The position numbers and the translations under genes were made by a program. From an uncultured Rhizobiaceae group bacterium (GTDB lineage: Bacteria; Pseudomonadota; Alphaproteobacteria; Rhizobiales; Rhizobiaceae): a stretch of DNA of 64,000 bases. The stretch lies in assembly GCA_937958815.1 (NCBI GenBank), contig CALGMR010000004.1, positions 186,001-250,000 on the forward strand, in the 5' to 3' direction. Positions 1 to 64,000 of the stretch are shown piece by piece. The notes under the pieces are model-generated. The model did not search any database, had not been told where the DNA came from, and worked only from the letters and a program-made list of their open reading frames with translations. How positions within the stretch are numbered: position 1 is the first letter of the stretch; each line of letters begins with the position of its first letter.

Positions 1-55
1 CCTTGGTAAAATCGTATCACCGACTGACAGCCGGTCAACGAAACTTTTAAAAAGG

Positions 56-1582
56 TTAGAAAATTCCCCGCAACAAAGGTCCCCACAGATCGGCATCTTT
101 GACGAAACCAAGCCAAGACGGAATGCCCAATGAGATGAACGGGAAATAGGTGATCAGAAAAATCACGAACACTTCCACCGCAAGAAACGGCAGAATTGCA
201 CGAGATATGGTTTCCACTTTCACGCCGGAAACCGACGAAGCCACAAACAACACCAACCCCATTGGCGGTGTGGCCAGCCCGACCGTGAGGTTGACCGACA
301 TGATCATAGCGAAGTGGACGGGATGAATGCCCAAATTGATGAAGATCGGCGCAAGGATCGGCCCCAGAATAATAATCGCAGGGCCAGCATCCAAAAACAT
401 GCCAACGATGAACAATAGCAAGTTGATGAGCAAAAGCAGCATCAACGGATCGCTGGTGAGCGTCAAAATAAAACTGGCCAAATTTTCCGCTGCGTAAGAA
501 AGGCTGACAACCGTTTTGAACGCCATAGCTGCGCCAACAAGCAGCAACACAACAGACGATGTGATTGCAGCCTTAATGAGAACATTCGGCAATTCGTTCA
601 ATTTCAAAGTGCCGAGAACCAACAAGCCCAACAAAGCTGCATAGGCCACAGCAAGTGCAGAAGCCTCCGTTGGCGTTGCGATACCACCCAAAATGCCACC
701 AAGAATAATGACAGGTGTAAGAAGTGGCAGCACAGCACGCTTTGCAATGACGCGAAACTGCTCCCGCATCAATTTGCGTTGCAGTTGGAAAAACGCTTCG
801 GTTACAAACAAAGCAATTGCAAAATAGATCGCAAACTGCATCCACTCTCGCTCTCCATCACCCGCAACGAGTCTTGTCACCAACGGATAAAGAACGGCGG
901 CCAACATGAGGCGTGCAATAATTCTTGCGGCCCAATTCTCTCCAATTGATATGCGAACATCATCGGGAACGTAGCGCTTTGCCGGTGGATATTCGTATCG
1001 GTTGGCCATGACCCGTGTCACGATCATCAAACCAAGGCCCACCAACACACCAGGGATAATGCCGCCCGCGAAGAGCGCTGCAACAGACACTTCCATCACA
1101 TAGGCGTAGATGATCATAATGCCTGAAGGCGGAATGATCGGCCCGATGACAGAGGATGCTGCCGTAATCGCCGCAGAAAACTTGCGCGTATAGCCTTCTT
1201 TTTCCATCGCTGGAATGAGCATAGACCCAAGCGCCGATGTATCAGCCACGGCTGAACCCGACATGCCTGCAAACAACATGGACGACAGAATATTCACCTG
1301 CGCCAAACCACCACGCACTGACCCGATGATCGCTTGCGAGAAGGACACCAATCGTTCGGTGATGCCACCGCGGTTCATCAACTCACCTGCCAACATGAAA
1401 AACGGAATGGCCAGCAGAACGCCGTTGTCGATGCCGTTAAAAATATTGCGATACATCAACGCCACATCGCGCTCTTGTCCGTTGAGATAAAGCAACAGAC
1501 CCGGCGCGGCCAACATGGCGAAAAAGACGGGAACGCCCACCAAAAGAAGAACAAGGAAAAGTGGAAGGAACCAAGCCAGCAT
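56..1582 (-). CDS. dctM: TRAP transporter large permease (DctM family), enlarged
   Basis: Twelve-or-more-helix integral membrane subunit of a TRAP importer, which couples uptake of an organic anion to the sodium gradient. Recognisable family blocks include the SGSAVADTSALGS segment and the following GPIIPPS segment. At 508 residues it is longer than the usual 425 or so. The extra length is a central insertion (about residues 190-270) that seems to carry additional hydrophobic helices. It starts 3 bases after the stop of dctQ, so the two are cotranscribed, downstream of a monooxygenase/reductase operon. No dctP gene is visible beside them; it may lie beyond the left edge. The substrate is inferred only from context, sulfoquinovose or a glycoside of it. 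The family call is firm. Confidence 0.93.
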   Translation of the reverse strand: MLAWFLPLFLVLLLVGVPVFFAMLAAPGLLLYLNGQERDVALMYRNIFNGIDNGVLLAIPFFMLAGELMNRGGITERLVSFSQAIIGSVRGGLAQVNILSSMLFAGMSGSAVADTSALGSMLIPAMEKEGYTRKFSAAITAASSVIGPIIPPSGIMIIYAYVMEVSVAALFAGGIIPGVLVGLGLMIVTRVMANRYEYPPAKRYVPDDVRISIGENWAARIIARLMLAAVLYPLVTRLVAGDGEREWMQFAIYFAIALFVTEAFFQLQRKLMREQFRVIAKRAVLPLLTPVIILGGILGGIATPTEASALAVAYAALLGLLVLGTLKLNELPNVLIKAAITSSVVLLLVGAAMAFKTVVSLSYAAENLASFILTLTSDPLMLLLLINLLLFIVGMFLDAGPAIIILGPILAPIFINLGIHPVHFAMIMSVNLTVGLATPPMGLVLFVASSVSGVKVETISRAILPFLAVEVFVIFLITYFPFISLGIPSWLGFVKDADLWGPLLRGIF

Positions 1583-1585
1583 CGC

Positions 1586-2188
1586 TTATTCCCCCGCCAT
1601 CGAAATAGGAGAAGGTGGTGGTGGAAACGCTTCATCATTCCACACCAGTCTGCCGACCAAACGCAAAATCAGTTCAACTGAAACCGAAATCAGCATCACC
1701 AGCAAAACGCTCATGGCCAGATAAATATAGGCCGTGCGGAATTGAAGTTCTGTGCCCAACAATTGGTTGAGCCCTGAATCCTGCAGCAAGCGGTTCAAGC
1801 CGGATGAATCAAACAACAAGGGTGCCGAAAAATGCGCCCAAGCTTGATCCAGCATAATCACCAGCACGACCAGCGATAAAATGAGAATAGCCAGTGTAAG
1901 CGTATGACGTGCTTTGCGCGGCAGCATGTCTGGCAGCATGTCAATGGAAACGAAGCCCGCATAGCGATAGGCCGACGGCGCTACCAGAGCCATCATCCAA
2001 ATCATCAAGCCTCGCGCGGCTTCCTCTGGCCATGGCAGAGCGTTGTTAAGAACGTAGCGATAAAAAATTTGCAAAAGAACCGCAGCAACCATCAAAGCCA
2101 TCGCAGCACATCCAATGCCACGGCCAAGCTTCAAAACGCTTTGATTGATCATACCAATCAAGCGAATGATCGCCTGCAATCCTCCCAA
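1586..2188 (-). CDS. dctQ: TRAP transporter small permease (DctQ family)
   Basis: Four-helix membrane subunit that pairs with DctM and contacts the binding protein. The FYRYVLNNALPWPEE stretch (about residues 42-56) is the typical DctQ signature after helix 1. The protein is 200 residues, longer than the usual 160-170, with an extra loop rich in Leu, Asn and Ser near residues 123-148. I place the start at a TTG (2188), preceded by AGGGAGAAGG; an in-frame ATG at 2152 is the alternative. It lies 63 bases after the flavin reductase gene on the same strand, so it probably belongs to that operon. Confidence 0.88.
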   Translation of the reverse strand: MGGLQAIIRLIGMINQSVLKLGRGIGCAAMALMVAAVLLQIFYRYVLNNALPWPEEAARGLMIWMMALVAPSAYRYAGFVSIDMLPDMLPRKARHTLTLAILILSLVVLVIMLDQAWAHFSAPLLFDSSGLNRLLQDSGLNQLLGTELQFRTAYIYLAMSVLLVMLISVSVELILRLVGRLVWNDEAFPPPPSPISMAGE

Positions 2189-2251
2189 ATGCCTTCTCCC
2201 TATTCTGGCGACCCGCTCAAACCTCCTTCGAGCGGTTCACTAAAAATCTAT

Positions 2252-2809
2252 TCAACTCTTTGGCTTGAACCCACCAAATTTTCCCTTGGTGAACAGCAAC
2301 GGCGCGCCTTCATTTGCCACAACGCCATTCACCTTCCCAACGATGATAATATGATCTCCTGCATCATGAATTGCTTGTTGAGTGCAATCGAAACGGGTCA
2401 GTGCAGATGTCAAAACAGGCACTCCATTGTCACGAAACCGCCAATCGCAGGTTTCAAACGCATTCGCATTTTTTGCAAATTTTAACGCAAGCGCATCTTG
2501 ATTTTCATGCATGACGTGAATTGAATAGTGCTCGGCATTTTGAAATGCTTCAAAACGTCCTGATGTCTTAGACAAAGACCAGAGCACCAATGCTGGGTCC
2601 AACGAGACAGACGCAAACGAATTCACGGTCATTCCAATTGGTGTTCCATCCACAGAAGCTGTAATCACAGTTACGCCCGTTCCAAAATGCCCGAGCGCGT
2701 TTCGATATTCGCGCGCGTTGTCGGCAGATGGAACCAGTACATTTTCATGCACATTTACAGTCGCACGCGCATTTACTTTTGAATCTGATGTTACAATATC
2801 CATCCCCAT
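2252..2809 (-). CDS. smoA: NAD(P)H:flavin reductase, partner of the FMN monooxygenase (SmoA-like)
   Basis: Flavin reductase-like domain protein of 185 residues that should supply FMNH2 to the monooxygenase encoded two genes upstream. The flavin-binding core is visible in YRNALGHFGTGVTVITA and in GMTVNSFASVSLDPALVLWS, the usual pattern of the short-chain two-component flavin reductases. The ATG at 2809 overlaps the TGA of the preceding reductase gene (TGATG) and has GAGG 7 bases upstream; a GTG at 2812 is the alternative. Such a reductase is an obligate partner of SsuD-type enzymes. The order monooxygenase, aldo/keto reductase, flavin reductase is that of smoC-smoB-smoA in the Agrobacterium sulfoquinovose pathway. 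The family is certain; the specific role rests on context. Confidence 0.85.
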   Translation of the reverse strand: MGMDIVTSDSKVNARATVNVHENVLVPSADNAREYRNALGHFGTGVTVITASVDGTPIGMTVNSFASVSLDPALVLWSLSKTSGRFEAFQNAEHYSIHVMHENQDALALKFAKNANAFETCDWRFRDNGVPVLTSALTRFDCTQQAIHDAGDHIIIVGKVNGVVANEGAPLLFTKGKFGGFKPKS

Positions 2810-3711
2810 CACGCGACCTCGTGGCCAAGCGAGTGGGTGTAGATTTCAAACCAAGTTTGACGATCAATCGAAACTTTCGTGGCGTCTGAAAGTGACTTGA
2901 TACGCTCAAGATTGTTGGTGCCAAGCACCGGTAAAATTTGCGCCGGATGCGCGAGCAACCAAGCCACCGCAACCGCATCCACTCCAACATTCTGTTCGTC
3001 AGCAATGCGCTTTAGGCAAACCCGCATGTCCGCTGTTTCTGCATTACCACTGTCGAAAAGTGCGCCACCCGCAAGAGGCGACCACGCCATTGGCGTCACA
3101 CCATGCTGTTGATGAAACGCCAGATCGCCGTTTGTAAACGCATCTACAGCCAGCACGCTCATCTCAATCTGATTGGTGACCAATCTTTCCTTCATGGCAG
3201 ATTGCAACAAAGTCCAATCATGAGGCTTAAAGTTGGAAACACCAACTGACCCAACTTTACCGGAAGCTACTGCAGCATCGAGTGCCGCGCCTGTTTCATG
3301 ATGATCCATCAACGGGTCAGGACGATGAATAAGAAGAAGGTCAATATGTTCGATCTGCATTTCTTTCAGAGAATAATCGATCGATTTTTCAATATGTTTT
3401 GCGGAAGTGTCGTAATACTTCACCCGCGCATCGCTGTAGCGGCCTACGGGCGCCACGATATCGCATTTGGTGACGATCTCCATATTTTTACGCAAATGAG
3501 GCGCTTGTGCCAAACAAGCCCCCAAAATTGTTTCGGCTTCATAGCCTCCATAAATATCGGCTTGGTCAAAACTGGTAATCCCTTGATCAAGACAAGCCTC
3601 AATCTTGGCCTGAACATGTTTTACGGAAGTGTCCGCATCATCTCCCAATCGCCACATGCCATAGATTACACGGCTGAGTTCCAGTTTGTCGTTTAAGTTT
3701 ACGCGTTCCAT
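2809..3711 (-). CDS. smoB: Aldo/keto reductase, candidate 6-oxo-glucose reductase (SmoB-like)
   Basis: AKR-family NAD(P)H-dependent reductase of 300 residues. The catalytic tetrad is visible: Asp and Tyr in FDQADIYGGY, Lys in VTKCDI and His in LLLIHRPDP. The C-terminal coenzyme region includes PVLGTNNLERI. In the sulfo-ASMO pathway this enzyme reduces 6-oxo-glucose, left after sulfite is released from sulfoquinovose, to glucose with NADPH. The chosen ATG (3711) overlaps the TAA of the monooxygenase gene as TAATG. The open frame runs 26 codons further upstream, but that extension lies inside the neighbour and lacks family similarity. Sandwiched between the monooxygenase and its flavin reductase with no gaps, it is almost certainly part of the same pathway. 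Confidence 0.85.
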   Translation of the reverse strand: MERVNLNDKLELSRVIYGMWRLGDDADTSVKHVQAKIEACLDQGITSFDQADIYGGYEAETILGACLAQAPHLRKNMEIVTKCDIVAPVGRYSDARVKYYDTSAKHIEKSIDYSLKEMQIEHIDLLLIHRPDPLMDHHETGAALDAAVASGKVGSVGVSNFKPHDWTLLQSAMKERLVTNQIEMSVLAVDAFTNGDLAFHQQHGVTPMAWSPLAGGALFDSGNAETADMRVCLKRIADEQNVGVDAVAVAWLLAHPAQILPVLGTNNLERIKSLSDATKVSIDRQTWFEIYTHSLGHEVA

Positions 3712-4868
3712 TAACGGCGTTCTCCTGCACCGAGCGGTGTCTTGGGTGTTGTAGCTGGCACGCGCCCCTGCAAATGCGGGAGCGAGCACGTTTCCAAATG
3801 AGGCAATACGCGTTTTCCGAAACTTTCACACTCGTCTAAATGCGGATAACCGGAAAAGATGAATGCGCGTATGCCCATCTTTTTATAATCTTCAATCTGC
3901 GTCAAAATTTGATCTGTCGACCCCACCAGCGCCGCGCCACAACCAGACCGCGCACGGCCAACACCCGTCCAGAGGTGCGGCTCGATATAACCTTCAAGAT
4001 CAGCCAATTCGCGGTTTTTCGCTTGGTGGGAAACTCCCAGCGAGGTCGCGTCCAGTGCCCGTTCGCGGATCAATTTGCCCTGCTCGTCATCCAGTTTGGA
4101 CACCAATTCGCGCGCATATTCTTTCGCTTCCGCTTCTGTGTCGCGCACAATCATGTGGACACGCAATCCATAGTCGAGCACGCGACCATAATGTTCAGCC
4201 CGCTCGTTCACTGCTTTCATGCGCTCAGCAAGTTCTTCTTTTTTCTCAGGCCACATCAAATAGACATCGCAATGTTCGCCACAAAGATCTAACGCTGGTG
4301 GTGAATAGCCCCCAAAATACAGCAGCGGGCCGCCATTGGTTTGATAAGGTTTTGCTGGGTCCGTGGTCAAACCCTCAAACTGATAAACCTCACCTTGATG
4401 ATTGATCTCATCTTGCGTCCAAGCCTGCTTCAAAATTTCCACAACTTCACGCGAGCGCTTATAGCGATGCCCGCTGTCTTCTTTTTGACCTGGAAAATCC
4501 GAGGAAATGATATTGACCGTCAATCGGCCTTTCATCATATGGTCGAGCGTGGCAATCGTCCGTGCCAACATGATCGGCTGCATTTCACCACATCGCACAG
4601 CCGCCAACATATTGATGTTTTCAGTCAGCGGTGCATTACCAGCCACAAAAGTCAGCGTGTCCTGCCCTACCTGATAGGACGATGGGCAAAGAATGTTGCG
4701 ATAACCCAACTTGTCAGCGGCTTGAATGATTTTCGAGGTATTGTCCCAAGACGACCGCAAATCCCCATCAGGTTGGCCCAGATACTGATAGTCGTCTGAA
4801 CACAAAGGCGCGAACCACGAAACTTCCGCAGCGTTTGTGTCTTGCGATCGAATGGGGACGATGGACAT
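3711..4868 (-). CDS. smoC: FMNH2-dependent monooxygenase, SsuD/LLM family, candidate sulfoquinovose monooxygenase (SmoC-like)
   Basis: Luciferase-like TIM-barrel monooxygenase of 385 residues resembling alkanesulfonate monooxygenase. Blocks shared with SsuD include YRNILCPSSYQVGQDTLTF (about 56-74), GRLTVNIISSDFPG (114-127) and the RxH pair at 236/238. Arg307 sits in a segment followed by GAALVGS and matches the mobile active-site arginine region of SsuD. The reaction expected is O2- and FMNH2-dependent cleavage of the C-S bond of sulfoquinovose, giving sulfite and 6-oxo-glucose. It heads a minus-strand operon with the aldo/keto reductase and flavin reductase; the divergent GntR regulator starts 92 bases away. 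Simple alkanesulfonate use is less likely because SsuD operons do not need an aldo/keto reductase. Confidence 0.85.
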   Translation of the reverse strand: MSIVPIRSQDTNAAEVSWFAPLCSDDYQYLGQPDGDLRSSWDNTSKIIQAADKLGYRNILCPSSYQVGQDTLTFVAGNAPLTENINMLAAVRCGEMQPIMLARTIATLDHMMKGRLTVNIISSDFPGQKEDSGHRYKRSREVVEILKQAWTQDEINHQGEVYQFEGLTTDPAKPYQTNGGPLLYFGGYSPPALDLCGEHCDVYLMWPEKKEELAERMKAVNERAEHYGRVLDYGLRVHMIVRDTEAEAKEYARELVSKLDDEQGKLIRERALDATSLGVSHQAKNRELADLEGYIEPHLWTGVGRARSGCGAALVGSTDQILTQIEDYKKMGIRAFIFSGYPHLDECESFGKRVLPHLETCSLPHLQGRVPATTPKTPLGAGERR

Positions 4869-4915
4869 TTGTCAGCTCTACCCTGTACTCATTTTCTTGC
4901 GTTTGCTAGGCAATT

Positions 4916-4954
4916 GTGTATCAACTGCATATCAATATATCAATAGTGTATCAA
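4916..4954. promoter_or_regulatory. Four phased TATCAA repeats, candidate GntR operator
   Basis: The 92-base divergent region holds four copies of TATCAA starting at 4919, 4930, 4938 and 4949, so the spacing is 11, 8, 11. The outer pair are the identical nonamer GTGTATCAA (4916 and 4946, 30 bases apart); the inner pair are ATATCAATA. The array ends 6 bases before the GntR start codon, where it could control both the regulator and the monooxygenase operon. No convincing Shine-Dalgarno precedes the regulator, so the array also occupies the site where one would be. Confidence 0.55.
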
Positions 4955-4960
4955 TTTTAA

Positions 4961-5683
4961 ATGTCGCCCTTTTCCCCAACCAGCGCTGATGCAAGCGGCA
5001 AGCTGCCATTGCACATTCAAGTCAGCGAAATGTTGGCGCGCGAAATCCAGGCTGGCATTTACCCAGATGGAACAAAACTCGCGCCCGAACGTGACATGGC
5101 GCAAGAATTAGAAATCTCGGTAGGCACTTTGCGCAAAGCCCTTGCAGATTTAACCGAGAAGGGATTGCTGGAACGCGTTCATGGTTCGGGCAATTATGTT
5201 CGAAAGTCTGATACACCCCAAACAATATATGGCTTCTTCCGACTGGAACTGCTCAAGGGAGGCGGCCTGCCAACGGCGGAGATTCTCTCACTAAGAAAAC
5301 TGAAAAAACCGCGTGATTTACCCCAATTTGGTCATTCGGACTCTGGATTTCGCATTCGGCGGTGGCGCAGGCTTAACGGCGTGAATGCAGCAGTGGAAGA
5401 GATATGGCTGGATGGCGGTTACGCTGAAACGATAGTGCAAAGCGATCTTACAGATTCACTCTATCAATATTATCGCCAACAATTGAATTTGTGGATTACC
5501 CGTGCAGAAGACTCTGTCGGCGTCGCCCCTCCCCCAGCTTGGAAACCTGATGGTTTTGCCTCCAATGCATCCATTTGGGGCTATATCGAACGACACAGTT
5601 TTGATCAAAACAACGCCGTGGCCGAATTTTCCCGCACATGGTTTGACCCTACAACAACGCGCTTCATGGCTCGCTGGACTTAG
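4961..5683 (+). CDS. GntR-family regulator (HutC/UTRA type)
   Basis: 240-residue transcription factor with an N-terminal winged helix (about residues 14-82; PDGTKLAPERDMAQEL and VSVGTLRKAL-like recognition region) and a C-terminal UTRA effector domain (about 95-235). UTRA domains usually bind sugars, sugar phosphates or small acids. It is divergent from the candidate sulfoquinovose operon and 20 bases ahead of the Gfo/Idh/MocA gene, so it is the probable local repressor for both arms. The start at 4961 has no clear ribosome binding site and may be leaderless or translated weakly. Confidence 0.9.
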   Translation: MSPFSPTSADASGKLPLHIQVSEMLAREIQAGIYPDGTKLAPERDMAQELEISVGTLRKALADLTEKGLLERVHGSGNYVRKSDTPQTIYGFFRLELLKGGGLPTAEILSLRKLKKPRDLPQFGHSDSGFRIRRWRRLNGVNAAVEEIWLDGGYAETIVQSDLTDSLYQYYRQQLNLWITRAEDSVGVAPPPAWKPDGFASNASIWGYIERHSFDQNNAVAEFSRTWFDPTTTRFMARWT

Positions 5684-5703
5684 TACCTTCAAAGGATTTC
5701 AAC

Positions 5704-6792
5704 TTGACGACTTTGCAATACGGCATCATCGGATGTGGCATGATGGGCCAAGAGCACATCAAAAATATTCTTCTTTTGGGCAACACCGAGGTGACCGCGA
5801 TTTTCGAACCTAACGCAAAAATGCGTGAGGTTGCTCAATCATTGGTGCCATCGGTTCGGTTCGAACCTTCAATCGAGGATCTGTTGAAGAGTGAAGACCT
5901 TGATTGTTTGGTGATCGTCAGCCCCAACAATCTTCATGCAGATCAATTGCGTCTGATCGCTGAAATAAACCCTCTGCCGATATTGGTGGAGAAACCATTG
6001 ATCACAAATCCCAAAGATCAGGCCGATATTGAAAACATGATCGCAACCTACCCGTCTCCAATTTGGGTGGCCATGGAATATCGCTACATGCCTCCCGTGG
6101 CCGCTCTTATCAAACAAGCGGAAACGGCAACAGGAGGTGTAAAACTTCTCACCATTCGCGAACACCGTTTTCCCTTTTTGGAGAAAGTTGGAGATTGGAA
6201 CCGCTTCAATGAGAAGTCGGGCGGAACTTTGGTGGAAAAGTGCTGTCATTTCTTTGACCTCATGCGCTTAATTCTAAAGAGCGAGCCTATTCGGGTCATG
6301 GCGTCAGCTGGCCAATCCGTGAACCATCTTGATGAATCTTACGACGGCAAAACACCTGACATTTGGGACAATGGCTATGTCATTGTGGACTTTGAATCGG
6401 GCGCACGCGCAATGTTAGAATTGTGCATGTTCGCTGAAGGCTCACAGTATCAAGAAGAAATTTCAGCCGTCGGAGCCGATGGTAAAATCGAATGCCTTGT
6501 ACCTGGTCCGGGACGGTTCTGGCCTGAACACCTTGGACAGGCACCGACTCCAAAACTGATTGTAAGTCCTAGAAATCCGCGCGGGCCCATCGAAAGTGAC
6601 ATTCCAGTTGATCCAACCTTATTGGATGCAGGCGACCACAATGGATCAACTTTTTATCAGCACCAAAAATTTCAGCAAGTTGTCCTCAAAAAAACAACAC
6701 CAGAGGTTTCATTGAGCGACGGATTAATGGCGGTACAAATGGGCATGGCAGCGCAAAAATCGGCAATGACCGGGCAGTCGGTTGAACTCTGA
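5704..6792 (+). CDS. Gfo/Idh/MocA-family NAD-dependent protein, candidate sulfoquinovosidase (GH188/SqgA-type) or sugar dehydrogenase
   Basis: 362 residues with an N-terminal Rossmann fold (GIIGCGMMGQEH, 7-18) and the EKP motif with Lys97. A putative catalytic region follows, made of REHRFPF (152-158), VGDWNRF (162-168) and KCCHFFDLMR (179-188) with His182. The start is a TTG at 5704 with AAAGGA 7 bases upstream. Most relatives are sugar or inositol dehydrogenases, but the NAD-dependent sulfoquinovosidases (GH188) belong to this superfamily and are found in sulfoquinovose gene clusters. No GH31-type sulfoquinovosidase is present here, so this gene is the natural candidate for releasing sulfoquinovose from its glycosides. 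The family is certain; the glycosidase role is inference. Confidence 0.82.
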   Translation: MTTLQYGIIGCGMMGQEHIKNILLLGNTEVTAIFEPNAKMREVAQSLVPSVRFEPSIEDLLKSEDLDCLVIVSPNNLHADQLRLIAEINPLPILVEKPLITNPKDQADIENMIATYPSPIWVAMEYRYMPPVAALIKQAETATGGVKLLTIREHRFPFLEKVGDWNRFNEKSGGTLVEKCCHFFDLMRLILKSEPIRVMASAGQSVNHLDESYDGKTPDIWDNGYVIVDFESGARAMLELCMFAEGSQYQEEISAVGADGKIECLVPGPGRFWPEHLGQAPTPKLIVSPRNPRGPIESDIPVDPTLLDAGDHNGSTFYQHQKFQQVVLKKTTPEVSLSDGLMAVQMGMAAQKSAMTGQSVEL

Positions 6793-6803
6793 CATACAGG
6801 CCG

Positions 6804-6831
6804 AAAAAAACAGGCTCCCGAAGGAGCCTGT
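6804..6831 (-). terminator. Intrinsic terminator of the RTX gene
   Basis: On the minus strand a perfect 9-bp stem, ACAGGCTCC and GGAGCCTGT, closes on a four-base TTCG loop and is followed at once by seven T. This is a textbook Rho-independent terminator 24 bases after the RTX stop codon. On the plus strand the same hairpin follows the Gfo/Idh/MocA gene but lacks a T tract, so it probably acts mainly for the minus strand. Confidence 0.88.
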
Positions 6832-6854
6832 AAAGTTGTTTGAGTTTGAAGCGC

Positions 6855-9029
6855 TTATAGAAGCAACAGACCGTCTGCGAAATTCTCAGCCAAGTCCAAA
6901 TCTGAAACATTGCGGAGGTTTGCCACATCATAAGCTGTGCCACTTAGATCCACACTTACGATCGTGTTTGCACCAGCCTCACGGCTGCTGACATCCGCCA
7001 ATGTGATGTCCAACGCAGTGAAGTCCAAAATATCGACAACTGAGTAGTCCAAAATCACATCAGTGAAAGAGCTCATCCCGTCAAAAATATCTGCAGCTTC
7101 CCAGATATATGTTTCCGTCCCGACACCCCCAGACAACACATCGTCACCTGCACCACCCTGGATCGTGTCGTGGCCTGAACTTGTATCAATGCGGTCATCG
7201 CCATTACCACCGTAAACGATGTCATCACCGCCCTGACCATAGAGTCTGTCATTGCCATCACCACCATAAAGCGTGTCATGACCAACACCAGCAGTGATGA
7301 AATCTTCGCCGGCGTCGCCATGAAGTTCGTCATGACCAGAACCGCCGACTATGCGATCATCTCCAGCACCACCAAAGATATCGTCATGCCCACCTTCTCC
7401 AAGAATGGTGTCGTTGCCATCATTGCCATAAACTACGTCGTCGGCATGGCCTGCCCGCACAGTGTCATTGCCATCGCCTGCGGTGATGTGATCGTACCCA
7501 GCGCCACCAAGAATATAATCTTTGCCCTCGCCACCTGTGATAACGTCGTCGCCTGAGCCGCCATCCAAACGGTCATTGCCATTACCACCATCAAGCGAGT
7601 CGTTGCCAGCTTGGCCGTAGAGGCGGTCGTTTCCTTCGCCACCGGTTAGAAGATCTTCGCCAATACCGCCAAGAACATAATCTGCACCGTCTTCACCGTG
7701 AACGACATCATCACCTTGGCCTCCGTTTAGGTGATCATCGCCAACGCCACCGAAAACGGTATCATTGTCTCCATCGCCAGTAATTCTGTCGTCACCATCA
7801 TCGCCGTAAAGAAGATCATCACCGTGGCTTCCGCGAATTAAGTCTGCACCAGAACCGCCATGAATTTCATCTGTGTCTTGAGCACCATAAATCAAATCAT
7901 CCCCATCTTCGCCATATGCAAAGTCGGTGCCCGAACCTGTATAAATTCTATCATTGCCTGATCCACCGTACAAAATATCGTTGCCAGATTGACCCCAAAT
8001 ACGGTCGTCATCATCTCCGCCGTAAAGTCTGTCGTCATTGGAGCCGCCTAAAATCCGGTCTTCGCCTTCGCCACCGTAAACGGTATCATTACCACCATTG
8101 CCTAGAAGGACGTCTGCGCCATCACCGCCCAAAATCTCATCATGACCCGAGCCGCCGTAAATTCGGTCTTCACCTTCACCGCCTTCTACGACATCGTGTC
8201 CACTGGATGCGTTGATATAGTCGTTGCCGGAACCACCATACAAATAGTCTGTGCTCGATCCGCCATTAATTCGATCATCACCGGCACCACCATAAATTAC
8301 GTCGATACCGGAACTGCCATTGATCCAGTCATTGCCGGCATCGCCATAAAGCAGATCATCATCAATGCCGCCATTGATGGTGTCATCACCGTCTCCACCA
8401 TGAATTTCATCTCGGCCGTTGCGGCCATAAAGAGTGTCATTGCCACCTCGGCCTTCAAGATAGTCATCACCAGCATTGCCATCCAAAAGGTTGTCATTTG
8501 CATCACCGCGCAATTGGTCATTTTGCAAACCACCAGTGATGTTTTCTATTCCACTATACTGATTGAAATATTGATCGGTGCCAGTTGCGAGATCGATATG
8601 AAAAGCAAAGTTTGCAACGGCACTTCCGACGATCTGGATCCGATCAATTCCGGAACCCCCAATAAAAATGTCGCCTGTGCCATCATCAAATCCAGCATAA
8701 AGCACGTCATCTCCAGCACCACCGTCAAGGGTATCCTTGCCGGAACCAGCCTCCAAAATATCGTTGCCGTTGCCACCATTCAATGTATCGCTGCCATTGC
8801 CGCCGATCAGTACATCATTTCCATCATCGCCATTAAGCGTGTCATCGCCATTGCCACCGTTTAGGTAGTCATCGCCGTTGCCGCCATTGAGCGTGTCGTT
8901 GCCGTTTCGGCCAAAAAGTTGGTCATTGCCATCAAGACCATTGATAATGTCTGGATTGGCTGAATTTGAGCTGTTGCGGCCAAAAATACGATCATCGCCG
9001 CTTGTGCCGTTGCGAGTTCTCGTAGCCAT
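6855..9029 (-). CDS. RTX-repeat calcium-binding exported protein
   Basis: 724-residue protein built almost entirely of glycine- and aspartate-rich nonapeptides of the type GGxGxDxLx (for example GGNGDDTLN and GGSGNDRIY). These fill most of residues 12-640, on the order of 65 copies, and fold into calcium-binding parallel beta rolls. There is no N-terminal signal peptide. The last 85 or so residues leave the repeat and contain the DVILDYSVVDILDFTALDI segment, a pattern often seen before the C-terminal signal of type I secretion substrates; the chain ends in LLLL. No enzymatic domain is visible and no type I secretion genes are nearby. A surface, matrix or adhesin-like role is possible but not shown. 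Confidence 0.9.
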   Translation of the reverse strand: MATRTRNGTSGDDRIFGRNSSNSANPDIINGLDGNDQLFGRNGNDTLNGGNGDDYLNGGNGDDTLNGDDGNDVLIGGNGSDTLNGGNGNDILEAGSGKDTLDGGAGDDVLYAGFDDGTGDIFIGGSGIDRIQIVGSAVANFAFHIDLATGTDQYFNQYSGIENITGGLQNDQLRGDANDNLLDGNAGDDYLEGRGGNDTLYGRNGRDEIHGGDGDDTINGGIDDDLLYGDAGNDWINGSSGIDVIYGGAGDDRINGGSSTDYLYGGSGNDYINASSGHDVVEGGEGEDRIYGGSGHDEILGGDGADVLLGNGGNDTVYGGEGEDRILGGSNDDRLYGGDDDDRIWGQSGNDILYGGSGNDRIYTGSGTDFAYGEDGDDLIYGAQDTDEIHGGSGADLIRGSHGDDLLYGDDGDDRITGDGDNDTVFGGVGDDHLNGGQGDDVVHGEDGADYVLGGIGEDLLTGGEGNDRLYGQAGNDSLDGGNGNDRLDGGSGDDVITGGEGKDYILGGAGYDHITAGDGNDTVRAGHADDVVYGNDGNDTILGEGGHDDIFGGAGDDRIVGGSGHDELHGDAGEDFITAGVGHDTLYGGDGNDRLYGQGGDDIVYGGNGDDRIDTSSGHDTIQGGAGDDVLSGGVGTETYIWEAADIFDGMSSFTDVILDYSVVDILDFTALDITLADVSSREAGANTIVSVDLSGTAYDVANLRNVSDLDLAENFADGLLLL

Positions 9030-9216
9030 TTCATAGTCCTCTGCATTCCAATTGAACAGAGTTTAACAATTGCGGTTGAACCAACCTTCAAGGAGATTGG
9101 TAAAAATTTATCTGAATCAGCCGACAAATTGCCCATGAACGGTCATTTTCATTAACTATAGATCTGATGAAACATCTTGAATTTGAAGCCGCTAAAGCCC
9201 AATAAGTCTGGGAAAT

Positions 9217-9239
9217 GGAGTGCTTTCAGAATGCACTCC
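9217..9239. other. Hairpin in the mnmA leader
   Basis: A 7-bp perfect stem, GGAGTGC and GCACTCC, with a 9-base loop, lies about 75 bases before mnmA in the divergent gap between mnmA and the RTX gene. It has no T tract on either side long enough to call a terminator. The rest of the 282-base gap shows no other feature I can support. Confidence 0.3.
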
Positions 9240-9311
9240 CAAAATTTTACCCGTTAAATTTGGGATTGGGCGAGGTTCCGACTTGTACAATCCGTTAAGG
9301 CATCTTTCACC

Positions 9312-10514
9312 ATGGCACTGAATTCGCTTGGCTTTGATAAATCACCCGAAGACACCCGAGTGGTCGTCGCGATGTCAGGCGGTGTCGATTCATCCGTCGT
9401 GGCTTGTATGTTGAAAAACGAGGGGTACGACGTTGTTGGGATGACCCTTCAACTCTACGATCACGGCGCTGCTGTTCAACGCAAAGGCGCGTGCTGCGCC
9501 GGACAAGACATTCACGATGCCCGTCGCGTTTCCGAACAAATGGGCTTTCCTCATTATGTTTTGGACTATGAGCAAAACTTCAAGAAGCAGGTGATCGACC
9601 CATTTGCGGATGCATATTTGCGGGGCGAAACGCCTATCCCTTGTGTGGCCTGCAACCAAACCGTGAAATTTTCAGATCTTTTGTCGACCGCGCAAGAATT
9701 GGGAGCAGATTGCCTGGCCACAGGCCACTATATTATTTCACGCTTGGGCGAAGACGGTAATTATCAGCTTTACCGTCCGGCAGATGCTGACAAAGATCAA
9801 AGCTATTTCTTGTTCGCCACCACGCAAGAACAACTCAATTTCATTCGTTTTCCATTGGGCAACGTTCCCAAATCCGAAACCCGCCAAATGGCGCAGGACA
9901 TGCAATTGGTTGTTGCAGCAAAAAGCGACAGCCAAGACATTTGTTTTGTGCCCAACGGAAAATATGCTGACGTCATTTCAAAACTTCGCCCTGAAGCACA
10001 TGATCCCGGTGACATTGTTCATTTGGATGGTCGCGTGTTGGGGCAACACGAAGGCATTATCAATTATACAATCGGGCAACGCAGAGGCATTGGAGTGGCC
10101 ACAGGAGATCCAATTTATGTGATCTCCATTGATGCAAAAAGCAGAACCGTAACGGTTGGCCCTCGTGAAGCTCTCGCCACACGCCGAATAGAATTGCGCG
10201 ATGTGAACTGGTTGGGCGACGGCAGCCTATTCGATATCCCCTCAACAGGGCTGTCTATTCATGTGCGTGTGCGGTCAACCCGCCCTCCCCGTCCAGCACA
10301 GCTGACTGTTGAAAAAGACGGCGTTTTTGTCACACTCGCTGATGGCGAAGATGGAATTTCACCTGGACAAGCCTGCGTGTTTTACGAGACTGAAGACGCA
10401 AAAACCCGCGTGTTGGGTGGCGGCTGGATCAAGCGCACGGAACGCGAAAACGTTTCACACGAGAAAGCAAACACAGCACCTGTTGGCAAGACAACCCTGT
10501 ATTCACGCGTGTAG
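9312..10514 (+). CDS. mnmA: tRNA-specific 2-thiouridylase MnmA
   Basis: Cytosolic enzyme that uses ATP and persulfide sulfur to make 2-thiouridine at position 34 of the Glu, Gln and Lys tRNAs. The ATP-pyrophosphatase loop SGGVDSS is at 22-28. The two catalytic cysteines are Cys114 ([10 protein letters not shown]) and Cys211 (SQDICFVP). The conserved GATGHY-type motif is present as ATGHY near 136-140, and the C-terminal beta barrel as [11 protein letters not shown]. Length (400 residues) is slightly above the usual 360-390. It is a housekeeping gene standing alone between accessory loci, monocistronic as far as can be seen. Confidence 0.97.
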
Positions 10515-10710
10515 AGCACACGACAAATCGCTCATGCAATCAGACACTATTGGCGGAATTTTTTTCGTATGGAACCTGATCGGCAGCGATAAAACTGCAT
10601 CTTAATATCCAACGATTGATCAATATGGACTTTCTGTGTTGCGTGTTAGTGTGCGCGCAAATTGAATTTAACGATCGCCGTTGAGACCGCTGCAGGAAAA
10701 GATTAGCCTC

Positions 10711-11379
10711 GTGTTCAGAACCGCTGCAATTTTTATAGCCTTGCTCTTGAGCAACCAAGCAAATGCCCAAGACTGCCCAAGCTTCTATCGTTTCGTAGAC
10801 TTTGGGTTAGAAGGCAATGATGGGAGAATATACCGCGGTGGCACTACGTTTCGAGCTGAGAGTTTTGACGGGCAATCTCTCATATTGAAAAGTCAAACCA
10901 AGTGCCGTGCCATTCGCGAAATATCGAAAGATGGGCACGGCAATCCCATTCCGGTTGTGACAAGTGTCGACTATGATCCAACCGTCATGGATGTACGTTT
11001 GGACAAACTGAAAATTTCAATTGTCGACAGCACTGACACAATTGCGAAAGAGAGCGCTAAATCTCATCAAGACCGAGTAGCGCGCCCGGATGCGAAGTTA
11101 ACGCGGGGAAGCAATTTTTTGTGCGTCACTTTGCGAGCAAAAGACGGTTTGAGTTGCCAACTGGTATCTCCTTATTCTGGAAATCGGCCACTGTATGTTT
11201 ATTGCGATGTGGCAAAGTGCACGATGCCAGTGCTCGCCATCGATAGCCAACTCGCAGCCAGTGCTGTTTGGCCAAGCGATGATCTTTCCGCAGACAACCC
11301 TTCCTCTGCAGGCATAAAAATCTCCAAGAAGATTTTCAAAATTCATGACTTTTTGAAACCCTTGTCTGCAGCGCTTTAA
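10711..11379 (+). CDS. Small exported protein of unknown function
   Basis: About 222 residues, not recognised. The N-terminus is a good Sec signal peptide: a hydrophobic run AAIFIALLLS followed by NQANAQ with an Ala-X-Ala cleavage site. The mature part has seven cysteines in scattered pairs (for example CPS, TKC, LCV, SCQ, YCDVAKC), suggesting disulfides and a periplasmic location. I prefer the GTG at 10711, with AGGAAAA 10 bases upstream; a TTG at 10681 gives ten more residues. It lies alone between mnmA and the tRNA gene. Confidence 0.7.
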   Translation: MFRTAAIFIALLLSNQANAQDCPSFYRFVDFGLEGNDGRIYRGGTTFRAESFDGQSLILKSQTKCRAIREISKDGHGNPIPVVTSVDYDPTVMDVRLDKLKISIVDSTDTIAKESAKSHQDRVARPDAKLTRGSNFLCVTLRAKDGLSCQLVSPYSGNRPLYVYCDVAKCTMPVLAIDSQLAASAVWPSDDLSADNPSSAGIKISKKIFKIHDFLKPLSAAL

Positions 11380-11860
11380 GGTCATTAGATCTCTACGAAA
11401 TTTTTAATCAATAATGCACGGCTTGCACCAAAAATCTGCCAGGTCTCGCGACGTGCCAATGTCACGTGAAAACCCTTTCAAAAGCCGCCTTTCATTTAAA
11501 TGGCAAACAATCTAATTGTTTGAGATTCACATGATTTTGCGGCGGATTTGGACACTTAAAATATCCATTTGCAAACTCGATGGGTCACACCCTGTTTCAT
11601 CTAATAAGGTTGGGGCACAAACTTTTCAAAGAAGTCGTGTTGTTGAAAGGCCAGCTTGCTTGTTTTCGATTAATGTTGGCATGTTCAACCGCAAGAAAAT
11701 CTTCATCAAACCGTCAAGTCTGAAATCCGTCGAAACAATCAGCAAAAGCCTGTTGACACAAAGCCATGGCGCCCACTATATCCCACGCGGTTGCAGTTAA
11801 ACTTTCTCGGCAACATTGTTTGAAAAATACCAATCAAACAGTCCAACAGGACAACCCCGT
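11380..11860. other. 481-base gap without a convincing gene
   Basis: Apart from the candidate tRNA promoter at 11753-11782 I find no supported feature. A 94-codon open frame at 11516-11800 lacks a ribosome binding site, a recognisable domain and a coding-like composition, so it is not called. Confidence 0.5.
11753..11782 (+). promoter_or_regulatory. Candidate sigma-70 promoter of tRNA-Met
   Basis: A consensus -35 TTGACA at 11753-11758 and a TATATC -10 at 11777-11782 are separated by 18 bases, about 75 bases before the mature 5' end of the tRNA. The spacing is 1 base longer than ideal. Confidence 0.5.
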
Positions 11861-11937
11861 GGCGGGGTAGCTCAGCTGGTTAGAGCAGCGGAATCATAAT
11901 CCGCGTGTCGGGGGTTCAAGTCCCTCTCCCGCTACCA
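11861..11937 (+). tRNA. tRNA-Met (anticodon CAT), elongator type
   Basis: 77 bases with an encoded CCA end. The acceptor stem GGCGGGG pairs with TCCCGCT using G-T pairs at both ends. The D arm is GCTC/GAGC, the anticodon stem GCGGA/TCCGC encloses ATCATAA with anticodon CAT, and the T loop TTCAAGT sits in a GGGGG/CCCTC-type stem. It lacks the three consecutive G-C pairs of an initiator anticodon stem, so elongator Met is preferred. The sequence matches the common rhizobial tRNA-Met pattern rather than tRNA-Ile(CAT). Confidence 0.95.
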
Positions 11938-11979
11938 TTATTCGCACCATCTTAGCAGATGCTCCAAGGGCTTGCTTTT

Positions 11980-12021
11980 CCTTAGATGTTCTCAGAGGAC
12001 AACTAAGGGGCAAAATTTTTT
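11980..12021 (+). terminator. Probable terminator of tRNA-Met
   Basis: CCTTAG/CTAAGG (6 bp), one A-A mismatch, then TGTTCT/AGGACA (6 bp with a G-T pair) closed by CAG make a long hairpin at 11980-12008. A run of six T follows at 12016-12021 after a 7-base spacer. The spacer is longer than ideal, hence moderate confidence. Confidence 0.6.
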
Positions 12022-12301
12022 ACCTGACGCTTCTTTAAACACCCTAGAAAACTGAATTCTTCTAAATGACTTTACATTGCCGAGTTGTAAACGAGCGGAC
12101 TTTTGCAATCAGAAGTTTCCATCAATGGCGGGTTTATTTGGATCATGATGAAGGCTTCGCTGCTTGAGCAAAAGGGCTGTCTTATTGATCAGCCACTCCG
12201 ATTTCATCTTTATATCGAGCAATTTGGAATTGATTGAATAGGTGAGATCAAAGCTGCTATTTGACTATTATTTGCCCCATGCCAGAAGCGGTGGTTTGGT
12301 A
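12022..12301. other. Gap between the tRNA terminator and the MBL gene, nothing recognised
   Basis: With the terminator at 11980-12021 this completes a 364-base stretch without a protein gene. The remaining sequence is AT-rich and shows no open frame, repeat or hairpin that I can support. Confidence 0.5.
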
Positions 12302-13150
12302 TTAGAGTTCTATTTCTAACAAGTCTTCTGCGATGCCTGATTGACCTTCGAAGTGTGCCTTGAGTTGTTGATCAATGGTTTTGTGAACCTCATCTGTATC
12401 CATTGAAGATCGCAAGTGAGTGAGCAACAGCCTTCCTACGTCGCAGCGCTTTGCAAGCTGAGCAATTTCAACGGGGTCGGGAGACATTTTTCGAATGAAT
12501 GTGTTGCTTTCATCGCCAAGCAATCGGTAGCACCAGTGGATCAACAGATCGGCATTCTGAGCCAACGCCTCTATTTCATTGCATAAGGCCGCGTCGCCCG
12601 TATAGACGAATGACTTTTCATCGACGTCCAGTCTGAACGCCATCGATGTTAATTGGGGCTGGGCATGGTAAGCCGTGCAAGATGTTAGTCGCCAATTGGC
12701 ACCAACAAACGAATATCCAGGCTCAATTTCTGTTATTTCAGGGTCGGGCCAAGGTCGTGGCAGAGTGCCGCCCCGTTCCACCCAGACCTCTTGACTGCCT
12801 GCATTCTCGGTGCGTGCGATCAGGTCAGTGGAAAAGACACCATCATGCCCAAACAGTTTCTGCGTGATAGACGCGATTGGCGCTGGCCCAAAAACTTTAA
12901 TAGGAGTGCCGCCTTCATCCCAGGCGGCGTGGACCAATCGGGCATAGTCCATCATGTGATCAGAATGTAGGTGGGTGAAAAACAAATGTGTAATGTCAGA
13001 AGGTTTTCGACCAGATTGCACGAGGCGATCAAAGACACCACCACCACAATCCATCAAAATCACATCCTCACCTGTCTCTATCAGAAAGCCCGAGGATGCG
13101 CGGCGAGGGTTAGGCTCAGGACATCCTGTGCCAAGGCATGTGATTTTCAT
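12302..13150 (-). CDS. MBL-fold metallohydrolase (RNase Z/arylsulfatase-like)
   Basis: 282-residue metallo-beta-lactamase fold hydrolase. The zinc signature HxHxDH is at 60-65 (THLHSDH). A further conserved Asp lies in YTGDAA and a C-terminal His in LLLTHLRSS, the layout of RNase Z-like and type III arylsulfatase-like enzymes. No signal peptide, so cytoplasmic. It overlaps the sulfatase gene by 4 bases (ATGA), so the two are translationally coupled and probably work on the same substrate. It could hydrolyse a lactone, ester or sulfate ester liberated in this pathway; the sequence does not say which. A housekeeping RNase Z is unlikely in this operon. Confidence 0.85.
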   Translation of the reverse strand: MKITCLGTGCPEPNPRRASSGFLIETGEDVILMDCGGGVFDRLVQSGRKPSDITHLFFTHLHSDHMMDYARLVHAAWDEGGTPIKVFGPAPIASITQKLFGHDGVFSTDLIARTENAGSQEVWVERGGTLPRPWPDPEITEIEPGYSFVGANWRLTSCTAYHAQPQLTSMAFRLDVDEKSFVYTGDAALCNEIEALAQNADLLIHWCYRLLGDESNTFIRKMSPDPVEIAQLAKRCDVGRLLLTHLRSSMDTDEVHKTIDQQLKAHFEGQSGIAEDLLEIEL

Positions 13151-14601
13151 GTAGAAATCTCCGGTGGTGGGGTTGCTGCAGGAGCGCCCAATTTCAAAGC
13201 CGCCTCTCTCCCACCATATCTTTCAATCATTGCCGCTTGATCCGCATGGGCAAGAGCGTCGGTTTCCTCCGGGTCACAGATAGATTGGAGTTCAGCGTTT
13301 AGCTCTTCCAATTTGAGTACAAATTCAGCGCTATGAGCCAAATTTTGTAACTCTTCAGGGTCATCTTTCAGATTGAACAGTTCAGGTTCGAAACCCACAT
13401 AATGGATGTACTTCCAAGCGCCCTTTCGAACCATAAAAGCGCCGCTCACCGCACCGGCAGCATGGTACTCACTGAAGACCACACGTTCGGGATCATAGGG
13501 CATAGATGCGATGTCTTTGATCGACGATCCAGGCGTGTCGCAAGAAAGGGATGTTCCAAAATGTTCTGCGATGGTGGCCGACACATCGATCCAGCTAACT
13601 GGCGTGTGACAGATTGAAGGCGCCAGATGTGGACCGCTCATAATCATCGGAATAGCGGCTGATTCTTCATACATATTGGACTTGCCCCACAAGCCGCGTG
13701 CCCCCACGTTGTCACCGTGATCAGAGGTGTAAATGATGGTGGTGTTGTCTCGAAAACCCGCCTCGTCCAACGCTTTCAGAATGCGTCCCACATTGTAATC
13801 GAGCCAAGAACATAATCCGTAATAGCTCGCCATCGCAGTGAGACGTTCTTCTTCGTTTTTAAACTTGTCCTCGGAACTTCCCATGGCGTTTTGTTTTTCA
13901 ACCCAAGGGTGGCGTATATAGCCCTTTGCGGGGTGCTGTTTTACTTCTGGCAATTCGTCCAGTGGATAAAGTTCAAAAAATTCCGGCGGCACAACAAGTG
14001 GGAAATGTGGAGCGACCAGACCTACATAAAGGCACCATGGATCGGAGCTCATGTGTGAACGATCATGCAACCATTTGATCGTTCGACTAACCACAGCCTC
14101 GTCGTACTCTGTGTATTTGCTGTGACCAGGGCCGATATAGTCACCGAGCATACGACCGGGCACAGAGACACGCTCTTCTTCTTTGCGGATAGATGCCCAT
14201 ACCATCCCCACACCACCAGCCACTTGCATGGGAATGTGTTCAACATCAAAACCTGCCGGATCTTCATCGCTGCGATAGTGAAGCTTTCCAATGCTCTCCA
14301 CTGTTACACCTTTTTCTTGAAGTGCGTGGCCCCAGCCTTTCGGTTTGCCGGAATAAGGCATGGCATTGTCCCAAAGACGATTAACATGAACGTATTGGCC
14401 GGAAGCGAACGACGCTCGTGCAGGGACACAGATGGGAGACGGTGTATAGGCGTTGGTGAACCGAATGCCCCGTGCTGCCAATCTGTCCAAATTCGGCGTT
14501 TTGATATCAAGTTTGTTGGCCCATTCGACAGCACATCCCATGGCGCGGGATTGATGCTCGTCAGAAACGATCAAGAGAAGATTTGAAGACTTCTCAGACA
14601 T
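13147..14601 (-). CDS. Cytoplasmic type I (formylglycine) sulfatase
   Basis: 484-residue alkaline phosphatase-fold sulfatase. The formylglycine motif C-x-P-x-R is CVPAR with Cys58, followed by ASFASG. Metal ligands are suggested by Asp14 (SDEH) and by TSDHGDNVG later in the chain, and GKLHY resembles the conserved GKWH region. Overall layout is close to choline sulfatase-like members of family S1. The N-terminus has no signal peptide, so its substrate must first be imported. It overlaps the MarR gene as TAATG and the MBL gene by 4 bases. A formylglycine-generating enzyme is needed but is not in the window. Confidence 0.93.
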   Translation of the reverse strand: MSEKSSNLLLIVSDEHQSRAMGCAVEWANKLDIKTPNLDRLAARGIRFTNAYTPSPICVPARASFASGQYVHVNRLWDNAMPYSGKPKGWGHALQEKGVTVESIGKLHYRSDEDPAGFDVEHIPMQVAGGVGMVWASIRKEEERVSVPGRMLGDYIGPGHSKYTEYDEAVVSRTIKWLHDRSHMSSDPWCLYVGLVAPHFPLVVPPEFFELYPLDELPEVKQHPAKGYIRHPWVEKQNAMGSSEDKFKNEEERLTAMASYYGLCSWLDYNVGRILKALDEAGFRDNTTIIYTSDHGDNVGARGLWGKSNMYEESAAIPMIMSGPHLAPSICHTPVSWIDVSATIAEHFGTSLSCDTPGSSIKDIASMPYDPERVVFSEYHAAGAVSGAFMVRKGAWKYIHYVGFEPELFNLKDDPEELQNLAHSAEFVLKLEELNAELQSICDPEETDALAHADQAAMIERYGGREAALKLGAPAATPPPEIST

Positions 14602-15074
14602 TAAAAATCCCGACGCTCGGCATTCAACTCAAGCTTTTCAAGCGCTGAAAACAATGCCGCTTTTTCGGTGTCCGTCACATCATGCAATAGGTGTTTTTGC
14701 CGTTTGCGCATGATGGTAATGACTTGACCATATATTTCATTTCCTTTGTCGCTCAACGACAACAGTTGGCGACGTTGATCGAGATCATCTGCGTCTGCGA
14801 CAATGAATTCCTCAGACACAAGCGTCTTTAGTGAGCGACTAAAGAGACCTTTATCCATATTCACTTTGTTTATAATGTCCGACGACGGAACTTTTGGACC
14901 GAACGCATTCAGCCAGGCAAGAATGCGCCATTGCACCAGATTCAATCCGGCTTCCTTACGCAATATGTAGGCAGCTTGCGCATTCAGCTTGGAATGAACT
15001 TTTGAAATTCGATAAGTTGCTAACGCGAGCAGTTCACTCGCCGGCATTTCTTTCTTTGCTAACTGGTTTTTCAT
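14601..15074 (-). CDS. MarR-family transcriptional regulator
   Basis: About 157 residues with the MarR winged helix: LVQWRILAWLNAFGP, SSDIINKVNMDKGLFSRSLKTL and the DDLDQRRQLLSLSDKG wing. I start it at the ATG at 15074, preceded by GGGAAAGG; the frame is open 28 codons further but that part overlaps the divergent promoter region. It heads the MBL-sulfatase arm and is divergent from tctCBA, so it probably controls both arms. MarR proteins usually repress and are released by an aromatic or acidic ligand. Confidence 0.9.
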   Translation of the reverse strand: MKNQLAKKEMPASELLALATYRISKVHSKLNAQAAYILRKEAGLNLVQWRILAWLNAFGPKVPSSDIINKVNMDKGLFSRSLKTLVSEEFIVADADDLDQRRQLLSLSDKGNEIYGQVITIMRKRQKHLLHDVTDTEKAALFSALEKLELNAERRDF

Positions 15075-15091
15075 AGCGCGCCTTTCCCGAC

Positions 15092-15124
15092 GCCAAATTG
15101 GCCTCAGTTTTCTTGACGGGTCAA
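15092..15124. promoter_or_regulatory. Two palindromes, candidate MarR operators
   Basis: The 99-base divergent gap between marR and tctC carries GCCAA-A-TTGGC (15092-15102) and TTGAC-GG-GTCAA (15113-15124). Both are perfect inverted repeats with centres 21.5 bases apart, about two helical turns, as expected for two MarR dimers on one face. Confidence 0.55.
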
Positions 15125-15173
15125 CCAACTTATGGAACGCTTTGGAAAAATCAATCATCAGTGGGAGAACGAA

Positions 15174-16127
15174 ATGATGAAGAAAACACTATTTGCAGGC
15201 ATTGCAGCCCTAGGAATGTTGAGCGCAACCGCGTCTGCCGCGCTAGCAGAATGGAAACCATCCGGCCCGATCAAATTGATCATTGCTTTTAAAGCCGGCG
15301 GTGGTGCTGACACGCAGGGACGGTTGATCGCTGAGCACATTGAAAAAACCAGAGGCTGGAAAGTTATCCCAGAAAACGTCACCGGCAAAGGAGGCGTGAA
15401 CGCATTATCTGCGCTGAAAGATCAGCCTGCAGACGGAACGGCCATCGGGATTCTCGTAACTGAAAGCCTTGGATACAACATGGCAGCGGCCAAAAAATCT
15501 GGCTTGAAACCCAGCGACTTTACACCGCTGGCCACCACCGCCGGTTTCCAGATGGGCCTTGTGGCCAAAACCGACAAAGGTTGGAAATCTATAGATGATG
15601 TGGTTGCGGCAGCAAAAACCGGTCAGAAAATTCGCTTTGGCGCAATGAGCCCCCGACTGGCTGATCTGGCTTACCTGTTGGGTAAGGCAAAGGGCATCGA
15701 ATTCAATACAGTGATGGTTCGCGGTGGCAAAGGCGTGATGAACGGCCTCAATGCTGGCGATATTGATATTGGATTCGGGGCAGGCATTCAAAACAAGGCG
15801 GTTGCTGCGGGTGATATGATAAATCTTGCATCCGGCATGTCCACCCGTTTGAAAATTTCACCTGATGCACCAACGTTGAGAGAGCTTGGTGTTGGTTTTG
15901 ATGCCGACGGTTATTTTGTAACAGTTGCGCCTGCAGGTCTGCCAGATGAAGCGCGCGCGGCATTAACTGGCGCCATTGAAGAGGCTGTGACAAAAGAAGG
16001 TTCAAAAGCCGCAGGCATGATGAAAAAAGCCTTTGGTGGAGCGACCGTCATTAAGGGTGCCGAACTGGACAAGCTTATTCAAGAAGGTTTTGATTCAGCA
16101 GGCGTGCTGATGAAAGCGTCCCAGTAA
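15174..16127 (+). CDS. tctC: TTT-system solute-binding protein (TctC/Bug family)
   Basis: Periplasmic binding protein of a tripartite tricarboxylate transporter, about 317 residues. A cleavable signal peptide (KKTLFAGIAALGMLSATASAALA) is followed by the Bug-type start PIKLIIAFKAGGGADTQGR. Bug proteins bind carboxylates and other small anions through two beta-strand loops. I start it at the ATG at 15174, with GGGAG 6 bases upstream; the next codon is also ATG. It is followed by a strong terminator-like hairpin, then tctB and tctA. Confidence 0.92.
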   Translation: MMKKTLFAGIAALGMLSATASAALAEWKPSGPIKLIIAFKAGGGADTQGRLIAEHIEKTRGWKVIPENVTGKGGVNALSALKDQPADGTAIGILVTESLGYNMAAAKKSGLKPSDFTPLATTAGFQMGLVAKTDKGWKSIDDVVAAAKTGQKIRFGAMSPRLADLAYLLGKAKGIEFNTVMVRGGKGVMNGLNAGDIDIGFGAGIQNKAVAAGDMINLASGMSTRLKISPDAPTLRELGVGFDADGYFVTVAPAGLPDEARAALTGAIEEAVTKEGSKAAGMMKKAFGGATVIKGAELDKLIQEGFDSAGVLMKASQ

Positions 16128-16150
16128 AGCCTCTCTTCAAGTCGTATTGT

Positions 16151-16183
16151 GAACAATGGGTCAATCGCCCATTGTTCTTTTTT
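16151..16183 (+). terminator. Intrinsic terminator/attenuator between tctC and tctB
   Basis: A perfect 10-bp stem GAACAATGGG/CCCATTGTTC with a 7-base loop is followed by six T. It lies inside the operon, between the binding protein and permease genes. Partial read-through would give more TctC than TctBA, as such systems need. Confidence 0.85.
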
Positions 16184-16200
16184 GTTATGTTGGACTTTAA

Positions 16201-16770
16201 ATGACAATCGGCACCCACTCCAACACAAAGACGAACGCCATCCTTGGCGTGGTTGTGGTTGTCCTCGCGTTGATAATAGGCTTCATCTGGATCCCCGCAG
16301 ATATAGACACTGGTATTTTTGAAAAAGCGCGGCGACGGCTGGAAATTGGCGATGCATTTGCTCCAACCTTAGCCACCACTCTTCTTGGCCTTGGCGGCGC
16401 TCTGCTCATCGCGGAAGGGCTTACTTCCAAATCCAACTTAAAAGTTGATGCGCGCAGCCTTGTTTTCGCACTCGGGCTTTTATCGGTATTTGCCATCTTT
16501 ATTGCGCTGTTGTTGTGGACTGGCCCCATTCTCGTTGCGCTTTTTGGCGCGGAAGGAGCTGAATACCGCCTGTTGCGCGACACTGCCCCTTGGAAATATT
16601 TGGGTTTTATCACCGGCGGCACTTTCATTGTCGCAGCGCTCATCAGTTTCATGGAACAGCGTTTTACCATCAAAGCGCTGGTGATCGGCACGGTCGCGTC
16701 ACTTGCAATGATCATTTTGTATGACCTGCCGTTCGATGATCTCTTGTTGCCACCCAACGGAGACTTCTGA
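16201..16770 (+). CDS. tctB: TTT-system small membrane protein (TctB)
   Basis: 189-residue protein with four predicted helices (roughly 13-33, 57-77, 86-110 and 135-175), the typical size and layout of TctB. It is the poorly conserved small subunit that pairs with TctA. Its TGA overlaps the ATG of tctA by one base. The start has no strong ribosome binding site, so expression may be low compared with tctC. Confidence 0.85.
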   Translation: MTIGTHSNTKTNAILGVVVVVLALIIGFIWIPADIDTGIFEKARRRLEIGDAFAPTLATTLLGLGGALLIAEGLTSKSNLKVDARSLVFALGLLSVFAIFIALLLWTGPILVALFGAEGAEYRLLRDTAPWKYLGFITGGTFIVAALISFMEQRFTIKALVIGTVASLAMIILYDLPFDDLLLPPNGDF

Positions 16771-18359
16771 TGAGTGTTCTGGACTACGTTTGGCTGGGCA
16801 TATTGGCGGTGTTCCAAGGGCCGGAACTGTTCAGCTTCTTTGGAATGTCGGTTTCCATCACGATAGCAATGGTGCTGGCTGGTTTCCTACTTGGCATCAT
16901 TGTTGGCAGCACACCTGGGTTGGCCGGCCCTATGGCACTGGCGATATCGCTGCCCATTCTAATTTCTATATTTGGCTATTCGCAGGAAGCACTGCTGCCC
17001 GTCATGGGCTTTCTGATTGGGGTGATGAAAGGTGCAACTGTGGGTGGTGCCGTGCCCGCAATCCTGTTCAACACGCCTGGAACACCAGATGCCTATATGA
17101 CGACGCTCGATGGATATCCCATGGCGCAAAAAGGTGAAGCCGGGAAAGCTTTGCGGATTGCTCATTTTTCATCGGCCAGTGGTGACACGTTTTCAGATAT
17201 TGTTCTCATCGTTTGCGCACCATTTCTCGCCATTCTTGTTGAATCCTATTTAGACCTGCCGGAGAAAACCGCGCTCCTGATATTGTCCATGGCCTTCATC
17301 GCAGCTGTGGTTGGCGGTTCCCCCGCGAAAGGATTGATTTCAGCCTCGCTTGGTCTTCTCATCGCCTATATCGGAACTGGAGAAGATTTTACGCCGCGTC
17401 TTACGATGGGCTATCAAGGCGTAGCCTCTGGATTTCCGATTGCTGCCGTTATTCTTGGGGTTTTGATTTTAGGCGAAGTGTTCAAGTCCATCGAAGACCT
17501 TTGGCAAGAAAACAAAAAAGATCAAAGTCTGACCAAACCCGTTCAGCACAAAGCTTCCCGTCTGAGTTTCGAAACCATCAAAGGCTTGTTCCCTTATATT
17601 GCCCGATCCGCGTTCATAGGAACGGCAATAGGAGCTTTGCCGGGCATTGGCTCCACCCTAGCGGCGACACTTGGCTACGCTTCAGGAAAATTCAGGCACC
17701 AAAAGGTGCAAGACCAGAACGCAACATCATTTGGCAATGGTGCACCTGAAGCGATAGCGGCAACAGAAGCTGCAAACTCATCCGTTTCGGGTGCCAATCT
17801 GATTCCGGTTTTATCCCTGGGCATACCTGGCAATGCGTCCGCCGTATTCCTCATACTTGCTGCAGATTCAATCGGGAGTTTCAATCCCGGCCCATCAGTT
17901 TTTCGGTTTACAGTAGACAGCGTAAATCCAGAACTTGTGGTTGCCTTTGGATTGTTCACCATGATGATGCTGGCCAACCTGATGAATTGGACAATCGGCG
18001 GAGTCTTTATGCGTTCCATGGGCATTATGGCGCTCGTACCCAAACAAAAATTATTGCCGGTCATTCTCTTGCTCACGCTGACCGCAATATATGTTCAGGA
18101 AACCAAAATGGCGGCCGTATGGTTCACCATAGGTTTTGGCTTTCTTGGCTATTTTATGAGGCGTCTCGCCATCTCTCCGCTGCCGCTGGTTATCGCATTC
18201 ATTTTGGGTGGCCGGCTTGAGGAAACCGCAAGGGGCGCATTTTCCGCAACGGGCAGCGACCCATGGTTTCTGTTCAGTTCGTACACTTCGATTGCGATGT
18301 TAGTTGCGGCTGTAGGCGTGGTGTTCATTCTTTCGATCAAAGGGAAACCATCAGCATGA
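16770..18359 (+). CDS. tctA: TTT-system large permease (TctA)
   Basis: 529-residue, multi-helix permease. Family hallmarks are the repeated re-entrant motifs NTPGTPDAYMTTLDGYPM (about 98-115) and the second copy around SLGIPGNASAVFLIL. GSTPGLAGPMALAISLP near the N-terminus is also typical. It drives secondary import of an organic anion delivered by TctC. Its stop overlaps the start of the downstream sulfatase gene (ATGA), which argues strongly that the imported compound is a sulfate ester. Confidence 0.95.
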   Translation: MSVLDYVWLGILAVFQGPELFSFFGMSVSITIAMVLAGFLLGIIVGSTPGLAGPMALAISLPILISIFGYSQEALLPVMGFLIGVMKGATVGGAVPAILFNTPGTPDAYMTTLDGYPMAQKGEAGKALRIAHFSSASGDTFSDIVLIVCAPFLAILVESYLDLPEKTALLILSMAFIAAVVGGSPAKGLISASLGLLIAYIGTGEDFTPRLTMGYQGVASGFPIAAVILGVLILGEVFKSIEDLWQENKKDQSLTKPVQHKASRLSFETIKGLFPYIARSAFIGTAIGALPGIGSTLAATLGYASGKFRHQKVQDQNATSFGNGAPEAIAATEAANSSVSGANLIPVLSLGIPGNASAVFLILAADSIGSFNPGPSVFRFTVDSVNPELVVAFGLFTMMMLANLMNWTIGGVFMRSMGIMALVPKQKLLPVILLLTLTAIYVQETKMAAVWFTIGFGFLGYFMRRLAISPLPLVIAFILGGRLEETARGAFSATGSDPWFLFSSYTSIAMLVAAVGVVFILSIKGKPSA

Positions 18360-19882
18360 CACGTCCTAACATTATTCTCATATCAGGCGACCAGCACCGG
18401 GCAGATTGCTTTGGATATGCTGGGCGCAAGGTCAAAACGCCTCATTTCGATCAAATGGCCAAAGATGGAATCGTCTTTTCAAATTGCATCACTCCGTGCG
18501 TGGTTTGCCAGCCAGCGCGCAGCTCTATCCTGACAGGGCAGTTGCCACGCACCCACGGGTTACATGACAACGGTATGGACCTTGATCCTAAAATTGGGGA
18601 TCAAGGCTTTGCCGGATCACTTGCATCTTCCGGCTATGAGACATCGTTTTTTGGCAAAGGCCACTTCGTACGCTGTCGTGGCGAAGCCAATGGATTTCCA
18701 GAAAACATAGAGTCTTCAATCGACTATGGCGATGATTGGTATGGGCCCTATATGGGTTTCCAACACGTTGAAATGATGATCTTGGGCCACAATTGGTTTG
18801 AGATCGAAAAACCTCCCAAGGGTCTGCACTACGAAAGGTTTTTCCACGCCAGAGGCAATGGTGATGAACTGACCAAACTTTACTGGGAAAATGCTGATGA
18901 CACCAAAGGTGCCGCTCAAACATGGCACTCGCGGCTGCCGGAAGCATTTCACAACACGCCTTGGACGGCAGACCGCGCCATTGATTGGATCAAGTTCAAG
19001 CGCGATCCAGAAAAGCCATTTGTGAGCTGGATCAGCTTTCCCGACCCTCACCATCCTTTTGATTGCCCCGAGCCTTGGTCGCGCTTGCACGATCCAGCTG
19101 ACGTTGATTTGCCGAAGGTTCGGGAGCGGGATTTGGAAAATCGCCCATGGTGGCACCGGGCTTCACTGGAAAACGAACCGGGGGGCGACCCAGAAAATGC
19201 GCGTGTTCGCAAAGAATATTCACGCATTGAAGAACAAAGCGATGATCAATTACGGGAAATTATCGCCAATACATATGGCCAAATTTCGCTGATGGATCAT
19301 CAGATCGGTCGCATTCGAAACGCTCTGGTGGAGGCCGGAATAGAAGACAACACTTATGTTATCTACATCTCAGACCACGGGGATTGGCTCGGAGACCATG
19401 GTCTCATGCTGAAAGGGCCCATGCACTACGAAGGCCTGCTGCGCGTGCCTTTGATGGTTGTGGGCCCCAATGTTCCCGCGAACACAGAAATCACTGCTCC
19501 CGTTTCAACTTTGGATCTCACGTCCACATTGTGCGACTTAGCACAGGCAACTCCGAAGCTCACCCAACACGGTCAAACTCTAAAGCCGTTCCTAGAGGGG
19601 CGAGAAGACAAGAGACAATTTGCATTAAACGAATGGTATTTATCTCCCAAAAGAGCAGGTGTGGGCCTGGCTTTGAGAACAGTGAGAACCGAAACACTGA
19701 AACTCACAATCGACGAGTTGTCTGATGTTGGTGAAATGTATGATCTCGCATCTGACCCTTACGAAAAGGTCAATATATTCGACGACCCTAATTGGGAAAC
19801 GGAAAAGCAAAAACTCCTTTCCTACATTGCGACAAGACCCGATGATATGCAGCCTTTGAGAGAAAGCAGTGGCGGGGGGTAA
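18356..19882 (+). CDS. Cytoplasmic type I (formylglycine) sulfatase
   Basis: 508-residue sulfatase. The motif C-x-P-x-R is CQPAR with Cys51, then SSILTG. The first metal site is in ISGDQH (Asp12) and the second in YISDHGDWLGDHGLM; GKGHF matches the catalytic Lys/His region. No signal peptide is present with the chosen ATG at 18356, which overlaps the tctA stop; the frame is open 31 codons further upstream, inside tctA. It differs clearly from the sulfatase at 13147-14601, so the two probably act on different sulfate groups or on related esters. Confidence 0.93.
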   Translation: MTRPNIILISGDQHRADCFGYAGRKVKTPHFDQMAKDGIVFSNCITPCVVCQPARSSILTGQLPRTHGLHDNGMDLDPKIGDQGFAGSLASSGYETSFFGKGHFVRCRGEANGFPENIESSIDYGDDWYGPYMGFQHVEMMILGHNWFEIEKPPKGLHYERFFHARGNGDELTKLYWENADDTKGAAQTWHSRLPEAFHNTPWTADRAIDWIKFKRDPEKPFVSWISFPDPHHPFDCPEPWSRLHDPADVDLPKVRERDLENRPWWHRASLENEPGGDPENARVRKEYSRIEEQSDDQLREIIANTYGQISLMDHQIGRIRNALVEAGIEDNTYVIYISDHGDWLGDHGLMLKGPMHYEGLLRVPLMVVGPNVPANTEITAPVSTLDLTSTLCDLAQATPKLTQHGQTLKPFLEGREDKRQFALNEWYLSPKRAGVGLALRTVRTETLKLTIDELSDVGEMYDLASDPYEKVNIFDDPNWETEKQKLLSYIATRPDDMQPLRESSGGG

Positions 19883-20181
19883 TCTTGAGTGTCTGCTTCC
19901 AAACAGATATCCAACGCGCATTTCGTTAAACTCAACAACTGCTTTCTGTCCCGCAAATGAACCAGAACGTTCTTATGCAGGACATTTTTCAAATGCTGTA
20001 CCATGATCGGTTGCGCACAATGTTGTTCTGGCTTGGTGGGCACCTCTTCACATTTTTTGAGCGGTGTGTCCTTTTATCGAGGGCAATCATGGTTCGGTTG
20101 CCCAGCGCGGGGGCAGTTTCCGACCGCCAAACAAGCCACGGCTTGATCAGTTCTGGTAACAAAACAAACCGATAGAGAACT
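19883..20181. other. 299-base gap between convergent sulfatase and otnC
   Basis: No terminator hairpin, RNA gene or domain was seen. Two overlapping open frames (19957-20175 plus, 19989-20189 minus) have no ribosome binding site and no recognisable similarity. Confidence 0.4.
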
Positions 20182-20832
20182 TCATGCATCCCATTCCACG
20201 TTAAATTTTGAAATCAATGCCTGCTGTTCAGCCTGTGACAGCATTCGCGGATTCAGGCCTCGGGTCAGTATGGCTAAGCGCGAAGTATCCTCGAGTTCTT
20301 CGATAGCGTTGCAGGCCGCCTCAATATCCTTGCCCGCAACAACGGGACCGTGATTGGCCAACATGACTGCGCTGCGTTTTCCTGCAAGTCCTCGTACTGC
20401 GTCGCCCATCGCTGGGTCACCAGGGAGAAAAAACGGCAGCAACTTGACCTTGCCCAATTTCATAATGCCGTAAGGGGTTAGTGGCGGCAAAAAATTATCC
20501 TCATCGGCATCAGGCATAAGTGACAACGCGACCGAATGGCAGGAGTGCAAATGCACCACTGCACCCGCTTTTGAACGCGTGTCGTAGAACGCCGTATGCA
20601 GAGGCATTTCTTTGGTGGGCTCATCACCGGAAATGAGTTTTCCAGCCGCGTCAAAACGGCTTAAACGCCCGGGATCAAGTCTGCCAAAACTTGTTCCAGT
20701 GGGAGAGACCAGCAATCCGCCATCTTCGGTTCTGGTTGAAATATTGCCTGTGCTGCCCCCCGTGAGACCGCGGTCAAACATTGACTTCGCCAGAACACAA
20801 ATTTGTTCGCGCAGTTTGGTTTCACTTGTCAT
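20182..20832 (-). CDS. otnC: 3-oxo-tetronate 4-phosphate decarboxylase (class II aldolase family)
   Basis: 216-residue class II aldolase/adducin fold enzyme. GGSTGNISTR (about 25-34) is the phosphate-binding loop, VVHLHSCHSVAL holds two zinc histidines, and ANHGPVV holds the third. In tetronate catabolism it decarboxylates 3-oxo-tetronate 4-phosphate to dihydroxyacetone phosphate and CO2. The ATG at 20832 lies 2 bases after the otnK stop; a TTG at 20838 would overlap it. It is the last gene of the operon. Confidence 0.88.
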   Translation of the reverse strand: MTSETKLREQICVLAKSMFDRGLTGGSTGNISTRTEDGGLLVSPTGTSFGRLDPGRLSRFDAAGKLISGDEPTKEMPLHTAFYDTRSKAGAVVHLHSCHSVALSLMPDADEDNFLPPLTPYGIMKLGKVKLLPFFLPGDPAMGDAVRGLAGKRSAVMLANHGPVVAGKDIEAACNAIEELEDTSRLAILTRGLNPRMLSQAEQQALISKFNVEWDA

Positions 20833-20834
20833 GT

Positions 20835-22100
20835 TCAAGCCAACTTTTCTTGAGCGTCACTAAAGAAGGTCTCGGTTCCAAAGTTTCCAGATTTCAGCGT
20901 CAAAGCAATTTGATGTCCACCAGAATGACAATAGGTCCAAGGGACGCCAGGTGCGATTTCAGTGCCAATATCAAGTTGAGTCACACCAAGTTCCTTAGTG
21001 ACGGCTCCCGAAGTTTCACCACCTGCAACGATTATGCGTCGTGCGCCTTTGTCCCGCGCGGCCACCGCACAGGCTGAAAGCGTGGCTTCTACAATCTCAC
21101 CGGCACCCGCAATGCCCAACTTTTCTTGTGCCGCGCGCACACTTTCAGGGTTGGCAGTTGCATAAATGAGAGGAGCGGCAGCCAAGTTTTGTTTGGCCAA
21201 CCAGTCCAACACTTTTTGCGCTCCATTCTCTGCCAATGCCAACGGGTCCAGTTGGAAAGCGGGAGCACCCCGACTGGTGTAATCTGCCACTTGCTTATTG
21301 GTCATGGCCGAGCAACTGCCCGAAAGAATGATTGTTTCTTTATCAAGCGTTGGCGCACTCGCTTTTGGCGCATCTGCTGACAACGTTCCGTCTGCCAAAT
21401 AAAGAGCAGGAAGCGGCATGGCCACAGCACTGCCACCCGTCATCAGCGGCATATCCCGGCACGCCTCAGCAATGATTTTCAAATCTCCATTTGCAACAGC
21501 ATCCACGATAACATGCGCCACTCCATCGGCTTTTAACTGATCAAGTTCACTGCGCAAAACCTTGGGCCCGCGTGCGACGGTCAATCGGTCTGCCAAACCC
21601 ACTTGGCGGGTGACCTGCGGTTCAAGCAACCGCATAAGGTTGCTGTCGCGCATCGGTGTGAGGGGGTGGTCCTTCATCGGGCTTTCGGCCAATGGTTGTT
21701 GTCCGACAAAAAGATTGCCCATAAAAATCGAACGCCCATTTTCTGGAAATGCAGGACAATAGATCGTCTGATCAGTGTTCAAGTCTTGCATCAGCGCTTC
21801 TGCAACTGGGCCGATATTGCCGTGAGGTGTGCTGTCAAATGTCGAACAATATTTCCAAAAAAAGCGCTGTGCACCTGCGGCCTTGAGCCATTTTAGAGCC
21901 GCTCTGGTTTCAGCAACCGCATCTGCAACCTGCGCAGTGCGCGACTTTAGCGCGATAACTTCAAATGCGGCCGGGTCTGCTGGTGGTTCAGATGGAACGC
22001 CTATACGCAAAGACACGCGCACGCCACTTCTTGCCAACAAGCCTGCTAAATCGGTCGCGCCGGTGAAGTCATCGGCAATGCATCCAAGTACAGTTTTCAT
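20835..22100 (-). CDS. otnK: 3-oxo-tetronate kinase (four-carbon acid sugar kinase, former DUF1537)
   Basis: 421-residue kinase of the OtnK/DtnK family. The N-terminal sugar-binding domain begins GCIADDFTGATDLAGLLA (about 6-23), diagnostic of the family. The C-terminal nucleotide-binding domain contains VAGGETSGAVTKELG. It phosphorylates 3-oxo-tetronate at O4 with ATP before OtnC acts. It overlaps or abuts otnC and starts 4 bases after mgsA, so the four genes form one transcript. Confidence 0.93.
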   Translation of the reverse strand: MKTVLGCIADDFTGATDLAGLLARSGVRVSLRIGVPSEPPADPAAFEVIALKSRTAQVADAVAETRAALKWLKAAGAQRFFWKYCSTFDSTPHGNIGPVAEALMQDLNTDQTIYCPAFPENGRSIFMGNLFVGQQPLAESPMKDHPLTPMRDSNLMRLLEPQVTRQVGLADRLTVARGPKVLRSELDQLKADGVAHVIVDAVANGDLKIIAEACRDMPLMTGGSAVAMPLPALYLADGTLSADAPKASAPTLDKETIILSGSCSAMTNKQVADYTSRGAPAFQLDPLALAENGAQKVLDWLAKQNLAAAPLIYATANPESVRAAQEKLGIAGAGEIVEATLSACAVAARDKGARRIIVAGGETSGAVTKELGVTQLDIGTEIAPGVPWTYCHSGGHQIALTLKSGNFGTETFFSDAQEKLA

Positions 22101-22104
22101 GTTT

Positions 22105-22482
22105 TCATTCCTTTGCCGTCAACACACTCAAGATCGCCGAAGCCGATGCGCGGTTCACCGCCAAAGGTGTCTCATATAAGATCGCTAAGCGTAACAGAGA
22201 TTTCACATCAACATCGTGTGGCACGGCTGTCATTGGATCTATAAAAAATATCAAGGCGTCGAGCCTACCTTCAGCGATCATTGCTCCAAGTTGGGCATCC
22301 CCTCCCATTGGACCGCTCAGCAAACGCTTCACTTGAAGCCCTGCATCATCTTCAAGGCGTTTTCCAGTTGTACCAGTTGCCAAAACGGAAAACTGGCCGA
22401 GTGCGCTCGCATTTTCGCGCGCCCATTCCACCATCGTCTCTTTCAGGGCATCGTGAGCCACCAGTGCAATGCAAGCAGACAA
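22105..22482 (-). CDS. mgsA: Methylglyoxal synthase
   Basis: Converts dihydroxyacetone phosphate to methylglyoxal and phosphate. Family blocks are CIALVAHD (4-11), ATGTTGKRL (35-43), SGPMGGDAQLG (56-66) and TAVPHDVDVKSLLRL (85-99). Asp62 and His89 match the catalytic Asp71 and His98 of E. coli MgsA. I place the start at a TTG (22482), 4 bases after the ltnD stop, with AAGG 8 bases upstream, giving 125 residues. Upstream ATGs would add residues lying inside ltnD. The C-terminus is short compared with E. coli (152). Its place in a tetronate operon that ends in DHAP is unusual. Confidence 0.9.
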   Translation of the reverse strand: MSACIALVAHDALKETMVEWARENASALGQFSVLATGTTGKRLEDDAGLQVKRLLSGPMGGDAQLGAMIAEGRLDALIFFIDPMTAVPHDVDVKSLLRLAILYETPLAVNRASASAILSVLTAKE

Positions 22483-22486
22483 AAGA

Positions 22487-23395
22487 TCAACCTTGCTCGG
22501 GCAGGGATATCCCTGCGTTTCGTGCATAGACTTTGGCGACAGCGGCATCATCTTCCCAACCGAATCCCATTCCAGCAGCCGCAACAAATTGTTGCAGCGC
22601 AGCGGCGGTGATGGGCGCGCTGAATTGCGCCGATTTGGCGATATCGAGAACGATGCCTAAATCCTTCGGCCAAATATTGACCGAACTGTGCGGCGTGTAA
22701 TCGCCTTCCACGATGTGCGGAGCACGATTTTCCAACATCCAGCTTGTGCCCGCACATTTGCTGATGACTTCCACAAATTTTTCGGGTGTCACACCTTGCG
22801 TCATACCAAAAGTTATCGCTTCAGCCATTGTCGCAATATGAACACCTGCAAGAAGCTGGTTAACTGCCTTCATAGCACTGCCAGCCCCCGCCTCGTCACC
22901 CAGCTCAAACACAGTTTCTGAAATGCTTTGAAGCAACAGGTCCGCTGCACCAAAGGCCTCGGGCGTTCCGGATGCCATGATAGACAACTGACCTTCGGCG
23001 GCCTTGATTGATCCGCCAGAAATCGGAGCATCCAGATAGTGCACTCCCTTTTCAAGGCAGCGCGAAGCCATATCCTTTGCAAATGCGGGTGGAACGGTCG
23101 CACATGCCAACACCACGGCACCAGGTTTGAGCTTCTCAACAATACCGTCTTCGCCAAACAACACGCTTTCAGTTTGAAGGGCATTCAGCACCACAACAGC
23201 TACAGCATCCAACGAGTTGGAGGCATCGGAAAAATCGCTGGTTTGGCCACCTTCTGATTGAAATTTGGCGATCTGGTCTGGATTGATATCCACGCCCCAG
23301 ACTTTGTGCCCACCGCGCAGTGCGGACGTGGCAATTCCATATCCCATCGAGCCAAGACCGATAACGGCAACATTTTGAGACGTGTCTTTAGTCAT
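22487..23395 (-). CDS. ltnD: L-threonate dehydrogenase (beta-hydroxyacid dehydrogenase family)
   Basis: 302-residue NAD-dependent enzyme. The Rossmann motif GLGSMG is at 13-18, and SGGSIKAAEGQLSIMASG is the substrate-binding block. The catalytic lysine is in GSAMKAVNQLL, and the C-terminal NIWPKDLGIVLD is typical of LtnD. It oxidises threonate (or a related tetronate) to the 2-oxo acid. It is the first gene of ltnD-mgsA-otnK-otnC. The isomerase OtnI, which normally converts the 2-oxo to the 3-oxo acid, is not in the window. Confidence 0.9.
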   Translation of the reverse strand: MTKDTSQNVAVIGLGSMGYGIATSALRGGHKVWGVDINPDQIAKFQSEGGQTSDFSDASNSLDAVAVVVLNALQTESVLFGEDGIVEKLKPGAVVLACATVPPAFAKDMASRCLEKGVHYLDAPISGGSIKAAEGQLSIMASGTPEAFGAADLLLQSISETVFELGDEAGAGSAMKAVNQLLAGVHIATMAEAITFGMTQGVTPEKFVEVISKCAGTSWMLENRAPHIVEGDYTPHSSVNIWPKDLGIVLDIAKSAQFSAPITAAALQQFVAAAGMGFGWEDDAAVAKVYARNAGISLPEQG

Positions 23396-23402
23396 ATTTT
23401 TC

Positions 23403-23577
23403 TCAGTTCCAATTTAGCCAATTTGGCAACCATAAGCCAACGTTAAGGAAAAGCAGCACAATGGCAAGCGCTACAACCTGAATACAAATGAAAGGTGGAG
23501 AGCGGTAGCCCATCTGCATATTCATGGCAAAAAAGAAGGCCAAACCACTCAGGATCAATTCCCAATTTTACGACAAT
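23403..23577 (-). pseudogene. Remnant of a TRAP transporter large permease (DctM C-terminus)
   Basis: Read on the minus strand, the gap upstream of ltnD encodes IVVKLGIDPEWFGLLF in one frame. One base away, across a T6 tract, it continues as AMNMQMGYRSPPF. This is the conserved LGIDPxWFG...NMQxGxxxPPF block of DctM. The same frame then jumps directly to VVALAIVLLFLNVGLWLPNWL and a stop, which looks like the last helix of the same family. About 40 codons that normally separate the blocks are missing. The fragment is therefore frameshifted, internally deleted and lacks the first 300 or more residues. Confidence 0.7.
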
Positions 23578-23674
23578 CGAAAAAAAACGGCATCGTAAAA
23601 AAGTGTCGCCCACCCCTAAAATTTAGACTGCTTTTGCTCTGGCTTCTGGGGCCTCGATACTTTCAAAATCCACA

Positions 23675-24589
23675 TCAGCTGCGATCGTTCAACCAAGGCG
23701 GGTTGCGGCCTATGTTGTCTATAAGGAAATCCATAAACACACGCACCTTTGCGGAGACGACGTTGGTGTTTGGATATACCAGCCAAAGGGCGGTGTCGTT
23801 CGCCACCTGAAATTCCGGAAGTACACGAGCAAGTTGGCCGTTCCTAATTTCTTCTGAAACGGTCCAAAGGGCGCACTGACAGATGCCAAGGCCGCTCATT
23901 GCTGCAATTTTTTGGCTGTGTCCATCGTCAATAATCAAACGAGTTTGGTCTTTGCGTGGCTCATATATTTCAGTCTTGGCTTCGCTCGAGCGCAGTGGAA
24001 GCGCGCCCAAATTTCCAAAAGCCACCAGTTCATGATGGGCAAGGTCTTTGATAACGTTGGGAACACCGTGCGATTTTAGATAGTCTGGCGCTGCACACAA
24101 TATGCGGTGATCGTCTGCCAGCTTACGCGCCTTGAACGTGGAATCAGACAAAGCCATGTTGCGCAATGCGAGATCAAAACTTCCTTCGATCAGATCAAAG
24201 GGTTTATCAGACAGCTTCATATCAAGCGTCAGCTTAGGCTGTGTTTGAAAAAATTTTGGCAGGATGGGCATTATATAGGACTGGGCGAATGTGCTGGACG
24301 CGGCAAACCGCAAAGTGCCTTTGACCATCTCATCTTCCTGCCCCAGTGCTACGCGAGCAGCGCTTTCCTGTGCGAGAATTTCGTGCGCAAATGGCAGAAA
24401 CTCCTCGCCTTCAAGCGTGAGTGATACTTTCCGTGTCGTTCGATAGAAGAGAGTTATACCGAGATCACTTTCCAGCTTCGACAGCCAAGCACTTGCAACT
24501 GAAGGGCGTAACCCCAGCGTTTTTCCAGCCGCCGAAATATTAAGGGTCTCGGCAGCTCGCACGAACAAGTCAACGCATTTGGTGTCCAT
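23675..24589 (-). CDS. LysR-family transcriptional regulator
   Basis: 304 residues. The N-terminal HTH occupies about 1-60 (FVRAAETLNISAAGKTLGLRPSVASAWLSKLE) and the periplasmic-binding-like effector domain runs from about 90. It is divergent from the LLM oxidoreductase-SDR pair and upstream of the tetronate operon in the same direction. A perfect palindrome lies 21 bases before its start codon. The more likely targets are its own gene and the divergent pair, as is usual for LysR proteins. Confidence 0.92.
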   Translation of the reverse strand: MDTKCVDLFVRAAETLNISAAGKTLGLRPSVASAWLSKLESDLGITLFYRTTRKVSLTLEGEEFLPFAHEILAQESAARVALGQEDEMVKGTLRFAASSTFAQSYIMPILPKFFQTQPKLTLDMKLSDKPFDLIEGSFDLALRNMALSDSTFKARKLADDHRILCAAPDYLKSHGVPNVIKDLAHHELVAFGNLGALPLRSSEAKTEIYEPRKDQTRLIIDDGHSQKIAAMSGLGICQCALWTVSEEIRNGQLARVLPEFQVANDTALWLVYPNTNVVSAKVRVFMDFLIDNIGRNPPWLNDRS

Positions 24590-24610
24590 ATAGTTTATCC
24601 TGAAAATCGA

Positions 24611-24627
24611 AAAACAGATACTGTTTT
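24611..24627. promoter_or_regulatory. Palindrome, candidate LysR operator
   Basis: AAAACAG-ATA-CTGTTTT is a perfect 7-bp inverted repeat with a 3-base centre, in the divergent gap 21 bases upstream of the LysR start codon. It fits the T-N11-A dyad form of LysR recognition sites and would also be upstream of the divergent gene. Confidence 0.5.
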
Positions 24628-24760
24628 AGATGCGTTTATATCAATTATGGAAGAACTAAGTAAGGGGTGCGTTCACAATGCGCTGTTTCAAAAACCGCGA
24701 TTTCGAGGAAGCCTATGATGTACACTTTTGTTGGACGCGTTTGCACAGAAAGCACGACAG

Positions 24761-25723
24761 ATGCTGAATAAGCTTAAAACAGACTTTGCCACCATCAATC
24801 CCGGCTTTGCAAAAACCTTTAAGGTCGGGCGGCTCACCCTTGGGCTTGTTGTTCCGCTGGAACGCTATGACCAAAGCGCAACGCCGACAATGGAGCACCA
24901 TATCGAGCGCGCAAAACTGGCTGATGATTTGGGCTTTGCAGCCCTCTGGCTGCGGGATGTTCCGTTCAACGTACCGACCTTTGGCGATGCTGGTCAAATG
25001 TTTGATCCATTTGTCTACCTGGGAGTGCTGGCAAGCGTGACCCAACACATTGCGCTTGGCACCGCCAGCATCATTCTGCCGCTGCGCCATCCCGCCCACG
25101 TCGCGAAAGCTGCGGCAACAGTTGATGTCTTGTCTGGCGGTCGCCTGTTGCTGGGTATCGCGTCCGGTGATCGACCTGAAGAATATCCGGCACTGAAGAT
25201 GGACTATGCTGATCGCGGTGAAAGATTTCGCAGCAGCTTGAATTATATTCGAGCTGTCGGCAGGGACTATCCGCACCATGCTGGTGATCAAGGGTCACTC
25301 TCGGGTCACATGGATATGCTGCCAAAACCCCACGGCTCCCATTTGCCCCTGCTCATCACCGGTGGAAGCCAACAAGCGCCTGACTGGGTGGCTCAAAACG
25401 GCGACGGATGGATGACATATCCACGCGACGCTGCATCGCAAGGGCGTGTCATTGCCGACTACCGCAACAGACTTGCCGCGGCGGGCGAGCGGGACAAGCC
25501 TGTTATGCAATCACTTTATGTGGATGTGCTGGATAAAGCCGATGCACCGCCCCGACCGATCCACCTTGGCTTCGCGTCTGGTGTCGATTATCTGCGCAAC
25601 TATTTGCAAGAGATTGAAGCCTTGGGCGTCAACCATGTGGCCCTAAATTTACGTTTCAACACTGCCCCTATCGAAAGCACGCTGGACCATCTGGCCACTG
25701 CTCTTTTGCCCGACTTTTCATAA
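24761..25723 (+). CDS. LLM-class flavin-dependent oxidoreductase
   Basis: About 320 residues of luciferase-like TIM barrel. Visible family features are FAALWLRDVPF, ALGTASIILPLRHPAHVAKAAATVD and SGGRLLLGIASGD. The substrate is unknown. I prefer the ATG at 24761; a TTG at 24728 extends the frame by 11 residues. A short coding frame with a good ribosome binding site (24716-24771) ends across this ATG, so translation may be coupled. The gene is followed by an SDR 11 bases downstream. No flavin reductase is adjacent. Confidence 0.85.
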   Translation: MLNKLKTDFATINPGFAKTFKVGRLTLGLVVPLERYDQSATPTMEHHIERAKLADDLGFAALWLRDVPFNVPTFGDAGQMFDPFVYLGVLASVTQHIALGTASIILPLRHPAHVAKAAATVDVLSGGRLLLGIASGDRPEEYPALKMDYADRGERFRSSLNYIRAVGRDYPHHAGDQGSLSGHMDMLPKPHGSHLPLLITGGSQQAPDWVAQNGDGWMTYPRDAASQGRVIADYRNRLAAAGERDKPVMQSLYVDVLDKADAPPRPIHLGFASGVDYLRNYLQEIEALGVNHVALNLRFNTAPIESTLDHLATALLPDFS

Positions 25724-25734
25724 GGAAAAACATC

Positions 25735-26523
25735 ATGACAAAGACGATTCTCATCACCGGTTCAACCGATGGTATCGGTAAACTAACAGCCACAAAACTT
25801 GCAGCCGCAGGGCACCACGTGCTGGTACATGGCCGCAGCCAAACCAAAGTCGAAGCTGCCGCGGAAGACATTGGGGCACCAGTCGATATGTTCGTGGCTG
25901 ACTTATCAGATATGTCCGCCATCAAAACCATGGCCGAAAATATCAAAGAAAAATATGATACGCTGGATGTTCTAATCAACAATGCGGGCGTGTTGAAAAC
26001 GCAAAACCCCATTTTGGACAATGGGCATGATATTCGGTTTGTGGTCAACACATTTGCGCCATACCTGTTGACCCAGAGTTTGATGCCGATCCTCAAGCCA
26101 GACAGCCGCGTTGTAAATCTTTCCTCGGCCGCACAAGCACGGATCGATTTGAATGCGATGAAAGGTGGAGCGCAGCTGGGCGACATGGACGCCTACGCGC
26201 AGAGCAAGCTCGCCATCACAATCTGGACCCGCGAAATGGCAAAATCACTGTCCCAAGGTCCCGCCATTATAGCTGTAAATCCAGGTTCGATGCTCGCCTC
26301 AAAAATGGTGAAAGAAGGCTTTGGCGTTGACGGCAACGATTTGAGTGTGGGAGCAGACATACTGATTGAAGCAGCACTCGGCGATCGCTTTGCTGATGCC
26401 ACGGGCGCATATTTTGATAATGACAGCGGCGCATTTGCCAACCCACATGCAGCCGCCATGGACGAAGCCCACGCCGCAGATGTCATGGACGTCATCACTT
26501 CATTTGTCAGTCAGAACAGCTGA
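25735..26523 (+). CDS. Short-chain dehydrogenase/reductase
   Basis: 262 residues with the classical SDR motifs: TGSTDGIG near residue 7 for coenzyme binding, NNAG near 81, the catalytic serine in VVNLSSAAQ, and YAQSK with Tyr and Lys. It starts 11 bases after the LLM gene with AAGGA upstream, so the two form a small operon. The substrate cannot be read from the sequence. Confidence 0.9.
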   Translation: MTKTILITGSTDGIGKLTATKLAAAGHHVLVHGRSQTKVEAAAEDIGAPVDMFVADLSDMSAIKTMAENIKEKYDTLDVLINNAGVLKTQNPILDNGHDIRFVVNTFAPYLLTQSLMPILKPDSRVVNLSSAAQARIDLNAMKGGAQLGDMDAYAQSKLAITIWTREMAKSLSQGPAIIAVNPGSMLASKMVKEGFGVDGNDLSVGADILIEAALGDRFADATGAYFDNDSGAFANPHAAAMDEAHAADVMDVITSFVSQNS

Positions 26524-26994
26524 CAAACCCTCCAGCACATAAACGCTGAAATCTCCTACAAGAAAAAACAAACTCCCCATCTTGAGTGATGAGGGAGAAC
26601 AGGAAAGGATTGCCCCATGAAATACGTGAATTTCGCGGAGTGCTTGTTCAGCTCGGGCCGCAACTTTTAATGCTGGATATCCAGATGCAGAAAAACTGAC
26701 AGGTATTCCCAATACACCTCATCACAGCTTGCCAATATGGATGAAATTCAGAAGCAGGACCTGCATCGGCTGTTCTTCAACGTGGGATGAGCCACATCGA
26801 TATGTCGCACGGGCGGGTGTTTTATTCTTCTTGGTTAGGTGGTGAGGATAGGCCAAACCTATCCCCCGTGCCCTCAACCTAGTCTGCACCTTTGGTGCTG
26901 ACGGGGAGCATCGACCCCCGTCATTGTTGCAGCAAGTGGATTTGATCTGCGGAAACACCAATACGAATGAATGTTCGGATTGGCGATTGCCCGA
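26524..26994. other. 471-base gap with inverted repeats but no convincing gene
   Basis: Besides the terminator candidate at 26563-26597, this gap holds GGATAGG-CCAAA-CCTATCC (about 26846-26864) within a larger imperfect GGTT...AACC fold. It also holds GACGGGG/CCCCGTC with a 9-base loop (about 26899-26921). Short coding-like stretches occur in several frames of 26600-26800 but none is long or recognisable. It may be an RNA leader, a small RNA or decayed coding sequence. Confidence 0.35.
26563..26597 (-). terminator. Possible minus-strand terminator
   Basis: Read on the minus strand, CTCCC-(A)-CATC pairs with GATG-GGGAG with one bulged base, followed by GTTTGTTTTTTC. It is about 400 bases beyond the cupredoxin stop, so it may end that transcript or an unannotated RNA in the gap. 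Confidence 0.4.
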
Positions 26995-27342
26995 TCATTT
27001 CAATTCTATATTGCCTTTCATATGTGGGTGGTATGCACAGAAGTAACTGGTTTCCATTCCAGAGGTCACTTTGATGGATTTTGTGTCGTTTTTTGCCATC
27101 TCTCCGGTGTCCCAACCACCTTCATCAGCTGTGGCTGTGTGGGGTGCCAAATCCTCGTTAATCCAGCTTATTGTGTCACCAACGCTGACGACGACGTTTT
27201 GTGGTACAAACTCGAAGGACGTGATTTTTACAACGTGATTTTTTGGCGATGCCGCAAACCCATTGCTACTGGAAATGATCAGGGCGCCAGCACTTGCTGC
27301 CGCCCCAACCATTACATCCCTACGGGTGATTTTTGCGGTCAT
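26995..27342 (-). CDS. Tat-exported cupredoxin (amicyanin/pseudoazurin-like)
   Basis: 115-residue small blue copper protein. The N-terminus carries a twin-arginine signal (TRRDVMVG followed by a hydrophobic stretch and AAS). The copper ligands are visible as His in APHTAT, then Cys, His and Met in YFCAYHPHMKG. GDTISWINED is the usual cupredoxin strand. It probably carries electrons in the periplasm. Its start overlaps the DUF4142 stop by one base. Fold and ligands are clear; the redox partner is unknown. Confidence 0.9.
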   Translation of the reverse strand: MTAKITRRDVMVGAAASAGALIISSSNGFAASPKNHVVKITSFEFVPQNVVVSVGDTISWINEDLAPHTATADEGGWDTGEMAKNDTKSIKVTSGMETSYFCAYHPHMKGNIELK

Positions 27343-27866
27343 CAGTTTAGATTCTTCACCATCATCTCGGCATGAGCTTCATGTGCCTTGAAGATTTTCA
27401 GACCCTCTACGAACAACGCTTTGACTTCAGCATTCTCGATATTCGGAATGAAGACATCGCCCACAAGAGAATTTACCGCTTTGTGGTAAGCAAGTTCGTT
27501 TTCCGCGTAAGCCTTGTCAAAATCAGCACCGCTGAGCGCACTAAACTTAGCAATAATTGCATCGCCATCTTGGTTTAGCTTCTGGCTCAGAAAGTTGTCT
27601 TTTGCTTCAGCACCCAGCTTTTTGAGCAACGCCAAAGCCTGTTCATTAACCGCTTCATGATCGCGGATCATCGTTTTTGCAAACGTGTGAATTGCGGGAT
27701 TTTTTGATTTTGCCAAAGCCAGATGTGCATAACGAATATCAAGATTGTCGGCCGTGTAGGCCACATGCGCGATTTCCACATCGCTTAATTTTGCGGGGTC
27801 ATTCGCGGTTGCTTGAGTTGTGAACAACATACCAACAATGGCAAATCCAAGTAGTAGTTTTCTCAT
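27342..27866 (-). CDS. Exported DUF4142 (ferritin-like four-helix) protein
   Basis: 174 residues with a signal peptide (MRKLLLGFAIVGMLFTTQATA) and a helical body matching DUF4142, for example RYAHLALAKSKNPAIHTFAKTMIRDHEAVNEQALALLKKLG. I start it at the ATG at 27866, which has GGAGGAAAT before it. His and Glu residues in the helices suggest metal binding, but the family has no established function. It is in an operon with the cupredoxin and divergent from the AraC regulator. Confidence 0.85.
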   Translation of the reverse strand: MRKLLLGFAIVGMLFTTQATANDPAKLSDVEIAHVAYTADNLDIRYAHLALAKSKNPAIHTFAKTMIRDHEAVNEQALALLKKLGAEAKDNFLSQKLNQDGDAIIAKFSALSGADFDKAYAENELAYHKAVNSLVGDVFIPNIENAEVKALFVEGLKIFKAHEAHAEMMVKNLN

Positions 27867-27931
27867 AATTTCCTCCAAACTTTTCTAATTAACCCCACTT
27901 TGATACAATCGGCATTGATCGCCAGATATGT

Positions 27932-27963
27932 CAGATCGTCCGGAATTTTATGCAGATCGTTCA
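27932..27963. promoter_or_regulatory. 21-bp-phased CAGATCGT repeats, candidate AraC sites
   Basis: CAGATCGTC (27932) and CAGATCGTT (27953) are direct repeats exactly 21 bases apart, the two-helical-turn spacing typical for AraC-family monomer pairs. They lie between the DUF4142 start (27866) and the AraC gene. The second repeat is part of the 12-mer GCAGATCGTTCA, whose reverse complement recurs at 28957-28968. Confidence 0.5.
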
Positions 27964-28002
27964 AGCTCTGTACAAATACAATTGTCTCTATATTTTCTAA
28001 TC

Positions 28003-28959
28003 ATGCTCGATCTACTAAGTGATATACTGACCAATCTTTCCGTACGCGGAACGCTTTATTTCCGCACGTCACTCACCACTCCATGGGGTATAGAGGTTCC
28101 GGCATACGAAAATGTTGTCCGGTTTCACTTTGCGCATCGCGGTGATTGTCTGGTTGAAGTTGAAGGCAGTGGGAAGTCAGTGGCGTTGGAGCAAGGCGAT
28201 TTATTGATCGTGCCTCGCGGTGCTTCGCACAAATTATATTGCGGCCTCGAAACGCGAGAGGCCATCCTCCCACTTGACACTGTGATAGAAAAATCTGGGT
28301 TCACCGGAACAGGCGTTTTGGTCTACGGAGGTGATCAGGATGATCGTGAAACCCAACTCATCTGCGGCCATTTCTCATTCGACCCCCATGCAAAACATGT
28401 TCTGATGGAACGGCTGCCTCCGTATATTCACATCAAAAATTACGGAGAATCCGCAGGCAAATGGATTGAAGCCACGTTGCAAGTCATTGGCGATGAAGCA
28501 GGTGGTCAAAGAATGGGTGGTGATCTCATTGCGTTGAAAATGTCCGAAACCATTCTGGCGCATGCCATTCGCAGCTTTATTGAGAGCAACGAGGCTCCTG
28601 AATGGGGGCTGGATGCTTTCTCGGACGACAACCTGAGAAAAGCGCTGGACGCTTTCCACCAATCCCCCGACAAGCACTGGACGATCGAAGGTCTTGCTCA
28701 AACTGCTGGCATGTCGCGAACAAGTTTTGCTGTTCTGTTTCAAAAGAAAATGGCGATGACCCCGATGGAATATATCACGGCATGGCGCATTGAAATCGCC
28801 AAACGGTTGCTGATGGTTCCAAAAAACACACTCACTGATGCCGCTGAAGGTGCGGGCTATGCTTCCAACTCTGCTTTCACTCGCGTGTTTAAAAAAGAGA
28901 CCGGCATGACCCCGGCCGATTTCAAGAAATCAGTCACCTCTAATCGTTCAGATAATTGA
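28003..28959 (+). CDS. AraC-family regulator with cupin N-terminus
   Basis: About 318 residues. The N-terminal part is a cupin-6 type ligand domain (LRGTLYFRTS-like start, then LEQGDLLIVPRGASHKLYC). The C-terminal double HTH includes WTIEGLAQTAGMSRTSFAVLFQKKMAMTPMEYI and AAEGAGYASNSAFTRVFKKETGMTPADFKK. I prefer the ATG at 28003, where family similarity begins; the frame is open to 27928. No Shine-Dalgarno is visible at either. It probably regulates the flanking cupredoxin operon and membrane gene. Confidence 0.88.
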   Translation: MLDLLSDILTNLSVRGTLYFRTSLTTPWGIEVPAYENVVRFHFAHRGDCLVEVEGSGKSVALEQGDLLIVPRGASHKLYCGLETREAILPLDTVIEKSGFTGTGVLVYGGDQDDRETQLICGHFSFDPHAKHVLMERLPPYIHIKNYGESAGKWIEATLQVIGDEAGGQRMGGDLIALKMSETILAHAIRSFIESNEAPEWGLDAFSDDNLRKALDAFHQSPDKHWTIEGLAQTAGMSRTSFAVLFQKKMAMTPMEYITAWRIEIAKRLLMVPKNTLTDAAEGAGYASNSAFTRVFKKETGMTPADFKKSVTSNRSDN

Positions 28960-28968
28960 ACGATCTGC
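28943..28968. repeat. Inverted repeat overlapping the AraC stop codon, matching the upstream site
   Basis: ATCGTTCA-GATAAT-TGAACGAT is an 8-bp dyad, and its right half extends to TGAACGATCTGC, the exact reverse complement of the 12-mer at 27952-27963. It lies about 100 bases before the small membrane protein gene. A regulatory site is more likely than a terminator, since no T tract follows. Confidence 0.45.
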
Positions 28969-29065
28969 ACGCAAAAAGGGACGCACGAGCACAGAGTATA
29001 CAGAGCGCATCACGTATCAATTTTTAAAGCTGCAAGACAGCTCAATCACCAAGGGAGGAAAAATC

Positions 29066-29434
29066 ATGTTTCCACGTTTTATTACAAAATCAATTCACGC
29101 CTATCTCGACTATCCAGTGGCATTTGGTCTTATGGCAATGCCGTTTTTGTTTGGTCTGGGCCAGGGCAATATTCTGGCGTTTTGGCTGTCAGTCGTAACG
29201 GGCATTGCTGCCTTCTTTTTGACTATACTCACAGATCACCAACTGGGCGTATTCCGGATTTTACCGTACAGTTTACACCTTGCTGTGGATGGTCTCGTCG
29301 GGATCGCTTTTGTCATCGCTCCATTGCTCCTGGGCTTCACAGGAATTGAGTTCTGGTATTATATGGTGCTCGGTCTTACAGTTCTTGCAGTCGTTGGATT
29401 GCACAAGAGCGAAGAGAGCGTTGCGGACGCATAG
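29066..29434 (+). CDS. Small four-helix membrane protein of unknown function
   Basis: 122 residues, almost all hydrophobic, with four helices at about 17-35, 38-57, 68-90 and 92-112. It has a strong ribosome binding site, GGGAGGAAAA. The pattern AYLDYPVAFGLMAMPFLFGL resembles the SPW-repeat family, but the Ser-Pro-Trp motif itself is absent. It follows the AraC gene and the inverted repeat at its end. Confidence 0.75.
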   Translation: MFPRFITKSIHAYLDYPVAFGLMAMPFLFGLGQGNILAFWLSVVTGIAAFFLTILTDHQLGVFRILPYSLHLAVDGLVGIAFVIAPLLLGFTGIEFWYYMVLGLTVLAVVGLHKSEESVADA

Positions 29435-29495
29435 GCTCAAAGCTACAGGCCGACGGGTCTCGGCAAATCTGTGATCCAAGCCCTCAAGGTTTTCA

Positions 29496-30080
29496 ATGGC
29501 AAGCTCTGCAAATATCAACAGTCTCTTAACCGAAATACGAGCCTGTAGGATTTGCAAAGACTTGCCACTTGGGCCGCGCCCGATTGTTCAATTCAGCTCG
29601 AAATCAAAGCTTCTAATTGTTGGCCAGGCTCCCGGCCGCATCACCCATGAAAAGGGCATACCATTTGACGACCCCTCTGGTGATCGGTTGAGAACATGGT
29701 TGGGCATTGATCGGGATTCGTTCTACGACAGTGAAAAACTCGCCATTGTGCCAATGGGTTTTTGCTTCCCTGGAACGGCCAAAGGGGGCGATTTACCTCC
29801 CCGCAACGAATGTGCGCCCGCTTGGCGAACCAAAATCCTCGATAGGCTTGTGTCAGTGGAATTGACCTTAATCATCGGACGCTACGCCATTGATTGGCAT
29901 TTGCCTGAGTTTGGAAAATCAACTGTTACAGAAGCTGTCAAATCATGGAAGACGTCGTGGCCAAAACAACTCATCCTCCCTCACCCCAGCCCACGAAACA
30001 ATAGGTGGCTGAAGCAAAACCCATGGTTTGAAGATGATGTAATTCCGAAACTGCAATCGAGAGTGAGGCAAATACTCTAA
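29496..30080 (+). CDS. Uracil-DNA glycosylase superfamily protein, Fe-S type
   Basis: 194 residues, COG1573-like. Motif A is GQAPGRIT (43-50) followed by GIPFDDPSGDRLRTWLG; the C-terminal motif is LPHPSPRN. Cys17, Cys20, Cys90 and Cys106 have the spacing CxxC...Cx15C expected for the 4Fe-4S cluster of family 4-like enzymes. Motif A has Gln where family 4 has Glu, and the last motif is HPSP rather than HPAA, so it belongs to a divergent branch whose base preference is not known. Confidence 0.85.
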   Translation: MASSANINSLLTEIRACRICKDLPLGPRPIVQFSSKSKLLIVGQAPGRITHEKGIPFDDPSGDRLRTWLGIDRDSFYDSEKLAIVPMGFCFPGTAKGGDLPPRNECAPAWRTKILDRLVSVELTLIIGRYAIDWHLPEFGKSTVTEAVKSWKTSWPKQLILPHPSPRNNRWLKQNPWFEDDVIPKLQSRVRQIL

Positions 30081-30131
30081 ATCAGATCGCAGTTAGAAAG
30101 TTGACCGTTCGACAATTGTCTACAATTCCCA

Positions 30132-31511
30132 CTAAGACTTAAGCGAATGCACCATTGAGACCCAAGTGTCTGCGTATGCTGAAAGGTCTGGAAAATCTTT
30201 CAGGCCATGTGTGGCTTTTGGCGCGACAAATGTGTGGTGTTCCGCCGTCAACATAGCAGCACCAGTGCTTGTGCCTGTGCCCGTTGTGGCAACGACCTGC
30301 CGTTTTGCGCTTGCCGCCAACATGACGCAAATAAGCTCGTTGCTTGCAAAAGGGCCTTCTATGATGATGTCTCCATCTGCGCCAATGAGATCAAGGCAGG
30401 TGGCCGTCATCAGCGCAAGATAGAAGCTTGTTGCAATAAATTTTTCAGCTTCCGTCCATCCTTGCTCCTTCCCTAACCACTGATAATTTTGGCCTGGAAA
30501 CGGTCCTGAACTTGGCTCGACTGATGGCATGAGCATGAGTTGATCTTTGAGCACGCGATCAACTTCAGCTTGTGAAAAGGTCGGAGCGTGTTCACCCACC
30601 AGAATTTCATGTTCACGCCCTCCCATAAATCTTGACGACATGACGGGATCACCAAGACCGTTGACGTTGATCAGTGTATCGCGCGCAGGATCAAGTTTTA
30701 CAGGTTTGCCCCCTACCGCCATACATACAACCCATGTGCCAGTCGAAACGACGGAAAACGGTGCCTTGCGACTTTTCAAATGCGGATAGAGCGATGCGTT
30801 GGAATCGTGGATGCCGCCATAGACCTCTGTCTGCTGCGACAAACCCGTTTTAGCAGAAACCTCCGGTAAAATCGTTCCTATGCGCTCATGCGCTTTGCAC
30901 AAAGGTGGCATCATAGAACCCCACCCCATTTCCTCCACCATGGATGAATAATTCCCATCCACTGGGCACCATAAGTCGGTGTGACATCCCAACGATGTGG
31001 CTTCATTGCGGCAGATACCGGTTAACCGCGAAACCCAGTATTGCGGGTAAGTCACAATGTGACTGACTTTTGATCGCAAAGCCGGAAAGGTCTCGAACAG
31101 CCAATAGATTTGCAACCCCAGATTCAAACCCATTGGCAGCCGCGGCGAACCGGTCTCGTTAAAGTTTGGCCTTACGGAATTATAGGAGGACGCCAACTCG
31201 TCAACTGCATCATGTTCGTAATCAAGAACTGGCGTCACAAGTTCCCCAGCACCATCAAGCAATGCAGCACATGCTCCGTGGGTTGTTACAGTTATTGCGT
31301 CTATGGGTTGAATGCGTTGAAGCTTTGCCAGCCCATCTAGTATGAAAGACCACAACGTCTCCATGTCGAAGTGAGCATATGGTCCATTCTGCAAAACCAG
31401 ATTTGGCGTTTTGAGAACCGCAACTTCTGAAAGCGTCGCCATCTCCACGAGCACGACTTTGGCATTGGTTTTGCCAATATCTATAACCGCAACGTGTCGA
31501 TGGTCACCCAT
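30132..31511 (-). CDS. rhaK: L-rhamnulose kinase (FGGY family)
   Basis: 459-residue sugar kinase that phosphorylates L-rhamnulose to rhamnulose 1-phosphate. The N-terminal phosphate motif IDIGKTNAKV and the sugar-binding GGIHDSNASLYP are visible, as is the C-terminal ATP region TTGTGTSTGAAML. The ATG at 31511 lies 5 bases after rhaU; a TTG at 31520 overlaps it. It is the last gene of rhaRSTPQUK. In R. leguminosarum the kinase is also needed for rhamnose transport. Confidence 0.92.
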   Translation of the reverse strand: MGDHRHVAVIDIGKTNAKVVLVEMATLSEVAVLKTPNLVLQNGPYAHFDMETLWSFILDGLAKLQRIQPIDAITVTTHGACAALLDGAGELVTPVLDYEHDAVDELASSYNSVRPNFNETGSPRLPMGLNLGLQIYWLFETFPALRSKVSHIVTYPQYWVSRLTGICRNEATSLGCHTDLWCPVDGNYSSMVEEMGWGSMMPPLCKAHERIGTILPEVSAKTGLSQQTEVYGGIHDSNASLYPHLKSRKAPFSVVSTGTWVVCMAVGGKPVKLDPARDTLINVNGLGDPVMSSRFMGGREHEILVGEHAPTFSQAEVDRVLKDQLMLMPSVEPSSGPFPGQNYQWLGKEQGWTEAEKFIATSFYLALMTATCLDLIGADGDIIIEGPFASNELICVMLAASAKRQVVATTGTGTSTGAAMLTAEHHTFVAPKATHGLKDFPDLSAYADTWVSMVHSLKS

Positions 31512-31516
31512 ACAAA

Positions 31517-31846
31517 TCAATCCATATGAAAGACGTGTTTCAAAGCCTTGGTGACCGGCACATTGGCTTCATCGGTTTCCATAATATCAGCCATATGCGC
31601 CCACCAGTCCTGCATAACTTGCGATGTTGGCAAGTTTTCCATCTTGTGATCTAGGCTGCGCCACAGCACAGCAAAAAGCACATTGGTCTCTTCGTCCAGA
31701 AATATGGAATAGTCTTGAACGCCTGCGTCCCGAAGCAAGGCAGTGAGGGCACTAGGAATGGCGTCATGACGCCGTTCGTACTCAGCCGCCTGCCCTGAAT
31801 TCAGTTGCATTTTGAAGGCGATTTTTTCCAACTTAACTTTGCTCAC
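31517..31846 (-). CDS. rhaU: L-rhamnose mutarotase
   Basis: 109-residue protein interconverting alpha and beta L-rhamnose. The family pattern is clear: [23 protein letters not shown]-like start, [16 protein letters not shown] in the middle and [13 protein letters not shown] near the end, with the two Trp and His residues of the active site. It starts at a GTG (31846) that overlaps the rhaQ stop as GTGA and has AGAGG upstream. Confidence 0.93.
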
Positions 31847-32844
31847 AATCGCCTCTCTTTCAGCATATTGGTCAGAATTGGCAGAGCAATCACCACAATC
31901 AAAAGTGCTCCGATAAAAATAGACATGACAATGCCGGGAACATTCAACAGGCCAAGACCAAAACTAATGAGACCCATAACAAACGCGGCCACAAAAACAC
32001 CCTGAATGGTCCCCGATCCACCCAGAATAGCAACACCGCCCAAAACCACCATGGTGATGACCTCAAGTTCCCAACCCTGCGCGATAGAAGGACGGGTGGA
32101 CCCCAGCCGGGACGTCAATAACACAGCGGCAATACCGGACATTAAGCCGACGAGACAGAACAAGAGAAACTTCACCCGCGCCACACGTACCCCTGAAAAT
32201 TGTGCGGCCACAGGGTTGTTGCCAATGGCAAAAACATGACGCCCAAAATTGGTGCGATGCAGCAAGATATAATAGGCAAGCGCAATAATAATGAAGAGTA
32301 CAAATTCAAATGAGATGACCCACCACACATAGCCTTGCCCGAAAAAGGCAAAACTTTCTGGATACCCGTTGAAAGCCTTATCACCCAAAATCATAAACGA
32401 GATCCCGCGAAAGAAGCTCATCGTGCCGATGGTAATGACAATCGACGGCAGGCCAAGCCCTGTTACCAACAGTCCATTGAATACCCCACAGGCAAGGCCA
32501 GTGAGCGTTCCGATCAAAACGAGCGTGGGTGTGCCCACCCCAAATTGCAAAGCGAGACCCATCATGGTCGAAGACAGCGCAATAATGGCCGCAACAGAAA
32601 GATCGATCTCTCCGGAAATGATCAGCAAAGCCATGGCAAAAGCTATGATTGCTTTTTCAGTAAAGTTGAACGTGGCGTCCGAGAGCGCCCAAGGTGATAG
32701 AAAATAGGGCGACGCAAACACGTTCAAAATGAACAGTCCAATCGCAACCACCAGCAACAATGTCGGCCATGAAAAAACTGCACTGTGGAGCGGTGTGTTC
32801 AGTCGATCAGCTATATTGCGGTTCTGGGCGTTTTGTTCGGTCAT
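31843..32844 (-). CDS. rhaQ: Rhamnose ABC importer permease
   Basis: 333-residue CUT2-type (RbsC-like) permease with about ten helices. Hallmarks are [20 protein letters not shown] and the cytoplasmic EAA-like loop with [20 protein letters not shown]. It pairs with RhaP. The ATG at 32844 overlaps the rhaP stop by 4 bases; the open frame extends 36 codons further into rhaP but that part is not permease-like. Confidence 0.93.
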
Positions 32845-33821
32845 GATGCAGCATTTTCTTGTTTCAATATGAGTCGCTTGCTCTTTTGCTGGCTGCTGGC
32901 ATTGATGATGACAGCTAAAATTATGGCTGCGCCGGAGATTGCCATTTGCCAAAATGGCGAAACACCGATCACCGGCAAGGCGTTGCTCATCACACCCAAA
33001 AACAATGCACCAAGAACTGCACCGGCCACCGTTCCAACGCCCCCCGCAATGGAAATTCCACCAATGACGCAGGCCGCGACGATGGTCAGTTCGTAACCTT
33101 TAGCGACTTCCACAGACCCGATGACATAACGAGAAACCCACAAATATCCGCAAAATCCAGACAACGCACCTGAGATACAAAAGGCCACAAACTGCGTGCG
33201 ACCAATATTAATGCCTGTGTAAAGCGCCGCGCTGGGATTTACGCCCACCGCATAGATAGAACGTCCCAAAGAAGTGCGTGTCATGAGAATGAAAAACCCG
33301 ATCACGATGATGATTGCGTACCAAGACAGTGCGGGAAGCCCTAAAAACTCATAGCGGGTATATTGGACAAATTCTTCTGAAAAGCGGTCGGCATTGACCC
33401 ACTTCCCACCTGCAATCAGAAAGATAAAACCTCGATAAATCGTCAATGTACCAAGGGTCACCACAATAGACGGGATACCGATCCACCAGATCATAGTGCC
33501 ATTAAATGCACCCAAACACAGACCGCAAAACGTTGCCAAAAGCATTAATGCAGGCACAGGAATTTCTGGATAGGCTGCATTGATTAGCGCTACAATCATG
33601 CCAGACAAAGCAAGATTGGAAGCCATGGACAGGTCTATGGAACGTGTCAGGATCACCACCATTTGTCCCAACGCCAAAATGATCAGCATCGAACTGTCAT
33701 TAAATATGCCCGCTAGTTTTTCTGGCGAAGCAAAGCCCGGAGACCGAAAGGCCGTGGCGCCAATCATCAGCACGACAACCACTGCCAGCCAAAATTCGTG
33801 ATTGCGGATAAACGCCCTCAT
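32841..33821 (-). CDS. rhaP: Rhamnose ABC importer permease
   Basis: 326-residue CUT2-type permease, paralogous to RhaQ. It shows LTRSIDLSMASNLALSGM and GGISIAGGVGTVAGAVLGAL. The ATG at 33821 overlaps the rhaT stop by 4 bases (ATGA). With RhaQ it forms the membrane channel for rhamnose brought by RhaS. Confidence 0.93.
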   Translation of the reverse strand: MRAFIRNHEFWLAVVVVLMIGATAFRSPGFASPEKLAGIFNDSSMLIILALGQMVVILTRSIDLSMASNLALSGMIVALINAAYPEIPVPALMLLATFCGLCLGAFNGTMIWWIGIPSIVVTLGTLTIYRGFIFLIAGGKWVNADRFSEEFVQYTRYEFLGLPALSWYAIIIVIGFFILMTRTSLGRSIYAVGVNPSAALYTGINIGRTQFVAFCISGALSGFCGYLWVSRYVIGSVEVAKGYELTIVAACVIGGISIAGGVGTVAGAVLGALFLGVMSNALPVIGVSPFWQMAISGAAIILAVIINASSQQKSKRLILKQENAAS

Positions 33822-35326
33822 GCCGCTTGTTCCTCTATGCCAGCGGCACAACGGATCAACGTTTCCGCAGTGAGCGTATCATCGTTGTTAAACACAGATG
33901 CCATACGTCCCTCGCGCATGACGACAACCCGATCACTCATGCCCAGAACTTCCGGAATTTCTGATGAGACCATGATCACGCTCAACCCCTGCTCGACCAA
34001 TTCACCCATAAAAGCGTGAACCGCAGCCTTAGAGCCTATATCGATACCCTTTGTAGGTTCATCCAAAATGATAATGTTTGGCTGGATCGCAAGCCATTTG
34101 GCGATGACGACTTTCTGTTGATTGCCGCCCGAAAGAGTTCCTGCATGCTGATCGAGAGACGCTGCACGCAGGTCCAATCGGGTGGCATATGTGCGCGCCA
34201 ATTCAAATTCCTTTGCCATTCTCAAGAACCCATTTCGCGAGGTAGTGCTGAGGGACGGAAGCGAGATATTTTGAAAAATTGGTAGGTCGAGAATAACGCC
34301 TTGTTTGCCCCTCTCCTCTGGAAGATAAACGATGCCAGATTGGATCGCTTCGGCGGGGGACTTGGGAGAAATTGTCTTTCCCTGTGATGTGATGACGCCT
34401 GACGTGCCATGGGTCATGCCAAACAGAGCTTGCATCACCTCGCTGCGGCCAGCCCCAACCAAACCGTAAAACCCAAGTATCTCACCTTTGTGGAGGTCGA
34501 AACTGATATCGGCAAATTCTGTTGGATGGCTGAAGTTTTGAACGGTCAATATCGGTTCGCCAATGTCCAACGTACGACTTGGGAAAATTTGTTCGACAGA
34601 TCGGCCGACCATCATTTCAACGATTTCATTCTGCGGGGTATCAGCAAGCAGCCCCTCGCCAACCATTTCGCCATCGCGAAACACCGTGTAGCGGTCGGCA
34701 AGACGATAGATTTCGTCAAATTTGTGAGAGATGAACAAAATCGCTTTGCCATCACTTTTTAATTTCTCAACCAACGTAAACAGATCTTCAATTTCCTTGT
34801 AGGAAAGCGCTGCGGTTGGTTCATCCATGATGACAACATCGGCTTCAATCGACAAAGCACGCGCTACAGCAACCAAATGTTTGTTGGCGATGCTCACATC
34901 TTTCAAGCGGACGTCTGTCGCGATGTGACTGGCTCCTATATCATCAAGTAATGCGCGGGCACGGCTGTTCATTTCAACCCAATCGATAAGATTGAAGCGG
35001 GTTTTGGGGCTGTGTCCCAGAAAGATATTTTCAGCGACAGTCAGTTCGTCAAATAAAACGGTTTCCTGATGTATGGCCGTGATGCCCAATTGGAATGCGG
35101 CGTGGGGTGATTGCAGATTTACGGCTTTTCCGGCAACGAAAATCTCTCCCCCATCGGGTTGATAAATCCCAGTCATCGTTTTGACGAGCGTTGACTTCCC
35201 TGCCCCGTTTTCGCCAATCAGAGCTGTCACTTGGCCAGGATAGAGGGCCAGATCCACTTCGCTGAGTGCCCGAACACCAGGGAATGTCTTCGTTATTTTG
35301 GAGAGTTTTATCTGTGGCACACTCAT
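33818..35326 (-). CDS. rhaT: Rhamnose ABC importer ATPase (two fused domains)
   Basis: 502-residue CUT2 ATPase. The first domain has Walker A GENGAGKST (38-46) and Walker B VVIMDEPTAAL but a degenerate signature (VSIANKHLV in place of LSGGQ). The second domain has a proper LSGGNQQK and IIILDEPTKGID but a weak Walker A (GLVGAGRSE). This asymmetry is normal for RbsA/RhaT-type proteins. It energises RhaPQ. It follows rhaS after a stable hairpin. Confidence 0.94.
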   Translation of the reverse strand: MSVPQIKLSKITKTFPGVRALSEVDLALYPGQVTALIGENGAGKSTLVKTMTGIYQPDGGEIFVAGKAVNLQSPHAAFQLGITAIHQETVLFDELTVAENIFLGHSPKTRFNLIDWVEMNSRARALLDDIGASHIATDVRLKDVSIANKHLVAVARALSIEADVVIMDEPTAALSYKEIEDLFTLVEKLKSDGKAILFISHKFDEIYRLADRYTVFRDGEMVGEGLLADTPQNEIVEMMVGRSVEQIFPSRTLDIGEPILTVQNFSHPTEFADISFDLHKGEILGFYGLVGAGRSEVMQALFGMTHGTSGVITSQGKTISPKSPAEAIQSGIVYLPEERGKQGVILDLPIFQNISLPSLSTTSRNGFLRMAKEFELARTYATRLDLRAASLDQHAGTLSGGNQQKVVIAKWLAIQPNIIILDEPTKGIDIGSKAAVHAFMGELVEQGLSVIMVSSEIPEVLGMSDRVVVMREGRMASVFNNDDTLTAETLIRCAAGIEEQAA

Positions 35327-35411
35327 GGCAATTTTGCTTCACCGGAATTTATTTGTCGCCGCGGCAATGCAACAGCTATTGAAAGTGTCTTTTTTGGTAG
35401 ATCGTAAAGGG

Positions 35412-35440
35412 TGAACGGTGGCGATATACGCCACCGTTCA
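35412..35440 (-). other. Intercistronic hairpin between rhaS and rhaT
   Basis: A perfect 12-bp stem TGAACGGTGGCG/CGCCACCGTTCA with a 5-base loop lies 14 bases after the rhaS stop. No T tract follows on the minus strand, so it probably protects the rhaS message from decay instead of ending transcription. Confidence 0.75.
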
Positions 35441-35454
35441 TAACGTGCAAAAAT

Positions 35455-36444
35455 CTAGTAGATTTTAGAGAACTCTTCGATGTTGGAAGCATCGAATTGG
35501 AATGGTGCAGCCATGGCAGCAGAGTTGCTGTCATCCAGCTTGATTTTACCAACAGTGCCCAGGTCAAAGGATGCACCTGGCTCGGCTTTTGTGCCTTTGA
35601 TCAACTGATGGGAAATCTTAACCGCTGAGTAGCCGAGATCGATTGGATTCCACAAAGCAACAGCTTTTGATGACCCATTGTCGATGAATTTTTTAAATTC
35701 TGAGGGCAACGCAAGACCAGTCACATTGACCTTACCAACCAAGTTCATATCAGTAACAACCTGAGCGGCGGCCACAACACCAACAGTGGTTGGCGCAATG
35801 ATTGCCTTGAGATTTGGATATGTTGCCACAAGACCTTTGGCTTCATTGGTGCTTTTGACGGAATCATCATCGCCATAGACGACGGCCACAAGATTGATCT
35901 TTGGAAACTTCTCAGGAAGAATTTTCTTAGCGGCATCAATCCATGCGTTCTGGTTTGTCGCGGTGGATGATGCTGAAAGGATCGCCACATCACCGCCTTC
36001 AGGCAAATAGTCAGCAGCAAGTTTGATGATGGTTTCACCAATCAAATCTGTATCCGATGGGTTCAGATGCATCATGCGACCACCAGCTGCGACGCCGGAA
36101 TCCCAAGAAATGACTTTAATACCCCGGTCCATTGCTTTCTTGAGCACGGGCACCAGCGCGTCAGGATCGTTGGCAGAAATCGCAATAGCATCGACCTTCT
36201 GAGCAATAAGCGAGTTGACGATTTCGATCTGACCTTCAGCTGTTGCAGCAGTTGGGCCTGTGTAGATAACTTCAACATCGCCAATTTCAGCCGCTGCTTT
36301 TTCGGCACCTTTTGCTGCAGCATCGAAAAATCCGTTGCCCAGCGATTTAACCACCAGCGCAATGCGCTCTGCTGATAAGGCCGGCGTCGCAATCAGCGAT
36401 GCGACGACCGCCGTTGAAACGGCAAGTTTCTTAAGAAAGTTCAT
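35455..36444 (-). CDS. rhaS: Rhamnose-binding periplasmic protein
   Basis: 329-residue periplasmic binding protein of the ribose/LacI type. Signal peptide of about 24 residues (KKLAVSTAVVASLIATPALSA), then ERIALVVKSLGNGFFDAAAKGAEKAA. ISANDPDALVPVLKKAMDRGIKVISWDSG is the typical hinge-proximal segment. It delivers L-rhamnose to RhaPQT. It is separated from rhaR by only 34 bases, so both come from the rhaR promoter. Confidence 0.94.
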   Translation of the reverse strand: MNFLKKLAVSTAVVASLIATPALSAERIALVVKSLGNGFFDAAAKGAEKAAAEIGDVEVIYTGPTAATAEGQIEIVNSLIAQKVDAIAISANDPDALVPVLKKAMDRGIKVISWDSGVAAGGRMMHLNPSDTDLIGETIIKLAADYLPEGGDVAILSASSTATNQNAWIDAAKKILPEKFPKINLVAVVYGDDDSVKSTNEAKGLVATYPNLKAIIAPTTVGVVAAAQVVTDMNLVGKVNVTGLALPSEFKKFIDNGSSKAVALWNPIDLGYSAVKISHQLIKGTKAEPGASFDLGTVGKIKLDDSNSAAMAAPFQFDASNIEEFSKIY

Positions 36445-36478
36445 TTTGGTTTCCTCCCAAATGGGTTTGTGTCGAGGC

Positions 36479-37282
36479 TTATGCCACCGACTGTTGCTCT
36501 ACTTGATCAGTTTTATCCGCCACGATGAGACCAACACCGGCTGTTTCCAGCATCGCGCGGTCTTCGTCTCGAATTTCGTTGTCAGTGATGACAGTTGTAA
36601 TGCGCTCCAACGCACACAGAATAAGGCTGGAACGCTGAGTGAACTTTGACGAGTCAGCCAACACCACCAGTTCCTCGGCCTGGTTTATCAATTTGTGTTC
36701 GGCCTGAATGAGCAGCGGATCTGCTTCCATCAATCCAAGCGGACACAACCCCTGCGCACCCATGAACATGCGTTTGGCGTAGAAATTACGTGTTACATCG
36801 TTTTCAAACGGACTAAGAATTATGTTTTGTTCACGGTATATCACCCCGCCTGACAGCAGAATTGTATTCTTCGAATGGTTCAGCAAATGTTCGGCAATAG
36901 GGAACGAGTTGGTGAAGATCTGCATCCGCTTGGCAGCCAGCGGATGGACCATTTGAAAGGTCGTCGTGCCCCCATTGATGATGATGGCATCACCATCATC
37001 GCACAATTGCATGGCCGCGTTCGCGATAGCGCGTTTCTTATGAATATTCAGAGTTTCGTTGACCGAAAATGTACGCCCAGCAAGACCCACAAACTGAGGT
37101 GGGTTGATGGATTCGGCACCACCTCGCACCCGACGCAACTTCTTCTGCACGTGCAAACTTGCAATGTCACGACGTATTGTGGCTTCCGAAGTGCTCGTCA
37201 GGTCGACGAGCTCAGACACAGTTGTGACCGGCTTTTCTTGCACAGCCGATAGAATAATCTTGTGTCGTTCATTCTCGTGCAT
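36479..37282 (-). CDS. rhaR: DeoR-family repressor of the rhamnose locus
   Basis: 267 residues. N-terminal DeoR HTH at about 19-55 (TVSELVDLTSTSEATIRRDIASLH), then a phosphosugar-sensing domain with IINGGTTTFQM and FMGAQGLCPLGLMEADPLLI. It is the first gene of rhaRSTPQUK and divergent from rhaDI. The shared 189-base promoter region contains a phased array of GATTG-type sites. In R. leguminosarum RhaR represses the locus and is released by a rhamnose metabolite. Confidence 0.94.
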   Translation of the reverse strand: MHENERHKIILSAVQEKPVTTVSELVDLTSTSEATIRRDIASLHVQKKLRRVRGGAESINPPQFVGLAGRTFSVNETLNIHKKRAIANAAMQLCDDGDAIIINGGTTTFQMVHPLAAKRMQIFTNSFPIAEHLLNHSKNTILLSGGVIYREQNIILSPFENDVTRNFYAKRMFMGAQGLCPLGLMEADPLLIQAEHKLINQAEELVVLADSSKFTQRSSLILCALERITTVITDNEIRDEDRAMLETAGVGLIVADKTDQVEQQSVA

Positions 37283-37324
37283 GTCATTCCTCCACCTTTG
37301 AAGGTTCCACCAAAATTTTCAAAA

Positions 37325-37398
37325 GTCAATCATTGTCAATCAAAATTATACACGATTGCAAACTTCATGATTGATTTTGATTGGTTATGATTGACAAT
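37325..37398. promoter_or_regulatory. RhaR operator array with 10-bp phasing
   Basis: GTCAATCA occurs at 37325 and 37335, and TGATTG occurs at 37368, 37378 and 37388, all with 10-base spacing. The outermost copies form a perfect 11-bp inverted repeat, ATTGTCAATCA (37332-37342) and TGATTGACAAT (37388-37398). GATTGA-like hexamers are typical DeoR half sites. The array lies between the divergent rhaR and rhaD genes. Confidence 0.75.
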
Positions 37399-37471
37399 GC
37401 CCACTCTTAAGGTGTTCACTGCCTCTCAATCATGCGCTCGGATGTATCGAATGCCGCAAGTGGAGGAACCA

Positions 37472-39586
37472 ATGCCGAAACATTCCAAGGACAAAGCCCA
37501 CACCGCAGCACTGCCAAATTTGTGGGATGCGAAGACCTCGCAAGGAATGAGCGAACCGGATTTGCTTCTTTACCGTTCAAATTTGCTTGGATCCGACAAA
37601 CGGGTAACAAATTATGGCGGCGGCAATACATCGGCGAAAGTCATGGAAAAGGATCCGCTGACTGGCAAAGACACTGAAGTTTTATGGGTCAAAGGCTCCG
37701 GGGGAGACGTTGGCACTATCAAAATGGATGGGTTTGCAACGCTCTACATGGACAAGTTGAACGATCTGAAAGCGCTATATCGAGGCGTTGAGTTTGAAGA
37801 TGAAATGGTCGGGTATCTTCCCCATTGCACTTTCAACTTAAACGCCAGAGCCGCTTCAATCGACACACCGCTTCATGCATATGTCCCGCGCAAACATGTG
37901 GATCACATGCATCCCGACGCCATCATCGCGATCGCGGCTTCCAAAAATTCCAAAGAATTGACCGAGAAGATTTTTGGTTCGGAGATTGGTTGGTTGCCGT
38001 GGAAAAAACCGGGATATGAACTTGGCCTATGGCTGGAAAAATTCTGCTTGGAGAACCCCGATGCCAAGGGGGTGGTGCTTGAAAGCCATGGCCTTTTCAC
38101 GTGGGATGATGATGCCCGTGCGTGCTATGACCTAACCATTAACACCATCCAAAAAGCGATAGACTGGTTTACATCTGAAATGGGCGACAAGCCCGCTTTT
38201 GGTGGTGCCAAACACACTTCGCTTGAGGCAAAACAACGACGTGAAGTGGCAGAACGACTTATGCCTGCCATTCGCGGTATGGTATCCGGTGATCATTTCA
38301 TGGTGGGACATTTTGATGACAGCCCAGCGGTGCTGGAATTCGTAAACGCCAACCAAATGGAAGAACTCGCCAGATTGGGGACTTCTTGTCCCGATCATTT
38401 TCTGCGAACAAAAATTCGGCCGCTCGTCATCAATTTTTCACCGGAAAATCACGACATTGACGCAACCTTGGCCAGCTTAAAATCTGCTGTTGCCGACTAT
38501 CGCGAAGATTACAAAGCCTATTACGAACGTTGCAAGCGTGATGATTCCCCTGCAATGCGCGATCCCAATGCCGTGGTCTATCTCATCACTGGCGTTGGAA
38601 TGATCACCTTTGCAAAAGACAAAGCCACTGCTCGAATTTCAGCCGAGTTCTATATCAACGCCATCAATGTGATGCGCGGAGCCAACGCGGTGAGTGAATA
38701 TTGCGGTCTGCCAGAGCAAGAAGCATTCGACATTGAATATTGGCTGCTTGAAGAAGCAAAGCTGCAACGCATGCCCAAGCCAAAGTCTATGGCCGGACGT
38801 GTCGCATTGGTCACCGGCGGAGCTGGCGGCATAGGTTCTGCGACAGCTATGCGGTATTTGGCCGAAGGTGCATGTGTTGTTTTGGCTGACATTGACGAAG
38901 ACGCTCTTGGCGAAACCCACTCAAATTTGGTGTCGCGATACTCATCAGACGTTGTGCGCAAAGTGGTGATGGATGTCACCGAAGAAACTTCAATTGAGGA
39001 TGCACTCGCCTACACGGCGGCGGAATTTGGAGGCATAGATATTCTCGTCTCCAATGCCGGTATCGCGAGTTCCGCCCCCGTCGAAGACACTTCATTGGAG
39101 ATGTGGAACCGCAACATGTCGATCCTTTCCACTGGCTATTTTCTTGTCAGCCGCGAAGCGTTCAAAATAATGAAGTCGCAAGATATCGGCGGGTCTATTG
39201 TCTTTATCGCATCGAAAAACGCACTGGCTGCTTCACCCAATGCCTCAGCTTACTGCACAGCAAAAGCATCGGAAGTTCATTTGGCGCGGTGTTTGGCGTT
39301 GGAAGGTGCTGAACATGGCATTCGCGTGAATGTCGTTAATCCAGATGCCGTTCTTAAGGGGTCAAAAATCTGGTCGGGCGATTGGTTAAGTGAGCGGGCC
39401 GCAACCTATGGCAAAGACAAGGCAGGACTTGAAGAACACTATCGCCAGCGTTCGTTGCTCAAACGTTCGGTCTTGCCAGAAGATATCGCAGAAGCAGCAT
39501 ATTTCTTGGCATCTGAACTTTCATCCAAATCAACAGGCAACATAATCAATGTCGATGCAGGCAACGTACAGGCCTTCACCCGCTAG
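37472..39586 (+). CDS. rhaD: Bifunctional rhamnulose-1-phosphate aldolase/lactaldehyde dehydrogenase
   Basis: 704-residue fusion. The N-terminal class II aldolase domain (about 1-400) shows YGGGNTSAKV and HGLFTWDDDA with zinc ligands. It splits rhamnulose 1-phosphate to DHAP and L-lactaldehyde. The C-terminal SDR domain starts near residue 440, with VTGGAGGIGSA, NAG and the YCTAK active site near 592-596, and oxidises L-lactaldehyde to L-lactate. The ATG at 37472 has GGAGG upstream; the frame extends 27 codons further, into the operator array. Confidence 0.95.
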   Translation: MPKHSKDKAHTAALPNLWDAKTSQGMSEPDLLLYRSNLLGSDKRVTNYGGGNTSAKVMEKDPLTGKDTEVLWVKGSGGDVGTIKMDGFATLYMDKLNDLKALYRGVEFEDEMVGYLPHCTFNLNARAASIDTPLHAYVPRKHVDHMHPDAIIAIAASKNSKELTEKIFGSEIGWLPWKKPGYELGLWLEKFCLENPDAKGVVLESHGLFTWDDDARACYDLTINTIQKAIDWFTSEMGDKPAFGGAKHTSLEAKQRREVAERLMPAIRGMVSGDHFMVGHFDDSPAVLEFVNANQMEELARLGTSCPDHFLRTKIRPLVINFSPENHDIDATLASLKSAVADYREDYKAYYERCKRDDSPAMRDPNAVVYLITGVGMITFAKDKATARISAEFYINAINVMRGANAVSEYCGLPEQEAFDIEYWLLEEAKLQRMPKPKSMAGRVALVTGGAGGIGSATAMRYLAEGACVVLADIDEDALGETHSNLVSRYSSDVVRKVVMDVTEETSIEDALAYTAAEFGGIDILVSNAGIASSAPVEDTSLEMWNRNMSILSTGYFLVSREAFKIMKSQDIGGSIVFIASKNALAASPNASAYCTAKASEVHLARCLALEGAEHGIRVNVVNPDAVLKGSKIWSGDWLSERAATYGKDKAGLEEHYRQRSLLKRSVLPEDIAEAAYFLASELSSKSTGNIINVDAGNVQAFTR

Positions 39587-39613
39587 GGCCGAGGACGACC
39601 AAGGAAAAACGCT

Positions 39614-40888
39614 ATGATTGATCCAGATGTAATTTCTCGCTCCAACGAAAACGCATTGGAGCATTTGAAAGCAGACTACGACGCTCTTGGCGAGCACCTG
39701 TCACGGCGCCGAATTGATATTGAAGCTATAAAAGCCAAGGTCTATGATTTTGGCGTTGCCATTCCAAGTTGGGGCGTAGGCACTGGTGGAACGCGATTTG
39801 CCCGTTTTCCAGGGGGAGGCGAACCGCGCGACATCTTCGACAAAATGGATGATTGCGGTGTAATTCATCAGCTCACGCGTGGGACACCAACGGTCTCTCT
39901 TCATATCCCGTGGGACAGAGCCCCTGCTGGGGATTTGTTGAGCAAAGCAGAAGAAGTCGGGCTTGGCTTCGACGCGATGAATTCGAACACGTTTCAAGAT
40001 CAACCCGACCAAAACTTGAGCTACAAATTTGGTTCATTGTCACACAGTGACGCGGCAACGCGCGCTCAGGCCGTCGAACACAATCTGTCCTGCATTGAAC
40101 TGGGTCAGAGCATTGGCTCAAAAGCGTTGACAATATGGGTCGGTGACGGGTCCAACTTTCCTGGTCAAACCAACTTTGCCAAACAATTTGAACGCTACTT
40201 AAACAGTGCGAAGGAAATTTACGCTGGCTTGCCCGCAGACTGGCGTCTTCTCACAGAACACAAAATGTATGAGCCGGCGTTCTATTCCACTGTGGTTCAG
40301 GATTGGGGCAGCAACTATCTTATTGCCACGGAATTGGGCGAGCAGGCTGCTTGCCTTGTGGACCTTGGACATCATGCGCCCAATGTAAACATTGAAATGA
40401 TCGTTTCGCGATTGATTCAGTTTGGAAAGCTTGGCGGGTTCCACTTCAACGACAGCAAATACGGCGACGATGATCTCGATTCAGGATCCATCGATCCTTA
40501 CCGCCTGTTTCTCGTTTTCAACGAATTGGTGGATAGCGAAAACGTGGAAGGGTTTCATCCAATGCATATGCTGGATCAAAGTCACAACGTCACAGACCCG
40601 ATAGAAAGTCTGATGTCGAGCGCCACCGAAGTTTTGCGATCCTATGCACAAGCGAACCTTGTCGACCGCAACGCTCTGTCGCAAGCGCAAGATGCCAATG
40701 ATGCTTTGACGGCCACCAACATATTAAAAACTGCATTCCGAACCGATGTGGAGCCAATCCTGGCTATGGCAAGGTTGGACCAAGGTGGCGCAATCCATCC
40801 GATCGCGGCATACCGAGAAGCAGGCTATCGTCAAAAAGTTGCATCTGAACGCCCTGAAGTCTCAGGCGCTGGCGGCGGAATTGTTTGA
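39614..40888 (+). CDS. rhaI: L-rhamnose isomerase (rhizobial type)
   Basis: 424-residue TIM-barrel sugar isomerase of the xylose isomerase-like superfamily, distinct from the E. coli RhaA. Metal ligands are suggested by LLTEHKMYEPAF (Glu, His), CLVDLGHHAPN (Asp, His) and GGFHFNDSKYGDDDLDSGSIDP (His, Asp). It converts L-rhamnose to L-rhamnulose. It starts 27 bases after rhaD, with AAGGA upstream, in the same operon. Confidence 0.94.
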   Translation: MIDPDVISRSNENALEHLKADYDALGEHLSRRRIDIEAIKAKVYDFGVAIPSWGVGTGGTRFARFPGGGEPRDIFDKMDDCGVIHQLTRGTPTVSLHIPWDRAPAGDLLSKAEEVGLGFDAMNSNTFQDQPDQNLSYKFGSLSHSDAATRAQAVEHNLSCIELGQSIGSKALTIWVGDGSNFPGQTNFAKQFERYLNSAKEIYAGLPADWRLLTEHKMYEPAFYSTVVQDWGSNYLIATELGEQAACLVDLGHHAPNVNIEMIVSRLIQFGKLGGFHFNDSKYGDDDLDSGSIDPYRLFLVFNELVDSENVEGFHPMHMLDQSHNVTDPIESLMSSATEVLRSYAQANLVDRNALSQAQDANDALTATNILKTAFRTDVEPILAMARLDQGGAIHPIAAYREAGYRQKVASERPEVSGAGGGIV

Positions 40889-41132
40889 TACGCCTTTTGA
40901 ACGCCCACATAAAATACGGGTGTTATCAAAGGCAACCCATTTGGGAATGCTGGGGATCGGCGTTCGTATTGTCGCGTTTCTCGACGCCACAAGCATGCAG
41001 ACCGAACCGTTTAAATACGTTCGCATGACTTTCAAAAGTTCATCACCGTTTCAAACGAACTCACGTCAATATCGCACAGGTCACTTTGAAATTTTTTCAT
41101 GCGTAGGAAAGTCAGATCGCAAAAATACCTGA

Positions 41133-42224
41133 TCAGTCCGTAAGCAGCGTTTTTCCTGCACTGTCAAACAGATGTATCTTTTCTGGCGAAACTGTCAGCA
41201 TCGCCATTTCCCCGCGTTTGAGGTTGGCTGTTTCAGGAATTTTAGCAACAACAGGTTCTTCAACACCATTGATCTCGACGTAAATGTTGGTCACTTCACC
41301 CAACGATTCCACAAGTGAGATTTCACCTTGAATGAGCTTGGTTTTCGCCGTCGCCATGTTCATATCTTCGGGTCGGAAACCCACATGGACTGACTGCCCT
41401 TGCATGTCCGCATCAGTTGATATTGGCACTGTCAATTTGCCACCACTGACCAGTTCAACCGTGGTCTGTTTGCCAGCCTTCACAACAGTTGCCGGCATAA
41501 CATTCATCGCGGGCGAACCGATAAACTGAGCAACAAAAAGATTGGCTGGACGTTTGTACAAATCAATCGGCGCGCCAACCTGTTCAATACGACCATTCGA
41601 CAAAACAACAATTCGGTCCGCCAAAGTCATAGCTTCCACTTGGTCGTGCGTCACGTAAACCATTGTGGAGCTTGGAAGACTTTCCTTCAGTTTCGCAATC
41701 TCAATGCGCGTGGCCACCCGCAATGCTGCGTCCAGATTTGAAAGAGGTTCGTCAAACAGAAACACTTTGGGGTCACGGCAGATCGCTCGACCAATAGCCA
41801 CACGTTGGCGTTGACCGCCCGACAGAGCACGCGGCAAACGATTGAGATAGGGTTCCAATTGCAAAATAGACGCCGCTTCGCGCACGCGCTGATCAACTTC
41901 AGCTTTGGATTTTTTGGCGATCTTCAAACCAAACGCCATATTGTTGTACACGCTCATATGCGGGTACAGCGCATACGATTGAAACACCATGGCAATGCCA
42001 CGCTTTGAAGGCGGCACTTCATTGACGCGCGTGCCATCAATTTCCATTTCCCCGTCAGTGATGGATTCCAATCCAGCAATCATGCGCAACAAGGTGGATT
42101 TTCCGCACCCTGATGGTCCAACGAACACCACAAATTCGCCCTCTTCGATCTCCAAATCCACGCCATGCATCACTTCGGTGGCGCCATAAGACTTTCGAAT
42201 ATTGGTTAGTTTCACAGCAGTCAT
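41133..42224 (-). CDS. aglK: Alpha-glucoside ABC importer ATPase
   Basis: 363-residue CUT1 ATPase (MalK/UgpC type). Walker A GPSGCGKST at 36-44, signature LSGGQRQR at 134-141, Walker B FLFDEPLSNLDA at 156-167, followed by a C-terminal OB-like regulatory domain. It starts inside the aglA stop (ATGA overlap) and is the last gene of aglEFGAK. Confidence 0.95.
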   Translation of the reverse strand: MTAVKLTNIRKSYGATEVMHGVDLEIEEGEFVVFVGPSGCGKSTLLRMIAGLESITDGEMEIDGTRVNEVPPSKRGIAMVFQSYALYPHMSVYNNMAFGLKIAKKSKAEVDQRVREAASILQLEPYLNRLPRALSGGQRQRVAIGRAICRDPKVFLFDEPLSNLDAALRVATRIEIAKLKESLPSSTMVYVTHDQVEAMTLADRIVVLSNGRIEQVGAPIDLYKRPANLFVAQFIGSPAMNVMPATVVKAGKQTTVELVSGGKLTVPISTDADMQGQSVHVGFRPEDMNMATAKTKLIQGEISLVESLGEVTNIYVEINGVEEPVVAKIPETANLKRGEMAMLTVSPEKIHLFDSAGKTLLTD

Positions 42225-43924
42225 GATTTATTCTCCCCAACCACCAATTTGCGGGCAAAATAACTGCCAAAAGCATGTAAGTGGATTTGATCACCCTTAA
42301 CGACTGCATTTGAGCCCGGCGATTTGACTTCTACAAATTCTGAAACTGGTGCTGAAATTTGAGCAGATTTCGCGCCCATGTTGATTGCTACAAACATCGT
42401 CGCGCCTGCATGGGATCGCGTGAAGGCCACAACATTTTCGTCATCGGAAACGAATTCAATTGTACCTTTCGCGAACTCAGGAAATTGTCGCCGGAACTCA
42501 AGCGAAGAGCGATAATGTTGCAGCAGGGAATTCTTGTCGCCAGACTGATAATTGACCGCGATGGCCGCATGCTCGGTTGGAACAGGCAACCAAGGTTTTG
42601 CATTCGAAAAACCACCATTTTGCTGATTGTGTTCCCAGGCCATTGGCGTACGGCAACCATCGCGCCCCTTAAATTTTGGCCAAAATTGAATGCCGTAAGG
42701 GTCCTGAAGCTTGTCAAATGGAATATCAACTTCAGGCAGTCCCAACTCTTCACCTTGATAAAGACAAACCGACCCTCTCAACGACAAAATCAAACTCGTG
42801 GTCATCTTGAGAAACGCATCACGGTCTTCCACATCTTCAGTCCAACGTGAAGCGTGTCGTACGACATCGTGATTTGAAAATGCCCAACAAGACCAACCAT
42901 CAGGTGCTTGTTTTTCAAAGTCCATCATCGTTGCGCGAACCTTATCAGCGGACAATTTTTCCGGTGATAGGAAGTCAAACGAATAACACATATGCACTTT
43001 GTCACCACCTGATGTGTATTCAGCGACAATCTCTAACCCGTGTTCAGCATCACCTACTTCACCCACAGCTGCAGCCGCAGGATATTCGTCCAAAAGTTTG
43101 CGAAAGCGTTTCAAAAACGCGATGTTTTCTGGCTGGTTCTTATCGTAGAGATGAGATTGGAAATTATATGGGTTCACTTCTGGTGCGATTGAACAATTGC
43201 GTTGTTCCATCGGCAATCCAGGATTGGATTCCAATCCCGTGCTGTGAACGTAAAAATTAATCGTATCGAGACGAAACCCATCCACACCCCGATCCAACCA
43301 AAAGCGGATCGTATCCAAAAGCGCGTCCTGAACCTCCATATTGTGGAAATTCAGATCTGGTTGGCTCGTTAGAAAATTATGCAAATAGTACTGACAGCGT
43401 GTTGTATCCCATTCCCATGCTGACCCACCAAAAATTGACAGCCAGTTGTTGGGAGGCGTGCCATCTAAATTCGCATCAGCCCATACATACCAATCGGATT
43501 TTGGGTTGTCTTTGCTGGAACGACTTTCAATGAACCAGTCATGTTGATCTGAAGAGTGAGAAATCACCTGATCAATCATAACTTTCAAACCCAGCGCATG
43601 CGCTTTGGAAATCATCTCATCAAAATCATCCAGCGTGCCGAAAATAGGATCAACTGAGGTGTAATCAGAAACATCATATCCAAAATCGAGCATTGGCGAT
43701 TTGAAGAAGGGAGAAATCCAAATAGCATCTACACCAAGTGAAGCGATGTAATCCAAACGCTTGGTGATGCCGCGCAGGTCGCCTATTCCATCGCCATTGC
43801 TATCTTGAAATGAGCGCGGGTAGATTTGATAAATGACAGCGCCACGCCACCAATCTGCATCCACTTCGCGACCCAAAACGACTGGTGTTGCGTCATTTTG
43901 TTGGATGTTTTGAACAACATTCAT
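42221..43924 (-). CDS. aglA: Alpha-glucosidase (GH13)
   Basis: 567-residue cytoplasmic glycoside hydrolase. GH13 regions are visible: DQVISHSSDQH (118-128), nucleophile Asp220 in GFRLDTINF, acid/base Glu289 in AVGEVGD and FSNHDVVR (349-356). It cleaves imported sucrose, maltose, trehalose-like or other alpha-glucosides to hexoses. No signal peptide, consistent with intracellular use after ABC import. It lies 4 bases after aglG. Confidence 0.95.
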   Translation of the reverse strand: MNVVQNIQQNDATPVVLGREVDADWWRGAVIYQIYPRSFQDSNGDGIGDLRGITKRLDYIASLGVDAIWISPFFKSPMLDFGYDVSDYTSVDPIFGTLDDFDEMISKAHALGLKVMIDQVISHSSDQHDWFIESRSSKDNPKSDWYVWADANLDGTPPNNWLSIFGGSAWEWDTTRCQYYLHNFLTSQPDLNFHNMEVQDALLDTIRFWLDRGVDGFRLDTINFYVHSTGLESNPGLPMEQRNCSIAPEVNPYNFQSHLYDKNQPENIAFLKRFRKLLDEYPAAAAVGEVGDAEHGLEIVAEYTSGGDKVHMCYSFDFLSPEKLSADKVRATMMDFEKQAPDGWSCWAFSNHDVVRHASRWTEDVEDRDAFLKMTTSLILSLRGSVCLYQGEELGLPEVDIPFDKLQDPYGIQFWPKFKGRDGCRTPMAWEHNQQNGGFSNAKPWLPVPTEHAAIAVNYQSGDKNSLLQHYRSSLEFRRQFPEFAKGTIEFVSDDENVVAFTRSHAGATMFVAINMGAKSAQISAPVSEFVEVKSPGSNAVVKGDQIHLHAFGSYFARKLVVGENKS

Positions 43925-43928
43925 GGAT

Positions 43929-45083
43929 TTATCCTCCCTTCACTGAACCAGCCAACAAGCCGCGCACAAAGTAGCGCTGCAGGGACAAGAAGACGGTCAG
44001 TGGAACAACAATTGTGATAAAGGCGGAGGTCGCAAGGATTTCCCAATCCCCTCCCCTCGTGCCAAGTAAATCTTTCAAAGCGGATGTCAAAACCGTTTTG
44101 GTTTCACCATCACCCAAAAATACTTTTGCCACCAAGAGGTCGTTCCATACCCATAGGAATTGGAAGATCGCAAATGATGCCAATGCGGGCAGCGAAAGCG
44201 GCAGCACGATTTTGTAGAAAATCTGAAAATGGGTCGCGCCATCGATGCGCGCAGACTCCATGATTTCTCCTGGCAGGCCAGCCATGTAGTTTCGCAACAG
44301 ATATATCGCCAGCGGCAAACCAAAGCCCGTATGGGCCATCCAGATGCCCCAATAAGACTTCGCATCAATGCCGAACACATTTCCGATATCATTGTACAGC
44401 GACAACAAAGGAATAAGCGAAAGCTGAAGCGGCACGACCAACAATCCAACAATAGTGGCCGTAATCAACGCGCGTCCGGGATACCGCATCCACGCCAGCG
44501 CATAAGCTGCAAATGCCGCGATTAAAATCGGAATAAACGTAGCCGGAATGGTCACCACAGCCGAGTTCAAAAACGCCTGTCCAATGCCATCACGGGTCAG
44601 CACACGCTTGTAATTGTCCAAAGTGAAAATCGGAGGCTCGTTGGCACGATACACAAAGCGCGCATCACGGGCACGGGTGATCTCACTTTCACTTGTCAAA
44701 CGATATGCGCCGTCTGACTGTACGCTGACACTTATGCCCTTGCGAAGCAGCGCAGTTTCACCAATTTCGGCTTTCTCATCGCTATCGAGCTTTTTCCCAG
44801 TCGCGGCAAAGCCTTCAACAATGGATTGCGAACCTTCTGGAAAAATTCGTCCTTCGATCACCCATTTGCCATCTATCAGCTTTTGACCGTCAAGACTTGG
44901 CGGAACATGGCGCGCGTTTCGCGAAGACCTAAAAGGCGCTGTCCACCAGCCAGAGGATGAAATCTGTGCCTTGTCTCTGAAAGACGACACCAGAATTCCA
45001 ACGGTCGGCAAAGACCAGATAACAACCAGCATAAGGACACTGAGGTGAACTGTGATCCGACCAAAAGTAGAGTTGCCCATCAA
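43929..45083 (-). CDS. aglG: Alpha-glucoside ABC importer permease AglG
   Basis: 384-residue MalG-type permease. Between the first and second helices it has a large extracytoplasmic segment of over 100 residues (about 35-145), a known feature of AglG. The EAA loop is ESARIDGATHFQIFYKIVLPLSLP. It overlaps aglF by 4 bases. Confidence 0.94.
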   Translation of the reverse strand: MMGNSTFGRITVHLSVLMLVVIWSLPTVGILVSSFRDKAQISSSGWWTAPFRSSRNARHVPPSLDGQKLIDGKWVIEGRIFPEGSQSIVEGFAATGKKLDSDEKAEIGETALLRKGISVSVQSDGAYRLTSESEITRARDARFVYRANEPPIFTLDNYKRVLTRDGIGQAFLNSAVVTIPATFIPILIAAFAAYALAWMRYPGRALITATIVGLLVVPLQLSLIPLLSLYNDIGNVFGIDAKSYWGIWMAHTGFGLPLAIYLLRNYMAGLPGEIMESARIDGATHFQIFYKIVLPLSLPALASFAIFQFLWVWNDLLVAKVFLGDGETKTVLTSALKDLLGTRGGDWEILATSAFITIVVPLTVFLSLQRYFVRGLLAGSVKGG

Positions 45084-46114
45084 CCAGTCCCCTTGTCTTG
45101 TGAGGCTTGTCGAATGTTCCAGATCATGATCGGAAGCACAGCAATCATAATGGTCAGCGCGACCACAGATGAATATCCGTCATGATCACCGCGCACCAAC
45201 CAGAAGAACATGTAATTCGCCAGCACCTGGGTATCCCATTGACCATCTGTCATGGTGAACACGATGTCGAAAACCTTCAAAACCAGAATGGTAATTGTTG
45301 TCCAGACAACCATCACGGTTCCCATGATCTGAGGCACCATAATTTTCCAGAAAATTTGAAATCCGTTGGCACCATCCAGCGTTGCAGCTTCAATTGTTTC
45401 TTCGGGTATTCCCCGTAAGGCTGCCGATAAAATCACCATCGCGAAACCGGTTTGAATCCAGATCAATATGATCATGAGGAAAAAATTATTCCAAAACGGC
45501 ATGTCGATATAAGACGTCGGGTCTCCGCCAAACAGTTGTACCACAGCATTCAACAGACCGATCTGTGTCTCCCCAGACTGGAATTCGTAGATGAATTTCC
45601 AAATCACCGATGCACCGACAAACGAAATCGCCATTGGCAGAAAGATCAGAGTTTTCGCAAATGTCCCCCACCAAATGCGGTCGGCCATAACGGCAATCAC
45701 CAACCCCAGAAATGTACAAGCCGCCGGAACAACAATGATCCACATAAGATTGTTGAACACGGCTTCCCAAAACGCTGCTTGTGAAAACACAAACGACCAG
45801 TTTTCCAACCCGACAAAAGCCTCGGAATTCTTATCCATGAACGAGTTAATGACGGTCATCACCAATGGATAGAAAAGAAACAGACCTAGAAACAAAAGCG
45901 CTGGAAACAGGAAAAGCCAAGGGCGGATTGCTGAGCGGCGATGCTCATTGTGGATGTTAATCTCGTTGCCAGTAACATCGCTGGGCAAGGCTTTGTCGAG
46001 AACGACGTTTGCACCCCAAAAATATCCAATGCACACCACAATTCCGGCAACAATAGATATGGATGCAAAACCAATTTGCCCCCAAGCCGCTTGCGATAAT
46101 CCAAACAGTTCCAT
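45080..46114 (-). CDS. aglF: Alpha-glucoside ABC importer permease AglF
   Basis: 344-residue MalF-type permease with about eight helices. The EAA loop is EAATLDGANGFQIFWKIMVPQI. An N-terminal helix (about 14-36) precedes the common core. It follows aglE after a 133-base gap with a strong hairpin. Confidence 0.94.
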   Translation of the reverse strand: MELFGLSQAAWGQIGFASISIVAGIVVCIGYFWGANVVLDKALPSDVTGNEINIHNEHRRSAIRPWLFLFPALLFLGLFLFYPLVMTVINSFMDKNSEAFVGLENWSFVFSQAAFWEAVFNNLMWIIVVPAACTFLGLVIAVMADRIWWGTFAKTLIFLPMAISFVGASVIWKFIYEFQSGETQIGLLNAVVQLFGGDPTSYIDMPFWNNFFLMIILIWIQTGFAMVILSAALRGIPEETIEAATLDGANGFQIFWKIMVPQIMGTVMVVWTTITILVLKVFDIVFTMTDGQWDTQVLANYMFFWLVRGDHDGYSSVVALTIMIAVLPIMIWNIRQASQDKGTG

Positions 46115-46208
46115 GTGACGTTTCCGTTGCTGTGCGTTGACACAAATTCGTAATCATCAAACCACATCGCATGTGGTCAGAGCATCACGAGCCTTGATGA
46201 AAGAAGAC

Positions 46209-46237
46209 GCAGCCGATCAATCGAAGACCGGCTGCGC
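46209..46237 (-). other. Intercistronic hairpin between aglE and aglF
   Basis: An 8-bp perfect stem CGCAGCCG/CGGCTGCG with a 13-base loop lies just after the aglE stop. On the minus strand TCTTCTTTC follows, a weak T-rich tail, so it may act as an mRNA stabiliser with partial termination. Confidence 0.65.
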
Positions 46238-46247
46238 AAAAGATGAC

Positions 46248-47603
46248 TTACTTTATGTCGTCCCAAGATTTTTGGATGCCATCAGCCACTTCTTGTGCTG
46301 ATTTTCCTGACACGAAGTCCACCATGCCAGACCAAAATGTGCCTGCACCAATGGCGCCTGGCATCAGGTCCGAACCGTCAAAACGGAAGGTTGTCGCATT
46401 CAAAAGAATATCGCCTTGCGCCTTCATGGTTGCACTTGGATAGATATCCGTATTCACGCCTTTATGGGGAGTGAGGAAACCGTTTTGCGCCATGTAGAGT
46501 TCGTGAGAAAGCGGAGATTCCAAGAACTTGATGAACGCACGTGCGCCTTTGGATTCTTTTGTCATCGCAAACAACGTGCCTGCGCCAAGAACTGGATTGC
46601 CCAAGTCTTTTTTCGCAGCAAATGGTGGCATGTAGAAGAAGTTTGCATCTTCACCCAGTTTTGTCCCTTCTGGGAAAAACGCTGGAATGAATGAAGCCTG
46701 ACGGTGCAAGTAGCACTTTGGCGGCGTTGCAAACATACCTTTTGGGCTATCACGGAAGTCTGTTGTTCCAACAGCGCTTGCGCCACCGTCGACATATTTG
46801 TCGTTCTTGGCGAATGTGCCAAACGTTTCAATGGCTGCCACAACTTTAGGGTCGTTGAACTTCAACTCGTTAGAAACCCATTTGTCGTAGTCTGCTGGCG
46901 ATTGAGTGCGCAGCATAATGTCTTCAACCCAATCAGTTGCTGGCCAACCTGTAGCGGCACCCGATCCGAGACCGATGCACCATGGCGTACCACCATCGGC
47001 AACAATCTTATCAGACAAAGCAATGAGCTCTTCCATCGTTTTTGGAATTTTATAACCAGCATCTTCAAAGGCATCTGGCACATACCAAACGAGAGATTTT
47101 ACATTCACGTTGTAAAACATGCCGTAGAACTGATCTTTGCCAGACTTGTCCGCATAAGTTCCAAGATCAACCCATGACTGGCCCGCTGCGTAATTGTCGA
47201 GCACGGCTTTCTTGGCGTCATCACCAAGCGGCACCAAACCACCCTTTGCTGCAACATTGGCTGCAAGGCCTGGTTGCGGGAATACGGCAAGATTTGGTGG
47301 AGAACCAGCTTCAACATCGATATTGATCTGCTGCTCGAAAGAGTCTGAACCAGTGTATTCAACATCTGCACCAGTCAGTTCTTCAAAGATTTTCAAAACC
47401 CGTTCAAAGTTTGCCTTTTCGTTGCCTGTCCAAGGACCGAAAACGGTGATTTTTTCACCCTTAATGTCCATTGATTTGAATTGTTCGGCTTCAGCCCAAT
47501 TGTATGGACCTGAGCCAACGGTGATGTTTTCATGTCCATCGGCAAAAGCACCACTGGTAGACAAGGCCAAGGCCATAATACCGGTTGCAAGTATTTTCTT
47601 CAT
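46248..47603 (-). CDS. aglE: Alpha-glucoside-binding protein AglE
   Basis: 451-residue periplasmic binding protein (SBP family 1). Signal peptide KKILATGIMALALSTSGAFA, then IKGEKITVFGPWTGNEKANFERVL typical of AglE. The ATG at 47603 has GGAGGAAAT directly upstream. It is the first gene of the operon and divergent from aglR. Confidence 0.94.
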   Translation of the reverse strand: MKKILATGIMALALSTSGAFADGHENITVGSGPYNWAEAEQFKSMDIKGEKITVFGPWTGNEKANFERVLKIFEELTGADVEYTGSDSFEQQINIDVEAGSPPNLAVFPQPGLAANVAAKGGLVPLGDDAKKAVLDNYAAGQSWVDLGTYADKSGKDQFYGMFYNVNVKSLVWYVPDAFEDAGYKIPKTMEELIALSDKIVADGGTPWCIGLGSGAATGWPATDWVEDIMLRTQSPADYDKWVSNELKFNDPKVVAAIETFGTFAKNDKYVDGGASAVGTTDFRDSPKGMFATPPKCYLHRQASFIPAFFPEGTKLGEDANFFYMPPFAAKKDLGNPVLGAGTLFAMTKESKGARAFIKFLESPLSHELYMAQNGFLTPHKGVNTDIYPSATMKAQGDILLNATTFRFDGSDLMPGAIGAGTFWSGMVDFVSGKSAQEVADGIQKSWDDIK

Positions 47604-47684
47604 TATTTCCTCCACTAAAGCCCAAATTGGTTCATGGGCAAAATTCCTATACGCGTCGTGTTGCGCATCACACCCTCACACTTT

Positions 47685-47700
47685 TCCAAAGCGCTTTGGA
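47685..47700. promoter_or_regulatory. AglR operator upstream of aglE
   Basis: TCCAAAGC/GCTTTGGA is a perfect 16-bp palindrome with the central CG typical of LacI-family operators. It lies 81 bases before the aglE start codon, in the divergent aglE-aglR gap. Confidence 0.75.
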
Positions 47701-47838
47701 TTTCTAGGAGAATGTCTTTGCCAATGCCATCTGTCAAGCGTTGAACTCAAAAACCCATACAAATAAGAGTTTGGTGGGAAGTCGTTTGCATTTTATGGCG
47801 AATTGCTTGCATCTGGCATTCGGCTATGTCGATATATG

Positions 47839-47852
47839 TCAAATCGCTTTGA
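47839..47852. promoter_or_regulatory. Second, weaker operator-like site before aglR
   Basis: TCAAA-TCGC-TTTGA has 5-bp inverted arms that resemble the core of the 47685-47700 palindrome. It lies just before the aglR start codon, which suggests autoregulation. Confidence 0.45.
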
Positions 47853-47857
47853 ATAAT

Positions 47858-48913
47858 ATGTTCGTCATGGTCACCGCCCCAATAAATTTAAAAAAGCTGT
47901 CCGAAATGTTGGGCCTGTCGCAAACGACAGTCAGCCGCGCGCTGAATGGATTTCCAGAGGTCAGTGAAAAAACCCGCAAGCGTGTACAAGAAGCTGCAAA
48001 TGCGTTGAACTATCGCCCAAGCCCAAGCGCCGCCAGTTTGGCAACCGGCAAAACGCGCTCCATCGGGCACGTCATTCCAGTTTCAGAACATCGAATGATA
48101 AACCCCCATTTCTCTGATTTTTTGGCGGGTGCAAGCGAAATTTATGCGGCAGCCGGATATGACATGTTGTTGCGCATGGCGAATGCTGGCGAAGAAGAGG
48201 ATATCTATCGCGATTTCGCAAGCAGAAGACGCGTCGATGGAGTTGTGGTTCACGGACCAAAGACAATCGAACCCCGGATTGATTTGCTAAAATCGATTGA
48301 TCTGCCCTTCGTTGTCCACGGGCGCTCAGGTGCAGATGCAAATTCCTATTCCTGGCTGGATGTGAACAATCGCGAAGCGTTTCGAAAGGGAACCGAGCTC
48401 TTGATTAAACAAGGGCACGCCAACATTGCTTTGATTAACGGCTTGGAGAGTATGAATTTTGCCAAGCGCCGACGTGCTGGATTTGAAGCCGCTCTAGAAG
48501 CCAATAAGATTGCGGTTGATCAACGTCACATCTGCAGTGCCGATATGACAGAAACATACGGTCACGATGCAACCTTGGCCCAGTTGAAGCTCAGCTCGCC
48601 GCCAACAGCCATTATGTATGCTTCAATTCTTCCGGCCATGGGCGGAATTCGCGCTTTGAACGAACTTGGGCTACAACCCGGTAAAGACATCGCGATTATC
48701 ACTTATGATGACGAGTTGTCGTTTCTACAATCACCTGATGGCACAGATACTCCGCCCTTTTTCACAGCTATAAGTTCATCAATTCAGGCTGCCGGAAAAC
48801 GTGTTGCCGAAATGCTCCTTCAACAAATTGACAATCCAATGCAAAACCCGATCAACGAACTTTGGGAAGCTGAAATTGTGCACGGGAAAACCACGAGTTC
48901 AGCTGGCAAATAA
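47858..48913 (+). CDS. aglR: LacI-family regulator of alpha-glucoside use
   Basis: About 351 residues. The LacI HTH is INLKKLSEMLGLSQTTVSRALNG, followed by a ribose-binding-like effector domain with YRPSPSAASLATGKTRSIGHV. I start it at the ATG at 47858; another ATG at 47867 fits equally, and the frame is open back to 47741. No Shine-Dalgarno is visible. It is divergent from aglEFGAK. Confidence 0.9.
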   Translation: MFVMVTAPINLKKLSEMLGLSQTTVSRALNGFPEVSEKTRKRVQEAANALNYRPSPSAASLATGKTRSIGHVIPVSEHRMINPHFSDFLAGASEIYAAAGYDMLLRMANAGEEEDIYRDFASRRRVDGVVVHGPKTIEPRIDLLKSIDLPFVVHGRSGADANSYSWLDVNNREAFRKGTELLIKQGHANIALINGLESMNFAKRRRAGFEAALEANKIAVDQRHICSADMTETYGHDATLAQLKLSSPPTAIMYASILPAMGGIRALNELGLQPGKDIAIITYDDELSFLQSPDGTDTPPFFTAISSSIQAAGKRVAEMLLQQIDNPMQNPINELWEAEIVHGKTTSSAGK

Positions 48914-49066
48914 AAACACTAGTGTGCCGTCACTCGTTTAGAACATCGTTCGCGCTTCGAGCTTATGGCCTGAATTTGTGCTCAAGTGTTCCTAAAAGAC
49001 CATGGGTTGCTGCGATTCAATTCTGCTACTAACTAAAGTCGAATCTTCCCGAGAAAGACACCATCA

Positions 49067-49396
49067 ATGATCACACCCACTGCTTCGTTCAAGGACAATT
49101 TGCAACTGATGCCATCGGTCGAGAACCTCATTCGTATCGACCTGACCAACCCTGCAGGCGACATTGTTGCATCAATTGAAAATCAACCTGGCAAACAAGG
49201 CTCACTGGTTGTGTATCAATATCTGAAACAAGTCTTCGGAACCATCGATGCCAAAGCGGCGGCCCACGGCATGGAGGTTTTCGCCGAGCACACACAGGAT
49301 GCTAAAAAACGGCCCGGCGCACACCCCAACATTGACCGTTTGCTGGATATTGTCGAAGGCAGTGATGCTTTGGACGTTCAACTTGTCCACGCTTAG
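49067..49396 (+). CDS. Conserved small protein, DUF2322-like
   Basis: 109 residues, cytoplasmic, no membrane segment. The block IENQPGKQGSLVVYQYL followed by FAEHTQDAKKRPGAHPNIDRLLDI resembles DUF2322, a proteobacterial family without known function. It stands alone between aglR and the convergent idonate operon. Confidence 0.7.
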   Translation: MITPTASFKDNLQLMPSVENLIRIDLTNPAGDIVASIENQPGKQGSLVVYQYLKQVFGTIDAKAAAHGMEVFAEHTQDAKKRPGAHPNIDRLLDIVEGSDALDVQLVHA

Positions 49397-49467
49397 ATTG
49401 GTCATTCGAACTGCTGTATCACGCAGTCCGCATCATATGATTTAGCAGATAGGTTCGGGCGGAGCCT

Positions 49468-50367
49468 TCACGGCGATTGAACACCCTGTCGATTCAAAGT
49501 GATCGCGTAGAGACTAGTTGTGGCAGTGATGAACAACTGATGTTTCGCACGGCCACCAAAGCAAACATTTGACACCAATTCCGGCACCAAAATCTTACCC
49601 AGCAACTTTCCCGCTGGGCTGATACAATGCACCCCATCAGCCGCCGAAGACCAAATGTTTCCGTCGCTGTCAATTCGCAAACCATCGCTTGCACCTGGCG
49701 ATACGGTGTGAAAATTTGCACCATTTTTTAGCGTATCGTTTTCCACATCATATTTACGGATATGTCGGTCAGCGTCTTCTTTAAACATCGCGCCCGTGTC
49801 GGCCACATAAAGCGAAGTTTCATCTGGTGAAAACGCCAAACCGTTTGGGCAATCCATATCTATAACAACCGCCGCTATCGAAAAACTGGTCGGATCAACG
49901 CGATAGACATGACAGGGCAATTCTTGTTCAGATTTGTAACCTTCATAGTTGGTCATGATGCCGTAATGGGGGTCAGTGAACCAAATTGATCCATCTGACT
50001 TAACGACAACATCATTGGGAGAATTCAGCCTTTTGCCTTCAAACCGTTCAGCGATGACTGTGATCGAGCCGTCATATTCAGTGCGCGTGACACGGCGCGT
50101 ACCGTGTTCGCAGCTGATCAACCGCCCCTGAAGATCTCGCGTATGACCGTTAGAATAGTTCGACGGTTCGCGGTAAATGGAAACACCTTCGCCAGGTGTC
50201 CACCGCATAATGCGGTTGTTTGGAATGTCCGAAAACAACAGGCAATTTGCATCACCAAACCAGACAGGACCTTCAACCCAATCAAACCCAGTTGCTAGTT
50301 GTTTCACAGGAGCATTGCCTAAAACATAAGTTGAGAACTCCGGGTCGTGGGCTTCAAAAAATGACAT
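49468..50367 (-). CDS. SMP-30/gluconolactonase family lactonase
   Basis: 299-residue six-bladed beta propeller. The metal ligands are visible as Glu in WVEGPVW, Asn in NSPNDVVV and Asp in GASDGLRID. It probably opens a sugar lactone to the aldonate. No signal peptide, so cytoplasmic. It is the last gene of the eleven-gene operon, consistent with an aldonate pathway. Confidence 0.9.
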   Translation of the reverse strand: MSFFEAHDPEFSTYVLGNAPVKQLATGFDWVEGPVWFGDANCLLFSDIPNNRIMRWTPGEGVSIYREPSNYSNGHTRDLQGRLISCEHGTRRVTRTEYDGSITVIAERFEGKRLNSPNDVVVKSDGSIWFTDPHYGIMTNYEGYKSEQELPCHVYRVDPTSFSIAAVVIDMDCPNGLAFSPDETSLYVADTGAMFKEDADRHIRKYDVENDTLKNGANFHTVSPGASDGLRIDSDGNIWSSAADGVHCISPAGKLLGKILVPELVSNVCFGGRAKHQLFITATTSLYAITLNRQGVQSP

Positions 50368-50393
50368 TGGATATTCCTTCTACCACGGGAGGG

Positions 50394-51425
50394 TCATACA
50401 AAACTTATTTGGGTTTTCATGGCTTGGCTTCGATCACCCGCCAATTCAAATCCTGCCACTGCATCATCGAGTTTCACAGTGTGAGAGATCAAGGGCTTGG
50501 TGTTGATGATGCCATTTTGCATAAGCTGAACCGCCATGGCGAATTCTTCATGGAACCGGAATGAACCGCGCAGATCAAGTTCCTTGGCTGTCAGTGCTTG
50601 CATTGGAACACTCATATCGCCGCCCAATCCGAGTTGCATCACAACACCCTTTGGGCGCATGGACGCAATGCCCGCCGCCAATGCAGGGGCAGCACCAGAG
50701 CATTCAAGTAAAACGTCGAAATACCCCTTGCCAGCTTGATAGGTCTCCAACCCGTTGGGATCGGTGGCAGTATTGATCGTCTTGTTGGCCCCCACTTTAT
50801 CGGCAAATTCAAGAGCTGAATCTGTCAGGTCCGTTATGACAATTTCCGCTGCACCAGCAGCTCTGGCTGCAAGGACAGACAATGTGCCAATCGGCCCTGA
50901 TCCAGTAATCAAAACACGTTTTCCCAGCATTTCGCCTGCCCGACGGGTCGCGTGCAGACAAACTGAAAGCGGTTCTGCCATGGCTGCTTCACCGCTGGTG
51001 AGACCACGCGCATCAATACATTGGCTTGCCTTCACCACAATCAACTCACGAAAGGCTCCTTGGATATGAGGGTACGGCATTGCAGAGCCGTAAAACTTCA
51101 TATTCTCACAATGGTTTTGTTGACCCTTGTGGCAATACTGACATTGATTGCACGGCCTTGATGGAGACACTGCAACGAGATCGCCCTGCGCCAAACCTTC
51201 TACATTTTCACCAATCGCTTCTATTCGTCCGGAAACTTCGTGACCCAAAATCATCGGTTGCTTCAAACGGATGGATCCAAATCCACCATGATTGTAATAG
51301 TGCAAATCTGAGCCGCAGATACCACCGGTTACGATCCGCACCAGCACTTCGCCTTCTTGAGGCTCGCGGGCTTCCGCTTCTTCGACACGCAAGTCTTTTG
51401 CACTGTGTATGACAATAGCACGCAT
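50394..51425 (-). CDS. idnD: L-idonate 5-dehydrogenase-like zinc alcohol dehydrogenase
   Basis: 343-residue medium-chain dehydrogenase. Catalytic zinc Cys in GGICGSDLHYY, His in GHEVSG; the structural zinc loop is CNQCQYCHKGQQNHC; the Rossmann motif is GSGPIGTLS. It resembles IdnD, which oxidises L-idonate to 5-keto-D-gluconate. Gluconate 5-dehydrogenase and gluconokinase genes sit just upstream, which supports the assignment. Confidence 0.9.
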   Translation of the reverse strand: MRAIVIHSAKDLRVEEAEAREPQEGEVLVRIVTGGICGSDLHYYNHGGFGSIRLKQPMILGHEVSGRIEAIGENVEGLAQGDLVAVSPSRPCNQCQYCHKGQQNHCENMKFYGSAMPYPHIQGAFRELIVVKASQCIDARGLTSGEAAMAEPLSVCLHATRRAGEMLGKRVLITGSGPIGTLSVLAARAAGAAEIVITDLTDSALEFADKVGANKTINTATDPNGLETYQAGKGYFDVLLECSGAAPALAAGIASMRPKGVVMQLGLGGDMSVPMQALTAKELDLRGSFRFHEEFAMAVQLMQNGIINTKPLISHTVKLDDAVAGFELAGDRSQAMKTQISFV

Positions 51426-51433
51426 AAAATTTC

Positions 51434-51991
51434 CTAGGTGTGTTCTGGAGCGTTGGGCTCGCTCAATATCGCAAGTGATGTTTCGCTTTGGCCAAGTAAA
51501 GAAACAGCGTTTCGCAAAACCGCTTTTGGAGACTTGGATATATCAACAGTCACTGACGGTTCGGAAGGGTCTGGCGCTTCTAAGGCCTCAAACTGACTGT
51601 TCAGCAATTCGACGGGCATAAAGTGACCAGCTCGTCTGCTCATCCGCTTAGCAATAACTTGCTTGGATCCAGACAAGTGAATGAAGAAAATCGGTTCGCC
51701 TGCTTTTTCTTTCAAGAACAAGCGATACGTTTTTTTGAGCGCGGAACACCCCGCAAAAACCACACCTGTTTCCGATGCCATTGTCTTGGCAACATTCTCA
51801 AGCCATGGCCAACGGTTTGTATCGGTAAGAGGCGTGCCTTCGCTCATAAGTTTGATATTGGCTTCTGGATGAAGATCATCCCCTTCCAGATAGATCCCTG
51901 AGAACTCATTAGCCAAGGCTTTGCCGATGCTGGATTTTCCACATCCGGACACGCCCATGACAATAAATAATCTGGTCATTTCTTGTGACAT
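51434..51991 (-). CDS. gntK: Gluconokinase
   Basis: 185-residue GntK/IdnK-type P-loop kinase. Walker A is GVSGCGKSSIG (about 13-23); EGDDLHPEANIKLMSEGTPLTD and GCSALKKTYR are family signatures. It phosphorylates D-gluconate to 6-phosphogluconate, the exit of the pathway to central metabolism. The ATG at 51991 follows AGGGAAGG; 51979 is an alternative start. Confidence 0.94.
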   Translation of the reverse strand: MSQEMTRLFIVMGVSGCGKSSIGKALANEFSGIYLEGDDLHPEANIKLMSEGTPLTDTNRWPWLENVAKTMASETGVVFAGCSALKKTYRLFLKEKAGEPIFFIHLSGSKQVIAKRMSRRAGHFMPVELLNSQFEALEAPDPSEPSVTVDISKSPKAVLRNAVSLLGQSETSLAILSEPNAPEHT

Positions 51992-52000
51992 CCCCTTCCC

Positions 52001-52768
52001 TCACAAGCTGGCAGTAATGCCGCCATCCACATAGATTGTTTGCCCGTTCACAAATTCAGAAGCAGCGGAACTTAGAAAAATGCAAGCTCCCACCAGTTCT
52101 TCAACCTTGCCCCACCGTCCAGCAGGCGTGCGCTTTTCCAACCATTTCGTAAATTCAGGATCGGCGACCAGAGCAGCATTTAAGGGAGTATCAAAATATC
52201 CAGGCGCCAAAGCATTGCATTGCAAACCGTGCTGCGCCCAATCCGTTGCCATGCCTTTGGTCAAATTGCCCACCGCACCTTTTGTGGCCGTGTAAGGCGC
52301 AATTCCCGGACGCGCCAATGATGTTTGGACAGATGCGATATTGATGATCTTGCCGCGCTTTCGTTTGATCATATGACGCGCGACGGCTTGGCCCACATTG
52401 AAGACGGAAGCCACGTTGGTCGAGAGCAGTTTTGAGAACATATCTTCAGGAAAGTCTTCCAAAGCAGTGCGAAATTGCATCCCCGCATTGTTCACCAGAA
52501 TATCAATGGCACCGTTTGATTTCTCAAACCCATCAACTGCGTTCTGAACCGCAGCATGGTCAACCACGTCAAATGGAAGTTCGTGCACATTAATCCCTTC
52601 GGCTTTCAATTGGGAAGCTGCATCCGCAAGCTTGTCAGCATCACGTCCATTCAAAACAATCGTTGCGCCAGCCTCAGCAAGGCCCTTTGCCAATGCGAAC
52701 CCAATTCCCTGCGATGAGCCTGTGATCAGCGCTGTCTTATTGGAAAGGTCAAAAAGTGGATGGGACAT
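52001..52768 (-). CDS. idnO: Gluconate 5-dehydrogenase-like SDR
   Basis: 255-residue classical SDR: TGSSQGIG for coenzyme, NNAGMQFR, and the YTATK active site. NNAGMQFR and PAGRWGKVEELVGACIFL are typical of Ga5DH/IdnO, which reduces 5-keto-D-gluconate to D-gluconate. It precedes gntK by 9 bases. Confidence 0.9.
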   Translation of the reverse strand: MSHPLFDLSNKTALITGSSQGIGFALAKGLAEAGATIVLNGRDADKLADAASQLKAEGINVHELPFDVVDHAAVQNAVDGFEKSNGAIDILVNNAGMQFRTALEDFPEDMFSKLLSTNVASVFNVGQAVARHMIKRKRGKIINIASVQTSLARPGIAPYTATKGAVGNLTKGMATDWAQHGLQCNALAPGYFDTPLNAALVADPEFTKWLEKRTPAGRWGKVEELVGACIFLSSAASEFVNGQTIYVDGGITASL

Positions 52769-52862
52769 GATTTAGTATCTCGCAAAGATTATTATTGTTC
52801 GGTTGGCGGCAAAACCGCCTCAAGTTTTACAACCAAAAATGGGTTGCAAATTGTGGATGTAT

Positions 52863-53606
52863 TCAACCTCTTCCCACAAAGGGCATAGATGTTGCCATCA
52901 CGGTCATGAAAAGCACGTTTGCATCGAGAGGCAAACTTGCCATGTGAAAAACAGACTTCGCTACATTTTGAACATCCATAACAGGTTCGGGCTTTATAGA
53001 TAGATCGGCTTGCGGAACGCCATCTCCCATAGAAGATGTCATGTTGGAAGCTGCATTGCCGATATCGATTTGCCCACATGCAATATTGTACGGGCGTCCA
53101 TCCAAAGCGATGGTTCGCGTCAATCCAGTGATTGCATGTTTGGCGCAAGTGTAGGGCGTGGAGCCAGGTCGCGGCATTGTAGCGGAAATGGAACCGTTAT
53201 TGATAATGCGTCCCCCTTGCGGATTTTGCTGGCGCATAAGATTGAACGCTCCGCGCGCTGCCAAAAAAGCTCCTGTCACATTTACATCGATGACCTTGAT
53301 GAAATCCTCAACGGGGATGTCACCGATTGGTCTTGCCGGAACGTTGTTGCCTGCATTGTTGAACAAGACATCAAGGTGGCCGTGGTCAGCTTCAATCTTG
53401 TTGTAAAGAGCATCCACTTGTTCTGGATTGGTGAGATCGGCAGAAATGGCCGAGGCATTTTCTGTACCGATCAAGCTCACTGTTTCTTCAAGTGCATCCA
53501 TACGCCGTCCAGTCACAATGACGTGGTGTCCATTTTCAGCCAAAGTTAAAGCACACGCACGTCCGATACCCGAACCTCCGCCCGTTACCAGAGTTGTTAC
53601 AGTCAT
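52863..53606 (-). CDS. Short-chain dehydrogenase/reductase of the sugar-acid operon
   Basis: 247 residues with TGGGSGIG near residue 8, NNAGN, and the YTCAK catalytic pair. It is only distantly like IdnO. It may oxidise the imported sugar or polyol or an intermediate. The role is unassigned; membership of the operon is clear from strand and spacing. Confidence 0.9.
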   Translation of the reverse strand: MTVTTLVTGGGSGIGRACALTLAENGHHVIVTGRRMDALEETVSLIGTENASAISADLTNPEQVDALYNKIEADHGHLDVLFNNAGNNVPARPIGDIPVEDFIKVIDVNVTGAFLAARGAFNLMRQQNPQGGRIINNGSISATMPRPGSTPYTCAKHAITGLTRTIALDGRPYNIACGQIDIGNAASNMTSSMGDGVPQADLSIKPEPVMDVQNVAKSVFHMASLPLDANVLFMTVMATSMPFVGRG

Positions 53607-53701
53607 GATGCTATTCCTTTAAATTGAGATTTTGCTGACGTTGGCGGTTCTGAAAATCAAACGTCCACTGCTGTGCAAATTGGATAAATGTCTCAAATGA
53701 A

Positions 53702-54643
53702 CTAATTGACAGGTGTCAGAAGTGGATCTCCGGCAAAAAATGCAGCCAAATTATCGCGCTGCAATTGGCCCATCACCTTGCGGGTTTCTGTTGTTCCAGA
53801 TGATTGATGCGGCTGAAGCAACACGTTGCTCAATGCCAAGAAACGCGGATTGATTTGCGGTTCGTTTTCAAACACATCCAAACCAGCTCCGCGTATGGTT
53901 TGGTTTTCAAGAGCGTTTAACAATGCTGCTTCATTCACTGTTGTTCCTCGTGACGCATTTACCAAAAGTCCATCAGCACCAAGCGCATTAAGTGCTTCTG
54001 CGCCCACCATACCAACCGTTTCAGGTCCACCTGAAAGCGTGACGATCAAAATGTCGACCACCTCAGCCATGCTCACAATATCATCGTGGTGAACCCAACC
54101 ATTCGTGTCTTTTGGTGAACGAGAATAGTAGTGAATGTCTCCACCAAAGGGTTGAAGCCGTTCGGCAACAGCACGCCCGATGCGCCCAAGACCCACGATC
54201 CCGACGGTTTTCCCAGAAACTTTACTGCCCAGTTGATACGCACCTTGTTTTGCCCAATTGCCTGAAGTGATCCATTCTGACGCGCCGACCATTCCACGCG
54301 ACTGAGCAATCACCATACCAACGGCAAGGTCTGCAACATCGTCCGTCAAAACGTCGGGAGTGTTGGTGACCTTGATCCCTTTGGAAGACGCATGAGCAAC
54401 GTCAATCGTATCGTAGCCAACACCGTAATTTGCAATCATTCCCAGTCTGGGAAATGCATCCATGATGCTCGCACCAAGTTGCTCGTGGCCTTTGAAAGCA
54501 AATGCTTCCACATTGGCAATTGCTTCGCTGCTCAAATCAGCAATCTTTCCACCATGTGGCAGGTTGTGAATCACATATGTGTCTTCCAATGGCCCTTGGT
54601 CCCAATCATCATAAGTTTCAAAAGTCAGAATATGGGGTTTCAT
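53702..54643 (-). CDS. 2-hydroxyacid dehydrogenase (2-ketoaldonate/glyoxylate reductase type)
   Basis: 313 residues of the D-isomer-specific hydroxyacid dehydrogenase family. Coenzyme motif GLGRIGRAVAERL; catalytic Arg in NASRGTTVNE, Glu in FENEPQIN and His in LLQPHQSSGT. GhrB-like members reduce 2-ketogluconate or 2-keto-L-gulonate as well as hydroxypyruvate. In this operon a ketoaldonate role is likely. Confidence 0.9.
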   Translation of the reverse strand: MKPHILTFETYDDWDQGPLEDTYVIHNLPHGGKIADLSSEAIANVEAFAFKGHEQLGASIMDAFPRLGMIANYGVGYDTIDVAHASSKGIKVTNTPDVLTDDVADLAVGMVIAQSRGMVGASEWITSGNWAKQGAYQLGSKVSGKTVGIVGLGRIGRAVAERLQPFGGDIHYYSRSPKDTNGWVHHDDIVSMAEVVDILIVTLSGGPETVGMVGAEALNALGADGLLVNASRGTTVNEAALLNALENQTIRGAGLDVFENEPQINPRFLALSNVLLQPHQSSGTTETRKVMGQLQRDNLAAFFAGDPLLTPVN

Positions 54644-54686
54644 GATGTCGTTCCGATCTTTGTGGTTCTTGTTCGCTCAGTTTTGA

Positions 54687-55394
54687 TCATGGTTGCTCCC
54701 GCCGAACGCCCAACCCAATTGGTTTTCGTTGATTGCCTGGAAGGTCTGGATCAGGGCCCCAGATCGCTTGATAAGTATCGAGTGCAAGGCCGCGTTTTTG
54801 CAAAACAACAAAAACAATAACTAAAACGACAAACCAGCTGATCATTACGATGAACATCCATTTGGGAGCGTTGGCGATCCACAAGCCCAGAAATGTTGTC
54901 GCCCACGCAACAAGAATGGCAAAATAGCCCAAGCTTTTGTGCATATATTCAAACGCCAACCGTCTTGGCGTCATATCGTAGTGATCACCATGAACGCTGC
55001 CATTAATATCTACTTCTGTGGGGCCGCCTTTGCTGCCGCGCAACCAACCTGCCAGCAATTGCAGCGCGCAAATACTCACAAGAACCCAACCAATCACCCT
55101 ATGAACCCAAGCGACAAAAGAATCGCCAGAGCTGCTCCAGATCAGCCACACCGCAACCAGCACCAACACAGCACCGCATGTTTGCAGTATCCAATGGGAA
55201 TGCCACCAAACTTGACTGTCCAATTTTTCTGGCCATTTTTGTTTGGGTGTCGTTTTCAGAAACCGCGCGATGAGAATGCCAATGGGAAACAGAAAACCCC
55301 ATGCAGCGACCATCAATCTGCCATGCCAAGCAATAGCATCCGTCACCAAGTGAGCACGTGAGGGATCAATTGACGAAAACAGCCACTCCATCAT
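54687..55394 (-). CDS. Cytochrome b561-like membrane protein
   Basis: 235 residues with six predicted helices. Histidines suited to bind two hemes appear in AWHGRLMVAAWGFLFPIG, WWHSHWILQ, WVHRVIGW and EYMHKSLGY, the spacing of the eukaryotic-type b561/CYBDOM family. QLLAGWLRGSKGG resembles its RP loop. Members shuttle electrons across membranes, in eukaryotes often from ascorbate. It overlaps the upstream permease gene by one base, so it is a true operon member. This is an unexpected gene in a sugar-acid operon. Confidence 0.82.
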   Translation of the reverse strand: MMEWLFSSIDPSRAHLVTDAIAWHGRLMVAAWGFLFPIGILIARFLKTTPKQKWPEKLDSQVWWHSHWILQTCGAVLVLVAVWLIWSSSGDSFVAWVHRVIGWVLVSICALQLLAGWLRGSKGGPTEVDINGSVHGDHYDMTPRRLAFEYMHKSLGYFAILVAWATTFLGLWIANAPKWMFIVMISWFVVLVIVFVVLQKRGLALDTYQAIWGPDPDLPGNQRKPIGLGVRREQP

Positions 55395-56269
55395 CAGCCC
55401 TTAACAGCACCTGCTGTCATTCCTGTGATGATCTGTTTAGAGGCAACAAAAGTGAAGATAACTGGTGGAATGGCAAGCAACATCCCAGTGGCCATAATCA
55501 CACCCCAGTCAATGTCATATTCAGTGATTGAGTTTACGATAGTGACTGGCACGGTTCTCGTGCTCCGGCCTGACAGTGCATTGCTCAATAAGAACTCATT
55601 CCAGGCTATTCGAAATGTGAATATTGCGGCCGCTGCAAGACCCGGTTTTATGATGGGCAACACTACCAGGAAAAACACTTGGAACGGATTGGCACCATCC
55701 ATCTTTGCCGCTTCTTCAAGCTGGATTGGAACCTGAACAATAAAGCTTTGAAGGATCCAAATCACAAATGGCAAGTTCATGGCCACGTAGACTAAAATGA
55801 TGCCCGTATAGGTTCCATCCAAGCCATACTGGAACGTCCAAATGCCAAACACAGGCACCAGCAATACGGCAGGCGGCACCATCCGCATCAGCAATGTGGT
55901 CATTGAGATCGGCCCACGGCCCATAAAGCGGAAACGAACCAACGCATAAGCCGCCATGCAGCCCACCACCAAAGTGATCGCTGTCGAGACCAGCGCTATG
56001 AAAATTGAATTGCCGAGCGCGCGACCAAAAGTCGGATCACAGTAATCAACGCTGGCAGGCGCATACCAAAGCACATTGCAAAGCACGGCTTCATAATTTC
56101 TGATGGTTGGAGTGAAAAAGAATGAGCCAACAGCCACATCGTTGACATCTACATTGGTCTTAAATGAGGTTGCCAACATCAACATGATCGGCCCCATGGC
56201 CATCACAATTAGGCAAACCATAAGCGCATAAAATGCCGGACTGGAACTCTTATTGGATTGAACAGACAT
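55394..56269 (-). CDS. Sugar ABC importer permease (MalG/UgpE type)
   Basis: 291-residue CUT1 inner membrane permease with about six helices. EAA loop EEAAKMDGANPFQVFFLVVLPII-like (around 185-205). It forms the membrane pore with the permease encoded just upstream, 3 bases away. Confidence 0.93.
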   Translation of the reverse strand: MSVQSNKSSSPAFYALMVCLIVMAMGPIMLMLATSFKTNVDVNDVAVGSFFFTPTIRNYEAVLCNVLWYAPASVDYCDPTFGRALGNSIFIALVSTAITLVVGCMAAYALVRFRFMGRGPISMTTLLMRMVPPAVLLVPVFGIWTFQYGLDGTYTGIILVYVAMNLPFVIWILQSFIVQVPIQLEEAAKMDGANPFQVFFLVVLPIIKPGLAAAAIFTFRIAWNEFLLSNALSGRSTRTVPVTIVNSITEYDIDWGVIMATGMLLAIPPVIFTFVASKQIITGMTAGAVKG

Positions 56270-56272
56270 CTC

Positions 56273-57190
56273 TTATGCCTCCTGCGCTTCTGCCCGCAAA
56301 CGCGCAGCACGATTTTCAACCGCTTTGTTGTAGACAAACATGATGACGGTCAAAATCATGAGCAAGATCAGCAGGTAGTTCGACATAGCAGCAGCAACAC
56401 CTAACTCTTGAAATTCCTGTGCCGTTCTGAAAATGCGCAGACTGAGGATTTCGGTCGACAAACCTGGGCCACCATTGGTCATCACCAACACCACTTCCAG
56501 AACTTTGAAAGCATCGATCAGTCTGAGCAAAAGCGCCACAATGAGAACAGGCATCATCAATGGCAATTTGATATGCCAGATCTTCTGCCATCCAGTTGCG
56601 CCATCAAGTTCCGCAGCCTCCAAGGCTGACTGAGGCAAAGACTGCAATGCCGCCAGAGACAATATGAAAATAAATGGTGTCCATTGCCAAACATCAGCAA
56701 TAACAACTGCAACGAATGACCACGTGCCGTCAGACAACCAGGGTATCGGATCAAGGCCCCAACTCTTCAGCGTTCTGTTAAATATGCCGACTGTCGGGTG
56801 ATACATATAGCGCCACATGAGACCCACCACGATCGGGGCAATCATCATAGGCAGAATAAAAATCGTTCGCAGCGCCGCCATGCCGCGCAATTTGCGATCC
56901 AGCAACAAAGCCAAACCAACGCCCAATAGCATTTCAAGAGATACGACAACCGCGGCAAATTTTAAGGTAACGCCAAAACTCTCGCGGAAGGCTTCATCAT
57001 TCCAGAGATTTATATAATTTCGAAAACCAACGAACTCAGCTTCGCCAATATACTGGGAAGGCCGCCAATCTAGAAAACTTGCATAGATCATATAGCCGAT
57101 TGGATAGAGAAGCGCGACTGCCAACAACAAAACTGCCGGAGCCAAAAACAGATATGGCGTCAATCGGTTGAGTTTTGAAGCTGTCGTCAT
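56273..57190 (-). CDS. Sugar ABC importer permease (MalF/UgpA type)
   Basis: 305-residue CUT1 permease. EAA loop AAELDGATGWQKIWHIKLPLM. First helix LFLAPAVLLLAVALLYPIGYMIY. It is separated from the binding-protein gene by a 114-base gap with a strong hairpin. Confidence 0.93.
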   Translation of the reverse strand: MTTASKLNRLTPYLFLAPAVLLLAVALLYPIGYMIYASFLDWRPSQYIGEAEFVGFRNYINLWNDEAFRESFGVTLKFAAVVVSLEMLLGVGLALLLDRKLRGMAALRTIFILPMMIAPIVVGLMWRYMYHPTVGIFNRTLKSWGLDPIPWLSDGTWSFVAVVIADVWQWTPFIFILSLAALQSLPQSALEAAELDGATGWQKIWHIKLPLMMPVLIVALLLRLIDAFKVLEVVLVMTNGGPGLSTEILSLRIFRTAQEFQELGVAAAMSNYLLILLMILTVIMFVYNKAVENRAARLRAEAQEA

Positions 57191-57226
57191 GGGTGTTTTG
57201 ATCCAAAGGAAAACAAGAAATTGATT

Positions 57227-57261
57227 GTAGCGATGCCATCGGGGCGAGACAGCATCGCTAC
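57227..57261 (-). other. Intercistronic hairpin after the binding-protein gene
   Basis: A perfect 10-bp stem GTAGCGATGC/GCATCGCTAC with a 15-base loop. No T tract follows. It resembles the hairpins after rhaS and aglE and probably stabilises the upstream message. Confidence 0.7.
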
Positions 57262-57304
57262 TGAGTGTCCAACAAACTCTAAGTTGTTAGAACCTTTTTG
57301 AGGA

Positions 57305-58654
57305 CTACTTCCAAGTATAATACCCGGCTTCATCCATGATGGCTTTTGCGCGTTCAGCAACGCCGTCCAAGCCTTCTTTGGGGTCCAAACCTTCGGTAAG
57401 AACTTTAGACATGGTTGTCCCGATGTCGGCGTTGATTTTACCCCAAGTTGGGATGATCGGACGCCAGTCTGGATCGGCATATTTCAATGCTTCCCCAAAG
57501 GTTGCCGAGTAAGGGTATTTGGCATTCAACTCAGCGTTTTCATATGTTGAGAAGCGTGATGGATTGCCACCTTGCATTGCAACCATAAGGTCGCCTTTTT
57601 TGGAAGTCAGCCACTGCATCAACAAGAATGCAGCTTCTTTGTTTTGGGCGTTGCGCGGAATGCCCACGCCAAAACCACCAGTTTGCGATCCGCGACGAAC
57701 ACCCTTGGGGTGCAAAGCGTAGCCAACTTTACCAGCAACCTTACTTTTAGACGGGTCTTCAAAACCCGCTGCAAAAGCAATGGAGTCCATAAACATTGCT
57801 GAAGTGCCTTGGCTGAAGGAAGCCGCAGCTTCAGCAGGACCAAATGTAGTTGCGCCTTCAGGGCCACAATCGACGATGGTCTTCAACGCATTTGCAGCTT
57901 TCACGCCAGCTTCGTTGTTGATAATCGGGTTCCATTCATCATCGAACACGCGTCCACCAAGTGGGGCAAGGTGCAACAAGAACGCATGGCTCGCTTGGTG
58001 ACCAGAAGCTGCACGAGAAGCCATGCCGCCCATACCCTTTTCAACTTCTGGTATCTGACAAGCCACTTTCAAGAGTGCATCATAAGTCTCCGGAACTTCA
58101 ATTCCATGCTTCTCGAAAATGTCTTTGCGGTAAGCAAGAACAGATGTTTCAGACCCGAAAGGAATACCGAAAAGCGACCCCGTTGGGCCAGGCAAGTAAC
58201 CTTTTTTACCGCCAGCAACACCAATGTTTTGCACGTAACCGTCAATCAAATCATCGGCATCATATTTTGGATCTGCCAATTTTGGATTCATGAAGAAGCG
58301 CGCAAGATTTTCCAGTTGATCAGCAAAAACATAATCCGCTTTTGAAAACACAACGTAAGACATCAAATCGTAGTCGCCTTGGCGCTTGGTCAGTTCCAGC
58401 GTCGATTTTTCCCGCAGTTTCAAATATTGAAGCTGATCAACTTCAACTTTAATGCCAGTCTCTTTGGTGAATTCCGGCAGCACTTTCATAACCGCATTGT
58501 AATGCGGGTGAGCCGGAAAAATGGCTGTAACAGTTTGCCCTTTGTAAGCTTCATACGGACCCTTTGAATGTCCGTCGGCCATTGCAATTGTTGTTGTCGC
58601 GGAAGCGACAAGCATGGTTGTTGCAACGAATGTTGCGTTTAGTGATTTCAGCAT
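57305..58654 (-). CDS. Sugar ABC importer binding protein
   Basis: 449-residue SBP family 1 protein with a signal peptide (TMLVASATTTIAMA). TVTAIFPAHPHYNAVMKVLPEFTKETGIKVEVDQ is the usual start of the family. SQGTSAMFMDS and GGFGVGIPRNAQNKEAAFLLMQWL are typical core segments. The ligand is not evident. It follows the ATPase gene by 23 bases. Confidence 0.93.
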   Translation of the reverse strand: MLKSLNATFVATTMLVASATTTIAMADGHSKGPYEAYKGQTVTAIFPAHPHYNAVMKVLPEFTKETGIKVEVDQLQYLKLREKSTLELTKRQGDYDLMSYVVFSKADYVFADQLENLARFFMNPKLADPKYDADDLIDGYVQNIGVAGGKKGYLPGPTGSLFGIPFGSETSVLAYRKDIFEKHGIEVPETYDALLKVACQIPEVEKGMGGMASRAASGHQASHAFLLHLAPLGGRVFDDEWNPIINNEAGVKAANALKTIVDCGPEGATTFGPAEAAASFSQGTSAMFMDSIAFAAGFEDPSKSKVAGKVGYALHPKGVRRGSQTGGFGVGIPRNAQNKEAAFLLMQWLTSKKGDLMVAMQGGNPSRFSTYENAELNAKYPYSATFGEALKYADPDWRPIIPTWGKINADIGTTMSKVLTEGLDPKEGLDGVAERAKAIMDEAGYYTWK

Positions 58655-58677
58655 AGTGGTTCCTCCCTTGCTGCCTT

Positions 58678-59760
58678 TTAAAGTCGTCGTTCAGTTTCTT
58701 TGTCGAACACCATGAGTTCTTCAGTGCGCACGCCAAATTTCAAAACACCACCGGTTTTCATGGGGCTTGAACTTTCGTGCTCCACCAGAATTTCTGCCTC
58801 GCCGCATTTGGTCACCAAAGTTGATTGAGCACCGAGATACTCAGAAACAACAAGGCGCAATTCGATCGGTGCACCCGTTTTAACGTCGGTGCTAAATGAT
58901 GAAGGGCGCACGCCAAGTGTGATTTCCCTTTTGGAATAGTCCTTCAAATTAGAAGTCAGTTCCTTTGGCAAAGGCAGGTTAAATCCGTCACCACGTGCCA
59001 ACAGTTTTCCTTTTTCAGAAACCAGTTCTGCATCCAGAAAATTCATCGTGGGGCTGCCAATAAATCCAGCAACGAATTTGTTTGCCGGTTCTTTAAACAG
59101 TTGCTCTGGCGTTCCTTCTTGTTGGATCACGCCTTCCGACATGACCACAATACGGTCGCCCAATGTCATGGCTTCGATTTGGTCATGGGTCACGTAAACC
59201 ATATTCTTGTCGAGGGTATCGCGCATCTCTGCCAACTCAGTGCGCATCTTGCCACGCAGTTTGGCATCCAGATTGGACAGTGGTTCGTCAAACAAAAACG
59301 TTGATGCATCGCGAACAAGCGCACGGCCCATAGCAACACGCTGTCTTTGACCGCCTGAGAGTTCCGCAGGCTTTCGATCAAGCAGATGACCAATGTTCAG
59401 CATATCAGCTACACGCTTCACTTTGGTTTCAATTTCTGCAGTGGGTGTCTTCTTCAATCGAAGTGCAAAGGACATATTCTTTGCAATGTTCATATGCGGG
59501 TAGAGAGCATAGTCTTGAAAAACCATCGCAAGATCACGGTCTTTGGATGCAAGGCCGCTGATGGGATTTTCATCAAAGAAAATCTCACCACCGCTCAATT
59601 CTTCAAGACCTGCCAGAATTCTGAGCGTGGTCGACTTACCACACCCCGAAGGCCCAACGAGCACCGTAAACTCTCCATCGTTCAACGACAGATCAAGCGG
59701 TGGCAACACGCGAACGGCGCCAAAGCTTTTTTCCACCTGCTCGAAACGAATTGTTGGCAA
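58678..59760 (-). CDS. Sugar ABC importer ATPase (UgpC/MalK type)
   Basis: About 360 residues: Walker A GPSGCGKST (36-44), signature LSGGQRQR, Walker B FLFDEPLSNLDA and a C-terminal regulatory domain. I prefer a TTG start at 59760, with GGGAGG 5 bases upstream and family similarity from the second codon; the ATG at 59820 adds 20 residues without similarity and has no ribosome binding site. It is the first gene of the operon. Confidence 0.92.
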   Translation of the reverse strand: MPTIRFEQVEKSFGAVRVLPPLDLSLNDGEFTVLVGPSGCGKSTTLRILAGLEELSGGEIFFDENPISGLASKDRDLAMVFQDYALYPHMNIAKNMSFALRLKKTPTAEIETKVKRVADMLNIGHLLDRKPAELSGGQRQRVAMGRALVRDASTFLFDEPLSNLDAKLRGKMRTELAEMRDTLDKNMVYVTHDQIEAMTLGDRIVVMSEGVIQQEGTPEQLFKEPANKFVAGFIGSPTMNFLDAELVSEKGKLLARGDGFNLPLPKELTSNLKDYSKREITLGVRPSSFSTDVKTGAPIELRLVVSEYLGAQSTLVTKCGEAEILVEHESSSPMKTGGVLKFGVRTEELMVFDKETERRL

Positions 59761-59844
59761 CTGGACCTCCCAATCAAAACTTGCCTTGCTTGACGATAGG
59801 AAAGAGGAACGCTGGATCATTCACAACGACAATTTTCAAAAAGG

Positions 59845-59860
59845 ACGTTAGCGCTAACGT
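59845..59860. promoter_or_regulatory. LacI-family operator between the ABC operon and its regulator
   Basis: ACGTTAGC/GCTAACGT is a perfect 16-bp palindrome with the central CG of LacI-type sites. It lies 45 bases before the LacI gene and about 85 before the ATPase start, suited to control both. Confidence 0.75.
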
Positions 59861-59904
59861 AAATCTGTGATATGGTCACCGCGTAATTTGGCGGAGAGAA
59901 TTTG

Positions 59905-60930
59905 ATGTTGACCCCAAAGAAGTCGGGAGAACGTTCAAAGATTGAAGACGTTGCCCGAGAGGCTGGCGTGAGCATCATGTCAGTGTCTCGTGCGATGCGT
60001 GGAGTCGAGGGATTATCTGCCAAGAAACGTGCGGAAATTCTCAGAGTTGCAAAACATATTGGGTATGAACCCAGCAGCGTGGCAGGCTCTTTAGCAGCTG
60101 CCAACTCAACGCTCATCGGAATTTCTGTTCCCACTTTGGCGGATGATGTTTTCGGAGAAATCTTTGATGGCATGCGTCCTGTGTTTAACAATGCGGGCTT
60201 CCAAACCGTGTTCGACACCACGGAATATCAGCAAAAAAGGGAGGAACGTTGGATCGACCGAATGATCAGTTGGCGGCCGGCAGGAATTGTGCTCAGCGGT
60301 GTTGATCACAGCAAAGCAACGCGTCGCAAACTCATAAACAGCGGCATTCCAACTCTCGAAATTTGGGACTATTCAGACGATCCAATCGACCTTTGTGTAG
60401 GCATCGATCACTATCAAGTGGGAAAAATGATGGCCGAACATTTGCTGGAATTGGGATACTGCAACCCAGCCTATGTGGGAGTGGAATATCAACGCGATCA
60501 ACGCGCGGACAAACGTTTAGAAGGCTTTCAAGATGCCTTCGAAAACGCCGGATTTAGCCTCTCTGCCATCGTTCGGCTTGAAGAATCAGTGTCTTTCGAT
60601 GCTGGAAAACAAGGCGTAATCGAAGTGTTTGAAACCGCAAAAACATCGCCAGATTTGGTCTATTTTTTAAATGACCACATGGCTGTGGGTGGCCTCTTAG
60701 AATGTGAAAGACGCGGAATTGATGTGCCGACAGACATGGGAATTGTCGGTTTCAATGGTCTCAACATCAACACCGTTTTAGCCAAGTCGATCACAACTTC
60801 AATCACACCGCGCACTCAAATGGGCAGCAAAGCTGCCGCACTTTTGGTGGCTCGAATTCTAAATGTTGCAACAGAAAACTGCGTTTTACTCCCGGTAGAA
60901 TTATACCCCGGCCAAACTGTTCGCAATTGA
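59905..60930 (+). CDS. LacI-family regulator of the sugar-acid operon
   Basis: 341 residues with HTH IEDVAREAGVSIMSVSRAMRG and hinge YEPSSVAGSLAAANSTLIGIS; the C-terminal domain is GntR-repressor (LacI/GalR) like. The ATG at 59905 follows GGAGAG; a TTG codon directly precedes it. E. coli-type GntR (LacI family) regulators of gluconate genes are of similar build. Confidence 0.93.
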   Translation: MLTPKKSGERSKIEDVAREAGVSIMSVSRAMRGVEGLSAKKRAEILRVAKHIGYEPSSVAGSLAAANSTLIGISVPTLADDVFGEIFDGMRPVFNNAGFQTVFDTTEYQQKREERWIDRMISWRPAGIVLSGVDHSKATRRKLINSGIPTLEIWDYSDDPIDLCVGIDHYQVGKMMAEHLLELGYCNPAYVGVEYQRDQRADKRLEGFQDAFENAGFSLSAIVRLEESVSFDAGKQGVIEVFETAKTSPDLVYFLNDHMAVGGLLECERRGIDVPTDMGIVGFNGLNINTVLAKSITTSITPRTQMGSKAAALLVARILNVATENCVLLPVELYPGQTVRN

Positions 60931-61014
60931 GACAACGCAAAAATCCAGTTCGAAGTGACTGGGTCTTCTGCACAATTGATTTCATGCTTACGCAAACGGC
61001 AAATTGGTAACTTC

Positions 61015-61632
61015 CTATTCAATGCCGGTGTCTGAATTTCTGAAAGCCTTTGCGACAATCCGCAAGCGGGTCATATGATCGTAAAGTGTGTTTCGCGGAA
61101 TGCCCAGCCGTTTGGCAGCCATACTCACCTTACCGTTTTCCATGGCAAGTGCCTGTTCGATAACTTTGCGTTCGTGCAATTCAAGTTGCTCACTGAGTGT
61201 CCCACCTTCAACAACCGATTGTTGATCCACAAGCTCATCTCTGATGGCACGATTTTCTAGAACCAAAGATCGGTGGTCCAACGCTCTTCTCAATGTATCG
61301 ATCAGCCGATCAGGGTTACACGGCTTTTCCAGATAGTCGTAGGCGCCTTCTTTCATGGCGCGCATTGCGGTTGGCACATCGGAATATCCGGTCAACAAAA
61401 CCACGGGCAGATCTGGATCGCGGGCGCGAACGAAGTTCAGGACTTCAAATCCATCACGATCAGGCATCTTGATGTCAGACAGGACAACCCCTTTAAAATT
61501 TGAGCGAATGGACCGTCGCGCTTGCGTGAAACTGCTGGTTGGGATCGGTTCCAAATCTTCCAGCTCAAGTGTTTGAACAATAGAGCTTCGAAGAGCACTG
61601 TCATCTTCAATGATAAGAACTTTGGTTGTCAT
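61015..61632 (-). CDS. DctD-like response regulator without AAA+ domain
   Basis: 205 residues: receiver domain (about 3-120) with phosphoacceptor Asp53, Asp10/Asp11, Thr81 and Lys103, then a short linker and a Fis-type HTH (about 153-195; KVSMAAKRLGIPRNTLYDHM). The receiver is DctD-like (GYSDVPTAMRAMKEGAYDYLEKP), but the roughly 240-residue sigma-54 activating domain between receiver and HTH is absent. It therefore cannot activate sigma-54 promoters in the classic way. The start overlaps the kinase stop by 4 bases. Confidence 0.88.
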   Translation of the reverse strand: MTTKVLIIEDDSALRSSIVQTLELEDLEPIPTSSFTQARRSIRSNFKGVVLSDIKMPDRDGFEVLNFVRARDPDLPVVLLTGYSDVPTAMRAMKEGAYDYLEKPCNPDRLIDTLRRALDHRSLVLENRAIRDELVDQQSVVEGGTLSEQLELHERKVIEQALAMENGKVSMAAKRLGIPRNTLYDHMTRLRIVAKAFRNSDTGIE

Positions 61633-63305
61633 TCAGCACCCTCAATCTTCGGCAGGTCGACCCTGAACTCGGCACCCTTCTCCAAATTTCGACATATAAG
61701 TTGCCCGCCGAAATGAGAAATCAGACCAAAGGAAAGAGCAAGTCCCATGCCCAAACCCTTAGATGCACCAAGTTCCTTAGTTGTATAAAATGGTTCAAAT
61801 ACCCGTGCGGGATCTTCAATTCCTCCACCCGTATCACGAACAATGAGCGAAACGTTTTTGTCGTCATGCTCGACCAAAACTGTCAGCAGTTTTTCATCGC
61901 GGGTCTGCATGGCATCGATGGCATTGGACACGAGATTCAACACCACCTGCTCCAAACGCAACTTTCCAGCAGTCACCAAAACGGGATGTTTTGGAACTGA
62001 AATTTGTTGCTCAATTGAGGCCGCCCGGATGTCAGTTTGCATCAAATCCACGGCCCGATACACAACTCCGCAAAAATCGACGCTCTCAGTCGGCGTGTGT
62101 TCTTGTTTTGCAAAAGCTCGAAGGTTCCCGATGATGCGCGTGATGCGCCGCACCTGATCCGCGATCTCTGTCAGATTTTTGGAGGCGTCTGCAACTCGTG
62201 ACTTTTGCAATAAACGCTTCCCATTTTCCGCGAAGTTCAAAATTGCACCAAGTGGTTGATTGAGTTCATGGCTGACGCCAGCTGACAAACGGCCCAATGC
62301 TGCCAAGTTGGACGCCTCAACGAGCTCATTCTGTGTCTCTTTTAGTTCTTCTGTGCGTTCTTCAACCCTTTGCTCAAGAGTTGTGGAATGCCGTGACTCC
62401 AATGCCAATCTTCTGCGTTGTTGCACGAAGACTGCGGCGACCAGCGCCAAGGCCACCAAAAGTGCAAGCGCGAGCCACGTGCGCAACAAAGCAACTGCTC
62501 GTGCTGTGTCGGTTTCCAGCAGAATTTGACCCGTCATTTGCAACTGAGGGATTTGTAAACTCAAAGTTTGAACTTCAGTGACTTTCCCTTCGGTCGTTCG
62601 ATAATCAGCGACTTTGGTTCCACTGAGTGTGGTTTTTTCTTCAAGTGGAAATGCAGCTTCCTCAGGATCAGCCGCGTTAGAGCGCATGAGGAGCCCTGAT
62701 CGATTTCCCGAAACAGAAAGCCCTGCACTGTCAAAGAACACAATTGGTTCCGGCGTAATCGGCCATTCGAATTCTAAGTTGGCCAGGTTTGCGGAAACAA
62801 CCACCACCCCTAAAGCCTTTGAACCTTGTCCAAGCACGCTGCGGCTCAATTGAACAAGCCGTTCACCCTCAAACACATCGACAGTAAATCCAAGGCTGCC
62901 ATCCAGCGCGGTGCGAATGAGTTTTTTTGAGATAGGTGGTTTGCGTGAAGTAAAATTTGAAGACGCAACAAGTGTGTTGTTGAGATCAACCAAATCAATT
63001 CGCCAAGCCCCATATTTCAATTGAAGCAATGACAAATCCAAGTTCATATCCAAACCCCAGGCACCGTCCATAGACCTCGCAATTTTGGGGTTGTCGGCCA
63101 CTATGTTCACCAGAACACGATAGACATCCATTTGTCCGCGCAACCGGCTTGCAGCTTCGGAAAGGCGCACCTGCCCGGCCCTGCGATCACTGGCCAGTCC
63201 GGACTCAAGTGCATCGAAATAGACCCACCCTGCAATGGCGGCCGCCACCAAACAATATAGCCCCAGCGCTACAGACAAAACTCGAAACACAAACAGCCTC
63301 TCCAC
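61629..63305 (-). CDS. DctB-like sensor histidine kinase
   Basis: 558 residues. Helices at about 8-30 and 272-295 flank a periplasmic sensor domain, probably double-Cache like DctB. A coiled-coil follows, then the H box GRLSAGVSHELNQPLGAILNFAENG with His near 344, N box LNLVSNAIDAM and G box DTGGGIEDP. It is divergent from dctP, so it should sense the ligand of that TRAP system. Confidence 0.92.
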   Translation of the reverse strand: MERLFVFRVLSVALGLYCLVAAAIAGWVYFDALESGLASDRRAGQVRLSEAASRLRGQMDVYRVLVNIVADNPKIARSMDGAWGLDMNLDLSLLQLKYGAWRIDLVDLNNTLVASSNFTSRKPPISKKLIRTALDGSLGFTVDVFEGERLVQLSRSVLGQGSKALGVVVVSANLANLEFEWPITPEPIVFFDSAGLSVSGNRSGLLMRSNAADPEEAAFPLEEKTTLSGTKVADYRTTEGKVTEVQTLSLQIPQLQMTGQILLETDTARAVALLRTWLALALLVALALVAAVFVQQRRRLALESRHSTTLEQRVEERTEELKETQNELVEASNLAALGRLSAGVSHELNQPLGAILNFAENGKRLLQKSRVADASKNLTEIADQVRRITRIIGNLRAFAKQEHTPTESVDFCGVVYRAVDLMQTDIRAASIEQQISVPKHPVLVTAGKLRLEQVVLNLVSNAIDAMQTRDEKLLTVLVEHDDKNVSLIVRDTGGGIEDPARVFEPFYTTKELGASKGLGMGLALSFGLISHFGGQLICRNLEKGAEFRVDLPKIEGAE

Positions 63306-63419
63306 AATCCGAAGGCTTACTCCTAAGGTTTACAACAACCCTTTGACAAGATTTTTGTCCGAAAAGTCGGAAAATCACGATCTCATTGGCACCCATGCAC
63401 ATCTCAACCATCTGAAATC

Positions 63420-63480
63420 ATGTGAGAAAAAATTAATTGCCACTCACCTCTTGTGACATGCTCCCAATTTTTGCTCACAT
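63420..63480. promoter_or_regulatory. Divergent region with inverted repeat, dctB-dctP
   Basis: ATGTGAGAAAAA (63420) and TTTTTGCTCACAT (63468-63480) form an imperfect inverted repeat about 45 bases before dctP. A sigma-54 -24/-12 pair was looked for and not found. Confidence 0.35.
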
Positions 63481-63524
63481 ATAGGCCTGACACACAGGTG
63501 TGTTGGACAATGGGAGGAACCCTT

Positions 63525-64000
63525 ATGAAAAATTTGATCAAAGCCGCGTTGGTCGTGGCATTCGCTTCAACATCCTCTGCTGCACTTGCTGCATGCGACG
63601 ATGGTGAAATTGTTGTAAAATTCAGCCACGTTACAAACACTGACAAGCACCCAAAAGGTATTGCGGCCTCTTTGCTTGAAAAACGCATCAACGCTGAAAT
63701 GAACGGCAAAATGTGCATGGAAGTTTTTCCAAACTCCACGCTTTATAACGACAACAAAGTTCTGGAAGCTATGTTGCAAGGCGACGTGCAGTTGGCGGCT
63801 CCATCACTTTCAAAATTTGAAAAATTCACCAAGAAATTCCGCATTTTCGACTTGCCGTTCATGTTCAAAAACATCAACGCGGTTGAGGCGTTCCAGGCAT
63901 CTGAGGCAGGTCAAGGCATGCTCAACAGCATGCAAAAGCGTGGCTTGCAAGGGCTGGGCTACTGGCACAATGGTATGAAACAAATGTCAGCCAACAAACC
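63525..64000 (+). CDS. dctP: TRAP transporter solute-binding protein (DctP family), partial
   Basis: The first 158 codons of a periplasmic TRAP binding protein; the gene runs off the window. Signal peptide KAALVVAFASTSSAALA, then IVVKFSHVTNTDKHPKGIAASLLEKRINAEMNG, typical of DctP. GGGAGG precedes the ATG at 63525. It is divergent from the DctB/DctD-like pair that probably controls it. It is unrelated in position to the dctQM genes at the left edge. Confidence 0.92.
   Translation, partial: MKNLIKAALVVAFASTSSAALAACDDGEIVVKFSHVTNTDKHPKGIAASLLEKRINAEMNGKMCMEVFPNSTLYNDNKVLEAMLQGDVQLAAPSLSKFEKFTKKFRIFDLPFMFKNINAVEAFQASEAGQGMLNSMQKRGLQGLGYWHNGMKQMSANK

Follow-up and report, generated by a model that had tools for sequence, protein, structure and literature searches.

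The interval 56–6792 of the window (the whole stretch of 64,000 nucleotides that was analyzed) most probably carries a sulfo-SMO (sulfo-ASMO) operon through which the cell scavenges sulfoquinovose (SQ) and SQ glycosides, with import by a TRAP transporter and opening of the glycosides by a GH188 enzyme. We give this reading a probability of about 0.86; the enzymes are assigned by homology and the cargo of the TRAP importer by comparative genomics. SQ, an abundant sulfur sugar of plants, is a very large organic sulfur pool, with on the order of 10 billion tons formed each year (PMC10755693).

Here, we propose the following pathway. The periplasmic DctP would bind SQ or SQ-glycerol, with the sulfonate probably held by an Arg/Arg/Asn clamp as in IseP, and DctQM would import the ligand using an ion gradient. 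In the cytoplasm, the GH188 enzyme would open the glycoside via transient NAD-dependent oxidation at C3. SmoA is expected to supply reduced flavin to SmoC, which would split the C–S bond of SQ into sulfite and 6-dehydroglucose, and SmoB would reduce the latter to glucose. PF03404 (SorA-type) was not found in the genome. The GntR/UTRA protein may control the operon from the gntR–smoC intergenic region by sensing SQ or a derivative.

Gene layout and the predicted sulfo-SMO enzymes

The seven genes are intact across 56–6792, where the original prediction had positioned them. The features are listed below with names assigned by homology; positions are those of the window, and C4 denotes coordinates on its contig (window base 1 = C4:186001).

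C4:181730-183058: MauG-like di-haem gene, left of the window
C4:183050-183523: Sel1-repeat gene, left of the window past dctP, other strand
C4:184899-185966: dctP, just beyond the left window edge, continuing the dctQM row
56..1582, (-): dctM, TRAP large permease (PF06808, 1.6e-114)
1586..2188, (-): dctQ, TRAP small permease (PF04290, 7.2e-21)
2252..2812, (-): smoA, predicted flavin reductase, start GTG 2812 or ATG 2809 (PF01613, 4.9e-36)
2809..3711, (-): smoB, predicted 6-dehydroglucose reductase of the aldo/keto reductase type (437/436 bits with 7bbz/7bby)
3711..4868, (-): smoC, predicted FMNH2-dependent sulfoquinovose monooxygenase, LLM (673.5/663.2 bits with 7oh2/7olf)
4920..4936, (-): weaker second operator-like copy, 1 mismatch
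4939..4955, (-): operator-like site ATTGATACACTATTGAT between gntR and smoC, a perfect match to ATTGATNNACNATTGAT
4961..5683, (+): gntR, GntR/UTRA regulator, divergent from smoC (PF00392, PF07702)
5704..6792, (+): sqgA, predicted GH188 NAD-dependent sulfoquinovosidase, a Gfo/Idh/MocA protein (538 bits with 8zn9)

The order smoC–smoB–smoA with overlapping stop and start codons, as had been claimed, was borne out at the expected positions. The smoC/smoB junction is TAATG with a 1-base overlap, and the smoB/smoA junction is GTGATG, where the smoB stop codon TGA overlaps both candidate starts of smoA (GTG and ATG). The aldo/keto reductase ORF had been listed from 3789, which is a too-early start; homology supports the ATG at 3711.

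Comparison of the three enzymes with solved relatives agreed with the proposed identification of the monooxygenase as SmoC rather than an alkanesulfonate or SfnG type. SmoC and SmoB match their solved counterparts end to end. The SmoC match covers residues 1–384, whereas the same protein scores 188 bits against SsuD, at most 208 bits against SsuD-type chains, and 95 bits against SfnG. In a tree with Escherichia coli SsuD as the outgroup, which left out the solved SmoC sequences themselves, the monooxygenase falls among the SmoC rows. An SsuD or SfnG identity was thus ruled out by the bit scores and the tree position. The next best score of SmoB was 220 bits. SmoA was assigned by PF01613 and its coupling to smoB; its best PDB match was 139 bits, with no solved SmoA among the structures listed. 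Based on close homology to solved and assayed enzymes, SmoC and SmoB are assigned as sulfo-SMO enzymes, with SmoA as the predicted flavin reductase. A sulfo-SMO pathway is recognized in PMC13372026 by SmoB and SmoC lying at most 10 ORFs apart, and here the two genes are adjacent and overlapping.

The operator-like motif was found upstream of smoC in 87 of the 88 SmoC loci, but in none of 405 random windows from the same loci and in none of the four loci that have this TRAP without an adjacent SmoC. In its own genome, ATTGATNNACNATTGAT has one perfect match (4939..4955), and two others with one mismatch lie elsewhere.

The predicted glycoside-opening enzyme

In the smoA–smoI naming of Agrobacterium, SmoEFGH is the ABC importer and SmoI the GH31 sulfoquinovosidase. 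The Agrobacterium sulfo-SMO system shares SmoC, SmoB, a flavin reductase, and a dedicated regulator with the present locus, as well as C–S cleavage to sulfite and glucose, but SmoEFGH and SmoI there are replaced by TRAP dctQMP and GH188 here. A profile scan of eight cluster proteins detected no ABC component and no GH31, so that the locus lacks the combination of SmoEFGH and GH31 SmoI that marks an Agrobacterium-type cluster. The same scan upheld the predicted presence of TRAP dctQM, the GntR/UTRA regulator, and the Gfo/Idh/MocA protein in their place. Nor does the rest of the genome appear to supply a GH31 sulfoquinovosidase: the sole GH31 above the family cut-off lies on another contig and is nearer to alpha-glucosidases (237 bits) than to YihQ (98 bits) or 7ofx (76 bits).

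SqgA scored 380/377 bits against 8qc3/8qc2 in addition to its match with 8zn9, and 55 bits against the best other chain. All nine key residues of GH188, comprising the catalytic and the R-L-K sulfonate-binding residues as defined in PMC10755693, are kept in SqgA and are invariant in 73 of 73 rows. The protein might instead be an ordinary sugar or inositol dehydrogenase in a cell that uses free SQ only; general Pfam models do call it an oxidoreductase, and its best NCBIfam model is inositol 2-dehydrogenase. However, that model gives 104 bits, far under its cut-off of 355, against 377–538 bits for the GH188 structures, and the nine residues also speak against this explanation, which we regard as hardly credible. 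An IolG-type identity was rejected on the GH188 scores and the sub-cut-off IolG score, and the Gfo/Idh/MocA protein is assigned by homology as the glycoside-opening GH188 sulfoquinovosidase.

The TRAP importer and its probable cargo

The TRAP set is complete, with DctQ, DctM, and DctP all present. Among the 69 named SmoC loci with at least 5.5 kb downstream, TRAP was found in 39, and neither the TRAP nor the ABC references in 13. Ruegeria sp. TM1040 and Phaeobacter italicus are culturable strains of the TRAP type, and locus L005 has a DctP copy 95% identical to the present one. Mapped onto the SmoC tree, the TRAP and ABC labels switch six to seven times, and no fewer than four of these switches are forced. 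DctP was present at 81% or above in 11 of 385 alphaproteobacterial genomes, eight of which have SmoC and the remaining three a sulfo-EMP-like SQ cluster. SmoC is on a different contig from the TRAP in two genomes (G370 and G253). The DctP copies linked to the EMP clusters nest inside the smo-linked DctP clade (SH-aLRT 87). Median conservation is 81% for DctP and 80% for SmoC; it is 41% for DctQ and 47% for SmoA.

The three SmoC-free genomes carry a kinase, an aldolase, an SQ-isomerase-like protein, a GH188-like protein, a mutarotase, and an aldehyde dehydrogenase. Their isomerase scored 246 bits with the SQ isomerase model (cut-off 700) and has no solved relative, their aldolase scored 316 and 135 bits with DUF2090/tagatose aldolases versus 78 bits with the SFP aldolase YihT, and the closest matches of their aldehyde dehydrogenase are succinate-semialdehyde dehydrogenases. 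These clusters are predicted to encode a sulfo-EMP-like SQ pathway. The sulfo-EMP type with GH188, as described for Arthrobacter sp. AK01 (PMC10755693), shares the GH188 gateway with the present locus, and loci L094–L096 have the same TRAP family beside such a cluster. It differs in its isomerase–kinase–aldolase route and DeoR regulator and in having no SmoC.

Since one importer stands beside two chemistries, these data point to SQ or its glycosides as the cargo of DctP. Alternatively, the sulfo-SMO enzymes may be real and the TRAP a mere neighbor that serves another organic acid, with SQ entering through a different transporter. TRAP binding proteins mostly take carboxylates (PMC4646407), the closest solved relatives of DctP score at most 111 bits (IseP, 101 bits), and in G370 it is another TRAP that adjoins SmoC. 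Nevertheless, all 11 genomes with this DctP also have SQ genes of one or the other chemistry, and TRAP and ABC importers replace each other across the SmoC tree; we consider the neighbor explanation unlikely and retain DctP as a probable binder of SQ or SQ glycosides. IseP (PMC11668362) belongs to the same DctP family and holds its sulfonate with two Arg and one Asn, resembling R157, R178, and N218 here by a match of motif and numbering rather than by alignment, although its ligand is a C2 sulfonate and not a sulfosugar. Because TRAP binding proteins in general share the Arg/Arg/Asn clamp, it is no proof of a sulfonate ligand. The AlphaFold model of DctP (19 rows) has a pLDDT of 65.7, with much of the second domain not resolved.

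A different sulfosugar or sulfonate, such as sulfofucose, could in principle be the substrate of shifted versions of these enzymes, and sulfofucose catabolism does exist (PMC12421959). The pathway described there, however, has other enzymes and ABC importers. The 674-bit match with SmoC over its whole length, the intact set of GH188 residues, and the same TRAP in a second SQ-type pathway also argue for SQ, making another sulfosugar very improbable.

The characterized SQ importers described in PMC12421959 and PMC11659671 are ABC systems, and TRAP importers have been described for taurine and sulfolactate (PMC10507020) and for isethionate (PMC6386719). A literature search found no paper joining SQ with a TRAP importer, although the figures or supplements of PMC10755693 may already draw TRAP genes; PMC1544339 mentions both, with no link seen between them. 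The original prediction of a different way to import and open sulfoquinovosides held in that TRAP recurrently replaces the ABC importer and a GH188 opener is predicted. Because GH188 within sulfo-SMO clusters was already published in 2023 (PMC10755693), novelty is possible for the TRAP half only. If the TRAP is common to two SQ pathways, this DctP would be a marker gene for environmental SQ uptake, and a sulfosugar importer role would give the TRAP family a sulfosugar ligand.

The MauG-like di-haem and Sel1-repeat genes

The Roseobacter-clade sulfo-SMO clusters with GH188 (PMC10755693), exemplified by the megaplasmid of Ruegeria sp. TM1040, bear a close likeness to the locus. The same order is seen in TM1040: Gfo/Idh/MocA, GntR, LLM oxidoreductase, aldo/keto reductase, flavin reductase, TRAP, TPR protein, and cytochrome c peroxidase. 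In TM1040, a Dabb-family gene separates dctP from the TPR gene, and the peroxidase is followed by a gene for a putative sulfate exporter; here, dctP and the Sel1 gene have a different hypothetical gene between them, and PF03601 was not found in the genome.

Next to dctP, all 11 DctP-bearing genomes of the 385-genome draw have the MauG-like di-haem gene, and in the individual loci inspected a Sel1-repeat gene usually accompanies it. The two c-type haem motifs of the protein are invariant in 42 of 42 rows. In MauG, a Tyr is the axial ligand of the second haem, and MauG and MbnH oxidatively modify or work with their protein partners. By analogy, it is conceivable, if rather doubtful, that the TRAP is a sulfosugar importer common to two SQ pathways whose core also comprises a MauG-like di-haem enzyme in the periplasm, which modifies a Sel1-repeat partner by oxidation or works together with it. 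Such a core would amount to a so far unrecognized step of sulfosugar uptake, and the conserved pair next to a transporter would offer a concrete test case for its role. Protection against H2O2 arising from the SmoC/SmoA pair was dropped as a role of the di-haem protein, because its gene also accompanies the TRAP in clusters without SmoC.

Separately, paralogous di-haem genes adjoin sugar-type ABC importers, with FG-GAP/ASPIC proteins replacing Sel1; these paralogues would make the arrangement of di-haem protein and partner a wider pattern.

Desulfurization enzymes and the GH188 gateway

Two divergent units make up the left end of the window. Here, we propose with a probability of roughly 0.86, based on sequence comparison, that they form a sulfo-SMO cluster for sulfoquinovose (SQ) with a GH188 gateway, fed by a TRAP importer. 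Both the sulfo-SMO cluster and the GH188 gateway are of known kinds.

Genes of the two units (C4, the contig holding the window; window base 1 = C4:186001)
3711-4868, minus: smoC, LLM monooxygenase
2809-3711, minus: smoB, aldo/keto reductase
2252-2812, minus: smoA, flavin reductase
1586-2188, minus: dctQ, TRAP permease
56-1582, minus: dctM, TRAP permease
C4:184899-185966, beyond the left window edge, continuing the minus-strand gene row: dctP
4961-5683, plus: GntR/UTRA regulator
5704-6792, plus: Gfo/Idh/MocA protein (sqgA)

The predicted coupling of smoC, smoB, and smoA by overlapping stop and start codons is seen as TAATG (smoC/smoB) and GTGATG (smoB/smoA). From their spacing and strand, the six minus-strand genes from smoC to dctP are probably carried on a single transcript. 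Adjoining sqgA directly is a gene (window 6855-9029) for a 724-aa protein rich in RTX calcium-binding nonapeptide repeats, of which 25 stretches were matched.

The monooxygenase matched the solved chains 7oh2 and 7olf over residues 1-384 with 673.5 and 663.2 bits, respectively, versus 207.8 for the best SsuD-type chain, 188 for E. coli-type SsuD, and 95 for SfnG. We take 7oh2 and 7olf to be SmoC, their PDB labels being alkanesulfonate monooxygenase and methanesulfonate sulfonatase. A 90-row tree combined 89 SmoC-like sequences with E. coli SsuD as the outgroup and left out the solved SmoC sequences; in it, the window enzyme falls among the SmoC rows and the SsuD branch is very long. The scores and the tree agree on the predicted SmoC type, and grouping with SsuD or SfnG was not seen. 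Six SmoC positions, presumably active-site residues, are retained. The prediction that the aldo/keto reductase is SmoB is supported by its matches to 7bbz and 7bby (437 and 436 bits versus 220 for the next chain), which are labeled aryl-alcohol dehydrogenase in the PDB and which we assume to be SmoB. For the flavin reductase, no solved SmoA was found among the PDB chains for comparison. A second luciferase-family monooxygenase is encoded at window 24728-25723; apart from it and SmoC, the own genome (GCA_937958815.1) gave no PF00296 match.

The Gfo/Idh/MocA protein matched 8zn9 (538 bits), 8qc3 (380), and 8qc2 (377); the next chain scored 55. 8QC2 and 8QC3 are NAD-dependent sulfoquinovosidases of GH188, whose residues are given in the available text of Kaur et al. 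(PMC10755693). Nine key GH188 residues are present in the window copy and invariant in all 73 rows of an alignment that takes in this copy and the three from the sulfo-EMP-like clusters described below. One of the nine, Glu153 of the window copy, was taken as Glu163 of PMC10755693, from whose published numbering it is shifted by one residue. These matches and residues bear out the original prediction of a different way to open sulfoquinovosides. This opening is already known and not new, because the available text of Kaur et al. describes GH188 in sulfo-SMO clusters without GH31 and as near-universal in those of Roseobacter bacteria. Among the named SmoC loci (the best 80 of at least 580 from one scan of genome contigs), GH188 was found in 61 of the 70 with at least 2.5 kb upstream. 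A GH31 sulfoquinovosidase elsewhere in the own genome was also considered and rejected: the lone GH31 over the cut-off, on a different contig, scored higher with alpha-glucosidases (237 bits) than with YihQ (98) or 7ofx (76).

Exchange of importers and the operator-like site

Among the best 80 of at least 580 loci, 69 extend 5.5 kb or more downstream of smoC, and their importers were typed by tblastn with the window's proteins. Of these 69, 39 were TRAP-type, 17 had ABC reference matches without TRAP (three of them by the ATPase match alone), and 13 had neither. Because the best 80 were taken, the sample leans to close relatives (16 are Ruegeria or Silicibacter). TRAP-type loci in this sample include Ruegeria, Planktotalea, Amylibacter, Marivita, Roseibium, and Phaeobacter, as well as bins named Granulosicoccaceae and Oceanospirillaceae. 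The gene order up to dctP matches in annotated public records, such as Rhizobium sp. SL42, Ruegeria sp. TM1040, and THAF33. When the SmoC tree was labeled by importer (50 TRAP, 14 ABC on the basis of a binding protein or permease, and 25 unlabeled), six to seven label changes were needed, at least four of them forced by well supported branches; thus, the two importers replace each other. The TRAP importer standing in for the ABC type, as predicted for this locus, is therefore recurrent.

In 87 of 88 loci, which are not independent of each other, the 260 bp upstream of smoC contain ATTGATnnnCnATTGAT with no more than one mismatch (69 perfect; sole miss, L021). This holds for TRAP-type and ABC-type loci alike, and 0 of 405 random windows from the same loci have the site. 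At one mismatch, it was absent from all four loci having this TRAP without SmoC beside it; in one of these four, L096, a site with two mismatches lies within a gene. In the own genome, ATTGATNNACNATTGAT has a single perfect match, the gntR-smoC site; a different contig has two matches with one mismatch each. The operator pattern gave three matches in the window versus 0.21 expected, two at this locus and one at 49171. The GntR protein probably binds this operator-like site.

Cargo of the TRAP importer

A single draw of 385 alphaproteobacterial genomes yielded SmoC (≥74%) in nine (next best 52%) and DctP (≥81%) in 11 (next best 51%). Eight genomes had both, at most 5 kb apart in six; the other two, G253 (fragmented, 64% complete) and G370, carry them on separate contigs. 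The three genomes that have DctP but lack SmoC (G082, G177, and G282) all share a set downstream of the TRAP, Sel1, and di-haem genes: PfkB kinase, LacD-type aldolase, fucose-isomerase-like, GH188-like, mutarotase, and aldehyde dehydrogenase (families named on L095, a locus with TRAP beside such a cluster). Mainly because this gene set includes GH188, we read it as a putative SQ cluster of the sulfo-EMP type. The sole NCBIfam match of the isomerase is sulfoquinovose isomerase at 246 bits, below the cut-off of 700, and no solved relative of it was found. The aldolase scored 316 bits with a DUF2090 protein, 135 with tagatose aldolases, and 78 with YihT, and the aldehyde dehydrogenase is closest to succinate-semialdehyde dehydrogenases. 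These weak family scores slightly lower our confidence in the overall reading. Searching the draw with the isomerase gave >690 bits in exactly the same three genomes and 404-437 bits in two more (G395 and G307), both without a close DctP; G395 has its isomerase and a 51% DctP on one stretch. More distant DctPs (51% and 40%) lie near kinase and aldolase genes resembling the sulfo-EMP-like clusters in the fetched loci L100 and L102.

In the DctP tree, the EMP-linked DctPs nest inside the smo-linked ones (branch support 87). DctP and SmoC have the highest median identity to the window copy in the cluster (81% and 80% versus 41% for DctQ and 47% for SmoA). The predicted common denominator of the DctP-bearing clusters is SQ or its glycoside. 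The available text on IseP (PMC11668362) describes the isethionate sulfonate as gripped by Arg156, Arg177, and Asn217; the window DctP has R157, R178, and N218, invariant in 36 of 36 rows. Since such residues are general across the TRAP binding-protein family according to the available part of PMC4646407, they are compatible with a sulfonate ligand but not diagnostic. The comparative evidence that the importer would carry SQ is strong. No paper stating its cargo was found in the literature searched, which covers the Roseobacter SQ work incompletely.

Di-haem and Sel1 companions and neighboring loci

Left of the window, downstream of dctP
C4:183050-183523, strand opposite to dctP: Sel1-repeat gene
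C4:181730-183058: MauG-like di-haem gene

One hypothetical gene separates this pair (L003:7730-9523 in the window's own locus = C4:181730-183523) from dctP. The pair is kept beside this TRAP in smo and sulfo-EMP-like clusters. The di-haem protein (≥58%) occurred in exactly the 11 DctP genomes of the 385, adjoining dctP in all 11 (partial in G253), and in G370 it stays beside dctP although the TRAP lies away from SmoC. The next best, 51%, is in G280, without this DctP. Among the best 80 of at least 580 SmoC loci, both genes occurred in 26 of the 32 TRAP loci with at least 2.5 kb past dctP, and neither in any of 30 sufficiently flanked non-TRAP loci. They are absent from L005, which is closely related to the window, and from L034, L038, L043, L051, and L063, all with more divergent DctPs (69-74%). 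Rhizobium sp. SL42 also has the TRAP without them. Both haem motifs are unchanged across all 42 aligned rows.

Paralogues of the di-haem protein (43-50% identity) were found in six fetched loci. In L116, L117, L118, and L120, they (43-46%) adjoin an FG-GAP/ASPIC protein (Pfam, 4/4), and genes of a sugar-type ABC importer lie nearby, including a periplasmic binding protein (PF13407 in the two tested, by eye in the other two). A regulator of the ROK type is also close (Pfam in the one tested). These four loci suggest that di-haem enzymes are more widely tied to sugar uptake loci. Given its occurrence in TRAP loci of both pathways and its paralogues near sugar-type binding proteins, the di-haem protein appears to go with the importer rather than the pathway.

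Farther into the window, at 12302-19882, a TctC-type receptor lies between two sulfatases, along with genes resembling, by eye, a MarR-like regulator and a tripartite tricarboxylate transporter; a metallo-beta-lactamase-fold protein is encoded there too. This locus perhaps takes up a sulfate ester and removes its sulfate. At 20182-23395, a four-carbon acid sugar kinase (SBD_N/NBD_C) is accompanied by two genes that look, by eye, like those for a dehydrogenase and a class II aldolase, and the set resembles an otn/ltn-type locus.
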